NCBI RefSeq assembly: GCF_000226095.1
Contig: NC_016476.1
Coordinates: 496,001-560,000 of the forward strand
Origin: Thermothelomyces thermophilus ATCC 42464
Taxonomy: Eukaryota > Ascomycota > Sordariomycetes > Sordariales > Chaetomiaceae
Length of the DNA stretch: 64,000 bases
Direction: 5' to 3'
The position numbers and the translations under genes are program-made. The notes below the pieces were generated by a model. The model was given only the letters and a program-made list of their open reading frames with translations, had not been told where the DNA came from and ran no database searches. Position 1 is the first letter of the stretch. Each line of letters begins with the position of its first letter. This document shows, piece after piece, positions 1-64,000 of this stretch.

Positions 1-143
1 TCGGCCAGGAGGTCGAGCTCGAGCGGGAGATGGCCGGCCCCGGGACCGAGGGCGCCTTGCCCAGTTTCATGCAGGACGAAGTACCAGAGTTCATCGACGA
101 ACCGCCCGCGCAAGCGGGCAAGGTCAGCGAGGCCGCCGGCTGA
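1..143 (+). CDS. C-terminal 46 residues of a protein, possibly ESCRT-III (Vps60/CHMP5-like)
   Basis: The frame whose codons start at position 3 is open from the window edge to a TGA at 141-143. It encodes an acidic tail containing the block LPSFMQDEVPEFIDEPP. Codon use is GC-rich and typical of the neighbouring real genes. The leading stretch (GQEVELEREM) followed by an acidic, proline-containing end resembles the C-terminal tail of fungal ESCRT-III subunits such as Vps60/CHMP5, which act in multivesicular-body sorting. No structured domain is present in this fragment, so the assignment rests on tail character alone and is tentative. The gene runs towards fwd-1 (convergent; 463 bp between the stops). 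Confidence 0.55.
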   Translation, partial: GQEVELEREMAGPGTEGALPSFMQDEVPEFIDEPPAQAGKVSEAAG

Positions 144-606
144 GATTCTCCGACACTGCTTTCTTTTACAAGATGGGTTGCCTAGTGGCTCAAGCTTTCA
201 GGGAATGGCGAACAGGTCCGGAAGGAGGAAGGTCGGTGGCGGGTTGGGAAAAGGAGGAGAGGAAAGGGTGGGGGAAGGGGGAAACGGGTGGAGAGGAATG
301 AAGGATGGCATTTCCGTAGCGGCAAACACACACGCGCACACACACACACACACACCCTGGCGAGATACCAATTTCGGCGAGAAATGAACGGGACAATATT
401 TTCGGGTTGGTCATTACAGTAATGATATTTACAGGCCGCTGGACTCTCTTGGTCATGTCAGGTGGACAACCGTCACCCCATTACGTTCGTCAATCGTGTA
501 TCGTTGATAAAAAGGAATCCCTGGCAGCGTAGCCATCCTGCAGCCCGCAACAACGCTTTCCCCATATTCATGTTTATATTTCGACGCTTCCTTCCCATCG
601 GCCCGT
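144..606. other. Convergent intergenic region with a CA microsatellite
   Basis: This holds the 3' flanks of the gene ending at 143 and of fwd-1, which ends at 607. It contains a purine-rich stretch (about 190-300) and an (AC)n tract. Small ORFs here have no recognisable content. I see no gene. Confidence 0.7.
325..355. repeat. (AC)n dinucleotide microsatellite
   Basis: A run of AC units interrupted once by GCGC, about 31 bp, in the convergent 3' intergenic space. It creates the Thr-His and Val-Cys repeats of the small ORFs overlapping it, which are therefore artefacts. Confidence 0.9.
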
Positions 607-3600
607 TTAGTCCACGGGTCCGAAGAACCGACTCGCCTCTTCTAGTTCCGAGTCTCCGTTGCAAAAGTCCCACCCGACGATCACGCTCCTTTGACTACAG
701 CAGATGATGCGCCGAGCGTCGTATTGCAGCTTGAACACCCGCGCCGGGTTAGCTGGGTCATGGACTTCGAACGGTGAGGGTGCATGGGCAATGTGTGGAT
801 GGTGGTGGTGCTGCTGCTGTGCCTGCGCTTGCACTGGGAGCTGGGGGCCAACGGGAGGAGGAGCAGCGGGAGCGGCCCCCAGCCCGGGAGCAGCGGTCGA
901 TCCGCCAGCAGCGGAGCCCCCAAAGGAGCCGAGACTGGAAGCGACAGCGCCGGCGGCGGGGGCAACAACAGGAACAGGAGAGGGTACCTGATGCATAGGA
1001 GCCCCGTGAGGGACGTGCGCGTGCGCCTGGTGCGCCGCTGCCGCGGCCAGCTGGGCGGGGGTCAGCCGGGCGCCCGACTGAGCGGCTGCAACGCCTTCGG
1101 CGGCGACCTGGCCTGCTGCCGTGGCTGTAGAACCGGTGGCTTCCTGGCTCCTCAACGCCTCGCGTCTCTGCCTTGCCTGCTCAAACTGGTCCCGCATAAG
1201 GGCGGTAGCATACGTCTGCCGCAGCTGGCTTCTGACAACTGGATTCTGTTGGCGGTCGATGGCGGTTTCCACGTAGGCGCGGCAAGTGAGGATTGCCGGG
1301 TGGGCTGCAATGGCTTGTGCCAGAGCTTGCTGTCCCCCCTCAACGGCGCTGTCGATAACCTGGCGGAGCTGCTGGAATGCCGCTACAGAACCGTCGGCTT
1401 GGTTCAGCTCCGTCGTGAGCGCGCTGATAGGGGGCAGTGTTGGCCCTGTCAAGCCACCAGGCGGCGCGCTGGCCGTCTGCAAGCGGGATCCTGTGCTAGG
1501 GGCGGGCATCGATGTTCCCGTGCCGTCGAAAGTCCCCGTGGAGACCCCGGAGCTTGCTGCTCTCATCGCCCTAAGTGCCTCACGGCTAGCTAGGCCCTGT
1601 ACCGAAGGGTGTAATGGAGTGGGAGCTTCCTGCCGGTCCTGTTGGAGGGCGGCCATGGCGGCTGTCTCCTGCTTGAAGTGATGTTGGTCCTTCCATACGC
1701 CCTCCTTGTCTCTCCTCCAGATGATGATGCTGGCGTCGTAGCTGCCGCTGACGATCCGCCCATACTTGCCGCCCCCGCCTCCAGGAGGCAGCTTTGCCCC
1801 GTAAGCACAGATGTCCTCTGGCCGCCTCGACCCGGCATTGCCGGAACGCCGGCCTGGCCTGGGACGGTCTCGGTCCTTCAACAGACCCAACTCCAGCGCC
1901 CGAAAGTACTCCTGGTCCACCTTCTTCGCTTCCGCCAGATCGTCCTCGACGCTATGAGGCAGATCGCCAAAGCCCGCCTGAACCGTCCGCACCAAGCTCG
2001 AGTGCGCGCGAAGGTTGGCGACCTCTAGCCCGGTCTGGCGGTCAAATACCTTCACCTCGTTGTCGCTACTGCCGCTCACAATTCGGCGGCCGTCGTACTG
2101 AACGCAAGCAATCCCCTTATTGTGCCCGACAATAGTCCGATTGCACACCTGAGTCGGCCAGTCCCAAACCTTGATGTGCCGGTCACCGCTCGCCGACACC
2201 ACCTCCCGGTCGCGTATTTGGACGGCGTTGACAGCGGCGCTGTGCCCCTCCAGACATCCAATCATGGTCCACGCTGGGATCACGGGGAAGTCGTCGGGGG
2301 TCATAGGGATACTGTAGCCGTAGTTCTTCACATTGGTCGGGACCGGGTCCACCTCTCGATATCCAAGGTCTCCGTGGCGGAGAGGCTTACGGTTGAAGAT
2401 TTTGATCGTCTTGTCCTTGGAACAAGTTACCAAGATGCGCTTATCGAATTTGACGTTGAGAACCGACTCCCGATGTGCGTGGTTGAGCGTCTGCAAAGCT
2501 TCTCCTGTCGAGAACCTCCAGATGATCACGTCCGAGTCCGAGCTGCCCGAAACGATCAAGTCCTCCTCCGGGTCCGAATCAAATTGCAGGCAGAGCACAG
2601 ATCCGCGATGCTTGGCTAGCGTTCGGAGACAGCGTCGGGTCTTCATGTCCCAAATCTTTATTGTACGGTCCCGGCTACCGCTGACAAGGTACCGCGAGTT
2701 GAACTGGAGGCTGTAGACGCATTCTCCGTGGCCCTCCTCCGGGTGAGCGGGATGGGGGAACTGAAAATTCAGGAAGCGGCCCCGCTCCCAGTTCGACTCA
2801 AGCCTGCGCCGCATGGTGTAAAGATACTTCCAATTGATCTTGTATCGCCCCGACGGGCCGTCCCAAGTCCATAGTGTTGACTTGGCCAGCCGCGGTGGCT
2901 CCATAACCGTTTGCAAGAAAGAATTCCTGATGCTGCCATGGGGAGCTTCGGGCCACGCAGACGAAGGGGCCTTTCCTTTGCCCTTGTCTGCTGATTTGCC
3001 CTTGGAGTTGGAGCGCGACACCGCACTCGACATCTCGAGATCTCCCATTAGCTGGGAGATACCGGTTTTCAGCACAGGACGGCGTGGGCCACCGAAAATG
3101 CTGGTTTCTGTCGGACCTGTCTCCGTTGCTTCCTGGTGGTGTGCATTGGTCTCTGCGTCTGCCATCACGGTGTCCGTTTGGCCGCCCAGTGGCGGCGATA
3201 GCGATATAGCACGCTTTTTGTGGGCGTGCGCGTCTTCTTCCGACTGCATCCTCCGGAGCACACCGTGGGTCGACGAGAACGGGCCGTTCATCTCCCGTTC
3301 AGCCTTTGCGATCTCTTCGGGATTTGCCTTCCATCCTTCCAGGAAATAGAGTTGCTCCCACAGCTTCCGGTCGAGAGCGAGGACATACCAGGCGCGGCAG
3401 CAGCGAGCCACATTAATGAGCGAAACGGGATCGAGGTATTCTAGGATCTTCAGGCATACTTCGGGGGGCAGATACTGGACAAAGTCGATGTAGAGTCGAG
3501 GGTGGAGATTCTCGACAATCTGGGAGATCACGCTCGTCGGGAGGTCGTTGAGGAGGGCCATAGCAAGTTCTGTTCGCATGAGGCGGTCAGGACACGACCG

Positions 3601-3828
3601 TCGCAGGCAGCAAGTCCAAGGGAAAGGCGACTTACCGGTCTTGCGAGCGAGCGAAAGGTTGGATATGTGTTCAACTAACCATAGCGGGAAATCGTCGCGT
3701 GATCGTGCCGAACCCAGCGCCGAGACGGCGTCCTCGCGCGACTTGAGGGATAAGGGCGGCGCGGAGGATAGGGCGGTCAAGGGATCTTCAGAGTAACCTT
3801 CGTCAGGCTGCGGATTGAATCCGGCCAT
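607..3828 (-). CDS. fwd-1: F-box/WD40 substrate receptor of SCF ubiquitin ligase (FWD-1, beta-TrCP/Slimb type)
   Basis: Predicted product is about 1,051 residues after removing one 66-nt intron (3570-3635). That intron is in frame and stop-free, so it hides inside the long ORF; it has a GTAAGT donor, a CTGAC branch site and a CAG acceptor. An F-box lies at about residues 95-140 (YLPPEVCLKILEYLDP). WD40 repeats run from about 340 to 700 with blocks such as VSGSRDRTIKIWD, VTCSKDKTIKIF, VSASGDRHIKVWD and VSGSSDNEVKVFD, in the same order as in beta-TrCP/Slimb. A last repeat (VFKLQYDARRIICC...VGWDF) is separated by a long Ala/Gln/Pro-rich, His-containing linker, as I recall for fungal FWD-1. In Neurospora FWD-1 ubiquitinates the clock protein FRQ with Skp1 and Cul1. 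Start ATG at 3828; it diverges from cdc24 across 2.7 kb. Confidence 0.85.
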   Translation of the reverse strand: MAGFNPQPDEGYSEDPLTALSSAPPLSLKSREDAVSALGSARSRDDFPLWLVEHISNLSLARKTGKSPFPWTCCLRRSCPDRLMRTELAMALLNDLPTSVISQIVENLHPRLYIDFVQYLPPEVCLKILEYLDPVSLINVARCCRAWYVLALDRKLWEQLYFLEGWKANPEEIAKAEREMNGPFSSTHGVLRRMQSEEDAHAHKKRAISLSPPLGGQTDTVMADAETNAHHQEATETGPTETSIFGGPRRPVLKTGISQLMGDLEMSSAVSRSNSKGKSADKGKGKAPSSAWPEAPHGSIRNSFLQTVMEPPRLAKSTLWTWDGPSGRYKINWKYLYTMRRRLESNWERGRFLNFQFPHPAHPEEGHGECVYSLQFNSRYLVSGSRDRTIKIWDMKTRRCLRTLAKHRGSVLCLQFDSDPEEDLIVSGSSDSDVIIWRFSTGEALQTLNHAHRESVLNVKFDKRILVTCSKDKTIKIFNRKPLRHGDLGYREVDPVPTNVKNYGYSIPMTPDDFPVIPAWTMIGCLEGHSAAVNAVQIRDREVVSASGDRHIKVWDWPTQVCNRTIVGHNKGIACVQYDGRRIVSGSSDNEVKVFDRQTGLEVANLRAHSSLVRTVQAGFGDLPHSVEDDLAEAKKVDQEYFRALELGLLKDRDRPRPGRRSGNAGSRRPEDICAYGAKLPPGGGGGKYGRIVSGSYDASIIIWRRDKEGVWKDQHHFKQETAAMAALQQDRQEAPTPLHPSVQGLASREALRAMRAASSGVSTGTFDGTGTSMPAPSTGSRLQTASAPPGGLTGPTLPPISALTTELNQADGSVAAFQQLRQVIDSAVEGGQQALAQAIAAHPAILTCRAYVETAIDRQQNPVVRSQLRQTYATALMRDQFEQARQRREALRSQEATGSTATAAGQVAAEGVAAAQSGARLTPAQLAAAAAHQAHAHVPHGAPMHQVPSPVPVVAPAAGAVASSLGSFGGSAAGGSTAAPGLGAAPAAPPPVGPQLPVQAQAQQQHHHHPHIAHAPSPFEVHDPANPARVFKLQYDARRIICCSQRSVIVGWDFCNGDSELEEASRFFGPVD

Positions 3829-6540
3829 CGCTTGTCGGGTGCCACGGATCAGTGCTCAGATTTGTCAAACTTGGGCTCTTGCTCGCATCCGGATATGTGA
3901 AGCGAAACAAGGCGAAACCACAAAGCCGAGGGGGGGCTGCTTCCAACGGGGCAACGGGGACTCGCTGTCTCGCTGGCGTCGTGTAACGAATCGCTGCCGG
4001 GATTGGTATCGTTGTGCTGCAGTACCGTGGCGCAGCTTTGCTCGTCAATTGTAGAACAGCAGGGGACTGTTCCTTGCTGCCCAACAATATGGCTGCGTTA
4101 ATTTACAAGACGAAAGAAAATGTTTTCCGTGGACCTGCGGTTGCTTGCGTGCCTGTGTACGGAGATGAAGGTGTTGAGAAATGCAAGCTTCCCGTGCCCT
4201 TACTAGTAGAGGCGGCTGACAAACTCCCGCGCCTCAGGCTTGCGTTGGCGGGGTACTGAAGTAAGCTAGGCTGTATGTAATACGTACGGTACAGTACAAT
4301 ACATACAAGCTATGTCGGTACCTCCATACCGTCATGGTTACACTAATAATGCTGGAAGAGGTGTACTATGTAGAAGCTGGAACCCGACCTTGCCCAGAGC
4401 GACTTAGCGTTAAACCTGTGCCGGATCGCCGAGCACTCGACCTACATGGCACCTCACTTCTGTGCACTATTCCGCAAGTATTGCGGTTCGGTGAGCCGAA
4501 GGATCGCTGGTGTCTAACTATTCCGTATCACGGTCTTCAAATCTGATCCCACTCCGACGGATTGTCCAGAAGCAAAGTGTGAAGAGAGGGTTGATTAGCT
4601 TGTGCAAGTCGCCAGAGGCGTCAGACCTAGTCGAGAATGCTCTAACATTGCATTCTCAGGTGAGAGAGCTAGGTGAAATTACTCCTCGATGCTGACGAAT
4701 TGTAACAGCAGCGTGCTGTATTTTCTCGAAGAGACACCGAATCATCGAACATGGGTTAGGGGACAATCTACACTACGGATCCGTACATAGTAGGTACCGC
4801 CGCTCCACGAATTAGTGGGTCCCACGATGAATCACGTTGGCAATGTTTCTTGACGGGCGGCCCTGGACGCCTAACCTTTGTCACCATCAACTTGTTGGCT
4901 TTCAGCTACCTTGATGGCCACATTGTTCTTCCTAACGAAGTGTTCTTTAACATGCCAGGTACTGAGACTTCGATAGGGAGTCCTTGCTTGTGTGCTGGGA
5001 ATAATCCGCTCCGCTTTTGTGTTGTTCAATCGGAACTTTTAGGGTAACCAAAGTGGCTTAGCGTACAACGGCTCGAGCTCCTGAAACAGGCAGGCCATTT
5101 TGAATCAATGCCTGAATGGAAGGCAAATAGCAGCAGGTGATGCCGATCATTCTAATCACCTCCACTCCGCGCGCGGCTACAGACATCGTGAGATTTTTGG
5201 AGGTGATGTTGTCAAAGGCGTTGCCATGCTCGAACAAGGTGGGTAAATCATTTACACTACAGATACGTCTGGTATTCGATAGTTAACCATTTCCATAGTG
5301 GGAAGAACCTAGAATAAGGGATGGCATGCATCCCAAGAGGATTAGGAATCCGCTGCACTTGGAACTCGCATCATTGCCATGAACAGGGCACCTCAGATCC
5401 ATTGTATCCCGCCATTGATTTCCACAGCCCCCCGTGAACTTGCTGGCTGCTTTGCTCGACCACTCGGGATATTGTACTGTGTAATTCAGTGCTGCTCTTG
5501 ATCCTGGCGAGCCGGATCTTTGCATCGGCCCATTTGGAACCGGAAAACCTCAATCGCTGCCATGCAACGGGTAAAAGCCGTCTTAGCCACAAGGAAGAAT
5601 CTAGACAAGGAGCGATAGACAATAGGCGGATGCATTTTGATGCGTTCATCCGTTCAGTTCTACCTCTGGTAGAGACTACGTCTGCCATTTCTCCATCAGG
5701 CTTGCAGAATGGTTTCTGTTTCGAACCTGGCAGATGATGGTCGGGTTCGGTTGCGGATGCACACCTACGGAGTACAGTAACATATAACTAGTGCGGTGCA
5801 TTGGTCACACTCGCCCAGTTACCCCCGCCGCACTCCGTGGGCCCCATTCTCCACCCACTGTGAGCCCACACCCACCAGCGCCTCCCAACTGACTAGGCTG
5901 GCTTTCCCGCCCGCACCTTTTACATGCCAACCAACCAACTCCGAGTGTGGTCACTTGTCCCGACCCTTTCGTTTCAAACCGCACCTCGACACCTCACATT
6001 GAATCCGAACTTGCGAGATTGCTTAGCGCCTACAATCCCCGCTTTTGGGATTTTCGACAATCGGAGGTTGTGGAGCCACCGACGGAAGGGACAACCGCCT
6101 ACAACGGCGAAACAAGGAGCGACCGAGCGAGGACGGCCAGCCGAAGAGGGAGGGGAATTGTCGGACAGGAAACAAGTCGAGCCCGCAGTCGGCGACGCGA
6201 CGCAGCACTCAAGAATCAGCAGCCACAGAATTAGCGACAACTACCGATACAACCCTGCGCCGACATTTCGAAACGGGTCGCTGCCCTTCCACGCGTCAGC
6301 ATTTACCATACCATCAGCGCCAACCCGATAAGGTCCCGACGAGGCCAACGCTGGAACAGGGCCACCGACAAGAACCCGATCCCGTCTTCGCTACTTCCTG
6401 ATAGCCCGGCGTTATCCCCCCCGCATCTCATACAATTTTTCGACTGAGCAGGAACAGCGGTATTAGCAATCTAAGCAGGCTCGTCCTTACCTTCCGCCTG
6501 CTGGATTCTCCGCTGGCGTTGTGCGGACGGAGAGCTGGTT
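3829..6540. promoter_or_regulatory. 2.7-kb divergent intergenic region between fwd-1 and cdc24
   Basis: Both genes start away from this region, so it must hold both promoters. The last 600 bp (about 5,900-6,540) are rich in CT runs and CCAACCAAC-like pyrimidine blocks, as expected for a long cdc24 5' leader. The middle (4,250-5,750) has lower GC and a cluster of TAC/GTAC palindromic words near 4,280-4,330. The many short ORFs have no coherent product or family motif. I see no gene. Confidence 0.6.
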
Positions 6541-9500
6541 ATGACCCATGCTTCTCTCCTACGCATGAACACGGGCCCTGCTGCAACCATGGATGCTATT
6601 GACAGATCGAATACTATGGGCGTGCCCAGCGCTCCTCGCACCAGTCAACTTTCTGGCTCAGCAACGTTCCCCACCACGAATTCGTCCAGCTCGGTGAACT
6701 CGGCCTCGACTGCGCCGACCCCGCCATCGAACGGCCAAGTTGTGGCAACGAGCAACATCATCAACCAGAAGGCTGATGCCTCCCGATCTCTCTATCAAAT
6801 ATGCCTTTCGCTGAAGCAACGGCTGGCCAAGGTGCCAGGCTTCGAACCGTACATGGAGCAACTCGAGCAGATGGCCGCAGACCCTGATGAAGGCGGGCCT
6901 GTCGAGTCTCTGTGGAAACTCCTGCGGACTGGTTATCCGCTCCTTGCCATATACAACTGCCTGCAGCCGGAGACACCGTTGCAGGTCCAGGAAGGCCCAG
7001 AAGTGTCTCAGGCAAAGAGGTCTAAGATTGCCATCCTTCGGTTTGTGGAAGCTTGCAAGTCCAAGCTCATGCTTCCAACGAGCGAAGTCTTCATCATTAC
7101 CGACCTTGCTGGTAATGATACTACTGGTTTCGTAAAGGTAAGTCTTCTATCCTTTGGTTGCTTGGGGGTAAACCCCGGGCAAGCTGACGTGGAAAAATTC
7201 TAGGTAACCTCGGTGATCAATCATGTTCTTGATCTGGCAGAGCAGCGGGGGCTTCTTCTCCAGATCCAACCATATCCGGAAGATGATACGATAGAGTCGG
7301 GCTCGCAGATGAGCTATCGCGATTACATTGTGCGTGAGCTTGTCGACACCGAACGCAAATACGTCCAGGATCTTGAGAATCTCCACGATTTGAAGAAGAC
7401 GCTGGAGCAGAATGGGATCATCACTGGCGACATTGTCCACGATATCTTCCTCAACATCAACGCTATCTTGGATTGCCAAAGGAAGTTTTTGATCCGGGTG
7501 GAAACGACAAACTCGATGCCGCCGTCAAGACAGGAGTGGGGCAGCCCGTTTGTTGCGTATGAGGAGACGTTCACTACGTGCTACCAACCGTTCATCGCCA
7601 ACCAGCGCAAGGCCGGACAGGTAGCCAGTCAAGTCTTTGACAAGATCCAGGCGGCTGATCATCCTGTTGCCTGTGACTTCAATACCCTCGATGGTTTTCT
7701 ATTGAAGCCCATGCAGCGCCTTGTCAAGTATCCTCTCCTCCTGAAGGTATGTTGTTGATTTTTTTAAGAGGCTGGAACTTCGCCTAATATGCCACAGGAC
7801 CTCTTGAAGAAGAGTGAGGACGAAGCGACAAAGGCCGACCTCACAGCTGGAATAGAGGCCGCTGAGCGCGTCCTTCAGAAAGCCAACGAGGCGGTGAATC
7901 GGGACCTCCTGAACGAAGCAGTGAAAGACTTGGTCAACCGTGTCGAGGACTGGAAGAAACACCGAGTGGATCAATTTGGGGAGTTGCTACTGCACGGCGT
8001 CTACACCGTCGTTACGGGCAAGGGCGACCAAGAAAAAGATGTGAGTTTATCAAGGTGGCTTCGCCCGCTCCCCATTACATGCTTGCTAACGCCCCGATCT
8101 AGTATGAAATCTACCTCTTCCAATGCATATTGCTGTGTTGCAAGGAGGTTGTGCCGGGGAAGACCAAGGATAAGAAAGACAAGACACGGTCGACGGGCCC
8201 AAAGGTGCGGAACAAGAATGCAAAGCTGCAACTTAAGGGCCGAATCTTCATGACGAATGTGACAGAAGTCGTCGCCATGTCCAAGACCGGTAAGTTCAGA
8301 TTGTCCCGACTTCGGTTCTGACAGAAGTCTGATCAAGCAGGCTCGTATACTGTCCAAATCTGGTGGAAAGGTGACCCGGGGGTGGAGAACTTCACCATCA
8401 AATTCCAAAACGAGGACACGATGAGAAAGTGGGCCGCGGGCCTTGATAAGCAACGTAAAGAGAACGCACCGCAGCATCGACCGAACACCGATGCGGCAAC
8501 GCAGTTCACTTATCTTGACATCGTTGGCTCGATGGAGAACCCCTACGCGCAAGAAGCACAAGAAGATGACGACGACGAACCCGACGGGAACAGCACGGCC
8601 TTGGCAACCACTCCCCAACAGAACACTCTTGCGGCGATGCCAGGTACCATCCAACGCAACACTTCGAGCACCAGTTTGCGTCAACGCTCGATGACTGGTG
8701 ATAGCACGCATTCTATTCCGGCCAGTTCTAGGGTGCCGCCTCCTCGATTCCCAATGGCCCTCCCCCCCACTCCTCTGAGCGTTCAGACCCAGGGAGCTGG
8801 CCAAGGATCACCGCTCCCAAAAGCTGGGGAGTCGTATTTTTCGCCCCTTGTCGAGTCCCCGGCGTCCAGTCGTGCTAGCACGACCAGCGGAGTCTTTGCC
8901 AATTCCGGATATCCGTTCCCAAAGACCACGACGCCTCAACCTTGGAATTCAGAAGATCGATACACCGCTCCAGCGATGCCTCGAGCTCCTTCCCGAGACG
9001 GGTCATCGCCTGCCAACGGGTTTGGCGCTGCGAATGGGCGCAACCCTCGAGGACCTTCAATGCCGGTCATGCCCCGAGATAATACGGCGCAGTCAAGCCA
9101 AGGCCCCGCGCGTGTTCGGAGCCACAGCACTCCAGACATCAATGGACAGGCATCACGGAATGCTCAGGCCATACCCAACGTCCCCAGCATCCCAGCTCAT
9201 CTCCATCAGAATCATCCGCCTTACCAAACCCACGCACGGCATGACTCAAACATCCCACGCAGTAATACGGGCAGCCCAGCGAATGAACTGCCGCTGCGGA
9301 CGAACACCAACTCACCTGGGACACAACGTGGGAGGCCATATGGAGGGACCATGGCACAATTCCCTACGCAACCGGTATACCCTCGGCAAGGAACACCTGG
9401 GAGCGCGACAAATCTGCCTCCACCTGGCCCTCCCCCACCCGGCGTCCCACCGCTTGCACCTGTGGATCCATCGAGGTCGATCACTCAGGGACTCGGCACT

Positions 9501-9863
9501 GCACCCCTCACGTCGAGTCAGGGTGCGATCCCGCCCACACCAGACATCGCCATGCCGAACCAGCTTAAGGTGAAAGTGCACTATTCTAGCAAACCGAACA
9601 CCTACGTCACACTGGTTGCGCAATACAACATTACCTACCAGAGTCTAGTCGACCGTATTGACGTCAAGCTCGCTCGGCTCACCAACAGCAGCATCGCTAG
9701 AGGCGACCTGAAGTTGCGGTACCAAGACGAAGACGGCGACTTCGTCACCATCGAGAGCGACGAGGACATTCAGATTGCCATCTCTGAATGGCGCGAAAGC
9801 CAGAGCAACATGCCAGGAGGGCTTGGCGAGATTGAACTGTTCTGCGTCGGTGACCTGAACTGA
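6541..9863 (+). CDS. cdc24: Cdc42 guanine-nucleotide exchange factor Cdc24 (CH-DH-PH-PB1)
   Basis: Five exons fit consensus splice sites and keep frame: 6541-7137, 7204-7746, 7798-8040, 8103-8289 and 8341-9863, giving 1,030 residues (introns 66, 51, 62 and 51 nt). A calponin-like N-terminal region (about 75-215, SLYQICLSLKQRL...) precedes the DH catalytic domain from about residue 236 (YIVRELVDTERKYVQDLENL) through LDGFLLKPMQRLVKYPLLLK. The PH domain follows (YEIYLFQCILLCCKEV to MRKWAAGLD), then a Ser/Pro-rich linker with a polyproline stretch. A C-terminal PB1 domain (about 931-1,027) carries the acidic OPCA motif LRYQDEDGDFVTIESDEDI. The family activates Cdc42 at sites of polar growth and binds the Bem1 scaffold through PB1. 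The ATG at 6541 is the first in frame; a nearby in-frame ATG (residue 9) is an alternative start. Confidence 0.93.
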
Positions 9864-11223
9864 TCAGCAAAACGAAGAGTTAGAGCGAAACACCAAACAC
9901 AAGCAATTCTGCAACGACGACGAAGATTTTATTCAGCGATTAGACGGCGCCTCGGCTTTGGCATTCGATTTCGGTTTCTGCATTTCGCATAGTCTTCCAC
10001 ACATCTACACGACTGCTTGGCCTACTCCTTAGTATTGTCACGGCGTCAGGAGGGATATTTGGTCCTTTTCTTTTTCTCTGAACAACCAAGCAGCAATCGG
10101 ATACCCCATTCCTACGTGTGGCTCCCCGTCCGCGGCTCGGCTGATCATTGGTCTAACCAAACCGACATTTCGACATACGCAAGCCTAGTCGCACCAAAGA
10201 TAGCGACGCTATTTCTACTTGGGTTCCTGGCAATGGTTGGCTCTTTTAGAAGCTACTGAACCAACATGGCTTTCCTCATACCTTCGTTCCTAACAGGCTT
10301 CCATATCATCTTGATGACAACGCCAGGCTAGAGCAAGGGATGTACATCCGCATCTTTTTTCCTTTGTTGCTTGATCTTGTCCCTGGCAGACCTCGCCTAC
10401 ATTTCCCTCCTTTAGCACTGTTTTTTCCTTGGAAACACATCTCGCGATTATTTTTCTCACTTTATCAACGGCGGGGCCTTCCCCGTCTCCTATCCCCTCC
10501 CCAAATTGTCTTTTTGGGGATCTCGTGGACTTGGCGAAGCGATCCATCCCGAGTCCGTGTTACCTTACCTGTGCGGACTTGATACGTCGTGTATCGCCTG
10601 TGAAGGCAGACTATGAAAGGCCTGAGACGGAGGAAGGCCGAGGAGAGGACAGCGGGGTAAAAGGAGACAGGTGATGGAGGGGTGTTTAGCCGTGCTATCT
10701 TGATGTCCTCATCTGGCTGTTCTGCTTGCTTGCTGTTTGTAGATAGGATGAATACCCGGAGTGCATTCCTGTCCTTAGACATCTTTATTTCCTTCTGTTC
10801 GTATTTGCCGACTGTGCTGGCACTTGGACTAGTTATGGTGTTTGGGCAATGCACCTGATCATTACTCACGATGGTTTGGGTAATATTTCTTGTAATACAT
10901 TGTAGTACACGGCTCAAATGGCCCACTCTTCCCAAGCTCATCTTCGTACATCCGGTTCCCCGGCCATGTGTTTGGCGTGCGCCGGCCATTGATCTTGCAG
11001 TCATAGAGGTTGGACGAGACGCTATGGGCGCCTGGTACAGCCCCGATACTGCCTCTTGTATACCCCGTTGTGCCCCTCCATCTTTTCTGGGCTGGAAATA
11101 GAGCGTGAGAGCCCTAACCCTTCTCGATATCCTCGGAGCATATCCCACAATGGCCCAGTGTGTTGTCCGATGCCTTAGTGCAGGGAGGCCACTGCACTTA
11201 TCGTCAATGCAACGGCGTGCATT
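9864..11223. other. Intergenic region between convergent cdc24 and mrp10
   Basis: Holds the 3' flanks of cdc24 (+) and mrp10 (-). It is T-rich around 10,060-10,470. A 227-residue minus-strand ORF (10,465-11,148) has no domain, no start context and no family-like composition, so I do not call it. No RNA gene is recognised. Confidence 0.6.
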
Positions 11224-11588
11224 CTATTTCTTCTTCTTGCCCTGAGCAATGAGTCTCTTGGAAAACCGGGCAAGATGATAGTTGATGGTGTTGGAGCTCT
11301 TTTTCGGCGGCGGCGGGGCGTCCATGCATGCGCGCAGAGCCTGCTCGACGGTCGTACAGCCCCTGCCAGTATGACCAGCGGACGCCCAGCATGCTGGAGA
11401 AAGGGTACAAGTGTCAGAGTGGCACCGGGAGAGAAAGCAGAGAAAGAGGGAGGCCACTGGGGGGAAACGGCACGCATACCGAGGACTGAGGACATCACAG
11501 TCAAACAGGGATTCGACTCCGGGCGATTTGGATGGCGCACGCGGAGCACGCGCAGGGGTGGCAACCGAATCGGGTTCTTGTTGGTCAT
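11224..11588 (-). CDS. mrp10: Mitochondrial small ribosomal subunit protein Mrp10 (mS37), twin CX9C
   Basis: Two exons, 11480-11588 and 11224-11393 (reverse order on the + strand), are separated by an 86-nt intron with a GTATGC donor and a CCAG acceptor. They give a 92-residue protein. After splicing the two CX9C motifs are exact: C-LTVMSSVLA-C spans the splice junction and C-TTVEQALRA-C follows. The N-terminus IRLPPLRVLRVRHPNRPE and the basic tail (NTINYHLARF...GKKKK) match fungal Mrp10 as I know it. The family folds through the Mia40 disulphide relay and sits in the mitoribosomal small subunit. Unspliced ORFs lose the first CX9C, which is strong support for the intron. Divergent from the next gene. 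Confidence 0.9.
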
Positions 11589-12079
11589 GTTTGGTCGCGC
11601 TCGAGCGGGTGCTGAGGATGTGACTACTGCGGCAATGGCATCCCGTATTGTCAGGCGTCGCTGGCGTTTACGAGTCGAGAGACTTCCCGACGTCGCACGC
11701 TGCTTGAATCTTTGGTGGAGCCGGAAGATTTCAAGTCACGTGCTTCGAATCGGCGTGGTCCTGAAAGTGGGGTGGAGCCGGGACTCCTAACTACTAGTAC
11801 CCAGAACGGCCACTTTCAGGGTCTGCTTTACGATGATTGGCCCTAGCTCTGTCATGTAAACAATGCATTCCAGATCCGGATTGTTCTTTGGAGGCTGCTC
11901 CATCTGGATCCATCACGACTCTCGCGATTTCGTCGATTTGACGCGTCGCACGATTTGTTGTTTTTGCCCACACACCTCTTATCCGCTTCGTTAACATGAC
12001 CGGGTGGTAATACTGTCCTTTTGTCCATATCGCGACCGTTATCCGCTTTTTATTTACTTTGCTATCTTGAATCTTGATC
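11589..12079. promoter_or_regulatory. Divergent promoter region of mrp10 and the 12,080 gene
   Basis: 491 bp between two start codons that face away from each other. It contains no ORF of note and no motif I can name with confidence. Confidence 0.5.
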
Positions 12080-15000
12080 ATGACCGAGTCAAATAGTGGC
12101 GTTCAGGCCACGCCCGCTGCCGACATGCTGTCTCAGGAGTACGTCGCAGGCGATACCGCATTCCACATTCCACACTTGAAACGGAAAGCTAACTTGCAAT
12201 AATAGCAATCCGATCACGGCCGAGTGTTTCTTGCCGCCTCGGTTTTCTTGCCCGAGAGCGTGGCAACGCGTTGCTGTCGCCCCCGTCCCGGGCATGCGAC
12301 GACAATCCAGGATTTGGAAACGAGTTGGGGGCCTCACCGTTGGAACTGGTCAAAGTCCGTACATCCGCGCCATGGCAGAGCTCGAGAGACAAGGGATGGG
12401 TCCGAGAAAACGGGCGCGACACGCGCATCATTTGCAGGCTTGGGGCGACGCGAAGTGGGACCCGAGAGCAGAAGAGCGCCCTGACGGGCATCAGGATATT
12501 GTCGAGGCACAAGGTATGAGATTCCGTCACTTTTTTCGCCCGTCGGCACATCCTAAAGAGCGGTGTCTAGGCATGGTCTCCGACGCCGCGCACAAGCCGA
12601 CTACCACGACAAACAATACCAAGACGAAACCTGCTACGTACCCCGAGGAGAGTTTGAAGTGGGTTCCCAGGAAGCGCCACAATTCGCGCTGGCCGCTTGC
12701 GCCGAAGAGTGAGGCCGGAAGCCCGACAACTCATCTGCAGCACTCGACCGAATCCGAAAGACTTGTCTCAACCGAGCCTGTCGAAGCCACTGCTAAAGTG
12801 GACGAAGAGCAAATGAGCAAGCGATCTACGCGCCGCCTTAGTAGGCGTATCTCTCTCTTCCCAGGAGACGAGTCGCCACGCAGGCTCTCCACAATTGCTC
12901 TCTCTCCCGCGGGAAGTTCTGCCCCAGCGGCTTCGCCAGTCAAGAGGTCAAGCGTCGCGCTCTCGCCAACCAAGGTTGCCGACTCGCCTCTTCGCTCATT
13001 CAGGGTTAATGCCACTCCTACGAAGGTCGTACTGGAGTCACCCAAGGTCAGCCCACCAGAAAAGTCACCGGCGAAGCTTCAAGCCCCGCTCACCCCGGAC
13101 ACGCGGCCTTCGAGTCCACCGGCCTCTCCTCCTGCGAGCCCCGCGCCGCTGATGTTTGACCAGCCAGTTCCAGATGCGCAAGCCGAACCTCAACACGAGG
13201 TTCGCAGGCGCCTCTCGCTCCAGTCAGCGCGCAGGAGCGAGCGCGGCTCAAATGGCGCTCTGCGCTTGCTGGCGCTCAAGCGTGGGACGGACAATCTCAA
13301 TCGCCGGCACAGCCTCACGACTATCCCGGCCATCGCTGTGGGAGACGGCGTACGTGGCGAATCCAAGAGCCGCCGGAAAACGATGGACGTCTTCTCTTCC
13401 GGGCTTGAAGCAACCGGCGGAAACGCCGAAGACGCAAGGACTACTGGCGCCACTCCGGATCATCACAGAGCCGAAGACGTGGTTGAAATTGACATGAAAA
13501 CGAGACTTGATATCTTCGGCCAACCGCCCGTGACCGCCGCGGCCAACCCACCACTGCTCAGCAGCGATGGTCAGAGCCCATTGACTTCCGGCGAGTTGGG
13601 TGTGGCGGAGAAGGTTGAGGTCGAGGCAGAAGCGGAGCAAGCAACTCCCTGTTGTCAGGCGGCCACCACTTCAATGGCTGCCGAAACCAATGAGGTCCCT
13701 GCCCTCACGCGGGAGACCTCTCCTCGTCTCGCCGAAAGCGCCAGTGTTGAAGGAGGATCCGAAAGCGACGCTGTGCGTCTTCCCGACGCCAACGAGCTGC
13801 CTTGCGCTGCCCATGAAGTGTCATCCGACGAGGGTAGCCCAGCTCCCGATGACGACCTCCAGGAGGCTACTCAGAACCTCGCAGTTGAGACTAATCCTCA
13901 CGCTTGCGTCGAAATGGAGCACCTGTCTGAGCAGGAAATGATCGAAGCGCAGTTCACCAACGGCGGAAGCCCGGTCGCCAACGTGGAGCAGTCAGAATCA
14001 ACCACAAATGCGGACTCATCGGCGTCAAGTCCTGCCTCCCCTCGGCTCCGTTCAGACACGCCGAATTTGGGAGCCAAGGCGACCGACGCGGTTCAGGATG
14101 AACAGCCCGTGGTGGCCGCCTCAGTCACTGAATCGCATGTTTGTTCTGGCAACGTTGTCAGCGCCGCAAATGGGACGGCTGTTGGTACTGAACTGCCGCA
14201 GCATAGTACTGAGAATACCGCAACGGACGACTTAGATGAGAATGCGCGCGCCACAGATGACCAAGCTGCGAATCCGCCGAAGGACTGTGGGGTGAATCCG
14301 TGTCCTACGGGGATCGCCAACATTCAGCTCCCAGAGTCCTCATCTGGGACAGATCGCTCTACGCCTCCATCACCCGGGACTCCCTGCAGCACTCCCACTG
14401 CACGTTCCACGGAGCCCATGGAGGGCGTGTCAAACCCCCAGAATCAGGGGGATGGTCTCAGCCCATCAGGGGAAAGCTCGGGGTTTACGCCCATCAACAA
14501 ACGGCGAGTTCCGCCTCCGAGCGACCTTCCTACCGGTCTCCGTGATGACGAAGAGCCTGCAGCCGACCATGAATCGGATGAGCTAGATGCCGATGAAGTG
14601 GTTGAGGAAGATGTGCCGCAAGAGGAAGGCGACGAAGATATCGTCGCCATGGATGAGGACATGACTGTCGAGGCACCGAAACCGGAGTGCGACACGCTCC
14701 AACTCCACGCCAGGCAAGACGACTCGGAAACGGAGATGCTCCGGAACTTTGTGACGAGGGTAGCGGCAGGTAAAAGTGCCAAAGCGGCCGCAGCCGCAGC
14801 CGCGCTCGCCAAGAAAATCGCCCGACGGTCCAGCTCTCTCGGCTCCATCTCCTCCTCCACGGGCTCGCCCGTCGGCAGGGCAGGGTTAGAAACTCCTGGT
14901 AGCAGGCAACCATTGGGCGTCCGGAGTCCCAACAGCGCCAGTCCAGCAAAAAAGCGCAAGGCTGACGCTTTCGAGGACGACCTCGCGAAGGAGGACTCCT

Positions 15001-16178
15001 CTGCCGAACCGTGTGCCGAACCCACTGACGGGCCCCGGCTCAAGAAGCGCCGAAAGTATCCCGAGTCAATCCTCAAGACCGCTCCTGAACCCGCAGCTCC
15101 CTCCTCCGAAGCCAATTCTGCCCCTCCTTCAAACATCACGACCTCCCTCCTCTCACCCAAATCGGGCCCTCGCCGATCCACTCGCGCGCGGAGCACGCGG
15201 GTCGCGCTTAAACCAAGCGCCCCCTCGGCCAACTCCATCGCCTTTTCCATGATTCCCGTGCGATTGCCGGGCATGGGTGCGATGGACGAGCCGGCGATGG
15301 CCTCAGACGCCCACCTGTCCGCAGCGCGGCAGCGTAGCGAGGAGAAGGACCTCGCCGCGGTCACGCGCGCGAATACCCGCAAGAACAAGGGCGGCGCGGT
15401 GCCGCCCCCGGTCGTGCTTGCCAAGCAAGCGGAAGACCCGGCCGGTTGGAGAATGAGGGAGTTGAAGGGGGTCTGGGAGGCCAAGGAGCGGAGGAAGGGG
15501 GCGGCTCTGTCTGAAAAGGGGCCGGAGGCCGAGGAGGAGGGCGGCGGGAAAGGGAAGAAGGGCAAGAAGGTCAAGGAGGTGAGGTGGGCGGAGGAGCTGG
15601 TTAGGTACCAGCCGTATGAAGAGGGAGGCGGGATGTTCAGCGGGATGGCGAGGGCGCTGCTGGCGGACGTGATGGCGGACGACGGGGTCGACGAGATCGC
15701 CGAGGCGGAACCGCCCGCGCTGGCTGAGCCCGCGGTTGAGAAAACGGCGAGGGTGGCAGCCAGGAAGGCCGGGAGCGGCAGAAAGAGCAGCACCACCGGT
15801 GAGGCGGCGCCCGCGCCGCCAGCAGCGCCCGCATCCACGCGGCGGACGAGGTCCTCGAAGTTGCCGCCTCCCACGCCGGTCAAGAAGTTACGGGGCGCCG
15901 GTAAGCCGGCGGCGGAGAAGAGCCCCCCCGCGGAAAAGACGGAGCCCGCTGAGAAGCCCGCTGCCACTCCCAGCCTCCGCACGAGAGCGAGATCGCTTCC
16001 CAAGCGGGCGGCTGCTCCTGCGCCTGCAACCGCACCCGCGACGGTTGATCCGTCACCGGCTACGGCGTCATCTTCCACCAGGACCGGCATGGCTACGAGA
16101 CGGACGAGGGTTACGAAATTGGGGATGAGCGGCAATGGGACTCCGGCGCCAAAGCGAAGAGGCAAGGCTGCTGCTTAA
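12080..16178 (+). CDS. Large disordered, Ser/Pro/Ala- and Lys/Arg-rich protein, probably nuclear; function unknown
   Basis: Proposed exons are 12080-12138, 12206-12513 and 12571-16178, giving 1,324 residues. The first intron (67 nt) has GTACGT, GCTAAC and AATAG. The second (57 nt, GTATGA to TCTAG) is in frame and less certain. Without intron 1 no ATG exists near the start of the long frame. No catalytic domain is visible. The protein has an N-terminal basic part (GPRKRARHAHHLQAWGDAKWD), many SP/TP sites such as VALSPTKVADSP, acidic blocks near the middle (EEDVPQEEGDEDIVAMDEDM), several bipartite-like basic clusters (KKRKAD, KKRRKYP, PKRRGKAA) and a conserved-looking stretch KEVRWAEELVRYQPYEEGG. 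Composition suggests a chromatin- or kinetochore-associated CDK target, but that is inference. A 573-residue antisense ORF (14,444-16,165) is a codon-bias shadow. Confidence 0.75.
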
Positions 16179-16502
16179 TGTGGGTTGTCGAGAACGGACG
16201 TTTATTTGGTTGGTTGTTTGTCTTGTTTTCTTCCCTCGGGCGCGGAGAAGATTTGGCTTTTTTTACGTGCATGTGTTCATATGAGAGTATCTCTTGAGGA
16301 GTAGGGAATACCCGTCATAGAGGCTTTAGAGATGTGGCCTGAGTTCGATTGTTCTCGGTGTACCAAGATGCATGTCTCGTTGATATTTTTGACCTGATCA
16401 CGCGTTATCCTGTGTGGTTGTGCCCGAGGAGAAACATGAAAGGAGGAAAGGGAGCTTTGAGGTTTCGCTTGTTTATCACTGTTTAATTATTTGTTTCTTG
16501 GG
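16179..16502. other. 3' flank of the disordered-protein gene
   Basis: T-rich 3' untranslated-type sequence followed by sequence reaching the relic dehydrogenase exon. No gene seen. Confidence 0.5.
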
Positions 16503-16719
16503 TCAAGCCGATGCACAGTGGCCTCCATCCACCCGCAGATCGGCGCCCGTCATGAACGAACTCCCGTCGCCCAGCAGAAACACAGCGGGACCCTTGAAGT
16601 CGTCAGGGGTACCAAGCCGGTCCAGCAGCGCGCCAGCCATCCATATCCTCTCCAGCTCGGGCGCCGTGGCGAGCAGCTCGTCCGTCATGGCCGTTCGGAT
16701 GTACCCGGGCGAGCCCTGA
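16503..16719 (-). pseudogene. Relic last exon of a short-chain dehydrogenase/reductase (SDR)
   Basis: The minus strand reads from a splice-acceptor-like CCTGTCAG into SPGYIRTAMTDELLATAPEL and ends in GADLRVDGGHCASA and a TGA at 16503-16505. This is the standard C-terminal third of classical SDRs (SPGYIRT after the catalytic region, then GTPDDFKGPAVFLLGDGSSFMTGADL-type strands), closest in feel to sugar-alcohol dehydrogenases. The NAD-binding TGxxxGxG motif and the YxxxK catalytic exon are absent upstream, because a transketolase fragment in the opposite orientation begins within about 40 bp. The reading frame itself is intact, so the truncation may be recent. Not expected to be functional. 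Confidence 0.75.
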
Positions 16720-16750
16720 CAGGTTGTGTGTTCTCTTGCCTCCTCTCTAG

Positions 16751-17035
16751 TATGCAGCGCCTGCCGTGCGCATGGGGGCTCTCCAGCGTCTACAAGCCAT
16801 CCACATCGCCACCCACGACAGCATCGGCACCGGCGAGGACGGCCGGACGCATCAGCCGATTGAGCTCGCAGCCCTGTATCGCGCCACGCCCAACCTGCTA
16901 TACATCCGCCCCGCCGTCGGATACGACGAGAACCTCATCGCGTCGCGGGTCAACGAGTTTGTGAGCGAGGTGAAGAGGGTGCGCATAGAGAGCGTTCGGG
17001 GAGAGTTCAGAGATCTGAATCTCGTCGACCACTGA
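16751..17035 (+). pseudogene. Relic internal exon of a transketolase / dihydroxyacetone synthase
   Basis: Directly after an acceptor-like CCTCTCTAG the plus strand encodes [15 protein letters not shown], then [19 protein letters not shown] and [17 protein letters not shown]. This is the highly conserved pyrimidine-binding (Pyr) domain segment of transketolases; the ATHDSIG-GEDG-THQPIE signature is unmistakable. Family members have Pro where this has Arg (GEDGPTHQP). After RPA the similarity stops, and 34 further residues to the TGA at 17035 match nothing I recognise. The N-terminal thiamine-diphosphate domain and the C-terminal domain are absent. It lies head-to-head with the SDR fragment. 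An isolated gene piece. Confidence 0.8.
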
Positions 17036-17152
17036 GGTGGGAATCAGTTGCTTTCCTATCATTCGGTTCGGGAAAAAAAATTCGATCAATGCTGCGTTGT
17101 CTGCACATGACTCGCTCTTCCGAACGGCCCAACAACAACAAGCCGAGCCAGC

Positions 17153-17236
17153 GCCCGGCTAGCTCAATCGGTAGAGCGTGAGACTCTTAGATCTCAGGTC
17201 ATCTCAAGGTTGTGGGTTCGACCCCCACGTCGGGCT
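17153..17236 (+). tRNA. tRNA-Lys (anticodon CUU) with an 11-nt intron
   Basis: The acceptor stem GCCCGGC pairs with GTCGGGC. The D arm is GCTCAATCGGTAGAGC. The anticodon stem TGAGA pairs with the second TCTCA. The T arm is GTGGG-TTCGACC-CCCAC. Anticodon CTT is at 17186-17188. An 11-nt intron (17190-17200) one base 3' of the anticodon restores a 7-base anticodon loop (CTCTTAA). Without the intron the variable region would be far too long. The length of 84 nt equals 73 plus 11. A T8 run at 17270 can terminate Pol III. Confidence 0.95.
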
Positions 17237-17269
17237 CAATTCCCGTCAACGACTTCTGTCTTGGACACC

Positions 17270-17277
17270 TTTTTTTC
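17270..17277 (+). terminator. Pol III terminator (T8) of tRNA-Lys
   Basis: Eight consecutive T residues 34 nt after the tRNA 3' end, the first run of four or more T downstream. Confidence 0.7.
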
Positions 17278-17800
17278 TCCCAAAATTTTGTCCCCATCAC
17301 CTAAGTCCCCAACTTCTTGCGATGCCTTTAACCCGAACGGTTTATTTTATTTTATTTTTTTTTTTTTGAAATAGCGAAAAAGAACTCCGAGGCTCGATCT
17401 TGCTAATCCATTTAACTTCCACTAAGCGGCGTCATGGCTTTTCCCTGATCCAGGGTCTTTTTACAGCGAGTCAGTCTCCACATATTATGTTTCAATAGTT
17501 TCATATTATACCAAGATGATAAGGGTGGTATGTTCGCCTTGATATTATCGTCTATCGTCCAACATTCTTTGTGTGGACGAGGTGCTGAGGTATTACCATC
17601 AACAATATTGCCGTTTACATCCCCATGATTATTAAAGGGTATAATTACCCCTTCTATGGACGCCACACCAACAATAACCACCCAGTCACCTTAACCTGTC
17701 AAACACCTCTCCATATAAATTATGCTCGTCTATCCGGTGATAGTATACACCCGTCTCCCTCTAATTTGGATTACGTTGGAAAGGCCCTCATCTTTGCAAA
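17278..17800. other. Intergenic region between tRNA-Lys and the membrane-protein gene
   Basis: Contains a (TTTTA)n/poly-T tract at about 17,340-17,368 and AT-rich sequence from 17,400 to 17,780 that resembles mildly mutated repeat DNA, but I cannot assign it to a family. No gene seen. Confidence 0.5.
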
Positions 17801-19474
17801 TCATTTCTTCCCGCCCAGCCCCTTTTCCACATCCTGATCGGGTCGCACGGGCGTGTCGGGGGTGGGCAATTCAACCTCTTCGGCAGCAACGTGCACCCTC
17901 CTCCCGGCGTGCCACGCCGCCTGCCCAGACGCACCACCACCACCACTACTAATACCGCCGCCGCCACCACCACCGGGAGCAGAAGGAGAGGAAGAGGAGG
18001 GAGAAGAAGCGGCAGGACCCGGACCGTGACCCCCCACTTCCCCTCCTCCTCCTCCTCCTCCTCCGCCTTCCTCGAGCCGGCACAGATCCGGCGACGGCAG
18101 CTCGGCCGCGCCCAGCCGGCTCGGCGTCGTCTCCCCCATCCCACTGCCGCTGCCGCTGCCGCCGCCGCTCCCGCCGTGGGCCCTCGCGGACCGCCCGCTC
18201 CCGCTCCCGCTCCCGCTCCCGTCCATCTCCCGCGGGTTCTCGGGCCCCGGGAGCGGGGGCTCCAGCCCGCCGAAGCCGAACGGCGAGCGCGCCCACTGCG
18301 CCAGCGCCGTCGCCACGCTCCGCGCGCTCTGGATCCCTCCCGTGCCGTGGTGATGGTGGTGGTGGTGGTGGAGATGCGGGGACCAGAGCGCGATGGCGGG
18401 GTGCGTGTGCTGGTCGTCCCTGCCTCCGTGGTGGTTCGCTTCGTCGTCGGCGGCGGGGGATGACGAGGAGGAGGAGGAGGCGAAGCCGCCGCGGACGTGG
18501 GTGTGGTTGCCGAAGGACTTGCGTCGCGGCCGGGTGGTGTGAGTGCGCGTGCCTCCGCCGCTGCCGCCGCCGCCACCGCCGACCCCGCCAGCGGTTCGGG
18601 CGAAGTAGGAGCGCGGCGGGTAGGTGTGGTAGGTGTCGGACGTCTTTTCCGTGTTGGTCCCGTCGTCCACGTCGTCCCCGTCCCAATCCCCGCCTCTACC
18701 GCCGCCGCCCTTGCGCCTGCCCGAGCCGTGCCGCCCCCCGCTGCGGGAGTGCAGCGGCTGCGCGAGGAGGTAGGCCACTGCGAGGAGGACGAGGAGGATG
18801 GGCACGCCGATGCCGAGGCCGATACCCAGACCGATCCTGAGCGAGTAGCGGACGTTGTCGGAGTCTGAGGAGGAGGAGGAGGAGGAGGAGGAGGATGAGG
18901 AGGTCGAGTCGTCGTTCGCTTGCGAGGGGACAATGGTGCCGGCAGGGAGGGAGATCCAGGAGGCGGACTCTTCGCAGCAGGAAGACGGGTCGGGGCCGCA
19001 GCAGAACTTGACGTCGTTCGTGTCGCTGTTGAAGCTCGCCGGGCAGGGGACGAGGGGGATCTCGGTCAGTTTCTGGTCTGGGGGAGGGAGGAAGGCGTTA
19101 GTTTGGTGGGAGTGGGCGCCAGCTCGTTCGAAGTCCGAAGGCGGAGAAAAGAGCTTACCATCGCTGGCCGGGCAGTACTTCTTGCACGACCCGCCCCAGT
19201 TCTTGTCGGTGCATCCTTGCTGCGTCATGAGGTTGCTCGACCCGGGACTCAGACAGAGGCCGTTGGAGAGACAGGTGTCTCCCCGGGCGCAGCACCAGGT
19301 CGCCTCTCCCGCGTCCGCGTCCGCGCCCGGTGCAGAGCATGGCTGCAGGTTCGGGTCTTCCTCCCCGCGCGTATTGTAGCATGTTGATTGGGCCGTCGCC
19401 GCGTTCCCAAGAAGCAAACAACTCAGCCCGGCGAACAGGAGAAGGCGCGGCCGCCGTGTTGTGTTTGCTTTCAT
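17801..19474 (-). CDS. Secreted-domain, single-pass membrane protein with Cys-rich ectodomain and low-complexity tail
   Basis: Exons 19159-19474 and 17801-19077 with an 81-nt in-frame intron (GTAAGC donor, CCCCCAG acceptor) give about 530 residues. A signal peptide (RPRLLLFAGLSCLLLGNAATAQ) leads a cysteine-rich ectodomain of about 150 residues (CYNTRGEEDPNLQPC, WCCARGDTCLSNGLCL, FCCGPDPSSCCEE). A poly-Ser stalk follows, then one membrane helix at about 188-216 (GIGVPILLVLLAVAYLLAQPL). The cytoplasmic tail is extreme low complexity: Gly runs, Ser runs, a run of eight His and Gly-Ser alternation. Many uncharacterised Pezizomycotina surface proteins share this layout (Cys-rich head, Ser stalk, one TM), recalling Mid2/WSC-type wall sensors. 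The role is not established. Other-frame ORFs here (Arg-rich 381 aa) are shadows of the GC-rich repeats. Confidence 0.8.
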   Translation of the reverse strand: MKANTTRRPRLLLFAGLSCLLLGNAATAQSTCYNTRGEEDPNLQPCSAPGADADAGEATWCCARGDTCLSNGLCLSPGSSNLMTQQGCTDKNWGGSCKKYCPASDGKLFSPPSDFERAGAHSHQTNAFLPPPDQKLTEIPLVPCPASFNSDTNDVKFCCGPDPSSCCEESASWISLPAGTIVPSQANDDSTSSSSSSSSSSSSDSDNVRYSLRIGLGIGLGIGVPILLVLLAVAYLLAQPLHSRSGGRHGSGRRKGGGGRGGDWDGDDVDDGTNTEKTSDTYHTYPPRSYFARTAGGVGGGGGGSGGGTRTHTTRPRRKSFGNHTHVRGGFASSSSSSSPAADDEANHHGGRDDQHTHPAIALWSPHLHHHHHHHHGTGGIQSARSVATALAQWARSPFGFGGLEPPLPGPENPREMDGSGSGSGSGRSARAHGGSGGGSGSGSGMGETTPSRLGAAELPSPDLCRLEEGGGGGGGGGEVGGHGPGPAASSPSSSSPSAPGGGGGGGISSGGGGASGQAAWHAGRRVHVAAEEVELPTPDTPVRPDQDVEKGLGGKK

Positions 19475-20947
19475 GGCTGCGAGATCGACGCTCTGAAGCG
19501 ACCGCTCTCTTCAGATGCAAAGAGCCGAGCTAATTAACATTCCTTTCTAGCGACTTCCGGGAAGGATGGTTGACAAAACACAATGATGGAGCCGCTTTTG
19601 GTGCGATGACGACTCGAAGCTAGGTACGGCACAGCACTTGGACATTCATTCATAGCGTGTTTTCCTGGCGGCACGGGGGGCCTTAAAGGGAGAGTGAGAC
19701 ACGCCTGCTGAGGTGCACCATGCACTGCCAATTACCAACGGGGCAGGGGCCCGTTCCGGTATCCCGGAACCAACAGTCGCGCGTATGCATTGCCAACTTG
19801 ACGGTTGGTGATTTTAGTTGGTGTGCGAAAGCAATGATGGGTCAAGTGCGAGCAGTTTCTTTCCTTCTTCCCATCTAAACAAGAGTGAGAAAGACAGACG
19901 TCTTTTGGTGCTCCGTTGTGTACACCCCTTGAGTCAAGCCCGTCGAGCATCGTGCATCAAGATTGCGTGGAATGGGGGCCGAAATGCGGCGGCGCGACTT
20001 CAGCTCTTATTAGGCTACAGCCGAAAAGCCATCTGGAGTAACTAGTGGGCCCTGACACAAAAATGATCAACAAGCGCGTGTTGAGGCTGCAGGTGACGGG
20101 TCCTGTTTCAAATCACTGCAGGCTCCAGCCGCCGAGCACGCAGCGCTGCCGCAGCTTCCACCAACCAACGGTTGCTCCCCGCGCTTTGTGGCTGCGGCTA
20201 ATAACTAACTTGCGTTCAAAAGAAGACTGGCGCCTGTCGCCGAAACGTGGCTCGAGGTGCAGATGCAGCGCGGCCTTTGCACACACACTGGCACACCCCT
20301 GCATTGTATGTGCACAACCGCCGCATCATAAACGTATATACAGTTATAATTATATCCTGTACCTTGCCGTGTCAGTGTACCAAACTACTCGAATCATCAC
20401 GAAACTGCGGTGGGTGGTCAAGTCCTCCCAAAACACATGCTAATTGGTTTAACTGTCAGCCTGTGGGAAAGTCTAGCAAAACGGCCATAACTAAAGGAAG
20501 GCCCCGGAGTCGCCGATGAATGAAACGCTGTTGGAGGCTGAGTTTGTCCAACAGTAATTAACAAGACCCCAAGAGCCGCTGACGTTATCAAGTCACGGAC
20601 AGGTCATGCGAGTAGCCTGACTAAGCCCACGATGTATGCTTCGTATCCAGGCGAGAAACCCAGCGCAAAAGGATAGAGGCAGTAAGTAGCGAATAAAGAA
20701 CAACTAGCATCATATGGAGTTGGAGGGCGAGAAGCCTATCCAGAATCTTCTCCGGCGTTCAGGCTCCCTCCATCGTAGGCTGTATTATGTATCCATGGTT
20801 GCCATCCATATCTTCCCATGTCAACCAAGTTCAGCTAGGTAATGTACCCCGGTTTCTACTTTAACGTTCTGTGCTCCTTACTCCCTTTGATTCGCCTCTT
20901 CGGCACTTAATTACGCACCGGTAGTATCCGTTGGAGGCTGCTGCTTA
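19475..20947. other. Intergenic region with no recognised gene
   Basis: Upstream region of the membrane-protein gene and 3' flank of the SKP1-like gene. Short ORFs are not coding-like. No repeat or RNA recognised. Confidence 0.55.
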
Positions 20948-21490
20948 TCAACGGTCGAGCGGGGGCTGCTCCTCGTCGTAAGCCCACGCCGTCTCCGCAC
21001 GGATGGCCTCCTCCTGCTCCGGGGTGAAATCCTTGCTGATCCCGAGCATGCGGCGGATCTGCTCCGCCGACTTGCCCATGATCATGTTGACGACGACCTG
21101 GCAGGCCATGTTGTACAGCGGCACGATGCCGAGGTAGTCGGTGAGCATGAGGAGCTCGTAGAGCTTCTCCGACGTCGTGATCGCCTCGCGGAAGAAATGC
21201 ATGTCCTCCGCAGCCAATTCGACCTGCTTGTTGTTGTCGGCGTTCTCTCCCTTCTCTGGCGCGGTCTTTGTGTTCTCCGCCCACTGAAGTACGTCGGACA
21301 GGCATTGGTCGCTGACATGGATCTTAATGGGGATGCATTGTTCTTTTTTCCAGAGATCGATCCCTTCAAAGTCCTCGATGAGCGCCCGGAGGATGGTCGA
21401 GTGCTGGGCCGCCTGTCGACTCACACGGAAGACGCGACCATCGGGGCTCATGTCGTTCTTGATCCAGAGAAAATCAGGTTGAGCAGCCAT
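20948..21490 (-). CDS. Divergent SKP1 paralogue (SCF adaptor-like)
   Basis: An intron-free 180-residue ORF. An N-terminal BTB/POZ-like half (FLWIKNDMSPDGRVFRVSRQAAQHSTILRALIEDF) contains the family pattern of residues after which loss of the LEDLG-type turn is evident. It is followed by an acidic/Asn-rich insertion (PEKGENADNNKQ). The C-terminal half is recognisably Skp1: LYELLMLTDYLGIVPLYNMACQ corresponds to [21 protein letters not shown], and VVNMIMGKSAEQIRRMLGI, SKDFTPEQEEAIRAETAWA to the F-box-binding helices and the FTPEEE-ENxWA end. It lacks the usual GLLDVTC core and has YNMAC instead, so it is a fast-evolving paralogue, not the housekeeping gene. Skp1 bridges Cul1 and F-box proteins. 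Whether this copy still does is unknown. Confidence 0.85.
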   Translation of the reverse strand: MAAQPDFLWIKNDMSPDGRVFRVSRQAAQHSTILRALIEDFEGIDLWKKEQCIPIKIHVSDQCLSDVLQWAENTKTAPEKGENADNNKQVELAAEDMHFFREAITTSEKLYELLMLTDYLGIVPLYNMACQVVVNMIMGKSAEQIRRMLGISKDFTPEQEEAIRAETAWAYDEEQPPLDR

Positions 21491-22433
21491 GGTGCTTGTT
21501 TCTGAGCGTGTTCGTCTACTAGCGTTCGTGACCTATATGTCGGTTGATTTGTTGGAGAACAGAGCCAGAGTGCCAGAGAACGGTAGACTAATTACCCTAA
21601 AGTACAGCACCATTTAGGTGTTCGGGGACTCGTGTGGTTCTTTTTATATCAGATGGAATTCCACCCACATTGTTCTATCCAAGGTGTTCTTGAAAAACGG
21701 CGCCGTCATGCCTCTTGGATCAAGAGACTGTTCAAGAGGAGGCGTCTTGGCAGTCTTCAAAGCCATTATTCTTCCTCTCAGAGTAGCGTAACACGGAGTG
21801 CCAAAGAAATTTACCCGTGGTCCAAATGCTAAACAAAGAGACTTCACTGCCTTGGTTCAGACACGAGTTTTCTTAGGAATGTGTCGAGGCGGTTTGTCAA
21901 AAGGCTGTTGACTCCCAGCAGGGGGCGCGGGGCTCTCTTTGTTTACAATGCAACATTGGATGTCATAAATACGACAAATGGCTTCATTCCTTGGGATAAG
22001 GTCCGAAACCGAGGAGGGTCAGAGGCGGCCAGAAAAACTGAGATGTCGCCCAAGGAAGAGCTCGTCAAGGACCGGTAGTGATCCGGCCGGTTGTTCACAG
22101 TGATGCACGCCGGTAAGGGGCTGTCTGTAATTATCTCGGCATCCAACCCGCTTCCCCCCAACACCCCCTCCCCCCTCCCCCTTCCCCCCAGAAATATGGA
22201 CCGAATGCCGGCGCAGCTGCGGCAAGGCATGCAGGGGGCGAATCATTGGGGGGGGGGGGGGGGGGGTTGGTGGCTTGATCTGACGCGGATCACACGCCGC
22301 GATTCCAGCTACAGCAGACAGGGGCGGGAGATCGAGGCTGAGCCGACAACGTCAACGAGGTCTCGGCAGGGCGACCCGATTAGGAGGAGTTTAAGAGAAC
22401 AGCAATCAAATGCCTTGTGTAACATCAATTATC
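21491..22433. other. Intergenic region with G/C homopolymer tracts
   Basis: Upstream of the SKP1-like gene and downstream of the terpene synthase. Contains a C-rich block (about 22,151-22,192) and a G19 run. No gene seen. Confidence 0.6.
22248..22266. repeat. G19 homopolymer
   Basis: Nineteen consecutive G about 55-95 bp after a C-rich block made of repeated C5-C6 runs. The two tracts can pair as a hairpin, or the G run can form a quadruplex. Homopolymer length may also be affected by sequencing error. Confidence 0.9.
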
Positions 22434-23463
22434 TCAAGGTTTTCCAAACAGCTCGCACAAGCGGTAGCGCGGGGATGAGGTATGAAAGTGTGTGATGCCT
22501 TTCGCGTATGCATCAAAGTTGGCAAGATACTCGGGCTCGTCGGCAAGGGTGGCGAGCACGCGGTCCCGAATGCGAATACCCTCGTCGGCCAGAGTGCGCA
22601 GCGCCGCCAACACGTCAACCTTGTCCTTCTGTGCCCGCATCTGAACGTAGTTCGCCTTCTCCCCAGCCAACAGCTCCTTGTAGAAGGAGATGACGTCGTT
22701 GACAATGTTGGTGAAGGTGATCACGTCGGCTATCACCTGGACATAGTTCGCTAGCCCGCCCGTAGGCAGCTTCAGGTCTGAAGCCCGTGCTAGCGCCAAC
22801 AACGAGTACATGGGCGAGAGCCCCGTCTTGAAGCGTAACCAGTCCGGGAAGTTGGGTGCCTGTGGGTGCACAGAGGCGCACTCTGTCAGCTGCTCAATGC
22901 CGATGCCATTGATGAAGTCATAGCAGGCCACGACGATCATGTTGGCAACGAGCGGGTCGAAGACGCTCCACAGGCGCGGCGTCAGCTCGCGGGCGTACCA
23001 GTCAAGTACCGGGTCGCCGCACGGCTGTCCTGTGGCCACGTTGAGCTGCAGGCGCCGGAGCACGTCGGGCTTGTGCCCCAGCAAGTCCTCGGCGTGGAAG
23101 AAGAAAAGGGTGAGCTGCGCCACTATAACCTGGTACTCGAGCGGGTGCGACCACGTAAAGTCGGCCGCCACATAGCACCCCAGGGTGAGCTGGCCCTTTG
23201 AGTCAATAAAGTCCAAGTGGGCCCTGAGACTCGATGCTTGGAGCTCCGACACGACAGCGGCACGGAGCTTGTCGATAGATGTTAGAGTAAGGGCCTCTGC
23301 GTCTATCGCACGGCCTCCGGTAACCCCGTGGACAAAGTGCGAGAGTGTTTCCCTGAGGGCGGCGACCGAAGCCTATGCCCTTGTCAGCGCGTTGCCAATT
23401 CACTCAACATCAGTCACTTTGTGGGAATAAGTGGCTAAGGAGGAAGCATACCTCGGTAAGCAT
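22434..23463 (-). CDS. Trichodiene-synthase-family (TRI5-like) terpene synthase
   Basis: A 12-nt first exon (23452-23463, MLTE) and a 79-nt intron (GTATGC donor, GCTGAC branch, CATAG acceptor) lead into exon 22434-23372, giving 316 residues. The NSE metal-binding motif is intact (NDVISFYKE, residues 229-237). The C-terminal FHTSSPRYRLCELFGK matches the conserved RY motif end of trichodiene synthases. The Asp-rich motif is unusual: FFFHAEDLLGH around residue 100, where trichodiene synthase has DDSKD. Only the first Asp (with a preceding Glu) is kept. The family cyclises farnesyl diphosphate to a sesquiterpene with Mg2+. The length is shorter than trichodiene synthase (about 375), mainly at the N-terminus. 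An EcKL kinase gene starts 1.6 kb upstream in divergent orientation. Confidence 0.85.
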
Positions 23464-24178
23464 TTTCGCTTTGATGGCCGGTATGGATAATTCGGTATAT
23501 CAGACTCGGTCAAAGGATGGAACGACGTTGAGGAAGCAACGGTAGGACAACAAAGTAGCAGCTGGCACAGTAGTAGCACCTGGAGTTCAAGTAGACAGGG
23601 CGGTTTCCCGGGTTTAGAAGGCAGAAGTGCCTCTATATTGGCTGGGGATGATGACGAGGGAGGCTGGTGCAAAATACAGATCACTCGAAGACGAGAACGA
23701 GCAACCAAGCGCGGAGTTTAAGGATTCGAAGGTTCAAAATGAATCCTTTAACCCCTTGGCAAAGCCACCTTCGCCAAGAGGACTTGGATATTTGAAGATC
23801 TTCAACCATACTGTATAAAGTTCGACTCACTTCACTATTCAGCGGCCTAGTTCGATTGCCCGCTGTTTCCAGCCAAGCCTGCAGCCAAACCTGGCTGCTC
23901 AGGGGTGTTTACGCTGCGCGTTTTCAAGGGGTCGGTGGTGGGGTTGGCAGGGAAGAAAGAAGCATTGCCATTGAAAGGCGTCATTGAAGCGAAGCTTCAT
24001 TGACGAGCTCTGAAATGTACAGATTACAGCACCGTGTACTTCCGTACATGAAAGAAGCGAGGAAGGAATTATTTACTGGGCGTTTTTTTTTCGAAAGCTA
24101 TCTAAGGATTGTGCCACAGGCTGACCGGCTCGTGCGCACCGTGTATGCACGTGGTTTCTACGTGGCCAGGCCAGTGTC

Positions 24179-24249
24179 GATACTGGCATGCAGTAGTATT
24201 CATTGTCATTAAATATAGGTGTTGGAAGGTTGGCTTGCATGCCAGTATC
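24179..24249. repeat. 14-bp perfect inverted repeat with 43-bp spacer
   Basis: GATACTGGCATGCA (24179-24192) and its exact reverse complement TGCATGCCAGTATC (24236-24249). It could be a regulatory dyad or the termini of a very short element. No target duplication was confirmed. Confidence 0.75.
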
Positions 24250-24428
24250 CAATGGTCACAGAATGCATCCTCTTTTTGGAGTGTGTTGGGTGCTGGGAGC
24301 GACAGAGTATGTGAGGGTTGGTGTAGCGTTGTTGCTCAGGGGCATGCACACCCTTGGACGAACATCATCACCGGTTCTGGCGGACGGTGGAGAGGTCATA
24401 TCCGCCACGACAATCCTGTCAAAAAAAC

Positions 24429-24452
24429 CATCATGACAATTCTGTCATGATG
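24429..24452. repeat. 10-bp inverted repeat with 4-nt loop
   Basis: CATCATGACA and TGTCATGATG are exact reverse complements separated by ATTC. It is preceded by an A7 run. A dimeric-regulator site or hairpin is possible. Confidence 0.75.
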
Positions 24453-25087
24453 TGACATCCGCTGGTGTTGGCTCTGCCGGCATAAACGTCGCAGGCAAGG
24501 AGGAGTCCCGGAGGCGCAGCCCCCTGGCCACTGGGCAAAGACACCATGAAAAATGCGGGATCTGCACGTATGTACGTGTACATCGACAACTCGTGTTTTA
24601 TAGGTGGAGTGGTGGCAAAGGATTCTGTGCACTACATAGGGCCTTCGAAAACGATTCAATACCCGATTGGATAAGACCCTGCAGGTATTTAAGGGATAGA
24701 GGACATGGAGGATTCGAAGCCTCGATGAATGACAATCTCACAGCGAGAAGAAGAGCAATCCCATGTACTGTACGGAAATATCCCTTGATGATTCGAAACA
24801 ACTGTAGGTACAGTACGTTAACGTACCCTTGCCAAACTACGCTAAAACGGGATGGAACGGGGAGGTAACCAACGTCAAGGTTTAAGTTACCACCTGGGCA
24901 CTTCAGAAGCGGTGTGGGAAAGCGGGGTAAAGCTCATAGTACCAAGATAGGTAGGTGCTGTGTGCAATAGAGATGGGACTTGTTTACTTAAGGTGGAATG
25001 GGCGGCTATCTCAAATTGTCCCGGCTTGTGCTCCAAATTTCCTTTCATCCACTTCTCAAACAGCGTTGAACGAGACGAGAGATAACT

Positions 25088-26240
25088 ATGTCGGGATCAG
25101 ACAGTGAGCAGCTTCCAGCCCTCCCTTCGGATCTGACCTCCGAGTGGCTGGGTAGCAAGCTCGGGCACAAGATCAAGAGGGCCGAGAACACACGAACCAT
25201 TTGGGGCACCGCTAGCAAGCTGTTCTTTGCCATCACGTACGAGGACGCAAGTACCGACGAGCGGCCGACCCATATCTGTGTCAAGGGTGTCTTCGACCCT
25301 AGGATGATGCAGGCGCAACCGTGGACAGTCAGCCTAGCGCAGCGCGAAGCCGACTTCTACTCCAAACTGGCCCCTAACATCAAGAACATGATCTTCCCGA
25401 AGGCCTGGTGGAGCGGTACAAGCGACAAGCAGGGTATAGCAATTATGAACGATCTTACTAAGGAGGGCTGCTCCTTTCCTGCAGAGGTTGCCTCGTACCC
25501 AGCTGAGCAGGTCATGAATGGCGTTGAGCAGCTGGCTGGCCTGCATGCCCAGTACTGGGGTCAGAGTCAGGAAGACCATCCCTGTAAGCAAATCGCCCCC
25601 CTCCCCTTTCCCCTCCGCCAAGCAGGCGGTCTGTCAGCAAAGCTAACCAGGTGCAACTACCCCAGGGATCTGGAATAACTACGACCCCGCTATGAAATTC
25701 ATGTGTGCATCGTGGGACGAAGTGGTGCGGACTCCGGGCCGACCCCAGCTACCGGAGTACCTGATGGATGGCAAGCGATGCAACGAGGCGCTGGACCGCT
25801 ACTACGCCGAGCGCAACCCGCGATTCCGCACGCTGCTGCACGGCGACACACACATCGGCAACGTCTACTTCACGGCCGACGGCCGCATTGGCTTCCTGGA
25901 CTGGTCTGCGTTCCACTTCGGCTCGTGCTTCCACGACGTTGTGTACCACATGACGGCTATGCTGAGCGTCGAGGACCGCCGCGCGCACGAAATGGAGATC
26001 CTCGACCACTACCTCGAGACGCTGCACCGGCTCGGGGGTCCCAAGTTTGATCGTCATAACGACCCCGAAGTCATGATCGAGTACCGACGCTCCTTTATGA
26101 CCAACGTTATCTGGCTCATCTGCCCCGACGGTCTGCAGTCCAAGGAGCGTGTTGCTGTCTTGTGCGAGCGCACCGTTGCCGCTTACGACGATCATAAGGT
26201 CATTGATTGCATTCTTGGCCAGCCAAAGCCGCACGCTTAA
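25088..26240 (+). CDS. EcKL/CHK-type small-molecule kinase (aminoglycoside phosphotransferase fold)
   Basis: Exons 25088-25583 and 25666-26240 with an 82-nt intron (GTAAGC, GCTAAC, CCCAG) give 356 residues; the junction makes HPWIWNNYDP. The kinase-like N-lobe includes the Lys-bearing strand ICVKGVF. The C-lobe carries the Brenner catalytic loop HGDTHIGN (residues 224-231) and the metal-binding motif FLDW (D244), both intact. This architecture matches the ecdysteroid-kinase-like/DUF1679 and APH group, which phosphorylate hydroxyl groups of small molecules; the fungal substrates are mostly unknown. Location next to a terpene synthase makes a terpenoid alcohol a conceivable substrate, but this is positional inference only. 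The start is the only upstream ATG before the conserved region. Confidence 0.85.
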
Positions 26241-27005
26241 GACACGAGGACGAGGTGTATCTGTTCAATGTGGATTCCTTGAACACATGACAGGCTCGGA
26301 GGTAACGTCTTCCACACCCGTTTTGGTCATCCTAGCAATTTGGCCACCGGTCCGCCACAGGTCGCAATGAGCTGTGAAACAGCCGATAACGGACGGTTTC
26401 AGACCGGAGGCCAACTTGCTAGGGTTGACTAAAATGAACATGGGGAGACATTATGTTGCGCTATAGGGCAGCGCTTACGCGGTAAATTCAGGGTCAATCT
26501 CAAGGTGTATTTGGAAGGTTAACACTGTCGGAAATAACTCCCACTGGCTCTAAGTTAAATCAACCTGATTGACTGCGCGCCATGACTGGCTGCCAATTTG
26601 CTGCTGATCGTCTGCTTCTATACGTAGCGATTCCGTCTTTTCAAGTGCCTTGTGCAACGACGTGGCAATTCACTGTTGGTTTTTCTAATAGGACCAGGTA
26701 TATACGTGCTCTAACGTGACTGTGTAGTTATATATCCTATAGCAGAATTTACCACAATACTGTTGAAAGATGTGGCCCTCAAAACACGGCCTTGGAACTG
26801 CGGGAGCTGTGGGAGTGGTTTGGCAGGCTTGGAAGGTCAGGGCAGTCAATTCAGGGGTATCAGTGGCTTGGCATGGCAGGTACGGATTACTTCAGGGTCT
26901 GGGCTATGCCCAGACCACTGTTAATGGCCTAACTGCCCTGCAGCTCTCGGAAACTGCATCCGATACGACCTGTTGTGTCCCCCCACTCCTAACCCCTGCC
27001 TCAAC

Positions 27006-27051
27006 GGCCGGGGAACTGCCCCGGGCCGGGGAACTGCCCCGAGCCGGGGCC
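27006..27051. repeat. 18-bp GC-rich tandem repeat, about 2.5 copies
   Basis: Unit GGCCGGGGAACTGCCCCG at 27006-27023 and 27024-27041, then a partial third copy. Each unit is itself partly palindromic (GGGG...CCCC). Confidence 0.9.
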
Positions 27052-27516
27052 TCACAGTCCCACATCAGGCGTGTGTCTGGTGGAGTAGCGGTGTCCAGGC
27101 AACGTGACACTCCCGAAGATGGGCCGATTCGGATATGGGTTGCTGAACGGGGGCGGGACAGTCTCGTAGTGCATATTCATGGCAACATATCTGCCTACTC
27201 AGTAGTTATACCTGAGGTCTCGATTGCCATCCTGATTGGGTAAATGGGCAAGAACGACGGTGCTAGCCCTCGATCACTGCGTCGTGCCTGACTTTTGACC
27301 GTTTGGAGCTGTTATCGCGCAGCCGAAATGCCCAGGCACGCAGGCACGGCACCGCTGCTCCCCCTTAACCGTGTGGCAATCTGCACGGCAAAACTTCAAG
27401 GGTCTGAGTGACCAACGCCTCCAGCCGCTCAGCATTTAATCAGGTACTTACCTGATAATTAGTTTTAAGCTTGGTTTCCTTATCCTTGACCCTGGTCCTG
27501 CGAAGGGATTAAGGAA

Positions 27517-27562
27517 CGGTCTGCACATTCATAACGTGGCGGTCTGCACATTCATAACGTGG
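27517..27562. repeat. Exact 23-bp tandem duplication
   Basis: Two identical adjacent copies of a 23-bp unit beginning CGGTCTGCACATTC and ending ATAACGTGG, 150 bp upstream of the membrane-protein start. It could double a regulatory site or be a repair scar. Confidence 0.9.
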
Positions 27563-27711
27563 TTTATTTGACCACCTAACCAATGTTAGATGGTCCCAGG
27601 GGGCAACGGGCCGCTTGATGGAATTTCACATAGACACATACAGAATGTCTTTTTTCCCGCTCACGACAGTTTCCTCCTCCTCGTACCCCGAGGATCAAGT
27701 CAAAGTGCATC

Positions 27712-29055
27712 ATGGCCAAAGATTTGACGACGACCACGTTTGAGCCCATCCAGCCCGAGGGCCTGGCGCTCTCGATGTTGGTGACAACCGTCGTCTTCAC
27801 CATCTTGTCCAGCATCATGGTCTGCCTACGATTCTACGTCCGCATCACACTACGATCCTTCTCCGTCGAGGACTGGCTGATGCTTGCTGGATGGGTAAGT
27901 GCTTGCTGCCCTGTTCTGTTCCGATGAACCAAGAATGCTGGATTGCGGACGCAGGACTGATCGTGAACTCTCCCTAGATCGTAAACCTCGGACATAACGC
28001 CGCGGTTATTGTTCTTTCGTTCTGCGGTATCGGGTCCCACGACGACGTCATCACGGTCGGCATGATGTACAAGATGGGACTGTGGACGATAATCTGGCAG
28101 TTCTTGTACGTCTTGGACGGCGCACTTATCAAGTCGAGCATCATCTGGACGCTCCTTCGGCTGGCCAAGGGCTTGAACAAAACGTATACATACATACTCT
28201 GGGCACTGTTCGCCTTGGGCTGGGTTGTCTGGCAGATTTCATGGCCCGTAGCCATCTTCCAATGCAAACCCGTGGCTGCGGCCTGGGGCGAGCCGGGAGA
28301 CTGCACTTCAGGCCAGAGGGTCATTCTGAACGTGTCGTACTTCGTCTCGGCGGCGAATATTTTCACCGACGTCAGCACCTCTCTGGTGCCTATCTTCCTG
28401 CTCCGCCACACCCGTATGCCCACGAAACTGAAGCTCTTGACCATGGGCGTTTTGTCGCTGGGTATTTTTGCGTCCGTGGCCACCGTGATCCGGATCGCCT
28501 ACACATGGGCTTACACGGCGACTGTTGACAAATATTGTACGTGGTTAAGTCCTAACACTTTCATTTCTTTTCTCAAGATGGGAAGGGAGCTGATGGCGAA
28601 GCGCTGCAGACACAATCGCAAAGATCGTCATGTTGACAGTGCTCGAGTGCGACTTGGGCATTATAGCTGGGTCGATGCCTATGATCCGCCGTCTCTTCCG
28701 CGCCCTCGCAACCTCACATGGCTCCAATGAGGTAACGCCCGGCCATTCCGGCGATGTGAACCTGGTGACTATCGGCGGCACCGGCGGGCGCGCGCGGCGC
28801 ACGACCCGCATCAAGCTGGCAAACACCGCCAACGACACAATCATCGGCGAGCATCAGGATAAAGAAAGCAATGACGATAGCGACTCGACTCGCCGCATCA
28901 TTCAAGTCACCCGCGAGGTCAAGCAGGACACTAGTGTCTCGCATCGCGGCGGGCCTGACAACCAGTTCCAGGTCGCCGTCTCCGGCAGCGGCGGGCCAGG
29001 CCAGAATTTCCATCTCCCCATCTCAACCCGCAACACAGGCCCGAGCTATGAATGA
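27712..29055 (+). CDS. PTH11/rhodopsin-like seven-transmembrane protein, with probable frameshift or shifted splice site
   Basis: Exons 27712-27894 and 27978-28536 (83-nt intron, GTAAGT to CCCTAG) encode the usual fungal rhodopsin-domain membrane protein: about six hydrophobic helices, an early LRFYVRITLRSFSVEDWLML motif typical of the family, and QCKPVAAAW...GDC loops. After DKY the gene must splice to reach the last exon, AKIVMLTVLECDLGIIAGSMPMIRRLF, and a hydrophilic Ser/Thr-rich tail ending at 29055. An acceptor at 28609 keeps frame (395 residues, intron 28537-28609). However, a better acceptor at 28577 leads into the sensible sequence GKGADGEALQT, which then loses frame by 2 nt at an ACAC. 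Such proteins are candidate receptors; Magnaporthe Pth11 senses surface cues. The ligand here is unknown. Confidence 0.75.
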
Positions 29056-29829
29056 TGACTTGGCGCTGTTGAAACCAGGAGTTACCAGGATGGCGCCAGG
29101 GATCGCCAGGGCTGGCGCACCTCGATAGATCTGGCCTAGGAGTGTGGTGTTTTGGGCAAATCGAGCATTTTTCTTCGCACCCACAGGATCTTCCATAACC
29201 CAATCGAACCGTGGTATATACTTTTTCTTCGCGCCGAAGCACTCGGGAGCGGATCGACATTACATACTCTATCACAGAATAATACTCAGAAGGCTACGTA
29301 ACGCTTTGTCTTGGTCTTGGTACTGCAAAACGATTACCGATTGTAGATAAACGGTCTGGTCGAGGTGGGTAGTGCTGAGTCCCCTCTAATGTTACCACAT
29401 TAGGAAGGACGCTCTATTTATGCCTGGCACGAATGAGCAGACATAATATTCCACGGCATGGCTACCCAGATTAAGGCAACATGCTTACAAAGATTCCGGC
29501 ATGGGATTCGTTTCCGAGCCCACCAGCAAGCTGTTTCGGAATGCTAGCAAACGCCAGGAGCAATTGTCCTCCCGAGGGTTGGCTCAAATTGCATTAGTAT
29601 ACTTCAACGAGATTGGCTGTGAAAGATGCCGGTAACTATTCTTGAACATCTCGATCGAGTTGGGAATATGTAGCGGTGCAGGACCTCTCCAAGAGCGCCC
29701 CTGTGGTAAGTCCGTGCACCCACCAATGGATCAGGCCACCAATAGATTAAATTTTTACCACACCCTGATTTGCCACCCATATGTTTTAAACCACCACAGT
29801 TCTACCAAAATAAGCTCAAATTAAGCCTT
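29056..29829. other. Transition from gene space to RIP-mutated repeats
   Basis: Base composition is still mixed to about 29,760 and then falls abruptly to AT-rich, TpA-rich sequence. No gene or element end is identified here. Confidence 0.6.
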
Positions 29830-31797
29830 ATTATTCTCCTTTAAATCTTCTATCACTATAGTCTCTAAAGATATCATCTAACTTATAATATAGGCCGTCT
29901 AGGCTAGCCAGATATACAAGGTCTCCTTTTCTACCCTTTATAATTAGATTGTCTTTACTACCTAACTAAAGGGCTAGTATAAGGCCTAGGTAATATAGAG
30001 GCTTAGCTATAATTAAGAAAAATACTTAGCTAATTAGATCTTAGCATAGGAAGCTCTAAGGCTCCTAATAAAATATTAATAAATCTAGGTCTTTATTAAC
30101 TATATCCTTTATACCTTTAGATTTAATTAGACTATTAGGAAGTATTAGCTTTAGAAGTTTATTAAGAGATACCTGGTCTTAAAGATTAAAAAAGATAAAT
30201 ATAAAAACAGGGTATCTAAGGCCCTCTTAAAGGCTATTTATCACTATAAGAAAGCTAGATAAAGGGTAACCCTCTAGGGGGCCTAGAATAACCAAACGCT
30301 ACTCTAGAAGCTAGAATAGTAGGCCCGGCTTAAGAGTTTTACCCCTATTGACCCCCTAAAGCTCCTAGCCCTCTAGGATCCCTAGGGGGGCCCTGACTTT
30401 ATAACCTTCGAGGCTAAGGCTTATACCCTTATAAGCCGGTTCTTTCTAAACCTGGCTACTGGCCTTAAGGATATCTAGGACCCTAGCTTGACTAAAGAGT
30501 GGCCTAGCTACTTTATTATTAAATAGAGGGTTACCCCAAAAGATATTAACTATACCCTATAGAGAGCTATCCCTTAGAAGGCTTTAGGGGCTGACCTATT
30601 ACCTATAGGCCTATTAAAGGCCTATAGGGAACTGTTACCCTAGATACTTATAGTTTTAACTACTAGGTACCTATAGCTAGGGTAGTTCTTATTATAGTTT
30701 AAGGAAGCTAACATTATAGTCCTATAGAAGCCTAGTAAACTCTTTATAGCTTATAGGACCCTTAGAGGCTATAGGCTTATTACCTCATTATTATTAGAGC
30801 TAAGGTTATAGAGGTAATAGTAGTAATAAGGGTTACTAAGGCTATAGAGGCTAATAGGCTTTTATTAGATAAATAGATAGGAAATAGGGCTAATAGGTCT
30901 ATAGAGCTAGTAATATAACTAGTAATAGTATAAGTATAAGAGGCATAGAGGTAAAAGGTAATTACCTCCCTCTTATAGCTTAATATATCTAGGGCCTTTA
31001 ATATTATTAACTATACTAGGGTATTAGCTACCCTTTAGGATCTAGGCTACCTAAGGTAGCTAGTCCTCTAGGTTAGGGTATAGCTAACTAACTAGTTAGC
31101 TTCTCTCTAGTTTAATAGCAAAGTAATAAAGCCTATCCTAGTTCTAATAGGAGTCTCTTAAGGGTCCTCCCTTTCCCTAGCCCTTTTTATATTCTATGTT
31201 AGCACTTTATATAGGGTACTAAAGGAAGAGTACCTATACCTAGGTCTAATAGGCTTTACAGATAATATAAACCTACTAGCCTTTAGTAAGACCCCTAAAG
31301 TAAATACTTAATAACTAGAGAGAGTATAAGATACTTACTTATAGTAGGTAAGGACCTATAGGATAGCCTTTATAACAGAGAAGAGCAGGTTAAACCACTT
31401 TAATAAGAGCTATAAATAGTAGTATAGGCTAGTTAACCTTACCTTACCCTAAGGGAGGGGTAAGCCCTATATAGCCTACTAGTTTAGCTAGATTCCTCAG
31501 AGTCTAGTTAGATTAGAGGCTATATTAGTTAGCCTATAAAGGTATTATAGAATATAAGCTTAAGACTTAAAAGTTTACCCTTACTAAGATCGCTATAAAG
31601 ACCTAAGGCTTAGCGCTTACTTAGGCTAAAGAGATATATACTAAGTATATATAGACTACTATAGACTATAAGGCCTCTAGTTTCTATACCCCTATCTCCC
31701 TAAGGGGTAACCCCTAAGGCCTAGCCTAGGGCCTAGCCAAGGCTTAGAGCTATAGCCTATGGATAGTTATAAGGGCTTACTAAGCTATACTAATTTA
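29830..31797 (+). pseudogene. Tad-like LINE, 5' part with reverse transcriptase, RIP-inactivated
   Basis: The plus strand reads as a non-LTR reverse transcriptase full of TAG/TAA at Trp and Gln codons. Recognisable pieces are GADLLPIGLLKAYRELLP (the PDG-region equivalent), FKEANIIVL-KPSK, the stretch TSLLQL-like before SGAFN-type motifs, and PQGSPLSPALF-like residues (31,150-31,185). The catalytic FADD region reads GFTDNINLLAFSK (about 31,250-31,290), where Asp is mutated to Asn. It has no endonuclease domain upstream, so it is probably 5'-truncated, as LINEs often are. The remainder continues at 59,412 beyond the inserted E3 element. Confidence 0.7.
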
Positions 31798-32259
31798 TAT
31801 TAGACTAGGGCTAGTAGCTCTTAATATAACCAGAGGGACACAGGCTACAGTTTTGTTTTTCCGGTTCCGTAGAACTTTATTATATATAATAGGTATAAAT
31901 AAGGGTTGCCTATCCAAGGGCACCAATAGGAGGCAAGCAGAGAGACAGGGACAATAGATAGTTTTTAACACTTGTTTGCTTTAATAGATTTAAAGGACAA
32001 GATATAGTTCTTCTTTCTTTTGTAAGTTAGGACATCTTTTTCTACATAAGTAGACTTTTTTACGTCTGTCTAGAGGGACATCACTACCGCCACCTTCGCC
32101 TCTATTACTGTTGTCGTCCAGATAGTCGGACTTACCTACTATGACTACGAATACTTAGATGCCCTAGACATTTTAAGCTAACGCTCTTCCCTATCCAACT
32201 AGATAGAGGTTTAGTTCTAGAGGTACTAAGTAGTACCCTAGAAGGTTAGTACTAGCTTA
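31798..32259 (+). repeat. E3 5' LTR
   Basis: 462 bp. Matches 58951-59411 along its whole length with differences almost entirely C/T and G/A, as expected from RIP. Contains a TTATATATAAT box-like element near 31,880. Confidence 0.8.
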
Positions 32260-35200
32260 TATTTTAGGGGCTTAATTAGGGAAGAGCTTAGCTCTAAGTC
32301 TAAACTAGACTACCAGACTTTGAGTATAGCAGGATAGTAATGTTTATAATGGAGGAGCAAAGACATACATACGGAGGTATATATAGCAAGACTATTAGGA
32401 AAGCGAGAAGAGCGAATGTAGGTGCCAAGAGATCGGCATATCTAGTGGTAGGCTAGGAAACTACTCTTGCCCTAACGTAATAATACTACTAGTAGAGATA
32501 GTAGGAATTACGGAACGACGAGTTTAAAGGAGTTTGATATCTATCTAGAGGGATAAAAACTCTAAAATATAGATTAGCGATACTAGAACTATTCGGGTTA
32601 TAGAAATAAGACTTTAGAGTTATATAGATACTAGAGGAGAGCTTTATAGCGATCCTAGCCCTGGTTACCTTAATACTAGTACTTACTAATAAGGGTATAA
32701 CTATCTATATACTACTACTCTTTAACGGTCTAGTATAGACTTGTCTTATTATTTTAGGAATTCTAACCTTAGGGGTTAGATCGGTATTATTATAAGGTAT
32801 CCCTTATTAGAAGGTTTAGGGATAGCTTTACTAGGTATACTCTAAAGGAGTAAAAGCGATAGACTAAGTTTACCCTTAATCTTACCAATTGTAAGAAGAT
32901 TTAAAGGAAAGAAAAAGGGCTTCTTGGATTAATTACTTAGATAGAAGAGTCGTCTTTAAGGAAGTTACCTAAATAGGAAGATATAATTAAGGATAGTAAC
33001 CTTAGCTACTACTCTTCTTATCGGCTTAGTAAATACCTTAATCGAAATTACTATTCTTAATGCCTCTTATGTCCAGGTATATTAAAACCTTACTAGGAAG
33101 GACGTTATTAGAATCGCCTTAATTACTAGAGTTTAGAAACCTTACTTTAGACTTAGAAGTCAAGTATTATACTTAAGTAGACATTATAATAGATAGACTT
33201 GCTAAAGTTATTTAGGTTATATTCCCTTTACCAATAGATAAGGGATTACCTAGTCTCTTCTCTAGTTATAACGCTACTAAGTACCTCAAGCGTTTTATAA
33301 AGGCCTATAAGATCTTTAGTAGAGATAATAGCGATAAGATCTCCTACTTCGAGTAGTAATGTATAGATAACCTTTAGGAAATCCTAAACTAATGGCTAGA
33401 GTTAAAGAAAAAGGATTAGGCTACTTTCGAAGCTACTATTAAGGAACGTTGGAAGTAAAACGACTCTTACTAAGAAACTTCTACTTAGGAACTAGAACGT
33501 CTCTTAGATTCCTAGTATATAGATTTAGCCAAGTCTATCTATAACTATCTAGAGCACGTTAATATCCTTTTTACCTAAGTGCCAAAGAAGAAGAAAGCGG
33601 TCTATTAGTTATCGGCTATCTAGAAGGTATAGGACAGATTCCCCCCTACTCTCCAGACTAGTCTTTAGGTCTATAAGAAAGGTAACTTATAGGTTAATAA
33701 TATAGAGTAGGAGGACTTCCATAACTTTATATAGGAGTGTCTATATAAGGGAGTTAATACTAGGTTAATATATTATAAGTTAGATCTAAAAGGAGGGCAA
33801 GTTAAGCTATAGGTAAGCTAGATTATCGAGAAAAGTCCTTCGGTTCCCTAGATCTAGGAGAGTCCTTTAGGTTTATTTGCCTAGAGAGACGCTACCTTCG
33901 ATAAGATCGTCGACGGACTTATAGATACCTTATATAAACTCCGGATTAATAAGGGCAAAGTTGGCTATAAATCCTTAGATAGAGGTAGGCGTTCCTGTGA
34001 CTAGACGGGCGATCTAAGTAACGACAAGATCAAGGAGATCCGAACCTTCCTATCGGCTGTTTAAAAATCTTAGTAGAAGAAAAAGAGCGGTAGATTCCGG
34101 CTAAGTTCGACCTTAGCTATACCTTATGGCTGCTACTACTATAGTAACTGGACGTACTTTGCCTATAGGTATCTAGCCCTAGTAGAGGATATCTATAATG
34201 GTCTTATCTATTAGCTTAGTTTTAAGTAGATCTTAGGAAAGAGAGATCCTAGTCTTCTAGAGAGCCAAAAGGTCGAAATCCTTAGTAAGGATATAGCTAC
34301 TATAGCTAATTAAGGGACTTAATAACATATTATTTATATTTATACCTCTCTTTAGCTAGACCTTCCTAGCTAGGAGCTATACTAATGGTTTATACAGAGC
34401 TACCAGAAAGAATATAGTTAAGAGTACTATCTAAACCTAAACCTTATTACTAATAAGGCTTTTCTTTAGTATACTAAAGGTTTATATCTACTAGAAGTAG
34501 TTATAATCTCCCTTAATCGCCTTTCTAATATTAAGAGAGTTTCTCTAGAGTTAATTTATAACTATACTAAGGCTAGAAAGATCAATTTTTAGATAGACTA
34601 TAAGTAAGGTAGATATACTCTTATCTAATAGGTAAAATAGATAATATCTCGGATAGACGACCCTATTTTTTCCACCGACTATGAGAACTTACTAGTAGAC
34701 GTATCACGGTCTGACTAGATAGCGATATAAGCTTTTAATACTATTAGGTTAGAAGGTAATAGTAAAGATATTTCTAATAAGAATAGCGATATAGTAACTA
34801 TAGTATAGAGCGCTGCCCTTATAAAGCACCGTTTTATAGAAATAGAAGATAAGCTAATATAGAATCCTATCTAATAAAAGGGGACTAATGAAGTAAAGAC
34901 TATTCGATTACCGAAAAGGAATATAGAAGTAGGAAGAGCTTACCCTCTAGCTATAAGCTAAAGGGTAATAGCTATTACTAAGAGGGCTACCGACCCTACT
35001 AGTAAGGGAGCTTTCCCCCTAGCTGGATAGAAACGAATCGTTTACTTTAGAGAATTAGAGAAATTAACTAAGGAGAATACTACCTATAATATACTCTCTC
35101 TAGTTAGTAAAGCTCTTTAAGTAAAGATACTTACTATTGACAAGGTCTTAGGGATTTTCCTAGCGTTTAAGAACATACTAATTATATTCCTTAAGTAGCA

Positions 35201-38200
35201 TTATAAAAGTCCTTAGGAGGTAATTAAGTATAAAGGCTCGGCTGTTCCCTTCCCTAATAAGCTAGCTTTACAAGTAAGAGGGAGAACGCTATAAGAGGTT
35301 GAGATATACCTTAGCTATCTAGATAGACAGAGTAGCGTTACGGGAGAAGAGTCTATGATTACGGTTCCGGCATTTCTAGGGGTTACTAGTAATAGCTAGT
35401 AGGCCGTCGTAATGGATAGGTTTTAAAGCGACTACCTCATTAGACGGCAAGACTAGCTAGATTTAGAGGAGATCGAAACATCCTTCCGGGCTCTAATCTA
35501 TACGCTCTCTACTAGCTAGAAGATCTAGATAGGTATACTTATATAGATATATACGCTACCGACATTCTATTATAACTTTAAGGATCCAAGGGGTAAAAAG
35601 GTGCTTGCCCTAATCGATACCAAATCCGAGTATAATATAATTACCCTTAGCCTAGTGTAGGAATATTGTCTCCCTATATGGATAACGATAGTAATTTCCT
35701 AGGGTCCTTATAATAGTAGGGCGTTTGCTAGGGAAACTGTTAGTATAATCATCTTAGGGGCTATCTTGATCTGTAAGCATTTCTTCATTTTAGATAGGGA
35801 TACTAGTAGCTATTAAATTTTACTAGGTATACCATTTATCTATAATATAAGCCTAACGTTTAGCTATAATACTAGCTGTCTAGTTATAGTAAACATTATT
35901 GTTAGGGATAAATTAATTAAAGCGTCGGTTATCTTAGACATTATAGCCAAAACGACATTCGAAAGAAAACATTAACTTATAGGGGACGAACTTTAGCATC
36001 TGGTTATAACGACTACTACTACCCCTACCTTTGCTAACATTTAGGATAGTAAAATTCTACTTAGATTTCTTAATAATTAGGCTAGAGAAGCCATTTTTAA
36101 TATAGTATTAAGGGTTTCTTACCTACCTCTTATCGATATGCTTGCTAAAATTTCAATGTATTATCTTATGGGATAGGACATTAATACCCTAAAATATAGA
36201 TACTAGGAAATGGAAGGCGAAACAGAGGTACCTAGTCATCTAGATAGATAGAAAACACTTAGAAAATTTGTATTAGAGGTTAGAAAAGACTTATAGGAGG
36301 TATAGACGTTTACTATATAGAAGTCTATAGCTAAAAAAGTCTACCCTATAGATATAGCTATTAGTGACGGTTTGGTACCTAACGGTAACCCTAACCAGTA
36401 GGAATAGCGCCTAGGGGAAGCCATTAAGAAGATAAAGTTTAGGTTAGAGTAAGATAGCATTATTATACTATAGTTTTTAGACTTAGAGCCTAGGACATGG
36501 CTTATAGCTAAATAGCTTAATACATTACTTATATCCATAGGAAGCTTTCTATCTAACCAGGAGAAGGAACTCTTTATATAGGTCCTATAGAATAGGGAGG
36601 CTACCCTAGTATAGGATTTCACTAAATGTAGGCAGATTTACCCTAACATTGTCCCTCCTTAGGTTATCTAGACCATTCCTTATATAATATAGTAATCAAA
36701 GAGTATCCCTATCCTAAAGCCGTTAATACCAAAGGTTATTAATCTCCTAAAGTAGCAGATCTAGTATAGGATTATCGAGCCTAGCTATAGGAGCTATTAT
36801 AATAACTAGTTTCTAGTACTTAAAAAGGATAGCAGTCTCTAGCTAATCAATGACACCTAGAAAGCTAACGCTATAACTATATAGGACGTATTCATACCAC
36901 CGGCTATAGAGGAATTTAGTAAAGACTTTAGGGGTTATAAAGTTATCTCTCTCTTAGATCTCTTTTCTAGGTATAACTAAGTTAGCCTTGACAAATAGAG
37001 CTAGGACCTTACTATCTTCTAAACGCCTATCGGTCTCTTCCGGATATATACCCTCCCTATAGGCGGAACGAACTCTATTACCTAGTTTTAACGAGCGATG
37101 ACCTAGATCTTCTAGAACCTGATTCTGGATGTCTGCTGCGTTTACCTAGATAATATCTATATAAAGAGGCTATAGTCTGACTATAACAAGGAAGAAGTTG
37201 CCCCTAGGTTATAGAAGTTCGTAGTTAAATACCTCTAAAATGTTAACGTAGTTCTCCTAAATGCTAAACTTGCCAAAGCTACCATTGTAACTAGGAAATC
37301 CTAGTAATATTAGCTATAAGTAGGATTACTTGGCTACCTCTATATACCTAAAGGGCGACTACCTAATAATGCTAAAGTTATAAAAATCCTTAAGTAGACT
37401 TTCTATTTAGATTTAAAGGATGTTTATACCTTCCTAGGGATCATTAGCTATTATTAGATCCAGATAGAGCACTTTGCTACCATTGCTTGGCTATTATATA
37501 ACCTAATAAAGAAGAATGCCTATTAAGAATAGGGCCTTGCTTAATAGCAGGCTATAAAGGAACTCTAAACTCGAATAACCACTGCCCTAGTCCTTGTACC
37601 GCTCGTTTTCGATGACCCTAGGTATAGTTAGATATATCTAATGACTAATATAAGTCTTTTTGGTTAGGGAGGAGTCATTAAATAAGTCGGCCCTAATAAG
37701 AAGAGATACCTATGCCGATTCAAGAGTAGGATATAGTCTAAGGTAGAGAAGCAATATAACCTTATTAAATAGGAGCTCTAAGGACTGCTTTTCTTATTAA
37801 AACGTTTCTAATAGTACCTCTTTAGCGTTTACTTTATTGTAGAAACAGATACTTTTGTCCTAGTTCACTAGTTAAACGGCGTGGCTAGTGATGTGCCTAG
37901 AGCCTTAATAATATAGTAGATCGTATAGATTTAGCTATTCGACTTTAAGGTTAAGTATATTTCGGGTTCCAAAAATGCTATTACTAATAGGCTTTTATAG
38001 AAGCCTCCTAGTCTATCTAACTAGATAGAGAAGGCAAACGAGGAGGATATTGATGATTAGGTTAACGTATAAATCTATACTAACCACGTTAGCGACCTTC
38101 CTAAACCTATAAACCCGAACCTTAAGGAAGGATACCCCGAATACTCTAGAGCTATTATACGGTATTTAGCCACTCTAGAAAAACCTATAGCTATCTGACT

Positions 38201-38925
38201 ACACTGGTAGCGACGTCTATTTAAGAAGGAAGCGCTTAAATATTTGGTAGATAAGGGCTATCTATTCCTTTGGCTAGCGAATAATACTTAGAACCCTTGT
38301 TATATAGTAGATACCTTAGAAGAAAGGCAACGGATTTTTCAAGCCTGCCACAATAAGATAGGCTATAAGGGTAGAGAAGCTACCTATTAGAGGGTTACTA
38401 ACTACTATTACTAGAAGGGAATATATACTAATATAGTAGAGTAGATTCGTACCTACCTAGAGTGTTAGGCATAAGATACCAGAAGATTTAAAGAGGTATA
38501 TTTATATTTAAAGCCTTCTCTAATCCCTTTTACAAAATGGCACCTAGATATCTAGTTTATACCCTCTAGCTAGAGGGGGAAGCCCTATTTCCTCCTCAAG
38601 GCATGTAACGATCTCTTAGGATTTATAGAAGCCAAAGTCTTACCTAATAAGTTAGCTAGAGCGGTAAAGAACTTTATTAGCCGTAACATTCTCCTTTATT
38701 AGAGACTCCTAATAGTTATAGTTATTAATAAGAGATCTAAATTCAAAGGAGAAGCGAAAGCTATCCTAGAGAAACTAGGGATAAAACGCGTTATCATTTC
38801 TCCTTATAACTCTAGGGCTAACAGTATTAGTAAGGCTAGGTATATACCTATTATAGCTGCCCTAGCAAAGATAACTATAAGGACTAGAAAGAACTAGCGT
38901 TAGCTTCTTCCCTATTGTAACAAAC

Positions 38926-39791
38926 CCAACTTAGACTTCTTCTAAAAGGGTGTCACGGAAATATGCATGCAGATGCCGCCTGAGCCACTGGCACGAATGG
39001 GCCAATCAAGTCGAAGGAACAAAAGGACCAATTACAGCATAGGAAGCATAGTGATCACTACGCTCACTAGTGATCAGGGTGATCACCACCATGCGATCAC
39101 TCACGATCACCGTGATCAGGAATGATCACTAGGATTATATATACATGTAGATAGTCACTCGTTATAGTGGACTCTGAGAGTTCACCAGTGGTAACAATCA
39201 CAATCACAGTACTCATACCAAGCATTGCTGATTACTGTGAGAGACAACTCTAAGTGTTGTTGTGAACCCTTTGGCTTCACCGAATCCCTCAGACGACCTG
39301 CCTGCTTGTCCCGCTTTACCTACCTCCGTCTGGACCCTTTCAGAAGAAGTCTGAGTTGGGTTCGTCACAAAGGGTTTAGACAAAGGTAAGTTAAGCGGGA
39401 CAAGTATATAGGTCGTCTAAGGGATTTAGTAAAGCCAAAGGGTTCATAACAACACTAGAGTTATCTCTTACAATAGTCAACGATACTTAGTATAAGTACT
39501 GTAATTGTAAGTTACTATTACTAGTAAACTCCTAGAGTCTACTATAACGAGTGGCTATTTACATGTATATATACTTCTGTCGATCGCTTATAGTCCCCTT
39601 CTATCCTATCCTTAGATTGCCTTTAGTAGCTAGCTATCCTCTGCTATCTTTCCCTTTTGGCAATCGTTTGCCTGTGGTAGCTTGCGCTCCCTAGTAATCC
39701 TGTGTTAGCCTCGCTTTGTGCCCTTCTTGATTAGTGGCTTATTTAGCCTCCTATGCCCTACCGGGTCGCGGTATATAGTTAGCTCGTGATA
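38926..39791 (-). repeat. E2 3' LTR, interrupted by a solo LTR
   Basis: Pieces 38926-38950 and 39375-39791 join across the solo LTR insertion. The U3 end (on the right in this orientation) reads CTCGTGATA next to CGATGCCCCC, the purine tract in reverse. Confidence 0.8.
38951..39369 (+). repeat. Solo LTR (419 bp), nearly free of RIP
   Basis: Begins TGTCACGG and ends TTCGTCACA, with the exact 5-bp target duplication AAGGG on both sides (38946-38950 and 39370-39374). The right half matches the R-U5 part of E1 and E2 LTRs (CACTCGTTATAGT to GGGTTCGTCACA). The left half is unrelated to either. It retains CpA and CpG sites and normal GC, unlike everything around it. It contains a cluster of GATCAC/GTGATC words at about 39,050-39,132. 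Confidence 0.9.
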
Positions 39792-39879
39792 CGATGCCCC
39801 CTCTTTAGGGCTTTCGACCTAAAAGCTTCTTATAACTTATTTTAAATACTATTAATACCCCCCTTTTCTAGTAGGTAAT

Positions 39880-40590
39880 GTCTTTCTTTTGCTAACTTCC
39901 TTTCGTTATAGCTAATCGTATTCCTAGGAATCGTCGTAATCTTAAATGCGAATGATATACTATTACGATTAAGATTAAGCGAGAGGGTTATAAGGTCATT
40001 ATACCTTATAAGCATTATTAGAATACGAAGCTATAAAAGCATTATATAATAATAGAGGGTTTAAACAAGTATTAAAACTATATTTATATAGGTAAGAAGT
40101 ATAGTAGTCCGAACGTTATAGATACCTATAGGTTCCTCGTTATTTTTCTTTATAGTCTTAAGTTACTAACTATCTTAGTCCTTTCAAATTTGTCGGAGCA
40201 AGAGAAGGTTTTAAGAGAGATTACTAAGACTAAGGCGCTACTTGCTTAGATGCTAAGCCATTTAAGTTAATTATATCGTTTATAGCAATCCCTACACGAT
40301 TATAGTACCAAAGTTTTTCGTCGTAGTATAGCTCGTCTAGAGGAGGAGGAAGAACTAGATACTCCTCTGCCGATGTTAGAGACATAGACCCTTGCAGGTT
40401 AGGCTTAGGCGTTAGGTGCTTTTGACGTGCTCGATTAGGAGTCGATTAGGTTAGATCCTAGTCCTAATTCTAGTAGGTTCCCCTCTTTTTCTATCGGGGA
40501 ATAGGCTTTAGAGCCGGTTCTTATAGCTAGTTAGGATTCTATCGGTAGAACTGCTCTAGTTTCTTAGGGCAATTTAGGTTCTTAATAGGT
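39880..40590 (+). pseudogene. E2 antisense accessory ORF (zinc-finger-like, coiled coil), RIP-mutated
   Basis: The strand opposite to E2 gag-pol reads a coherent protein: ANRIPRNRRNLK near the start, a possible degraded zinc-finger stretch (YIGKKYSSPNVIDTYRFL), then SEQEKVLREITKTKALLA, RL-QSLHDYSTKVFRRSIARLEEEEE and a tail with GAFDVLD and DPSPNSSRFPS. I recall fungal genomes with many hypothetical proteins of this kind (heptad Leu region then a VLDW-type tail). A possible intron (GTAATG, GCTAAC, TTATAG; 39,875-39,910) precedes it. It ends tail-to-tail with pol. A second copy lies in E5. Coordinates are approximate. Confidence 0.5.
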
Positions 40591-40599
40591 TCCTATAAG

Positions 40600-43500
40600 T
40601 TATCTTCTAGTCTAAAATTAGGCTATTTAACTAGGTACTATAGTTCTTTATTAATAATATATAAATCTAGGATTTCTTTAACGTCTTATTCTTCCTCTTT
40701 GTCCTTTGCTTCGATATATATAGTAACCTTGGCGTTCTTTGGTACTAGTTCGAGAAGTAAAATATAAAAGACATCTATCTATAGTTATATAGATAATGGT
40801 AACGATAGTTAGTAGTTAGATATTAAAATTTATTCTTTAATAATAAAGGGTCTAACCTTCTTAAAGTCTAGCTTCGTGCTTGGTCATTTGGTTTATAGGT
40901 TTTATATGATTAGGTAGACTCTATCTCTCCTCTCTAGGCAAGGTCCCTTAAGCCTATATTTGTTATAATAGTTCTTTATTTTAGTCCTAATAAACTCGAG
41001 TTCCTTTTTAAGCTTCTCGTATAGTATATATATTTGTTTTACTTTGACTGTTACTCTTGGCACCGTGACCTCTGGTCCTTGCCTAAGGTCTGCTTTATAT
41101 CTATAGTTTGTAAAGAACGGTATAACTTTAGTCGTTTCTATTGGTGTTATATTATAGGCAAGCTATACCATTAGTAATAGCATGACCTAGTCGTCTTGCT
41201 AGTAGTTAACGTAAGAACGGAGGTACTACTTAATAACTTAGTTTAGTTGCTCCGTTTGTCTGTCAGTCTATAGGTAATATGCTGTTAATAGCTTGCTATT
41301 AATGCCTAATCGTTATATTAACGCTTGTCAGAACTTCGATACAAACTTAGTGTCTCTATCGGTAATCTATTCTTGTAGTCAAGCGTATACTAATGTGACT
41401 TGCTAATAGATTACGTCTACTAACTGTCCTGCTATCTAAGACTCCTTGTGGGGAAAGAAGTATACCTATTTAGTTAGGTAGTCTACTCTAGTAAGAATAT
41501 TATCGTAGATTACCCTTATAACTATATCCTTAGATTCTAGTAGCTTTGTAATAAAGTCTATTATAATTGAACTCTATAGTTTATTAGCTATTAGTAGTAG
41601 CTAGAGTAGCCTATACGGCTTATACTATACCGCTTTGCTTTGATTATAGATATCGTAGTTCTATACAACTTCTTTACCTCGTGCCGTTAACTATAGAAAG
41701 TCGTAGTATTTCTTGACTTGTGTAATAGTCTTTGTAACTCCTTTATATCCTCCGAGTTTCGATTTATAGAGTTCTCGAATCATTCGTAGCTGTTAATCCC
41801 TATCATAGATATATACTTTGCCTTGGTACCAGAGTTTCCTATCTTTTTCTCCTACTCCGTTAGGTACTACTAGTCCGGGTGCTACTTAATACTATATCTT
41901 GTTAATTCTTTTTTCTTGAAAGATTGTGTAACATTCTAGGAATGAGTCGAGTAGTTTATCTTCTATAGGTATCTACGTTTTGTAATGTAGCGTTCCGTCT
42001 ATTCGTTCCTTAAATAACGGTAGCGTTGTTTCTATTTGTCCTTCTATATGATCCGTTCGTTAGTTTAAGGCGTCCGCTTATATATTCTCTTTGCCCTTCT
42101 TATAGTGGATCTTGAAATTAAATTCTATAAGGAATTCTACCTATTATATTTGTCGTCTATTAAGCTCCTTTATCGTCGTAAAGTATTATAAATTCTTATA
42201 ATCCGTATATATTTATATTAATTCGATTATACTACTAAGGTATAGTTATTATTCCTTAAAAGCTTCGATAATTATAAGTAGTTCCTTATTATAGATTAGA
42301 TAATTAAGATATAGTCTATCGAGCTTCTTTAAGAAGAAGGCTATAGGATATAGCTTCCCTTGTTTGTTTTGTTATCCTAACTATCCTCCGATAGTATAGT
42401 CTGAAGCGTCCGTTTCTACCTTAAATAGCTTCTTAGGGTCTGGTAGCACTAGTACTAGATCTTTAGTAATAGCGTCGCGGATCTATATAAATGCTTGCTC
42501 GTGTTGCTCTTCCTATTAGAATTTAGCGTTCTTCTTAGTAAGTTCGTATAAAGGTCGTACGATTGCTCTAAAGTTTCTAATGAACATCTAGTAGAAATTT
42601 GTAAATCTAATCAAACTTTATACTTCCGTAACTAACATCGGTTATAGCTAATTCTTAATAGCTTTAACCTTTGAAGGTTTTATCTAAATTTGTCCTAGGG
42701 ATATCTTATATCCTGAAAACACTATCTTCCTAACGTAGAATTTGCTCTTTTCTTTGTTAACTAATAGCTTATATATATATAATGCGTCTAGCACTACTTT
42801 TATATGCTTCCGGTGTTTGTCTATCGTCTTAGGGAAGATAAGTATATTATCGAGATAATATACTGTAAATTTGTCGAGAAAGGGTCGGATAGCTTGATCG
42901 ATTAGGGCTTAGAACGTTACTAGCGCGTTTATAAGTCTAAATAGCATAATAAGGTACTTATATAGTGGCTATAGGGTATCCTAAAGGCCGTTTTCTACTC
43001 GTTGCCTTCTTTGATCCATATATAGTTATAGGCCGATAGCAAGTCAAGATACGTAAAATATTAGACTCCTACTAACTAATCTTAGAGCTATAAGATTAGC
43101 GGTAATAGGTATCGGTTTTTCACGGTCTGTTTATTAAGTTACTAATAGTCGACATATAACAATAGCTTTCTATCTTTCTTAGGTATAAACAGAATTAGGT
43201 AGCCTACTAGCGATATTAATAGGCGGATATATCTTCTTTAAAGGTTTTTCTCTAAATATTGCTTAGGTTCTTCGTTTTATATTCAGCTTATCTAGTAAAT
43301 CTTAAAGAACTTTAGTTATACTCCTTCCTTAAGCTTGATCTTATAATCTATAGGCCGTGTTCTAGTAATCCTTCTAGATACTTCGGTTCGAATGCTAGGT
43401 GTCCTTCATATTTCTCTAGTACTTTCCTAGTCTTATTTTATCCCTTGGTTTTCTAATAGTATACAAACTTAGTTCTATCTATAGCGATACTAGCGATTTC

Positions 43501-46470
43501 TCCTATCTTAACCTACTACTCTAGTTATAGTGCTCTGTATTTGTTAACGGAGAGAACAGCTATTGGCGGTTTAGCTCGTTCCTCCTATTGTAACGTCGGT
43601 GTCGTTATATTGCTTCTTCTAGAGTCTGTAGTAGTCTGCCTGCTACTGTTCGTCTCTTATAGTGGATCTATAGAATATACCTTCCCCTAAGCATTGTCTG
43701 CTTGCGATCCTTGCGCGCTCCCTATCTTGCTAGTCAAATACGACTCTATTTAGGGTTATAGGTAGCTACTACTTCTCTAGCTAATGTCCGGGTTATAATC
43801 TTTATACTATAGTAACCCTAATATTATGTCTTTGTCGTTACCTATGTCTACGATACTAAATATAACTACTATAGTCTTCCCTGCTATAGTAATGTTAATT
43901 AGTTCGGTCTCCCTATATACCTATTACGTTAGAAATAGCCCTTTAACTATACCATACTTCCGCTTCATTCTCTAGGGTATCTATAGCTAATTTATAAGTA
44001 TCGGCGAAATTAGGTTTATCTCTACTCTATTATCCACTAGTACGAGCATTTTGTGCTATCTCTATTATACTATTATCTATAGTCGCTTATCTTGCCGCTA
44101 TCATCTAAAGATTATAGCGATTTCCTATATTTCTACTAGGAGGTCTTAATATAGTAGTCTCTTGCGCTAGTTCCTCCTATACTATGCTACTACTCTCTAT
44201 TATATAGGCATTAATGATTTTCGGGCCCCTCGAAGGGCCCTAACCTGTTTCCTAGGTTAGTGCTGACCTCTTTAGTTGTTTAGCTAATAGCGGCTTTATC
44301 AATCGTACCTATTTTTACAAGCTATTAAGTACTTATAGCTTCCTACTATTAGGTCTGTTCTACTCTTTATTGTACGTATTATAGCTTTATCTGAAGTTCC
44401 CGAATTCGCGATTTCTTTTCGTCTATATAGTAGAGGCAATTGTTGCTTTAGCACGAGTCCTATATATCTCGTCCTATTCTATAGTGCCTAGGCTAGGCTC
44501 GTTTTGGAATTACTGTGATGCCTTCTAGATTATGGGCTTCGATCTTCTAGAGCAATTTGGCTGCTCTGTTTCCTATATTATAGACCTATTCTATAGGGTA
44601 GAGGCTTCTGTCCTTATTTCCTTGTCAGGTCGGCTAGTAATTGTTTTCGAATTTGTCGTAAAAGTAGTATTAGCATTTGTATAATATATACTAGAACTAG
44701 GGCACTTGTATATATGCCTTGTATTATAGGTATAGTTATATAGCGTTGCCTAGAAGGTATTAGAATTCTTTTCTAAATCCTTCCTACTATACGTAGACTA
44801 TAGGTACTCTAATGCTAAGGTAGGAGTATTTCTTCTAGTAGTTTTCCTATATACGTTTGTCTTTTCTGTGGTTTATACGTATAAACTAGTACTCTAAGTT
44901 CTATATATCATAGCTAAGTTACTAATCGTTAAAATACTTAGTATAGCTGTCAGGCCTATCGTATATCATAGGCTATTCCCCTTTAATAGTTTCTATAATA
45001 CATTAGAGTTCCCTTATCTCGTCCCTCATCTTATCGCTCTACTAGGCAAGTCGAATTAAGCGTCTATCCTATTTATATAGTTTTATATTAAGCCGGAAAA
45101 CTTTATTATAATACTATTCGATTTGTTCTTAGAGGAATAGAATATTAGGTCTAGGTCTTTCGATTCCTTAGGTATCGATTGTCTATAATCTATCCTACCT
45201 CTAGGTAACTATGAAACCCTATTGCCTTAAGGCTAGGAGAATCGAAATTAGTGGTATATATTCTCCTGCCGTATCCTGTTTAGCAAGACCTGTCTCTAGG
45301 TCTATAGTGACCAGTTTAGAGTATAGTGCTTATTTGTCTTTACTATCGCCATTACATCTAAGACTATCTGTATTATTATCCTTATTTTTATAGCTTATGG
45401 CTACTACTTTGATGACATCCTTAGCAATTTCGTTAATAGCTATAATTTCCTTTCTAGGGACTAGTTTCTAGTCTTTCTTTAGGCTTTGACATTCTCGTTT
45501 ATAGTGTCCTTTCTTTCCGTAGTTATAGTAGGTAACGTTAGACTTATCTTTAGTCGTCTTCTTCTTGTCTTACTTCTATGCTATATCTATATCTATAGCT
45601 CTAAGATACGTCCTATATAAGGTATTAATGTATGCTTGTTTTTTCTTATCATCAGCCTTAACTATAGTTCTATTTATCTAACCTTATTTCTACTACTCTT
45701 ATATATAGAGTTAATTATTAATCTTAATAGCCTATATAATATATTTGTCTAGGGTCTTAGGCTAGTTATATTTATATAGTTCGTCTTTAACCTTTTCCTT
45801 TAAGCTATTATAGAATAGTTATATTAATGCCTTATTATTAAGCTAAGACTTAAGTATATCCTATCTAAACTATATAGTATAGGAAGCTACTAACTTAGTC
45901 TATCAGAGACTAGCAAGTCTTTCTTATATATGAATCTTTCTATCCTTGTCGCTAAAAACCTTCCGAAGCTCTTCTTTAAAATAGTTATAGGATCAAAAGA
46001 CTGCCTATATAAACATGTCTTAGTCGTCTTTATCTTCCTTAGTAAGATAGTCATTCTATATAGGCTCGAACTATCTAAGTACCTTGCCCTCTAGTCTTAT
46101 AGCTATATAGAGGACTTTAGCTTTATTATCTAGAAACTTGTTATCATTAAGCCGAAAGTAAGATTAGAGGTTTGTCAGGAATCCTATAAGATCCTCCTTA
46201 GTTCCTCTATATTTGCTAGATAGTTTAATCTTGATACGGCTCGCTTTGGCGCCTTTGAGTGCCTTGATTTTGGTGTAGGCCTCGTTAACTAGCTTCTACG
46301 AGTGCTTTTTACCATTCTCGAGTTCCTTAATCTGAGCTTAAGTAGCCTTATCTCTCTAGTCTAACTCCTGGATCTGCTAATAGAATTGACTAAGCTAGGT
46401 AAGTAGCTGTTCGGCCGTAATGTTAGTAGTTATATCGATATTAAGGTCGAAATTACCTTTATCCTAAACC
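40600..46470 (-). pseudogene. E2 gag-pol with chromodomain, RIP-inactivated
   Basis: Read on the minus strand it matches E1 throughout: gag near 46,450-45,600, the protease/gag junction around 43,400-45,400, reverse transcriptase with RPFLDKFTVYYLDNILI near 42,850 (YLDD to YLDN), RNase H, integrase, and a chromodomain end near 40,600-40,760. Many TAG/TAA stops at Gln and Trp positions. Confidence 0.75.
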
Positions 46471-46499
46471 ATAATAGAACAAAGGGAGTGATAATAATA

Positions 46500-46951
46500 T
46501 ATAATAAACCTAACTTAGACTTTTTCTAAAAGGGTTTAGACAAAGGTAGGTTAAGCAAGACAAGCGTATAGGTCGTCTAAGGGATTTGGTAAAGCTAAAG
46601 GGTTTATAATAATACTAGAGTTATCTCTTATAGTAATTAACGATACTTAGTATAAGTACTATAATTGTAAGTTACTATTACTAGTAAACTCCTAGAGTCT
46701 ACTATAACGAGTGGCTATTTATATATATATATACTTTTGCTAATCACTTATAGTCCCCTTCTATCCTATCCTTAGATTGCCTTTAGTAGCTAGCTATCCT
46801 TTGCTATCTTTCCCTTTTGGCAATTGTTTGCCTATAGTAGCCTGCGCTCCTTAGCAATCCCGTGTTAGCCCCGCTTTGTGCCCTTCTTAATTGGTGGCTC
46901 ATTTAGCCTCCTATGCCCTACCGGGTCGCGGTATATGGTTGGCTCGTGACA
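46500..46951 (-). repeat. E2 5' LTR
   Basis: 452 bp. Ends CTCGTGACA on the right (TGTCACGAG in element orientation), followed by the target duplication CCTAT. Its U3 begins TGTCACGAGCCAACCATATA, unlike E1. Confidence 0.85.
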
Positions 46952-47889
46952 CCTATATCCTATATACTAACTATACTACCATTCGAAATAGCTATAGCCG
47001 CTTACCCTTTAACCTTATCTATAACTATAATCCTATTAGCCTGATCGAAAATAATGTCCCTACCTAGCAAATTTTTTACTAGGACTCTATAGCCGTCCGA
47101 CTAGATAGGGAAAATCAAGCGGAAGCCTGTCTACGATTACTAGAACTCTATACTAAGGTATTACTCGCTATAGAGTTTGATCTAGAAGTTACTACTAAAA
47201 AAGTTGCCAAAGCTAGATAAAAAATGGCTAAGCGCCGAAACAAAGCCTATAGCCGTAAATTTAGAGCTAAGAATGCCTAAATTAAAGTAAGCAATCTTAT
47301 TCTAGTTTACAATAATATTTGGCAGATCGATATAAGTTCGTTTTAGAAACTCTAATATCGGTAGTATAGCCTATACTAAGTCTAGGAAGTTAGGAATAGA
47401 AATACCTACTACCTGGAGACTCTTAACGATATGACTATATAGATATTATATACTACGAATCGTATTAAGAAGTTTTTTAAGCGGGATAGAGTTTAGCTTA
47501 AAGCTAATAGATCTAACAGTTTTCCAGGCAAGTAGAACTCCTAGAATTAGGGAGTAGGTTCTTTGCTACCGGAAGCGCTTAAAGAAGTAATAGTAGAAGA
47601 GGAAGCTCCTAGCCAAACTAGGTAACTATAACCAAGTGACCGACTTACTAGATCTAAAGCCTAAGAGTAATGACGATAATGGTAAGAGCTTATAGTCGAA
47701 CTAACTAGAGGGAAACTACCTAGATTCTGATATTTACGTTATTAATAGAAATATAAGTTAACCCCTTCGATTTTACTTCTATTTATTCTTTACTACCGTA
47801 CCCCTATTTACCCCTTTTCTATACCGCCTTTGCCCCTTTTTCCCAATCCCCTAATTCCCTAGTTCCCTACCTATACCTATCATTTACCC

Positions 47890-49179
47890 CGTTTATAAGC
47901 TACCTATTAATCCCAAACCGTACCCTCTGAATCTGCTAAAATCTAAGAGCCCTTCTTCTACGTTACTAGCTAGACATTCTTTGGCTAGCTATTAAGGTTA
48001 AATTTAGCCTGACCTATAAGCCAAGGGTTAGGATCTTAGGAATTACCATTAACTATATCTTCCTATAAGCATTTTTTGTCACTCTAGTAGCAGTTTCTAT
48101 ACCGTCTGTCTAGGATAGGACCTACTAAGATATAGCTATAGAATGGCTATATAGTATAGATAGTTATAGGCTTCTTGTTCCTTAGAGGGGTGACCTTAGT
48201 CGTCGACCTTTGGTAGGACTGCTTGTAGGCCTAGTATAGTATAGGATTCCTATATCCCTGATTAGATCTTCCTCTGACTAGAGGGAGGGAGTTATTCTTA
48301 TATATCTCCGAATACCTAGATAAATAGACCGAGAACTCGAGCCTAGTAGGTAACTATAGTATGGATCCATCGGCCAAACGGACTACTGTTATTAATTTCC
48401 GTAAAAACCAGGTGTAACCGCTTCGCTAGAGCTCCCTTATAGGTATAGAAGAAATCTATATAAATAGGAGTAAGTCTTAGGATTCTAAATATTCGTTCTA
48501 AGGCATTAGGATTTAGGTCTAGTTCCTAATAAATATATAGGACTACCTATATCTTAGGGTGCTTAATGAAGAAGAATCTATAGTATGAAAGAAATAGCTT
48601 ATACTAGTATTATATCAAGGCTACCTCTAGATAGTCTAAAGGCATTAGAGGATCTTCTAGATAAGCCGCTCTCACTACCTATATAAACTTAGGAGGCGTA
48701 ATAAACCGGTTATCCTAGGTAGTCGTCAAATCTACCGGCCGGTTAGTTATAGAAGGAAGTATAGGCTTAGTATCCTTGTCGATTTCTATATCTTCCCAGA
48801 TAGAGGATTTATATCTCTAGTGCTTAATTCTCTCGGTAGACATAGTAGTCGAACTTGCTTATAGGAGCTTATAGCAAGTTCGAAGGGAAAGTAATATAGG
48901 AAGAAGCAGTACTAGCCGTCTAGGTAGAGAGAGACGATTATAAGCAAGAGTTAGTTAGAGGAGTGGAAAAGTAGGAAGAAGTTCAAGGAGAAATAGAGGA
49001 TACTTATCCTTTAAACGTTTAATAGTTAGGGTATTAGAACTACTAGACTTCCATTCGAAGAAGGTACGCCTGGGCCGGAATGACCTATTATATAAGAGGT
49101 TATACTTCTTTATTATTAACCAGATAAAACGTAAGTCAAGGTCATTCCCTAAGGTCATAATGAAGAATGACCTAGTCAT
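47890..49179 (-). pseudogene. Possible antisense accessory ORF of E3
   Basis: From an ATG at 49179 the minus frame can be followed for about 430 codons to near 47,890, interrupted only by TAG/TAA. A second in-frame ATG is at 48841-48843, followed by MSTERIKH, SSIWEDIEIDKDTKPILPSI and NRPVDLTTT. The stop density (about 7%) is similar in one plus-strand frame of the same region, so coding on this strand is not proven. No family recognised. If real, it diverges from the sense accessory ORF starting at 49,376. Confidence 0.3.
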
Positions 49180-49375
49180 ATAGAGGCTAATATAACTACC
49201 TTATTAGATAGCTCTAGAACTAGTAAATACAGCCTAGAATAGCTAGATAAGGAAGGCATCTAAGAGGAATTAGAAGGTCTATAAATACCTTTAACTTAAC
49301 CCTCTTCTCCTCTCTCTTTTCTATAACCAACAACTATAAACTATAAATCGCTAACTTACAAAAACGCTAAACATA
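49180..49375. promoter_or_regulatory. Candidate internal promoter of E3 accessory ORF
   Basis: A TATAAATA word at 49,280, a CT-rich tract (about 49,302-49,322) and an A-rich leader precede the ATG at 49376, an arrangement like a fungal core promoter. It could serve two divergent ORFs. Confidence 0.35.
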
Positions 49376-50515
49376 ATGTCTTCTCCGCCTAGTCAGATAG
49401 CTAGGCGCCATTAGGTAAGTGTCCCTCCAAGCGATTTTTTTCCGAATGTTAATAGTCTAGGTTTTAAGCGACTCTATATAAGTCTTCCGATGGTAAATAT
49501 ATATAGGAATAACGTTAGAGAGTTAGATCGAAGAAGAAGAGAAGGATCGGTTCCTCTCCCTCTGACTAGAGGGCTAAGCTAACCGAGTATAGGACTACCT
49601 TTACTCCTTCTAGGAGAAGATCCCGAAACCCTAAAGCTCTTTCTTTGGTACCTCCTTATAACTTAGGTTCCGGGGGAAGAAATTGCTAACTACCTAGGGA
49701 GTAGTAATACCTAGAAGCTCTTTAATAAACTATATATTAGGCCTATTCCCTACTCTAAGGAAGTAGTAGTAAGAAGGCTAGAGTGGCTTATAAGCCCTAG
49801 TCTAGAAACTAACAAGTAGATCGTTAGTTACCTATTCCCCTTATATACTAGGCTATATAGCTAGGGGAAGATATACTTTAGTATACGTTAGTATAATATT
49901 GCTATAAGCCTATATAATATTAAAGGGCTTATATTAAAAAAGGAGTACCTAAACGGTTATAACCTCCTAAACCTGCTTTGATATACGCTAGTGGCTTATA
50001 AGCTATATGTCTATATCTTTCTAGAGGCCGTTACTAACTTAAAGCCTAAGTAGTTAGTACTACCCTTATAAAAACAGAAGGAAGCGGCCGGAAAACGATT
50101 CTAGGTAATCGTTTGCCACTTATAAGCATTATACTGAGTAGTAGCTATATATGACTAGATAGAGTCTTATCTCTATTATATAGACTTTCATCCTTCTGAC
50201 AAGTAGAGTCGTAAAGACCTATTTAAGACTCTATAGGATAAGGTCATTTACCCTAGCTTTCTTTTTCTATTATCTAGGGCCTATATATACTAGATAATGG
50301 TATAGGCGATATTAAGATAGAAAGGCTAATAGGAATGCGGTATCTAGGTTGCTAAGTTCTATCGTTTCTACTTCTAGGAGGTACGACAAGGAGACAAGGC
50401 ATAGCTTAAGCTCCCCTAGCAGAAGGGCCATCTATATATAAGGCTAAAAGTAATAGAGGCTAAGAACAAGATATTAATACTCTGGCTTAGAATAGTCTAG
50501 ATAGCTTTAGGCCAT
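49376..50515 (+). pseudogene. E3 sense accessory ORF, 5' part (interrupted by E1)
   Basis: Starting MSSPPSQIARRH, one frame runs about 380 codons to the E1 insertion, with only TAG/TAA/TGA at plausible Trp/Gln/Arg sites. It includes LTRGLS, GLPLLLLGEDPETLKLFLWYLL and RPIPYSKEVVVRRLEWLISPS. It resumes in the same frame after E1 at 58,118. It is not gag, pol or any family I recognise. Aromatic- and Leu-rich blocks are frequent. E3 has room for it between integrase and 3' LTR. Confidence 0.45.
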
Positions 50516-50969
50516 TGTCACAGATAAGCACATAGACGGCCTGGCAGGCTATAGCCAGGACGCAGGACATTCCGACAGCCAATCACTTAACGGGCTAATC
50601 AGAAGATTATCACTACCAAGACTAAGGTCTTCACTGGTGATAATAACATGTCACCGTTGACAACACGGAATCACAGAGTAAAAGGAGAAATAGTACTAGT
50701 GATAACTATTAAAGAGAGATAGATAATTATATATATATAGCTAGCTAGTCACTCGTTATAGTAGACTCTAGGAGTTTATTAGTAATAGCAACCTAACTTA
50801 TAATCATAGTACTTATACCAAGCATTGCTAATTACTATAAAAGACAACTCTAAGTATTGTTATAAACCCTTCGGCTTCACCGAATCCCTTAGACGACCTG
50901 CCTGCCTGTCCCGCTCAATCTACCTTCGTCTAAACCCTTTTAGAAGAAGTCTAAGCTAGGTTCGTCACA
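50516..50969 (+). repeat. E1 5' LTR
   Basis: 454 bp, TGTCACAGAT...TTCGTCACA. Same length as the 3' LTR; differences are transitions. A TATATATATA box near 50,730 precedes the CACTCGTTATAGT block that marks the start of the shared R-U5 half. Confidence 0.9.
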
Positions 50970-51035
50970 CGTTACTATCACTCCCTTTGTTCTATCATAG
51001 TTCAGAATGGAGGTGACCTCGACCTCGACATCGAT

Positions 51036-54000
51036 ATGGCTACTAACGTTACGGCCGAATAGCTGCTTGCCTAGATTAGTTAACTCTAGCAGCGGATCTA
51101 GGAGTTAGACTAGAGAGATAAGGTTACTTAAGCCCGAATTAAGGAACTCGAGAACGGCGAAAAGTACTTATAGAAACTGGTTAACGAGGCCTATACTAAA
51201 ATCGAAGCGCTTGAGATTGCTAAAGTAAGCTATATCAAGATTGAACTACCTAGTAAATACGGAGGAACTAAGGAGGATCTTATAAGATTCCTAATAAACC
51301 TCCGATCCTACTTCTAGCTTAATAACGACAAGTTTCCGGACGACAAAGCCAAAGTTCTCTATATAGCTACAAGATTAGAGGGCAAGGCACTTAGATAGTT
51401 TAAGCCTATATAGAACGACTATCTTACTAAGGAAGACGAAGACGACCAAGACGCATTTACGTAGATAGTCTTCTAATCTTACGACCGTTTCGAAGAAGAG
51501 CTTCGGAAGGTTTTTAGCAATAAAGACGAGAAGATTTATATGTAAGAAAGACTCGCTAATCTCTAATAGAATAAGTCGGCAGCCTTTTATACTATATAGT
51601 TTAGACAGGACATGTTCAAGTCTTAGCTTAACGACAAGGCATTAATATAACTATTCTATAACGGCTTAAAGGAAAAGGTTAAAGACAAGCTATATAAGTA
51701 CGATTGGCCTAAGACCCTAGACGAATATATTATATAGGCTATTAGAATCGATAATTAACTCTATATATAAGCGTAGCAGAAATAAGGACAAATGAACGGA
51801 ACCACGGTTAAGGCTAATGACAAGAAAAAGCAAGTGTACGTTAGTACCTTGTACGGGATATACCCTAGAGCCATAGATATAGATGTAGCATAGAAGTAGG
51901 ACAAGAAGAAGATAGCCAAAGATAAGTCTAACGTTACCTACTATAACTATAGAAAGAAAGGACATTATAAACGAGAATGTCGAAGCCCGAAGAAAGAATA
52001 GAAACTAACCCCTAGGAAGGAAATTATAGCTATCGACGAAACCACTAAAGACATCATCGAAGTAGCGGCCACGAGCTACAAAGACAGGGGCAGTAACACA
52101 GATAGTCTCGGACGTAACGATAATGGTAAAGACGAACAAGCACTATACTCCGAACTAGTCACTATAGACCTAGAGACAGGTCTCGCCGAATAGGATATGG
52201 CAGGAGAATATATACCGCCAGTTTCGATTCTCCTGGCCTTGAGACAGTAGGGTTTTACGGTTACGCAGAGGCAGGATAGATTGTAGATAACCGATATCTA
52301 AGGAATCGAAAGACCTAGACCTAATGTTCTATTCTTCTAGGAATATATTAAATAGTATTGTAACGAAGTTTTATAGCTTAATATGGAACTATACGAACGG
52401 GATAGACGCTTGATTTGACTTGCCTAGTAAAGCGATAAGATAAGGGACAAGATAAGGAAACTCTAATATATTATAGAAACTATTAAAGGGGAATAGCCTA
52501 TGATATATGATAGGCCTGATAGCTATGCCGAGTATTTTAACAATTAGTAACTTAGCTACGATGTATAGAACCCTAAGTACTAGTTTATACGTGCGAACCG
52601 CGGAAAAGATAAGCGTACGTAGGAAAGCTATTAGAAGAAACACTCCTACCTTAGCATTAGAGTATCTATAGTCCACGTATAATAGGAAGGATTTAGAAAA
52701 GAATTCTAATACCTTCTAGGTAACGCTACACGACTGTACCTGCGATACGAGGCACATGTACAAGTGCCCTAGTTCTAGTGTATAGTATACGAATGCCGAT
52801 ACTACTTTCGCGACAAATTCGAAAACAATTACTAGCCGACCTGACAAGGAAATAAGGACAGAAGCCTCTGCCCTATAGAATAGGTCTATGATATAGGAAA
52901 CAGAGCGGCCGAATTGCTCTAGAAGATCGAAGCCTGCGATCTAGAAGGCATTACGGTAGTTCTAAAGCAAGCCTAGCCTAGGCACTGCGGAATAGGACAA
53001 GATATATAGGACTCGTGCCAGAGTAATGACTGCCTCTATTACGTAGACGAAAAGAAATCGCGGATCTAGGAGCTTTAGATAAAGCTATGGCATGTACGAC
53101 GAAAAGCAGAACAGACCTAATGGTAGGAAGCTATAAGCACTTAATGGCTTATAGAAATGAGCACGATCGACGAAGCTACTATTAGCTAAATAACCGAAGA
53201 GGTTAGCACTAACCTAGGAAACAGGTCAGGGCCCTTCGAGGGGCCTAAAAACTATTAACGCCTGTATAGCGGCAAGTGGTAGCATAGTATAGAAGGAACT
53301 AGCGTAAGAGACCACTATATCGAGACCTCCCGGCAGAAATATGGGAAATCGCCGTAATTTTTGGACGACGGCGGCAAGACAAGCAACTATAGATAATAGC
53401 ATAATAGGAACAGCACGAAATGCTTGTACTAGTAGATAGTAGAGTAGAGATAAACCTAATTTCGCCGACACTTGTAAATTAGCTATAGATACCCTAGAGA
53501 ATAAAGTAAAAGTATGGCATAGTCAAAGGGCCATTTCTAATATAATAGGTACGTAGGGAGACCGAACCAATCGACATTACTATAGCAGGGAAAACTATAG
53601 CAGTCATATTTAGCATTATAAACATAGGCAACAACAAAGATATAATATTAGGATTACCATAGTATGAAGATTATAACCCGGACATTAGCTAGAAGAATGG
53701 TAGCTACCTATAACCCTAAACGGAGTTATATTTAACTAGCAAGATAAGGAGCATACAAAGATCGTAAGCGGACGATGCTTAGGGGAAGGCATGTCCTACG
53801 GATCCATCGCAAGAGACAGATAGTGGCAGGCAGACCACTACAGACTCTAGAAGAAGCAGTATAACAATATCGACATTACAACAGAAGGAACGAGCTAAAC
53901 CGCCGATAGCTATTCTCTCCGTTAACGAATGCGGAGCATTATAACTAGAGTAGTAGGTTGAGATAGGAGAAATTACTAGCATCGCTATAGATAGAACCAA

Positions 54001-56968
54001 GTTCGTATACTACTAGAAAACTAAGAAACGAGACAAGACTAGGGAAGTACCGAAGGAATATAAAGGATACCTAGCATTCGAACCGAAGTATCTAGAAGGA
54101 TTACCAGAACACGGCCTATAGGATCACGAGATCAAGCTTAAGGAAGGAGTATGACTAAAGTTCTTTAAGATCTACTATATAAGCCAGATATAGAACAAAG
54201 AACTTAAGCAATATTTGGAGGAGAACCTTCAAAGAGGATATATCTGCCTATTAACATCGCTAGCAGGCTACTTAATCCTGTTTATGCCTAAGAAAGACAG
54301 AAAGTTACGGTTATATATCGACTATTAGTAACTTAACAAGCAGACCGTGAAAAACCGATACCCGTTACCGCTGATCTCACGGCTTTGAGATCAGTTAGCA
54401 GGAGCCTAATATTTTACGTATCTTGACTTGCCATCGGCCTATAACTATATATAGATCAAAGAAGGCGACAAGTAGAAAACGGCCTTTAGGATACCCTATG
54501 GCCACTACAAGTACCTTGTCATGCTATTTAGACTTATAAACGTGCTAGTAACGTTCTAAGCCCTAATTAATCAAGCTATTCGACCCTTTCTTGACAAATT
54601 TGTAGTATATTATCTTAATAATATACTTATCTTCTCTAAGACAATAGATAAATACCGGAAGTACATGAAAGTAGTGCTAGATGTGCTATATGTATATAAG
54701 CTATTAGTTAATAAGGAAAAGAGCGAATTCTATATCAGGAAGACAGTCTTTTTAGGATACAAAATATCCCTAGGATAAATCCGGATAGAACCTTTAAAGA
54801 TTAAAGCTATCAAGAATTAGCTATAACCGACGTTAGTTACGGAAGTACGAAGCTTTATCGGATTTACAAACTTCTACCGGATGTTCATTAGGAACTTTAG
54901 AGCGATCGTACGACCTTTATACAAACTTACCAAGAAGAACGCTAAATTCTAATAAGAAGAGTAATATGAGCAAGCATTTATATAGATCCGTAACGCCATT
55001 ACTAAAGATCTAGTACTAGTGCTACCAGATCCTAAGAAGCCATTTAAGGTAGAAACAGATGCTTTAGACTACGCTATCAGAGGACAATTAGGATAACGAG
55101 ACGAACAAGGGAAGCTATATCCTATAGCCTTCTTTTCAAAGAAGCTCGATAGACTACGTCTTAATTATCCGATCTATAATAAGGAACTACTTGCAATTGT
55201 CAAAGCTTTTAAGGAATAGCGACTATACCTTAGTGGTATAATTAAACTAATACAAGTATATATAGATTACAAGAATTTACGATACTTTATAATGACAAAG
55301 GAGCTTAACAAACAACAAATACAATAGGTAGAATTCCTTATAGAATTCAATTTTGAGATCTGCTATAAGAAGGGCAAAGAGAACGTACGAGCGGACGCCT
55401 TAAGCCGACGAACGGATCATACGGAAGGACGAACGGAAACAACGCCACTATTATTTAAGGAACAAATAGACGGAACGCTACATTACAAAACGCAGACACC
55501 CGTAAAAGACGATCTACTCGACTTATTCCTAGAATGTTACGTAATCTTTTAAGAAAAAAGGATTAACGAGGTATAGTATTAAGCAATACCCGGACCAGTA
55601 GTACCTAATAGAGTGAAGGAAAAAGATAGGAAACTCTAGTACCGAGGCAAAGCGTATATCTACGACAAAGATTAATAGCTGCGAATGATTCGAGAACTCT
55701 ACGAGTCGAAACTCGGAGGATATAAAGGAGTTACGAAGACTGTCGCACAAGTCAAGAAACACTATGACTTTCTATAGTTAACGATACGAGTTAAGGAAGT
55801 CGTATAGAGCTGCGACATCTACAATTAAAGCAAAACGGCATGATATAAGCTGTATAGGCTACTTTAGCTACTACTAATAGCCGACAAACTATAGAGTTTA
55901 GTTACGATAGACTTTATTATAAAGCTACTAGAATCTAAAGACACGGCTATAAGGGTAATCTATAATAGTATTCTCACTATAGTAGATCGCCTAACTAAAT
56001 AGGCATACTTCTTTCCCTATAAGGAGTCCTAGACAGCTAAATAGCTAGTAGACGTGATCTATCGGCAAGTCGCATCAGTACACGCTTAGCCATAGGAATA
56101 GATTACCAACAGAGACACCAAGTTCGTATCGAAGTTCTAGCAAGCATTAATGTAACAATTAGACGTCAATAGCAAGCTATTAACGGCATATTACCTATAG
56201 ACTGACAGACAAATAGAGCGACTAAACTAAGTTATCGAGTAATACCTTTGTTCTTACGTTAACTACTAGCAAGATAACTAGGTCATGCTATTGCCAATAG
56301 TATAACTCGCTTATAATATAATATTAACAGAAACAACCAAAGTCATACCGTTCTTCGCGAACTATAGATATAAAGCAGACCTTAGGCAAGGACCAGAGGT
56401 CATAGTGCCAAGAGCAGCAGTCAAAGCGGAACAAATGTATACATTGTATAAGAAGCTTAAAAACGAACTTGAGTTTGTTAGAACCAGAATAAAGAACTAC
56501 TATAACAAATATATGCTCAAGGGACCTTGCCTAGAGAGAGGAGACAAAGTCTACCTAGTTATACGAAACTTACAAACCAAATGACTAAGCACAAAGCTAG
56601 ACTTTAAGAAGGTCAGACCCTTCGTTATCAAGGAACGAATTTCGACATCTAACTACCGACTATCGTTACCATCATCTATACGATTACAGACGAATGTTTT
56701 TTATATTTCACTTCTCAAACCAGTACTAAAGAACGCTAAGGTTGCTACATATATCGAAGCAAAAGACGAAGAGGAAGAATAGGACGTCGAAGAAATTCTA
56801 GATTTACATATTATTAATAGAGAACTATAGTATCTAGTTAAATAGCTTGATTTTGGACTAGAGGATAACTTATAGGAACTAGTCAAGAATTTAAATTACC
56901 CTGAGAAACTGGAACAGTTCTACCGGCAGAACCTAGATCGACTAAAGGAAAACTTAGGACAGAACTAA
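51036..56968 (+). pseudogene. E1 gag-pol with chromodomain, RIP-inactivated
   Basis: Gag begins MATNVTAE and contains ELPSKYGGTKEDL. Its zinc knuckle reads YYNYRKKGHYKRECRSP, two Cys mutated to Tyr. Protease LVLVDSRVEINLIS is near 53,425 (DSG to DSR). Reverse transcriptase has YLDLPSAYN, KTAFRIPYGHYKYLVMLF and the catalytic box VVYYLNNILIFSK-like near 54,610, with both Asp mutated to Asn. RNase H is followed by the integrase zinc region (ELYESKLGGYKGVTKTVAQVKKHY, about 55,700) and DDE core. The chromodomain is near 56,740-56,900 (EEILDLHIINRELQYLV-like, W to stop). It ends QNLDRLKENLGQN. At least one indel shifts frame between start and end. Confidence 0.8.
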
Positions 56969-56978
56969 AGACGGTGCC

Positions 56979-57531
56979 CTAGTTAACAGCATCGACAGCA
57001 TCATTAATCTATAACGAGGGTATAGCAGGCGCCCCTTGCCGCTTAACCTCCTCTAACTCGTCTAAGGTTGACAGACTACGCGCCACCATATTGGCACCTT
57101 TCTCTACCAAAAACTCCTTCTACTGACGAAGACGCCGGAGCCGCGCAAGCTTTTCAGACAACTTGTACTAGGCTTCTTCCAGACAGTATTAAGATTTATC
57201 TAGCTCAAGTTTGGCACGACGTTTAGCATCCTTAATACGACGCTACTCCTAGAGAATGCGATTTACTAGAACGAACATTAGGAATTACATTTAAAAAAAA
57301 AAAAAAGGGGGAGACGTGCTTATAGGAAGAAAGTGGTATGCTAGAGCTATCGTAAGAACGACCTTGACGAACGTAGGCTTTGTAACGCTTCGTACACGCG
57401 ATCATTTTGCAGACGAGGCCTTATAACGCGTACCAAGAGCAAGGCATAACGACAAAACCGTTCTTAGCAATATTTTAAGCAAGGGAAGCACAGTAACGTA
57501 TACAATACAACTTCCGTTTCTCTATCGGCAT
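56979..57531 (-). pseudogene. E1 antisense accessory ORF (Cys-rich N-terminus, coiled coil)
   Basis: The minus strand starts MPIEKRKLYCIRYCASLAQ (Gln from a stop), continues with Cys-containing CKMIACTKRYKAYVRQGRSYD, then a probable intron holding the A14 tract (T-rich on this strand; CTAATG branch-like, TTCTAG acceptor). It resumes RIKDAKRRAKLELDKS, YKLSEKLARLRRLRQ, KEFLVEKGANMVARSLSTLDELEEV and ends INDAVDAVN at TAG (56979-56981). The pattern resembles a class of fungal hypothetical proteins with a Cys-rich head, a Leu/Arg coiled coil and an (R)GAxMxxRG-SLDELE motif. It is unrelated to the E2 antisense ORF and tail-to-tail with pol. Confidence 0.5.
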
Positions 57532-57620
57532 TTTGTTAATATAGCGACTATAACGTAGAAACAGGAAGAATGTAGTACTTACAAGCGAAGGGTTGTTAGC
57601 GCTATTTAAAATGGCCTAAG

Positions 57621-57653
57621 AAGGCTTTCAGGTCGAAAGCCTTGAAGGAGGGG
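57621..57653 (+). promoter_or_regulatory. Hairpin and polypurine tract upstream of E1 3' LTR
   Basis: A perfect 9-bp stem AAGGCTTTC/GAAAGCCTT with a 5-nt loop (57621-57643) is followed by GAAGGAGGGG, the presumed plus-strand primer. The same hairpin core and purine tract occur in E2 (39,792-39,830) and E5 (60,736-60,772), although sequence on both sides differs. Confidence 0.7.
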
Positions 57654-57658
57654 CATCG

Positions 57659-58112
57659 TGTCACGGATAAGCATATAGACGGCCCGGCAGGCTATAGCCA
57701 GGACGCAGGACATTCCGACAGCCAATCACTTAACGGGCTAATCAGAAGATTATCACTACCAAGACTAAGGTCTTCACTAGTGATAATAACATGTCATTGT
57801 TGACAATACAGAATCACAGAGTAAAAGGAGAAATGGTACTAGTGATAACTATTAAAGAGGGATAGATAATTGTATATATATAGCTAGCTAGTCACTCGTT
57901 ATAATAGACTCTAGGAGTTTACTAGTGATAGTAACCTAACTTATAATTATAGTACTTATACTAAGTATTGCTAATTACTGTGAGAGACAACTCTAAGTGT
58001 TGTTGTAAACCCTTCGGCTTCACCGAATCCCTTAGATGACCTGCCTGCCTGTCCCGCTCAATCTACCTTCGTCTGAACCCTTTTAGAAGAAGTCTGAGCT
58101 GGGTTCGTCACA
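57659..58112 (+). repeat. E1 3' LTR
   Basis: 454 bp, TGTCACGGAT...TTCGTCACA, followed by target duplication GCTAT. Confidence 0.9.
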
Positions 58113-58117
58113 GCTAT

Positions 58118-58897
58118 CTACCTAGTAGTCCTCTATAGCTAGAGAAGCCAAAGAACCCTTAGGCTAATAATAGCCCCTATTAACTACCTAGATAGCTAGT
58201 AAATAAACCACTTTAGAGGCTACTAATTTCATAGCTATAACTATAGCTAGGACAGGCAAAATCGGTTATATCTATCTAGATAGAGGAAAGAGAAGACAAT
58301 CTGCTACCGATAAAGGGGTAATTAGCCGTAAAGAAAGACTATTAGGTTCCTATAGATAATACTATCTAGTAGTTCCTTAGTAAGGCGCCTAAAGGACTTA
58401 GGCTACCTTAGCTACTCTAATAGGCCCTTAAGTACCTATATAAGCCGAAGATAGCTATCTACTAGTAAGCGATAGAATAGGTAAAAGAGGAGCTTATAGT
58501 AGTAGAAGGGCAAGGAATGACCTCTAGACCTTAATAGTAGTAACGAACCAAGTAAGCGCCTTTAATAACACGATAGCCGCCTAGTTAGACCAAAACAAAG
58601 CCGAGTAAGGTAGTATAGACACAGGAGACGTGCTTGACCGGAGCCGCTAAGAAAGGACAGGCTTGTCGACGTCGTCCTGATAATAATCTAGCCGAATAGA
58701 CTTGGCCCCTACTATTCGAGCGTCTAAAGCCTAAAGATCTTAAACTAGTCCCTAAATACCTGCTATAGTTCATAGGCTAGGATGTATTGGATGCTAAAGT
58801 AGAGGCCTAGCGAAGGCGTCGGGCGTCTAAGAAATGGCCCTTGCCTAAAGGTAATAGTAGAGCTAAGCAGGCTAAGCGTTATAGGGAACGCAAGTAA
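58118..58897 (+). pseudogene. E3 sense accessory ORF, 3' part
   Basis: Continues the frame from 50,515 once one copy of the duplication is removed. It includes KEELIVVEGQGMTSRP, TGAAKKGQACRRRPDNNLAE, LFERLKPKDLKLVPKYLL and a basic C-terminus KKWPLPKG to KQAKRYRERK, stop at 58895-58897, about 50 bp before the 3' LTR. Stop density is higher here (about 12%), so coding status is plausible but unproven. No family recognised. Confidence 0.4.
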
Positions 58898-58950
58898 GGT
58901 TTTAGGTCCGAATTTACTAGTAGGAGCCTTAGGCGAATTCGAAGGGGAAG

Positions 58951-59411
58951 TATAGACTAGGGCTAGTAGCTTTTGATATAACTAGAGGGACATAGGCTAT
59001 AGTTTTGTTTTTCTAGTTCTATAGAACTTTATTATATATGATAGGTATAAATAGGGGTTACCTATCTAGGGGCACTAATAGGAGGTAAGTAGAGAGATAG
59101 GGACAATAGATAGTTTTTAACACTCGTTTGCTTTAATAGATTTAAGGGACAAGATATAGTTCTTCTTTCTTTTGTAAGTTAGGACATCTTTTTCTACGTA
59201 AGTAGACTCCTTTATATCTGTCTAGAGGGATATCACTACCACTACCTTTGCCTCTATCGCTATTATCGTCTAGATGGTCAGACTTGCCTGCTGTGACCGC
59301 GAATACTTGGATGCCCTGGACATTTTAAGCTAACGCTCCTCCCTATCTAACTAGACGGAGGTTTGGTTCTAGAGGTGCTAAGTAGTGCCTTAGAGGGTTA
59401 GCACTAGCTTA
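58951..59411 (+). repeat. E3 3' LTR
   Basis: 461 bp matching 31798-32259. Less mutated in its second half (GGTCAGACTTGCCTGCTGTG is retained). Followed by resumed LINE sequence. Confidence 0.8.
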
Positions 59412-60277
59412 ATATACTAGAAACTAAGGCTTAGGTCTTATTACTTAACTTATACCTTAATAAATAGCTTATGAACTTTAAGGCTAGAATATAATAGCTA
59501 GTTATTTAAAGAGGCTAGAAGCTAGTAAGCATTGTAAAGAGGGCCTATTTAAGGCTCTATAAGAGGTTCTAGAGACCTAGGGGCAGGGGAGAACTATGGA
59601 GGCTAATAGAGGTTAAGTAGTAGTCTATAAAGGCACTATAGTAGGCTAGTAATAATACCTAAGAGGTACTTAGGGGGGCTTAAGAGAATCGGTAGAAGCA
59701 AAGGACCTAGAGAGAAGGTAAGAGGCCTAGGAGGCTAGCTAAATAAGACCTCCCTAAATATCTCTTTACTAATAAGGCCCTAATCTAGTACTAGGGCCTG
59801 ACAAAGGCCTAGAGCTCCTTACTAACCTAGGCTAGGTTAGGGGCTATTAGCCTCTAAGACTTCCTCTTTAGGGCTAAGGTCCTAGAGGTTAATATCCCCT
59901 CTATACCTATAAAGAAGGATAGGAAATAGTTAACCACTTAGTAATATAATATGAAACCTCCCTAAGGCCTAGACCCTAGGTAAACTAGGTAATATAAACC
60001 TACCTAGACCTCTATTATATACTATATGGTAAGGGTGCCTAGTATAATGTGCTAGCCTTATAGCAACTACAGATAAGCGCATAATATTCTATTTGACTAC
60101 CTTAGAGAGAAAAAAGAGAAGGAATACAAGAGTTATACAGAGGGGCGCCTTTTAAGTGTATACGTTATGACCTAGGTAGGGCCTGGTTAGGCTCCGGGTC
60201 GGGCCCTAACCGGGCCTTAGCCGCGTGTCTACCAGACAAGTTACAAACGAGCAACAAACGCTCTATAGACCCGTAGG
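59412..60277 (+). pseudogene. Tad-like LINE, 3' part
   Basis: Continues the LINE interrupted at 31,797, with purine-rich, Arg/Lys-rich C-terminal ORF sequence and TAG/TAA stops. The last 100 bp (about 60,180-60,277) are GC-richer and include an inverted GGGTCGGGCCC/ACCGGGCC region, perhaps the less-mutated 3' end. It is cut at 60,277 by E5. Confidence 0.5.
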
Positions 60278-60735
60278 TGTGACGAACCCAACTTAGACTT
60301 CTTCTAAAAGGGTTCAGACGAAGGTAGATTAAGCGGGACAAGCAAGCAAGTCATCTAAGGGATTCGGTAAAGCCAAAGGGTTTACGACAATACTAGAGTT
60401 GTCTCTTATAGTAGTTAACAACGATGCTTAGTATAAGTACTATGATTATAAGGGTTACTATCACTAGTAAACTCCTAGAGTCTACTATAACAAGTGACTA
60501 TTTACATGTATATATACTTCTGTCGGTCGCTTATAGTCCCCTTCTATCCTGTCCTTAGATCGCCTTTAGTAGCTAGCTATCCTCTGCTATCTTTCCTTTT
60601 TTGGCAATTGTTCGCCCGTGGTAGCCTGCGCTCCCTAGCGATCTTGTGTTAGCCTCGCTTTGTGCCCTTCTTGATTAGTGGCTTATTTAGCCTCCTGTAC
60701 CCCACCGGGTCGCGGTATATGGTTGGCTCGTAATA
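60278..60735 (-). repeat. E5 3' LTR (E2-type U3)
   Basis: 458 bp. Aligns over its length with E2 LTRs; mutations are transitions. Confidence 0.85.
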
Positions 60736-60814
60736 CGATGCCCTTTCTTTAGGGCTTTCGACCCGAAAGCTTCTTATGACTTGTTTTAAGTACTACTAAT
60801 ACCCCTCTTTTCCT

Positions 60815-61480
60815 AGTAGGTAATGTCTTCCTTTTACTAACTTCCTTTTGCTATAGCTAATTATATTCCTAGGAATCATTACGATCTTAAACGCGAATAA
60901 TACATTATTATAATTAAGATTAAGCGAGAGGGTTATAAAGTCGCTATACCTTATAAGCGTTATTAGAATACAAAGTCGCGAAAGCGTTATATAATGATAG
61001 AGAGTTTAAATAAGTATTAAAACTATATTTATATAGGCAAGAAGTATAATAGTCTAAATATTATAGATATCTATAGGTTCCTTATTATTTTTCTTTATAA
61101 TCTTAGGTTACTAACTATCTTAGTCCTTTTAAATTTATTAGAGTAAGAGAAGGTTTCGAGGGAGATTGCTAAGACTAAGGTATTACTTACTTAGACATTA
61201 AGCTATTTAAGTCGATTACGTCGTTTATAGCAATCCCTGTGCGATCGTAGTACCGAAGTTTTTCATCGTGGCATAGCTTATCTAGAGGAGGAAGAAGAGC
61301 TAGATACTCCTTTGCTGATGTCAGAGATATAGACCCTCGTAGGTTAGGTTTAGGCATTAGGTACTTTTAACGTGCTTAATTAGGAGTCGATCGGGTTAGA
61401 TCCTAGTCCTAATTTTAATAGGTTCCCCTCTTTTTCTATTAGAGAATAGGCTTTAGAGCTAGTTTTTATAGCTAGTTAGG
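60815..61480 (+). pseudogene. E5 antisense accessory ORF, 3'-truncated by E6
   Basis: Same frame content as the E2 antisense ORF, including the Leu heptad region, the SIARLEEEEE-type acidic stretch and the DPSPN tail. It ends at the E6 insertion. Independent mutations in the two copies make them useful for reconstructing which changes are RIP. Confidence 0.45.
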
Positions 61481-61934
61481 TGTCACGGATAAGCATATAG
61501 ACGGCCCGGCAGGCTATAGCTAGGACATAGGACATTCCGACAGCTAATCACTTAACAGACTAATCAGAAGATTATCACTACCAAGACTAAGGTCTTCACT
61601 AGTAATAATAACATATCACTGTTAACAACGCGGAATCACGGAGTAAAAGGAGAAATGATACTAGTAATAACTATTAAAGAAGGATAGACAATTATATATA
61701 TATAGCTAGCTAGTCACTCGTTATAGTAGACTCTAGGAGTTCACTAGTAATAGTAACCTAACCTACAATTACAAGTACTTATACCAAGTATTACTAGCTA
61801 TTATAGGAGATAACTCTAATATTATTATAAACCCTTTAGCTTTACCAAATCCCTTAGACGACCTATATATTTGTCCCGCTTAGTTTACCTTCGTCTGAAC
61901 CCTTTTAGAAGGAGTCTAAGTTAGGTTTATTACA
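61481..61934 (+). repeat. E6 5' LTR (E1-type U3)
   Basis: 454 bp, the same length as both E1 LTRs. Begins TGTCACGGATAAGCATATAG; its end is mutated to TTTATTACA. Confidence 0.85.
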
Positions 61935-62000
61935 CGTTGCTATTACTCCCTTTGTTCTATTATAGTTTAAGACAAAGGTGATTTCGACCTTGATATCGAC

Positions 62001-64000
62001 ATGGCTACTAACATTACGGCCAAATAGCTACTTGCTTAGCTTAGTCAACTCTAGCAGCGGATCTAGGAGTCAGACTAGAGAGATAAGGTTACTTAAGCTC
62101 GGATCAAGGAACTCGAGAACGGTGAAAAGCACTTATAGAAGCTGGTTAACGAGGCCTATACTAAAATTAAGGCACTCGAAGGCGCCAAAGTAAGCTATAT
62201 CAAGATTAAACTACCTAGTAAATATAGAGGAACTAAGGAGGATCTTGTAAGATTCTTGACGAACCTCCGATCCTACTTCTGGCTTAATGACGACAAATTT
62301 CCGGACGACAAAGCTAAAGTCCTCTATATAGCTATAAGACTAGAGGGTAAGGTACTTAGATGGTTTGAGCCTATATAGAATGATCATCTTACTAAGGAAG
62401 ACGAAGATAACCGAGACGTGTTTATGTAGGTAGTCTTTTGATCCTATAACCGTTTTGAAGAAGAGCTTTAGAAGGTTTTTAGTGACAAAGATAGGAAGAT
62501 TTATACGTAGGAAAGACTTACTAATCTTTAATAGACTAAGTTAGTAGCCTCTTATGTTATATAATTTAAATAAGATATACTTAAGTCTTAGCTTAATAAT
62601 AAGGTATTAATATAACTATTCTATAATAGTTTAAAGGAAAAGGTTAAAGACAAGCTATATAAGTATAACTAGCCTAAGACCCTAGATAAATATATTATAT
62701 AAGCTATTAGAATCGATGATCAACTCTATATATAAGAGTAGTAGAAATAAGGTCAAATGAATAGAACTATAGTTAAGGCTAATAAGAAGAAAAAGCAAGT
62801 ATACGTTAGCACCTTATATAAGACGTATCCTAGAGCTATAGATATAGATATAGCATAGAAATAGGACAAGAAAAAGACGGCTAAAGACAAGTCTAATATT
62901 ACCTATTATAACTATAGAAAGAAAGGACACTATAAATAAGAATATTAAAGCCTGAAGAAAGACTAGAAACCAGTCCCTAGAAAGGAAATTATAGCCATTA
63001 ACGAAGCTACTAAGGACGTTATCGAAGTAGTAGCTACAAGTTATAAAGATAGGGATAGTGACACAGATAGTCTCGGACACGATAGCGACGGTAAAGATAA
63101 ACAAGCACCATACTCCGAACTGGTCATAGTAGACCTAGAGACAGGTCTTGCCGAATAGGATACGGCAGGAAAATATATACTACCAATTTCGATTCTCCTA
63201 GCCCTAAGGTAATAGGGTTTCATAGTTATATAGAGGTAGGATAGATCGTAGACGACCGATATCTAAAGAATTAAAAGACCTAGACCTAATGTTCTATTCC
63301 TCTAGGAACGAATCGAATGGTATCGTAACGAAGTTTTCCGGCTTAATACGGAACTATACGAACAGGATGAACGCTTGATTTGACTTACCTAATAGAGCGA
63401 TAAGATAAGGGACGAGATAAGGGAACTCTAATATATTATAGAAACCATTAGAGGGGAATAGCCTATAATATACGATAGGCCTAATAGCTATGCCAAGTAT
63501 TTTGACGATTAGCAACTTAGCTATGACGTATAGAACCCTAAGTACTAGTTTATACGCGCGAACCGTGGAAAGGATGAGTATATATAGGAAAGCTATTAGA
63601 AGAAATACTCCTACCTTAGCATTAGAGTATCTATAGTCTATATATAGTGGGGAGGATTTAGGAAAGAATTCTAATACCTTCTAGGCAACGCCACGTAACT
63701 ATACCCGTAATATAAGGCATATATACAAGTGCCCTAGTTCTAGTGTATGTTATATAAATGCTAATACCACTTTTGCGACAAATTTGAAAATAATCACTGG
63801 CTAACCTGACAAGGAAATAAGGACAGAAGCCTCTGCCCTATAGAATAGGTCTATGATATAGGAAACAGAGCGGCCGAATTGCTCTAGAAGATCGAAGCCT
63901 GCGATCTAGAAGGCATCATAGTAATACCAAAACGAGCCTGGCCTAGGTACTACGGAATAGGACAAGATATATAGGACTCGTGCCAGAGTAATGACTACCT
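62001..64000 (+). pseudogene. E6 gag (partial gag-pol), RIP-inactivated
   Basis: Starts MATNITAK and follows E1 gag: KLPSKYRGTKEDLVRFLTNL, LNDDKFPDDKAKVLYIAIRLEG. The zinc-knuckle region is degraded (YYNYRKKGHYK). It continues into the region before protease. More stops than E1 in the gag part. Confidence 0.75.

What the first reader, a model, noticed from the sequence alone, without database searches (positions are those of the whole stretch)
39880..57531. Two unrelated antisense ORFs in otherwise matching chromoviruses
Between pol and the hairpin/purine tract, E1 carries an antisense Cys-rich coiled-coil ORF (56,979-57,531) and E2/E5 carry a different antisense zinc-finger-like ORF (39,880-40,590; 60,815-61,480). 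Gag-pol and the hairpin/purine block are shared. Antisense cargo therefore changes together with U3, as if a 3' cassette (antisense gene plus promoter) were a swappable module. Antisense ORFs near the 3' LTR are known in some plant Gypsy lineages. I do not know of a description of cassette exchange in fungi.
Basis: partly seen in the sequence, partly recalled or inferred. Interest (0 to 1): 0.75.

Follow-up and report, generated by a model that had tools for sequence, protein, structure and literature searches.

The report
Swappable antisense-gene cassette in fungal retrotransposons
In a heat-loving fungus, one family of retrotransposons keeps nearly the same main genes but carries several very different versions of a small backwards-facing gene together with its promoter, as if this end piece were an exchangeable control module.

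Summary
E1 and E2 are Ty3/Gypsy chromoviruses in a RIP-damaged block of Thermothelomyces thermophilus. RIP-proof (transversion) divergence of gag-pol is 0.30% within and 0.32% between cassette types, while the module between chromodomain and hairpin differs by 20-30% in the pairs compared (shuffled control 31%). Six module types were seen: four on an indistinguishable backbone, one on a slightly older one, one compared only at the end of pol. 24 of 46 informative gag-pol sites are polymorphic in both main types, so exchange was recurrent. Module and U3 stay linked: 342 matched junctions, none in the three mismatched combinations searched. All 41 modules read encode, antisense, one gene family (profile E 5e-5 or better; 0 of 123 shuffles): a Cys-rich, Zn2Cys6-like part and a coiled coil, with an intron shown for the E1 and E2 types. 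Most likely the protein is a DNA-binding regulator of its own U3, exchanged as a unit with it by template switching, or by recombination followed by retrotransposition. Exchange is shown; regulation is inferred, and repeated U3 motifs support it in some types only. I found no description in fungi in the papers searched.

The parts
50516..58112 (+). E1: chromovirus with cassette type 1; TSD gccat/gctat (one C/T difference)
   Evidence: LTR pair 94% identical; RNase H, integrase H2C2 and SH3_Tf2-1 domains, RT just below cut-off; flanks
50516..50724 (+). U3 of type 1, 5' LTR (second copy 57659-57867)
   Evidence: similarity to E2 begins only at 50725, the inferred U3/R border
50725..56935 (+). 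shared backbone of E1: R-U5, gag, pol, ending just after the chromodomain
   Evidence: 84.6% to E2 over 6214 columns; gag-pol transversion divergence as within one type; R-U5 follows type a little
57324..57531 (-). antisense gene type 1, exon 1 (Cys-rich, Zn2Cys6-like)
   Evidence: homologues P0008, P0011
57266..57323 (-). antisense intron type 1, 58 nt; donor ATAAGC here, GTAAGC in L010 and L039; pyrimidine tract; branch CTAAT; acceptor TAG
   Evidence: protein P0008 reads straight across the joint
56883..57265 (-). antisense gene type 1, exon 2 (coiled coil, DW motif), stop TGA at 56885-56883; overlaps the 3' end of pol
57620..57658 (+). shared hairpin and polypurine tract before the 3' LTR of E1
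57659..58112 (+). 3' LTR of E1
39361..46952 (-). E2: chromovirus with cassette type 2
   Evidence: LTR pair; chromodomain trace E 0.008, below cut-off, in the window copy, E 2e-12 in copy L038 of the same type
39908..40127 (+). antisense gene type 2, exon 1 (Cys-rich); start codon reads ATA here
   Evidence: P0030
40128..40178 (+). antisense intron type 2, 51 nt; donor ATAGGT here, GTAGGT in four AS2 rows (three distinct copies); branch CTAAC; acceptor CTTAG
   Evidence: proteins P0025 and P0028 read straight across the joint
40179..40585 (+). antisense gene type 2, exon 2 (coiled coil), ends inside the 3' end of pol
39789..39830 (-). polypurine tract and hairpin of E2
60853..61480 (+). E5: type 2 antisense gene, cut by the E4 5' LTR
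61481..64000 (+). E4: element with type 1 U3, runs off the window
38948..39369 (+). E3: solo LTR with type 3 U3 and similar R-U5
   Evidence: pairs about 7.07 kb apart elsewhere in the genome

Best explanation
This is one chromovirus family with an exchangeable 3' control cassette. The cassette begins right after the chromodomain of pol and holds (1) a small gene on the opposite strand, with an intron in types 1 and 2, coding a Zn2Cys6-like, coiled-coil protein, (2) a shared hairpin and polypurine tract, (3) U3. Shown: six diverged cassettes, four of them on an indistinguishable gag-pol, one on a slightly older gag-pol (L027) and one compared only at the end of pol (L033); gene type and U3 type travel together; exchange happened repeatedly. 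Inferred: U3 works as a two-way promoter, driving gag-pol from the 5' LTR and the antisense gene from the 3' LTR; the protein binds its own U3 as a dimer and regulates it (repression seems somewhat more likely than activation). Exchange route (inferred): because reverse transcription copies U3 from the 3' end of the RNA into both LTRs, one switch of template at the end of pol, or one DNA crossover there followed by retrotransposition, moves antisense gene and U3 as a unit and leaves most of R-U5 with the backbone.
For: Gag-pol transversions 0.0030 within and 0.0032 between types; modules 0.195-0.297 between types (five pairs, one per comparison), 0 and 0.006 within types (two pairs), shuffled control 0.308. 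24 of 46 informative backbone sites polymorphic in both AS1 and AS2; 231 of 1035 site pairs show all four gametes; L026 (AS1) shares eight informative alleles with L027 alone. Junctions: AS1-U3-1 167, AS2-U3-2 99 (one looks like a chance match), AS3-U3-3 76; AS1-U3-2 0, AS2-U3-1 0, AS1-U3-3 0. 17 of 18 U3-concordant elements with readable flanks have a 5-bp TSD; both discordant ones (L023, L042) lack it. One gene family: 41 of 41 modules hit on the antisense strand, none on the sense strand, 0 of 123 shuffles. Intron: unmutated donors in some copies, homologous proteins that read across the joint, exon sums 588 and 624 nt, both divisible by three (coordinates). Long helix, residues 23-84 of P0028, pLDDT 97-98 over 31-70; the nine best Foldseek matches of the Cys part are Zn2Cys6 DNA-binding domains, though at E above 1. 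Repeated 6-mers in U3-3 (6 of 6 copies), L035 and L027 (1 of 1 each), control 1 of 40.
Against: No transcript, binding or expression data. Pfam Zn_clus stays below its cut-off and does not appear for the homologues scanned. All six Cys are read in single copies only for AS1 (L012) and AS2 (L030, L038); elsewhere some positions read Tyr, L033 has Asn at the second and L027 another spacing. U3 repeats are not significant in type 2 (2 of 19 rows; 1 of 17 distinct) or L033, and only in 7 of 15 rows (6 of 14 distinct) of type 1; U3-3 and L035 have the same top 6-mer. R-U5 is not wholly free of type: 0.0184 between against 0.0083 within. Linkage may reflect adjacency and history. hhalign of RIP-damaged exon 2 alone was weak for AS1-AS2 (probability 18%) and meaningless for AS2-AS3; 6 of 35 trimmed cross-family protein pairs, all with P0025, have E above 0.01 or no match. 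Codon-position test p 0.13.
Confidence: 0.55

Rival explanations
1. Passive linkage: the antisense gene and U3 are exchanged together only because they are neighbours; the antisense protein has another job (for example in the particle, nuclear entry or integration) and does not act on U3.
For: Adjacency alone gives co-inheritance; type 2 U3 shows no significant repeats in most copies; no Pfam DNA-binding domain passes its cut-off.
Against: The similar hairpin/PPT block lies between gene and U3 and offers homology for decoupling, yet 342 junctions are matched and none mismatched in the three mismatches searched; Zn2Cys6-like spacing plus coiled coil suggests a DNA-binding dimer.
Confidence: 0.3
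2. Exchange by recombination between integrated copies rather than by template switching; a chimera with U3-x at the 5' end and cassette y at the 3' end then retrotransposes into an element with two U3-y LTRs.
For: L023 (5' U3-1, 3' AS2 and U3-2) and L042 (5' U3-3, 3' AS2 and U3-2) are such chimeras and lack TSDs.
Against: Only 2 of 19 elements with both U3s readable among L023-L042 and the window are discordant. This route ends in the same product, so the two cannot be told apart from the copies.
Confidence: 0.35
3. The protein is a transactivator of its own U3, comparable to foamy virus Tas or HTLV Tax (recalled), not a repressor.
For: Zn2Cys6 proteins are mostly activators (recalled); the tail after the coiled coil has low model confidence (residues 108-164), as flexible activation domains often do; the repeats lie upstream of a TATA-like run.
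Against: An activator alone gives no obvious gain from changing type, whereas several types on one backbone suggest selection to differ (inference).
Confidence: 0.3
4. The antisense frames are chance: non-coding antisense DNA that looks open.
For: All copies in the window are stop-ridden.
Against: Uninterrupted proteins of 155 and 164 aa in Canariomyces and Parathielavia that read across the joints; a 213-codon run free of fixed stops in the AS2 antisense frame, the longest of six frames; profile hits on the antisense strand of 41 of 41 modules and on none of the sense frames.
Confidence: 0.02
5. No exchange: fast evolution of the 3' end in place on one lineage.
For: U3s and accessory genes often evolve fast (general knowledge).
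Against: A 60- to 100-fold contrast in transversions with a sharp border, and backbone alleles shared across cassette types.
Confidence: 0.02

Closest known systems
Retand elements of plants (Ty3/Gypsy) with antisense TRP28 ORFs between pol and 3' LTR (PMC11963269, passages read)
   Same: Antisense gene between pol and the 3' LTR, in 97% of the clusters there; product predicted to bind DNA; a transcriptional role is suggested there.
   Different: Non-chromovirus plant lineage; TRP28 (PF04195) was not among the Pfam matches here; pol-to-3' LTR region 2.9-6.6 kb there, about 0.7 kb here; the passages read do not describe exchange of gene with U3, and the word intron does not occur in its main text.
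HTLV-1 HBZ and APH proteins (PMC10186651, passages read)
   Same: Antisense gene expressed from the 3' LTR, with spliced forms; HBZ has a bZIP region; HBZ lowers HTLV-1 expression from the 5' LTR; LTRs work in both directions.
   Different: No homology claimed; deltaretrovirus; HBZ acts through partner proteins; no cassette exchange in the passages read.
Ty1 copy number control and Ty1/Ty1' recombinants in yeast (PMC7055915, abstract read)
   Same: A self-encoded restriction factor whose specificity differs between subfamilies and whose gene was acquired by recombination between elements.
   Different: Copia element (recalled); the factor derives from gag, in sense; not linked to the promoter.
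Template switching in Triticeae LTR retrotransposons (PMC1950507, abstract read)
   Same: Mosaic elements attributed to reverse transcription.
   Different: Large fused elements; no accessory gene exchange in the abstract.
Tcn1-like chromoviruses of fungi and plants (PMC2864245, two passages read)
   Same: Chromoviruses; a figure legend lists an additional ORF of unknown function.
   Different: I saw neither which element carries that ORF nor its strand; 'antisense' and 'opposite' do not occur in the main text.
Immunity regions of lambdoid phages (recalled)
   Same: A repressor gene and its operators exchanged as one block on a shared backbone.
   Different: DNA phages; used only as an analogy.

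Membership tests
Ty3/Gypsy chromovirus | RT, RNase H and integrase domains in Gypsy pol | tested here: met
   RT_RNaseH 9e-25, SH3_Tf2-1 7e-13, Integrase_H2C2 2e-6; RVT_1 seen in two pieces (E 4e-6 and 3e-6), each just below its cut-off
Ty3/Gypsy chromovirus | C-terminal chromodomain | tested here: met
   PF00385 E 2e-12, 47.3 bits against cut-off 25.1, in copy L038; below cut-off in window E2 and absent in window E1
Ty3/Gypsy chromovirus | LTRs TG..CA with 5-bp TSD | tested here: met
   TGTCAC..GTCACA; 17 of 18 concordant elements with readable flanks, three of them with one C/T difference; L035 lacks it
Zn2Cys6 fungal regulators | CX2CX6CX5-12CX2CX6-8C (recalled motif) | tested here: inconclusive
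   AS1 meets it in one copy (L012); AS3 and L035 have the spacing but some positions read Tyr in every copy, taken as RIP; AS2 (L030, L038) is CX2CX8CX8CX2CX6C, two residues too long in the first loop; L033 has Asn at the second position; L027 has another spacing
Zn2Cys6 fungal regulators | Pfam Zn_clus at gathering score | tested here: not met
   best 13.5 bits against 21; DUF3716 17.5 against 22. UniRef names P0025 'Zn(2)-C6 f...'
Zn2Cys6 fungal regulators | binuclear cluster fold | tested here: inconclusive
Zn2Cys6 fungal regulators | sequence-specific DNA binding | not testable with these tools
   needs a binding assay
Retand TRP28 antisense proteins | TRP28 domain PF04195 | tested here: not met
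   absent from hmmscan lists at E up to 10, with HMMER's filters on
HBZ-like antisense regulators (functional likeness only) | antisense transcript from 3' LTR | not tested

The most novel reading that the evidence does not exclude
The cassettes are retrotransposon immunity types: each antisense protein represses elements that carry its own U3, so a copy that changes cassette escapes the repression set up by resident copies. Fungal chromoviruses would then run a repressor-operator system with up to six specificities, shuffled over one gag-pol backbone much as lambdoid phages shuffle their immunity regions.
Probability: 0.25. Interest if true: 0.92.

Novelty: new variant of a known kind. Interest (0 to 1): 0.77.

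Why it matters
Antisense accessory genes are known from plant Gypsy elements and some retroviruses, but their job in retrotransposons is open. Here nature has run the exchange experiment: one backbone, several gene-plus-promoter types, hundreds of copies, with RIP-proof markers that separate exchange from divergence. That makes a regulator-and-target hypothesis directly testable with small proteins and about 200-bp promoters, and it gives a simple rule (U3 follows the 3' end of the RNA) for why promoter and 3' gene should move together in any LTR element. It also shows that families named by LTR sequence can share one gag-pol, which matters for annotation of fungal genomes.

Tried and rejected
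Rejected: 'unrelated ORFs', chance frames, in-place fast evolution, each cassette captured only once.

Duplicate rows: L001 and the window E2, L009 and the window E1, and L036m_3073 and L037 are the same places. So 44 module rows are 41 distinct modules (AS1 14, AS2 18, AS3 6, L027, L033 and L035 one each). Searches contain the duplicates; searches do not. One search also leaves out L007 (insertion at its U3). L017-L022 were picked by their paired type 3 U3s, so their U3 concordance is by selection. L023-L042 are the first 20 zero-mismatch hairpin places on C1. TSDs could not be read for L017, L019, L021, L022, L024, L033, L036 (both) and window E2. One search left out piece P0 (R-U5 and leader), where between-type divergence is higher; it is given. 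The matched letters of the junction searches were shown for only part of the places (the first of 167, 56 of 99, none).
Full report
Setting. The window is C5:496001-560000 of a 38.7-Mb genome in 7 contigs. Named proteins on contigs of the same lengths as C5 and C1 (4,342,007 and 10,931,058 bases) identify it as Thermothelomyces thermophilus ATCC 42464. From about 30 kb onward the window is AT-rich with strong RIP signatures: TA/AT 1.45-2.25 against 0.39-0.85 in the first 30 kb. No ORF of 100 aa or more overlaps 35-64 kb, so the 'ORFs' of the finding are broken frames.

Same backbone. E1 and E2 align without a break from the inferred start of R to the end of pol at 84.6% identity. RIP makes only transitions (established knowledge), so I compared transversions. 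In nine pieces of gag-pol the mean transversion divergence is 0.0030 within cassette types (81 pairs) and 0.0032 between AS1, AS2, AS3 and L035 (195 pairs); L027 is slightly older at 0.0067-0.0073; L033 could be compared only in the last piece, 0.001-0.002 to the other types except L027. R-U5 follows type a little: 0.0184 between and 0.0083 within types, about 0.05 to L027; the leader and start of gag 0.0054 and 0.0044. The element is a chromovirus: RNase H, integrase H2C2, SH3_Tf2-1 and an RT split over two pieces, chromodomain E 2e-12 in copy L038. The cassette begins about 6 bases after the end of that chromodomain match.

Different 3' ends. Of 48 pol ends found, 44 have the hairpin 658-713 nt downstream; L013 has 1145 nt with a nested LTR, and three have no hairpin in range. 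The 44 rows are 41 distinct modules and fall into AS1, AS2, AS3 and the single copies L027, L033 and L035. AS2 has no blastn match to the others; AS1, AS3 and L035 still align in part (AS1-AS3 up to 65% over 455 columns) and share the first 78 nt after the pol end at 76-86%. Transversion divergence of whole modules, one pair per comparison, is 0.195-0.297 between types, 0 and 0.006 within types, and 0.308 against a shuffled module. U3-1 and U3-2 do not align; the U3s of type 3, L033 and L035 still match in part at 66-69%. The hairpin/PPT block between gene and U3 is similar in all; its pattern occurs 820 times in the genome and 0 times reversed.

Recurrent exchange. Of 46 backbone transversion sites with the minor allele in at least two of 25 elements, 24 are polymorphic in both AS1 and AS2, and 231 of 1035 site pairs show all four combinations. 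For example, L026 (AS1) shares eight informative alleles with L027 alone, and L034 (AS1), L031 (AS2) and L035 share gag alleles. Hence cassettes moved between backbones more than once, or backbones recombined freely under the cassettes.

Linkage. Patterns that span the hairpin found 167 AS1-U3-1, 99 AS2-U3-2 and 76 AS3-U3-3 junctions, and 0 of AS1-U3-2, AS2-U3-1 and AS1-U3-3. One of the 99 looks like a chance match. These exact patterns cover 342 of about 820 places, and three of the six possible mismatches among these three types were not searched. Of 19 elements with both U3s readable among L023-L042 and the window, 17 have the same U3 type at both ends; the two that differ (L023, L042) lack a TSD, while 17 of 18 concordant elements with readable flanks have one. 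L023 and L042 therefore look like chromosomal chimeras, and a transcript of such a chimera would carry the 3' cassette into both LTRs of its offspring. Template switching during reverse transcription gives the same product in one step. Both explain why U3 goes with the antisense gene while most of R-U5 stays with the backbone.

One gene family. A profile built from 12 uninterrupted homologues, searched against six-frame readings with X at stops, hits the antisense strand of 41 of 41 modules: AS1, AS2 and AS3 strongly, L035 at 1e-15, L033 at 1e-8, L027 at 5e-5; no sense frame and none of 123 shuffled modules reach 1e-3. The antisense strand reads a Cys-rich part, then a coiled-coil part, in AS1 ending in LSTLDELEEVE and similar elsewhere. 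In AS1 and AS2 an intron lies between them: AS1 with donor GTAAGC, a pyrimidine tract, CTAAT or CTGAT and TAG; AS2 with donor GTAGGT, CTAAC or CTGAC and CTTAG; the donor is unmutated in L010 and L039 (AS1) and in L032, L036m_3073 (same place as L037) and L038 (AS2). Exon lengths sum to 588 nt (AS1) and 624 nt (AS2), both divisible by three (coordinates). Public proteins P0025 (T. thermophilus), P0028 (Parathielavia appendiculata) and P0008 (Canariomyces notabilis) read straight across these joints, while P0030 reads through the intron. P0008, a homologue of AS1, and P0028, a homologue of AS2, align at 35% over 180 columns, E 2e-20. Without the C-terminus E is 3.6e-13, the Cys part alone 4.5e-6, the coiled-coil part alone 2.3e-8; the trimmed pair scores 47.8 bits against at most 30.8 in 200 heptad-block shuffles (E-values are for single comparisons). 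Of 35 trimmed cross-family pairs 29 reach 1e-4 or better; the six that do not all involve P0025. Profiles of RIP-damaged exon 2 alone were weak for AS1-AS2 and meaningless for AS2-AS3 but strong for AS1-AS3. An intron can persist in a retrotransposon if it is antisense to the genomic RNA, which fits (inference).

What the protein may do. The Cys spacing is CX2CX6CX8CX2CX6C in AS1, with all six Cys read in L012, and CX2CX8CX8CX2CX6C in AS2 (L030, L038). AS3 and L035 have the AS1 spacing, but some positions read Tyr in every copy, which I take as RIP of Cys codons; L033 has Asn at the second position and L027 another spacing. Pfam Zn_clus stays below cut-off, so I call it Zn2Cys6-like and do not file it as a member. 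AlphaFold gives one long helix for residues 23-84 of P0028, with low confidence after residue 107. The Cys part models poorly (pLDDT 64); its nine best Foldseek matches are Zn2Cys6 DNA-binding domains, with E above 1. A zinc cluster followed by a coiled coil is the plan of Gal4-type dimers (recalled). Upstream of a TATA-like run, a 6-mer is repeated more than in shuffles in U3-3 (6 of 6 copies, GATCAC), L035 (GATCAC), L027 (CGATCA), type 1 in 7 of 15 rows (mostly AGTGAT), type 2 in 2 of 19 and L033 in 0 of 1; control gag-pol pieces 1 of 40. U3-3 and L035 share the top 6-mer and differ in the flanking base (TGATCAC against GGATCAC), a contrast I chose after seeing the sequences. This suggests, but does not show, that each protein has its own sites in its own U3.

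Verdict. Cassette exchange on one backbone: shown. One antisense gene family, with an intron in two types: shown by homology and protein records, not by RNA. Regulation of the own U3: inferred, about even odds. Immunity-type repression: the boldest reading left open. Known relatives in function are the antisense genes of Retand elements and HBZ; the nearest precedent for exchange of a self-control factor is Ty1 copy number control (abstract).

Noticed in passing
38948-39369: Solo LTR E3 carries a third U3; it abuts the 3' LTR of E2 head to head, giving a near-palindromic junction at 39369.
   Followed up: partly
L023:1-9001 and L042:1-9001: Chimeric elements with different U3 types at the two ends and no TSD, likely products of ectopic recombination.
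   Followed up: yes
L027:1-9001: An older backbone variant (transversions about 0.7%) with its own cassette, nested inside a type 1 element.
   Followed up: partly
31801-32259 and 58953-59411: Another repeat, 88% identical, outside the LTR elements discussed.
   Followed up: no
56883-56968: The C-terminus of the antisense gene and the end of pol overlap on opposite strands by about 85 bases, so both strands appear to be coding there.
   Followed up: partly
29500-30500: Sharp change from about 55% to 36% GC: border of a RIP-damaged block.
   Followed up: no
17153-17236: tRNA gene with unclear anticodon (ARAGORN gives a four-base anticodon), perhaps because of an intron.
   Followed up: no
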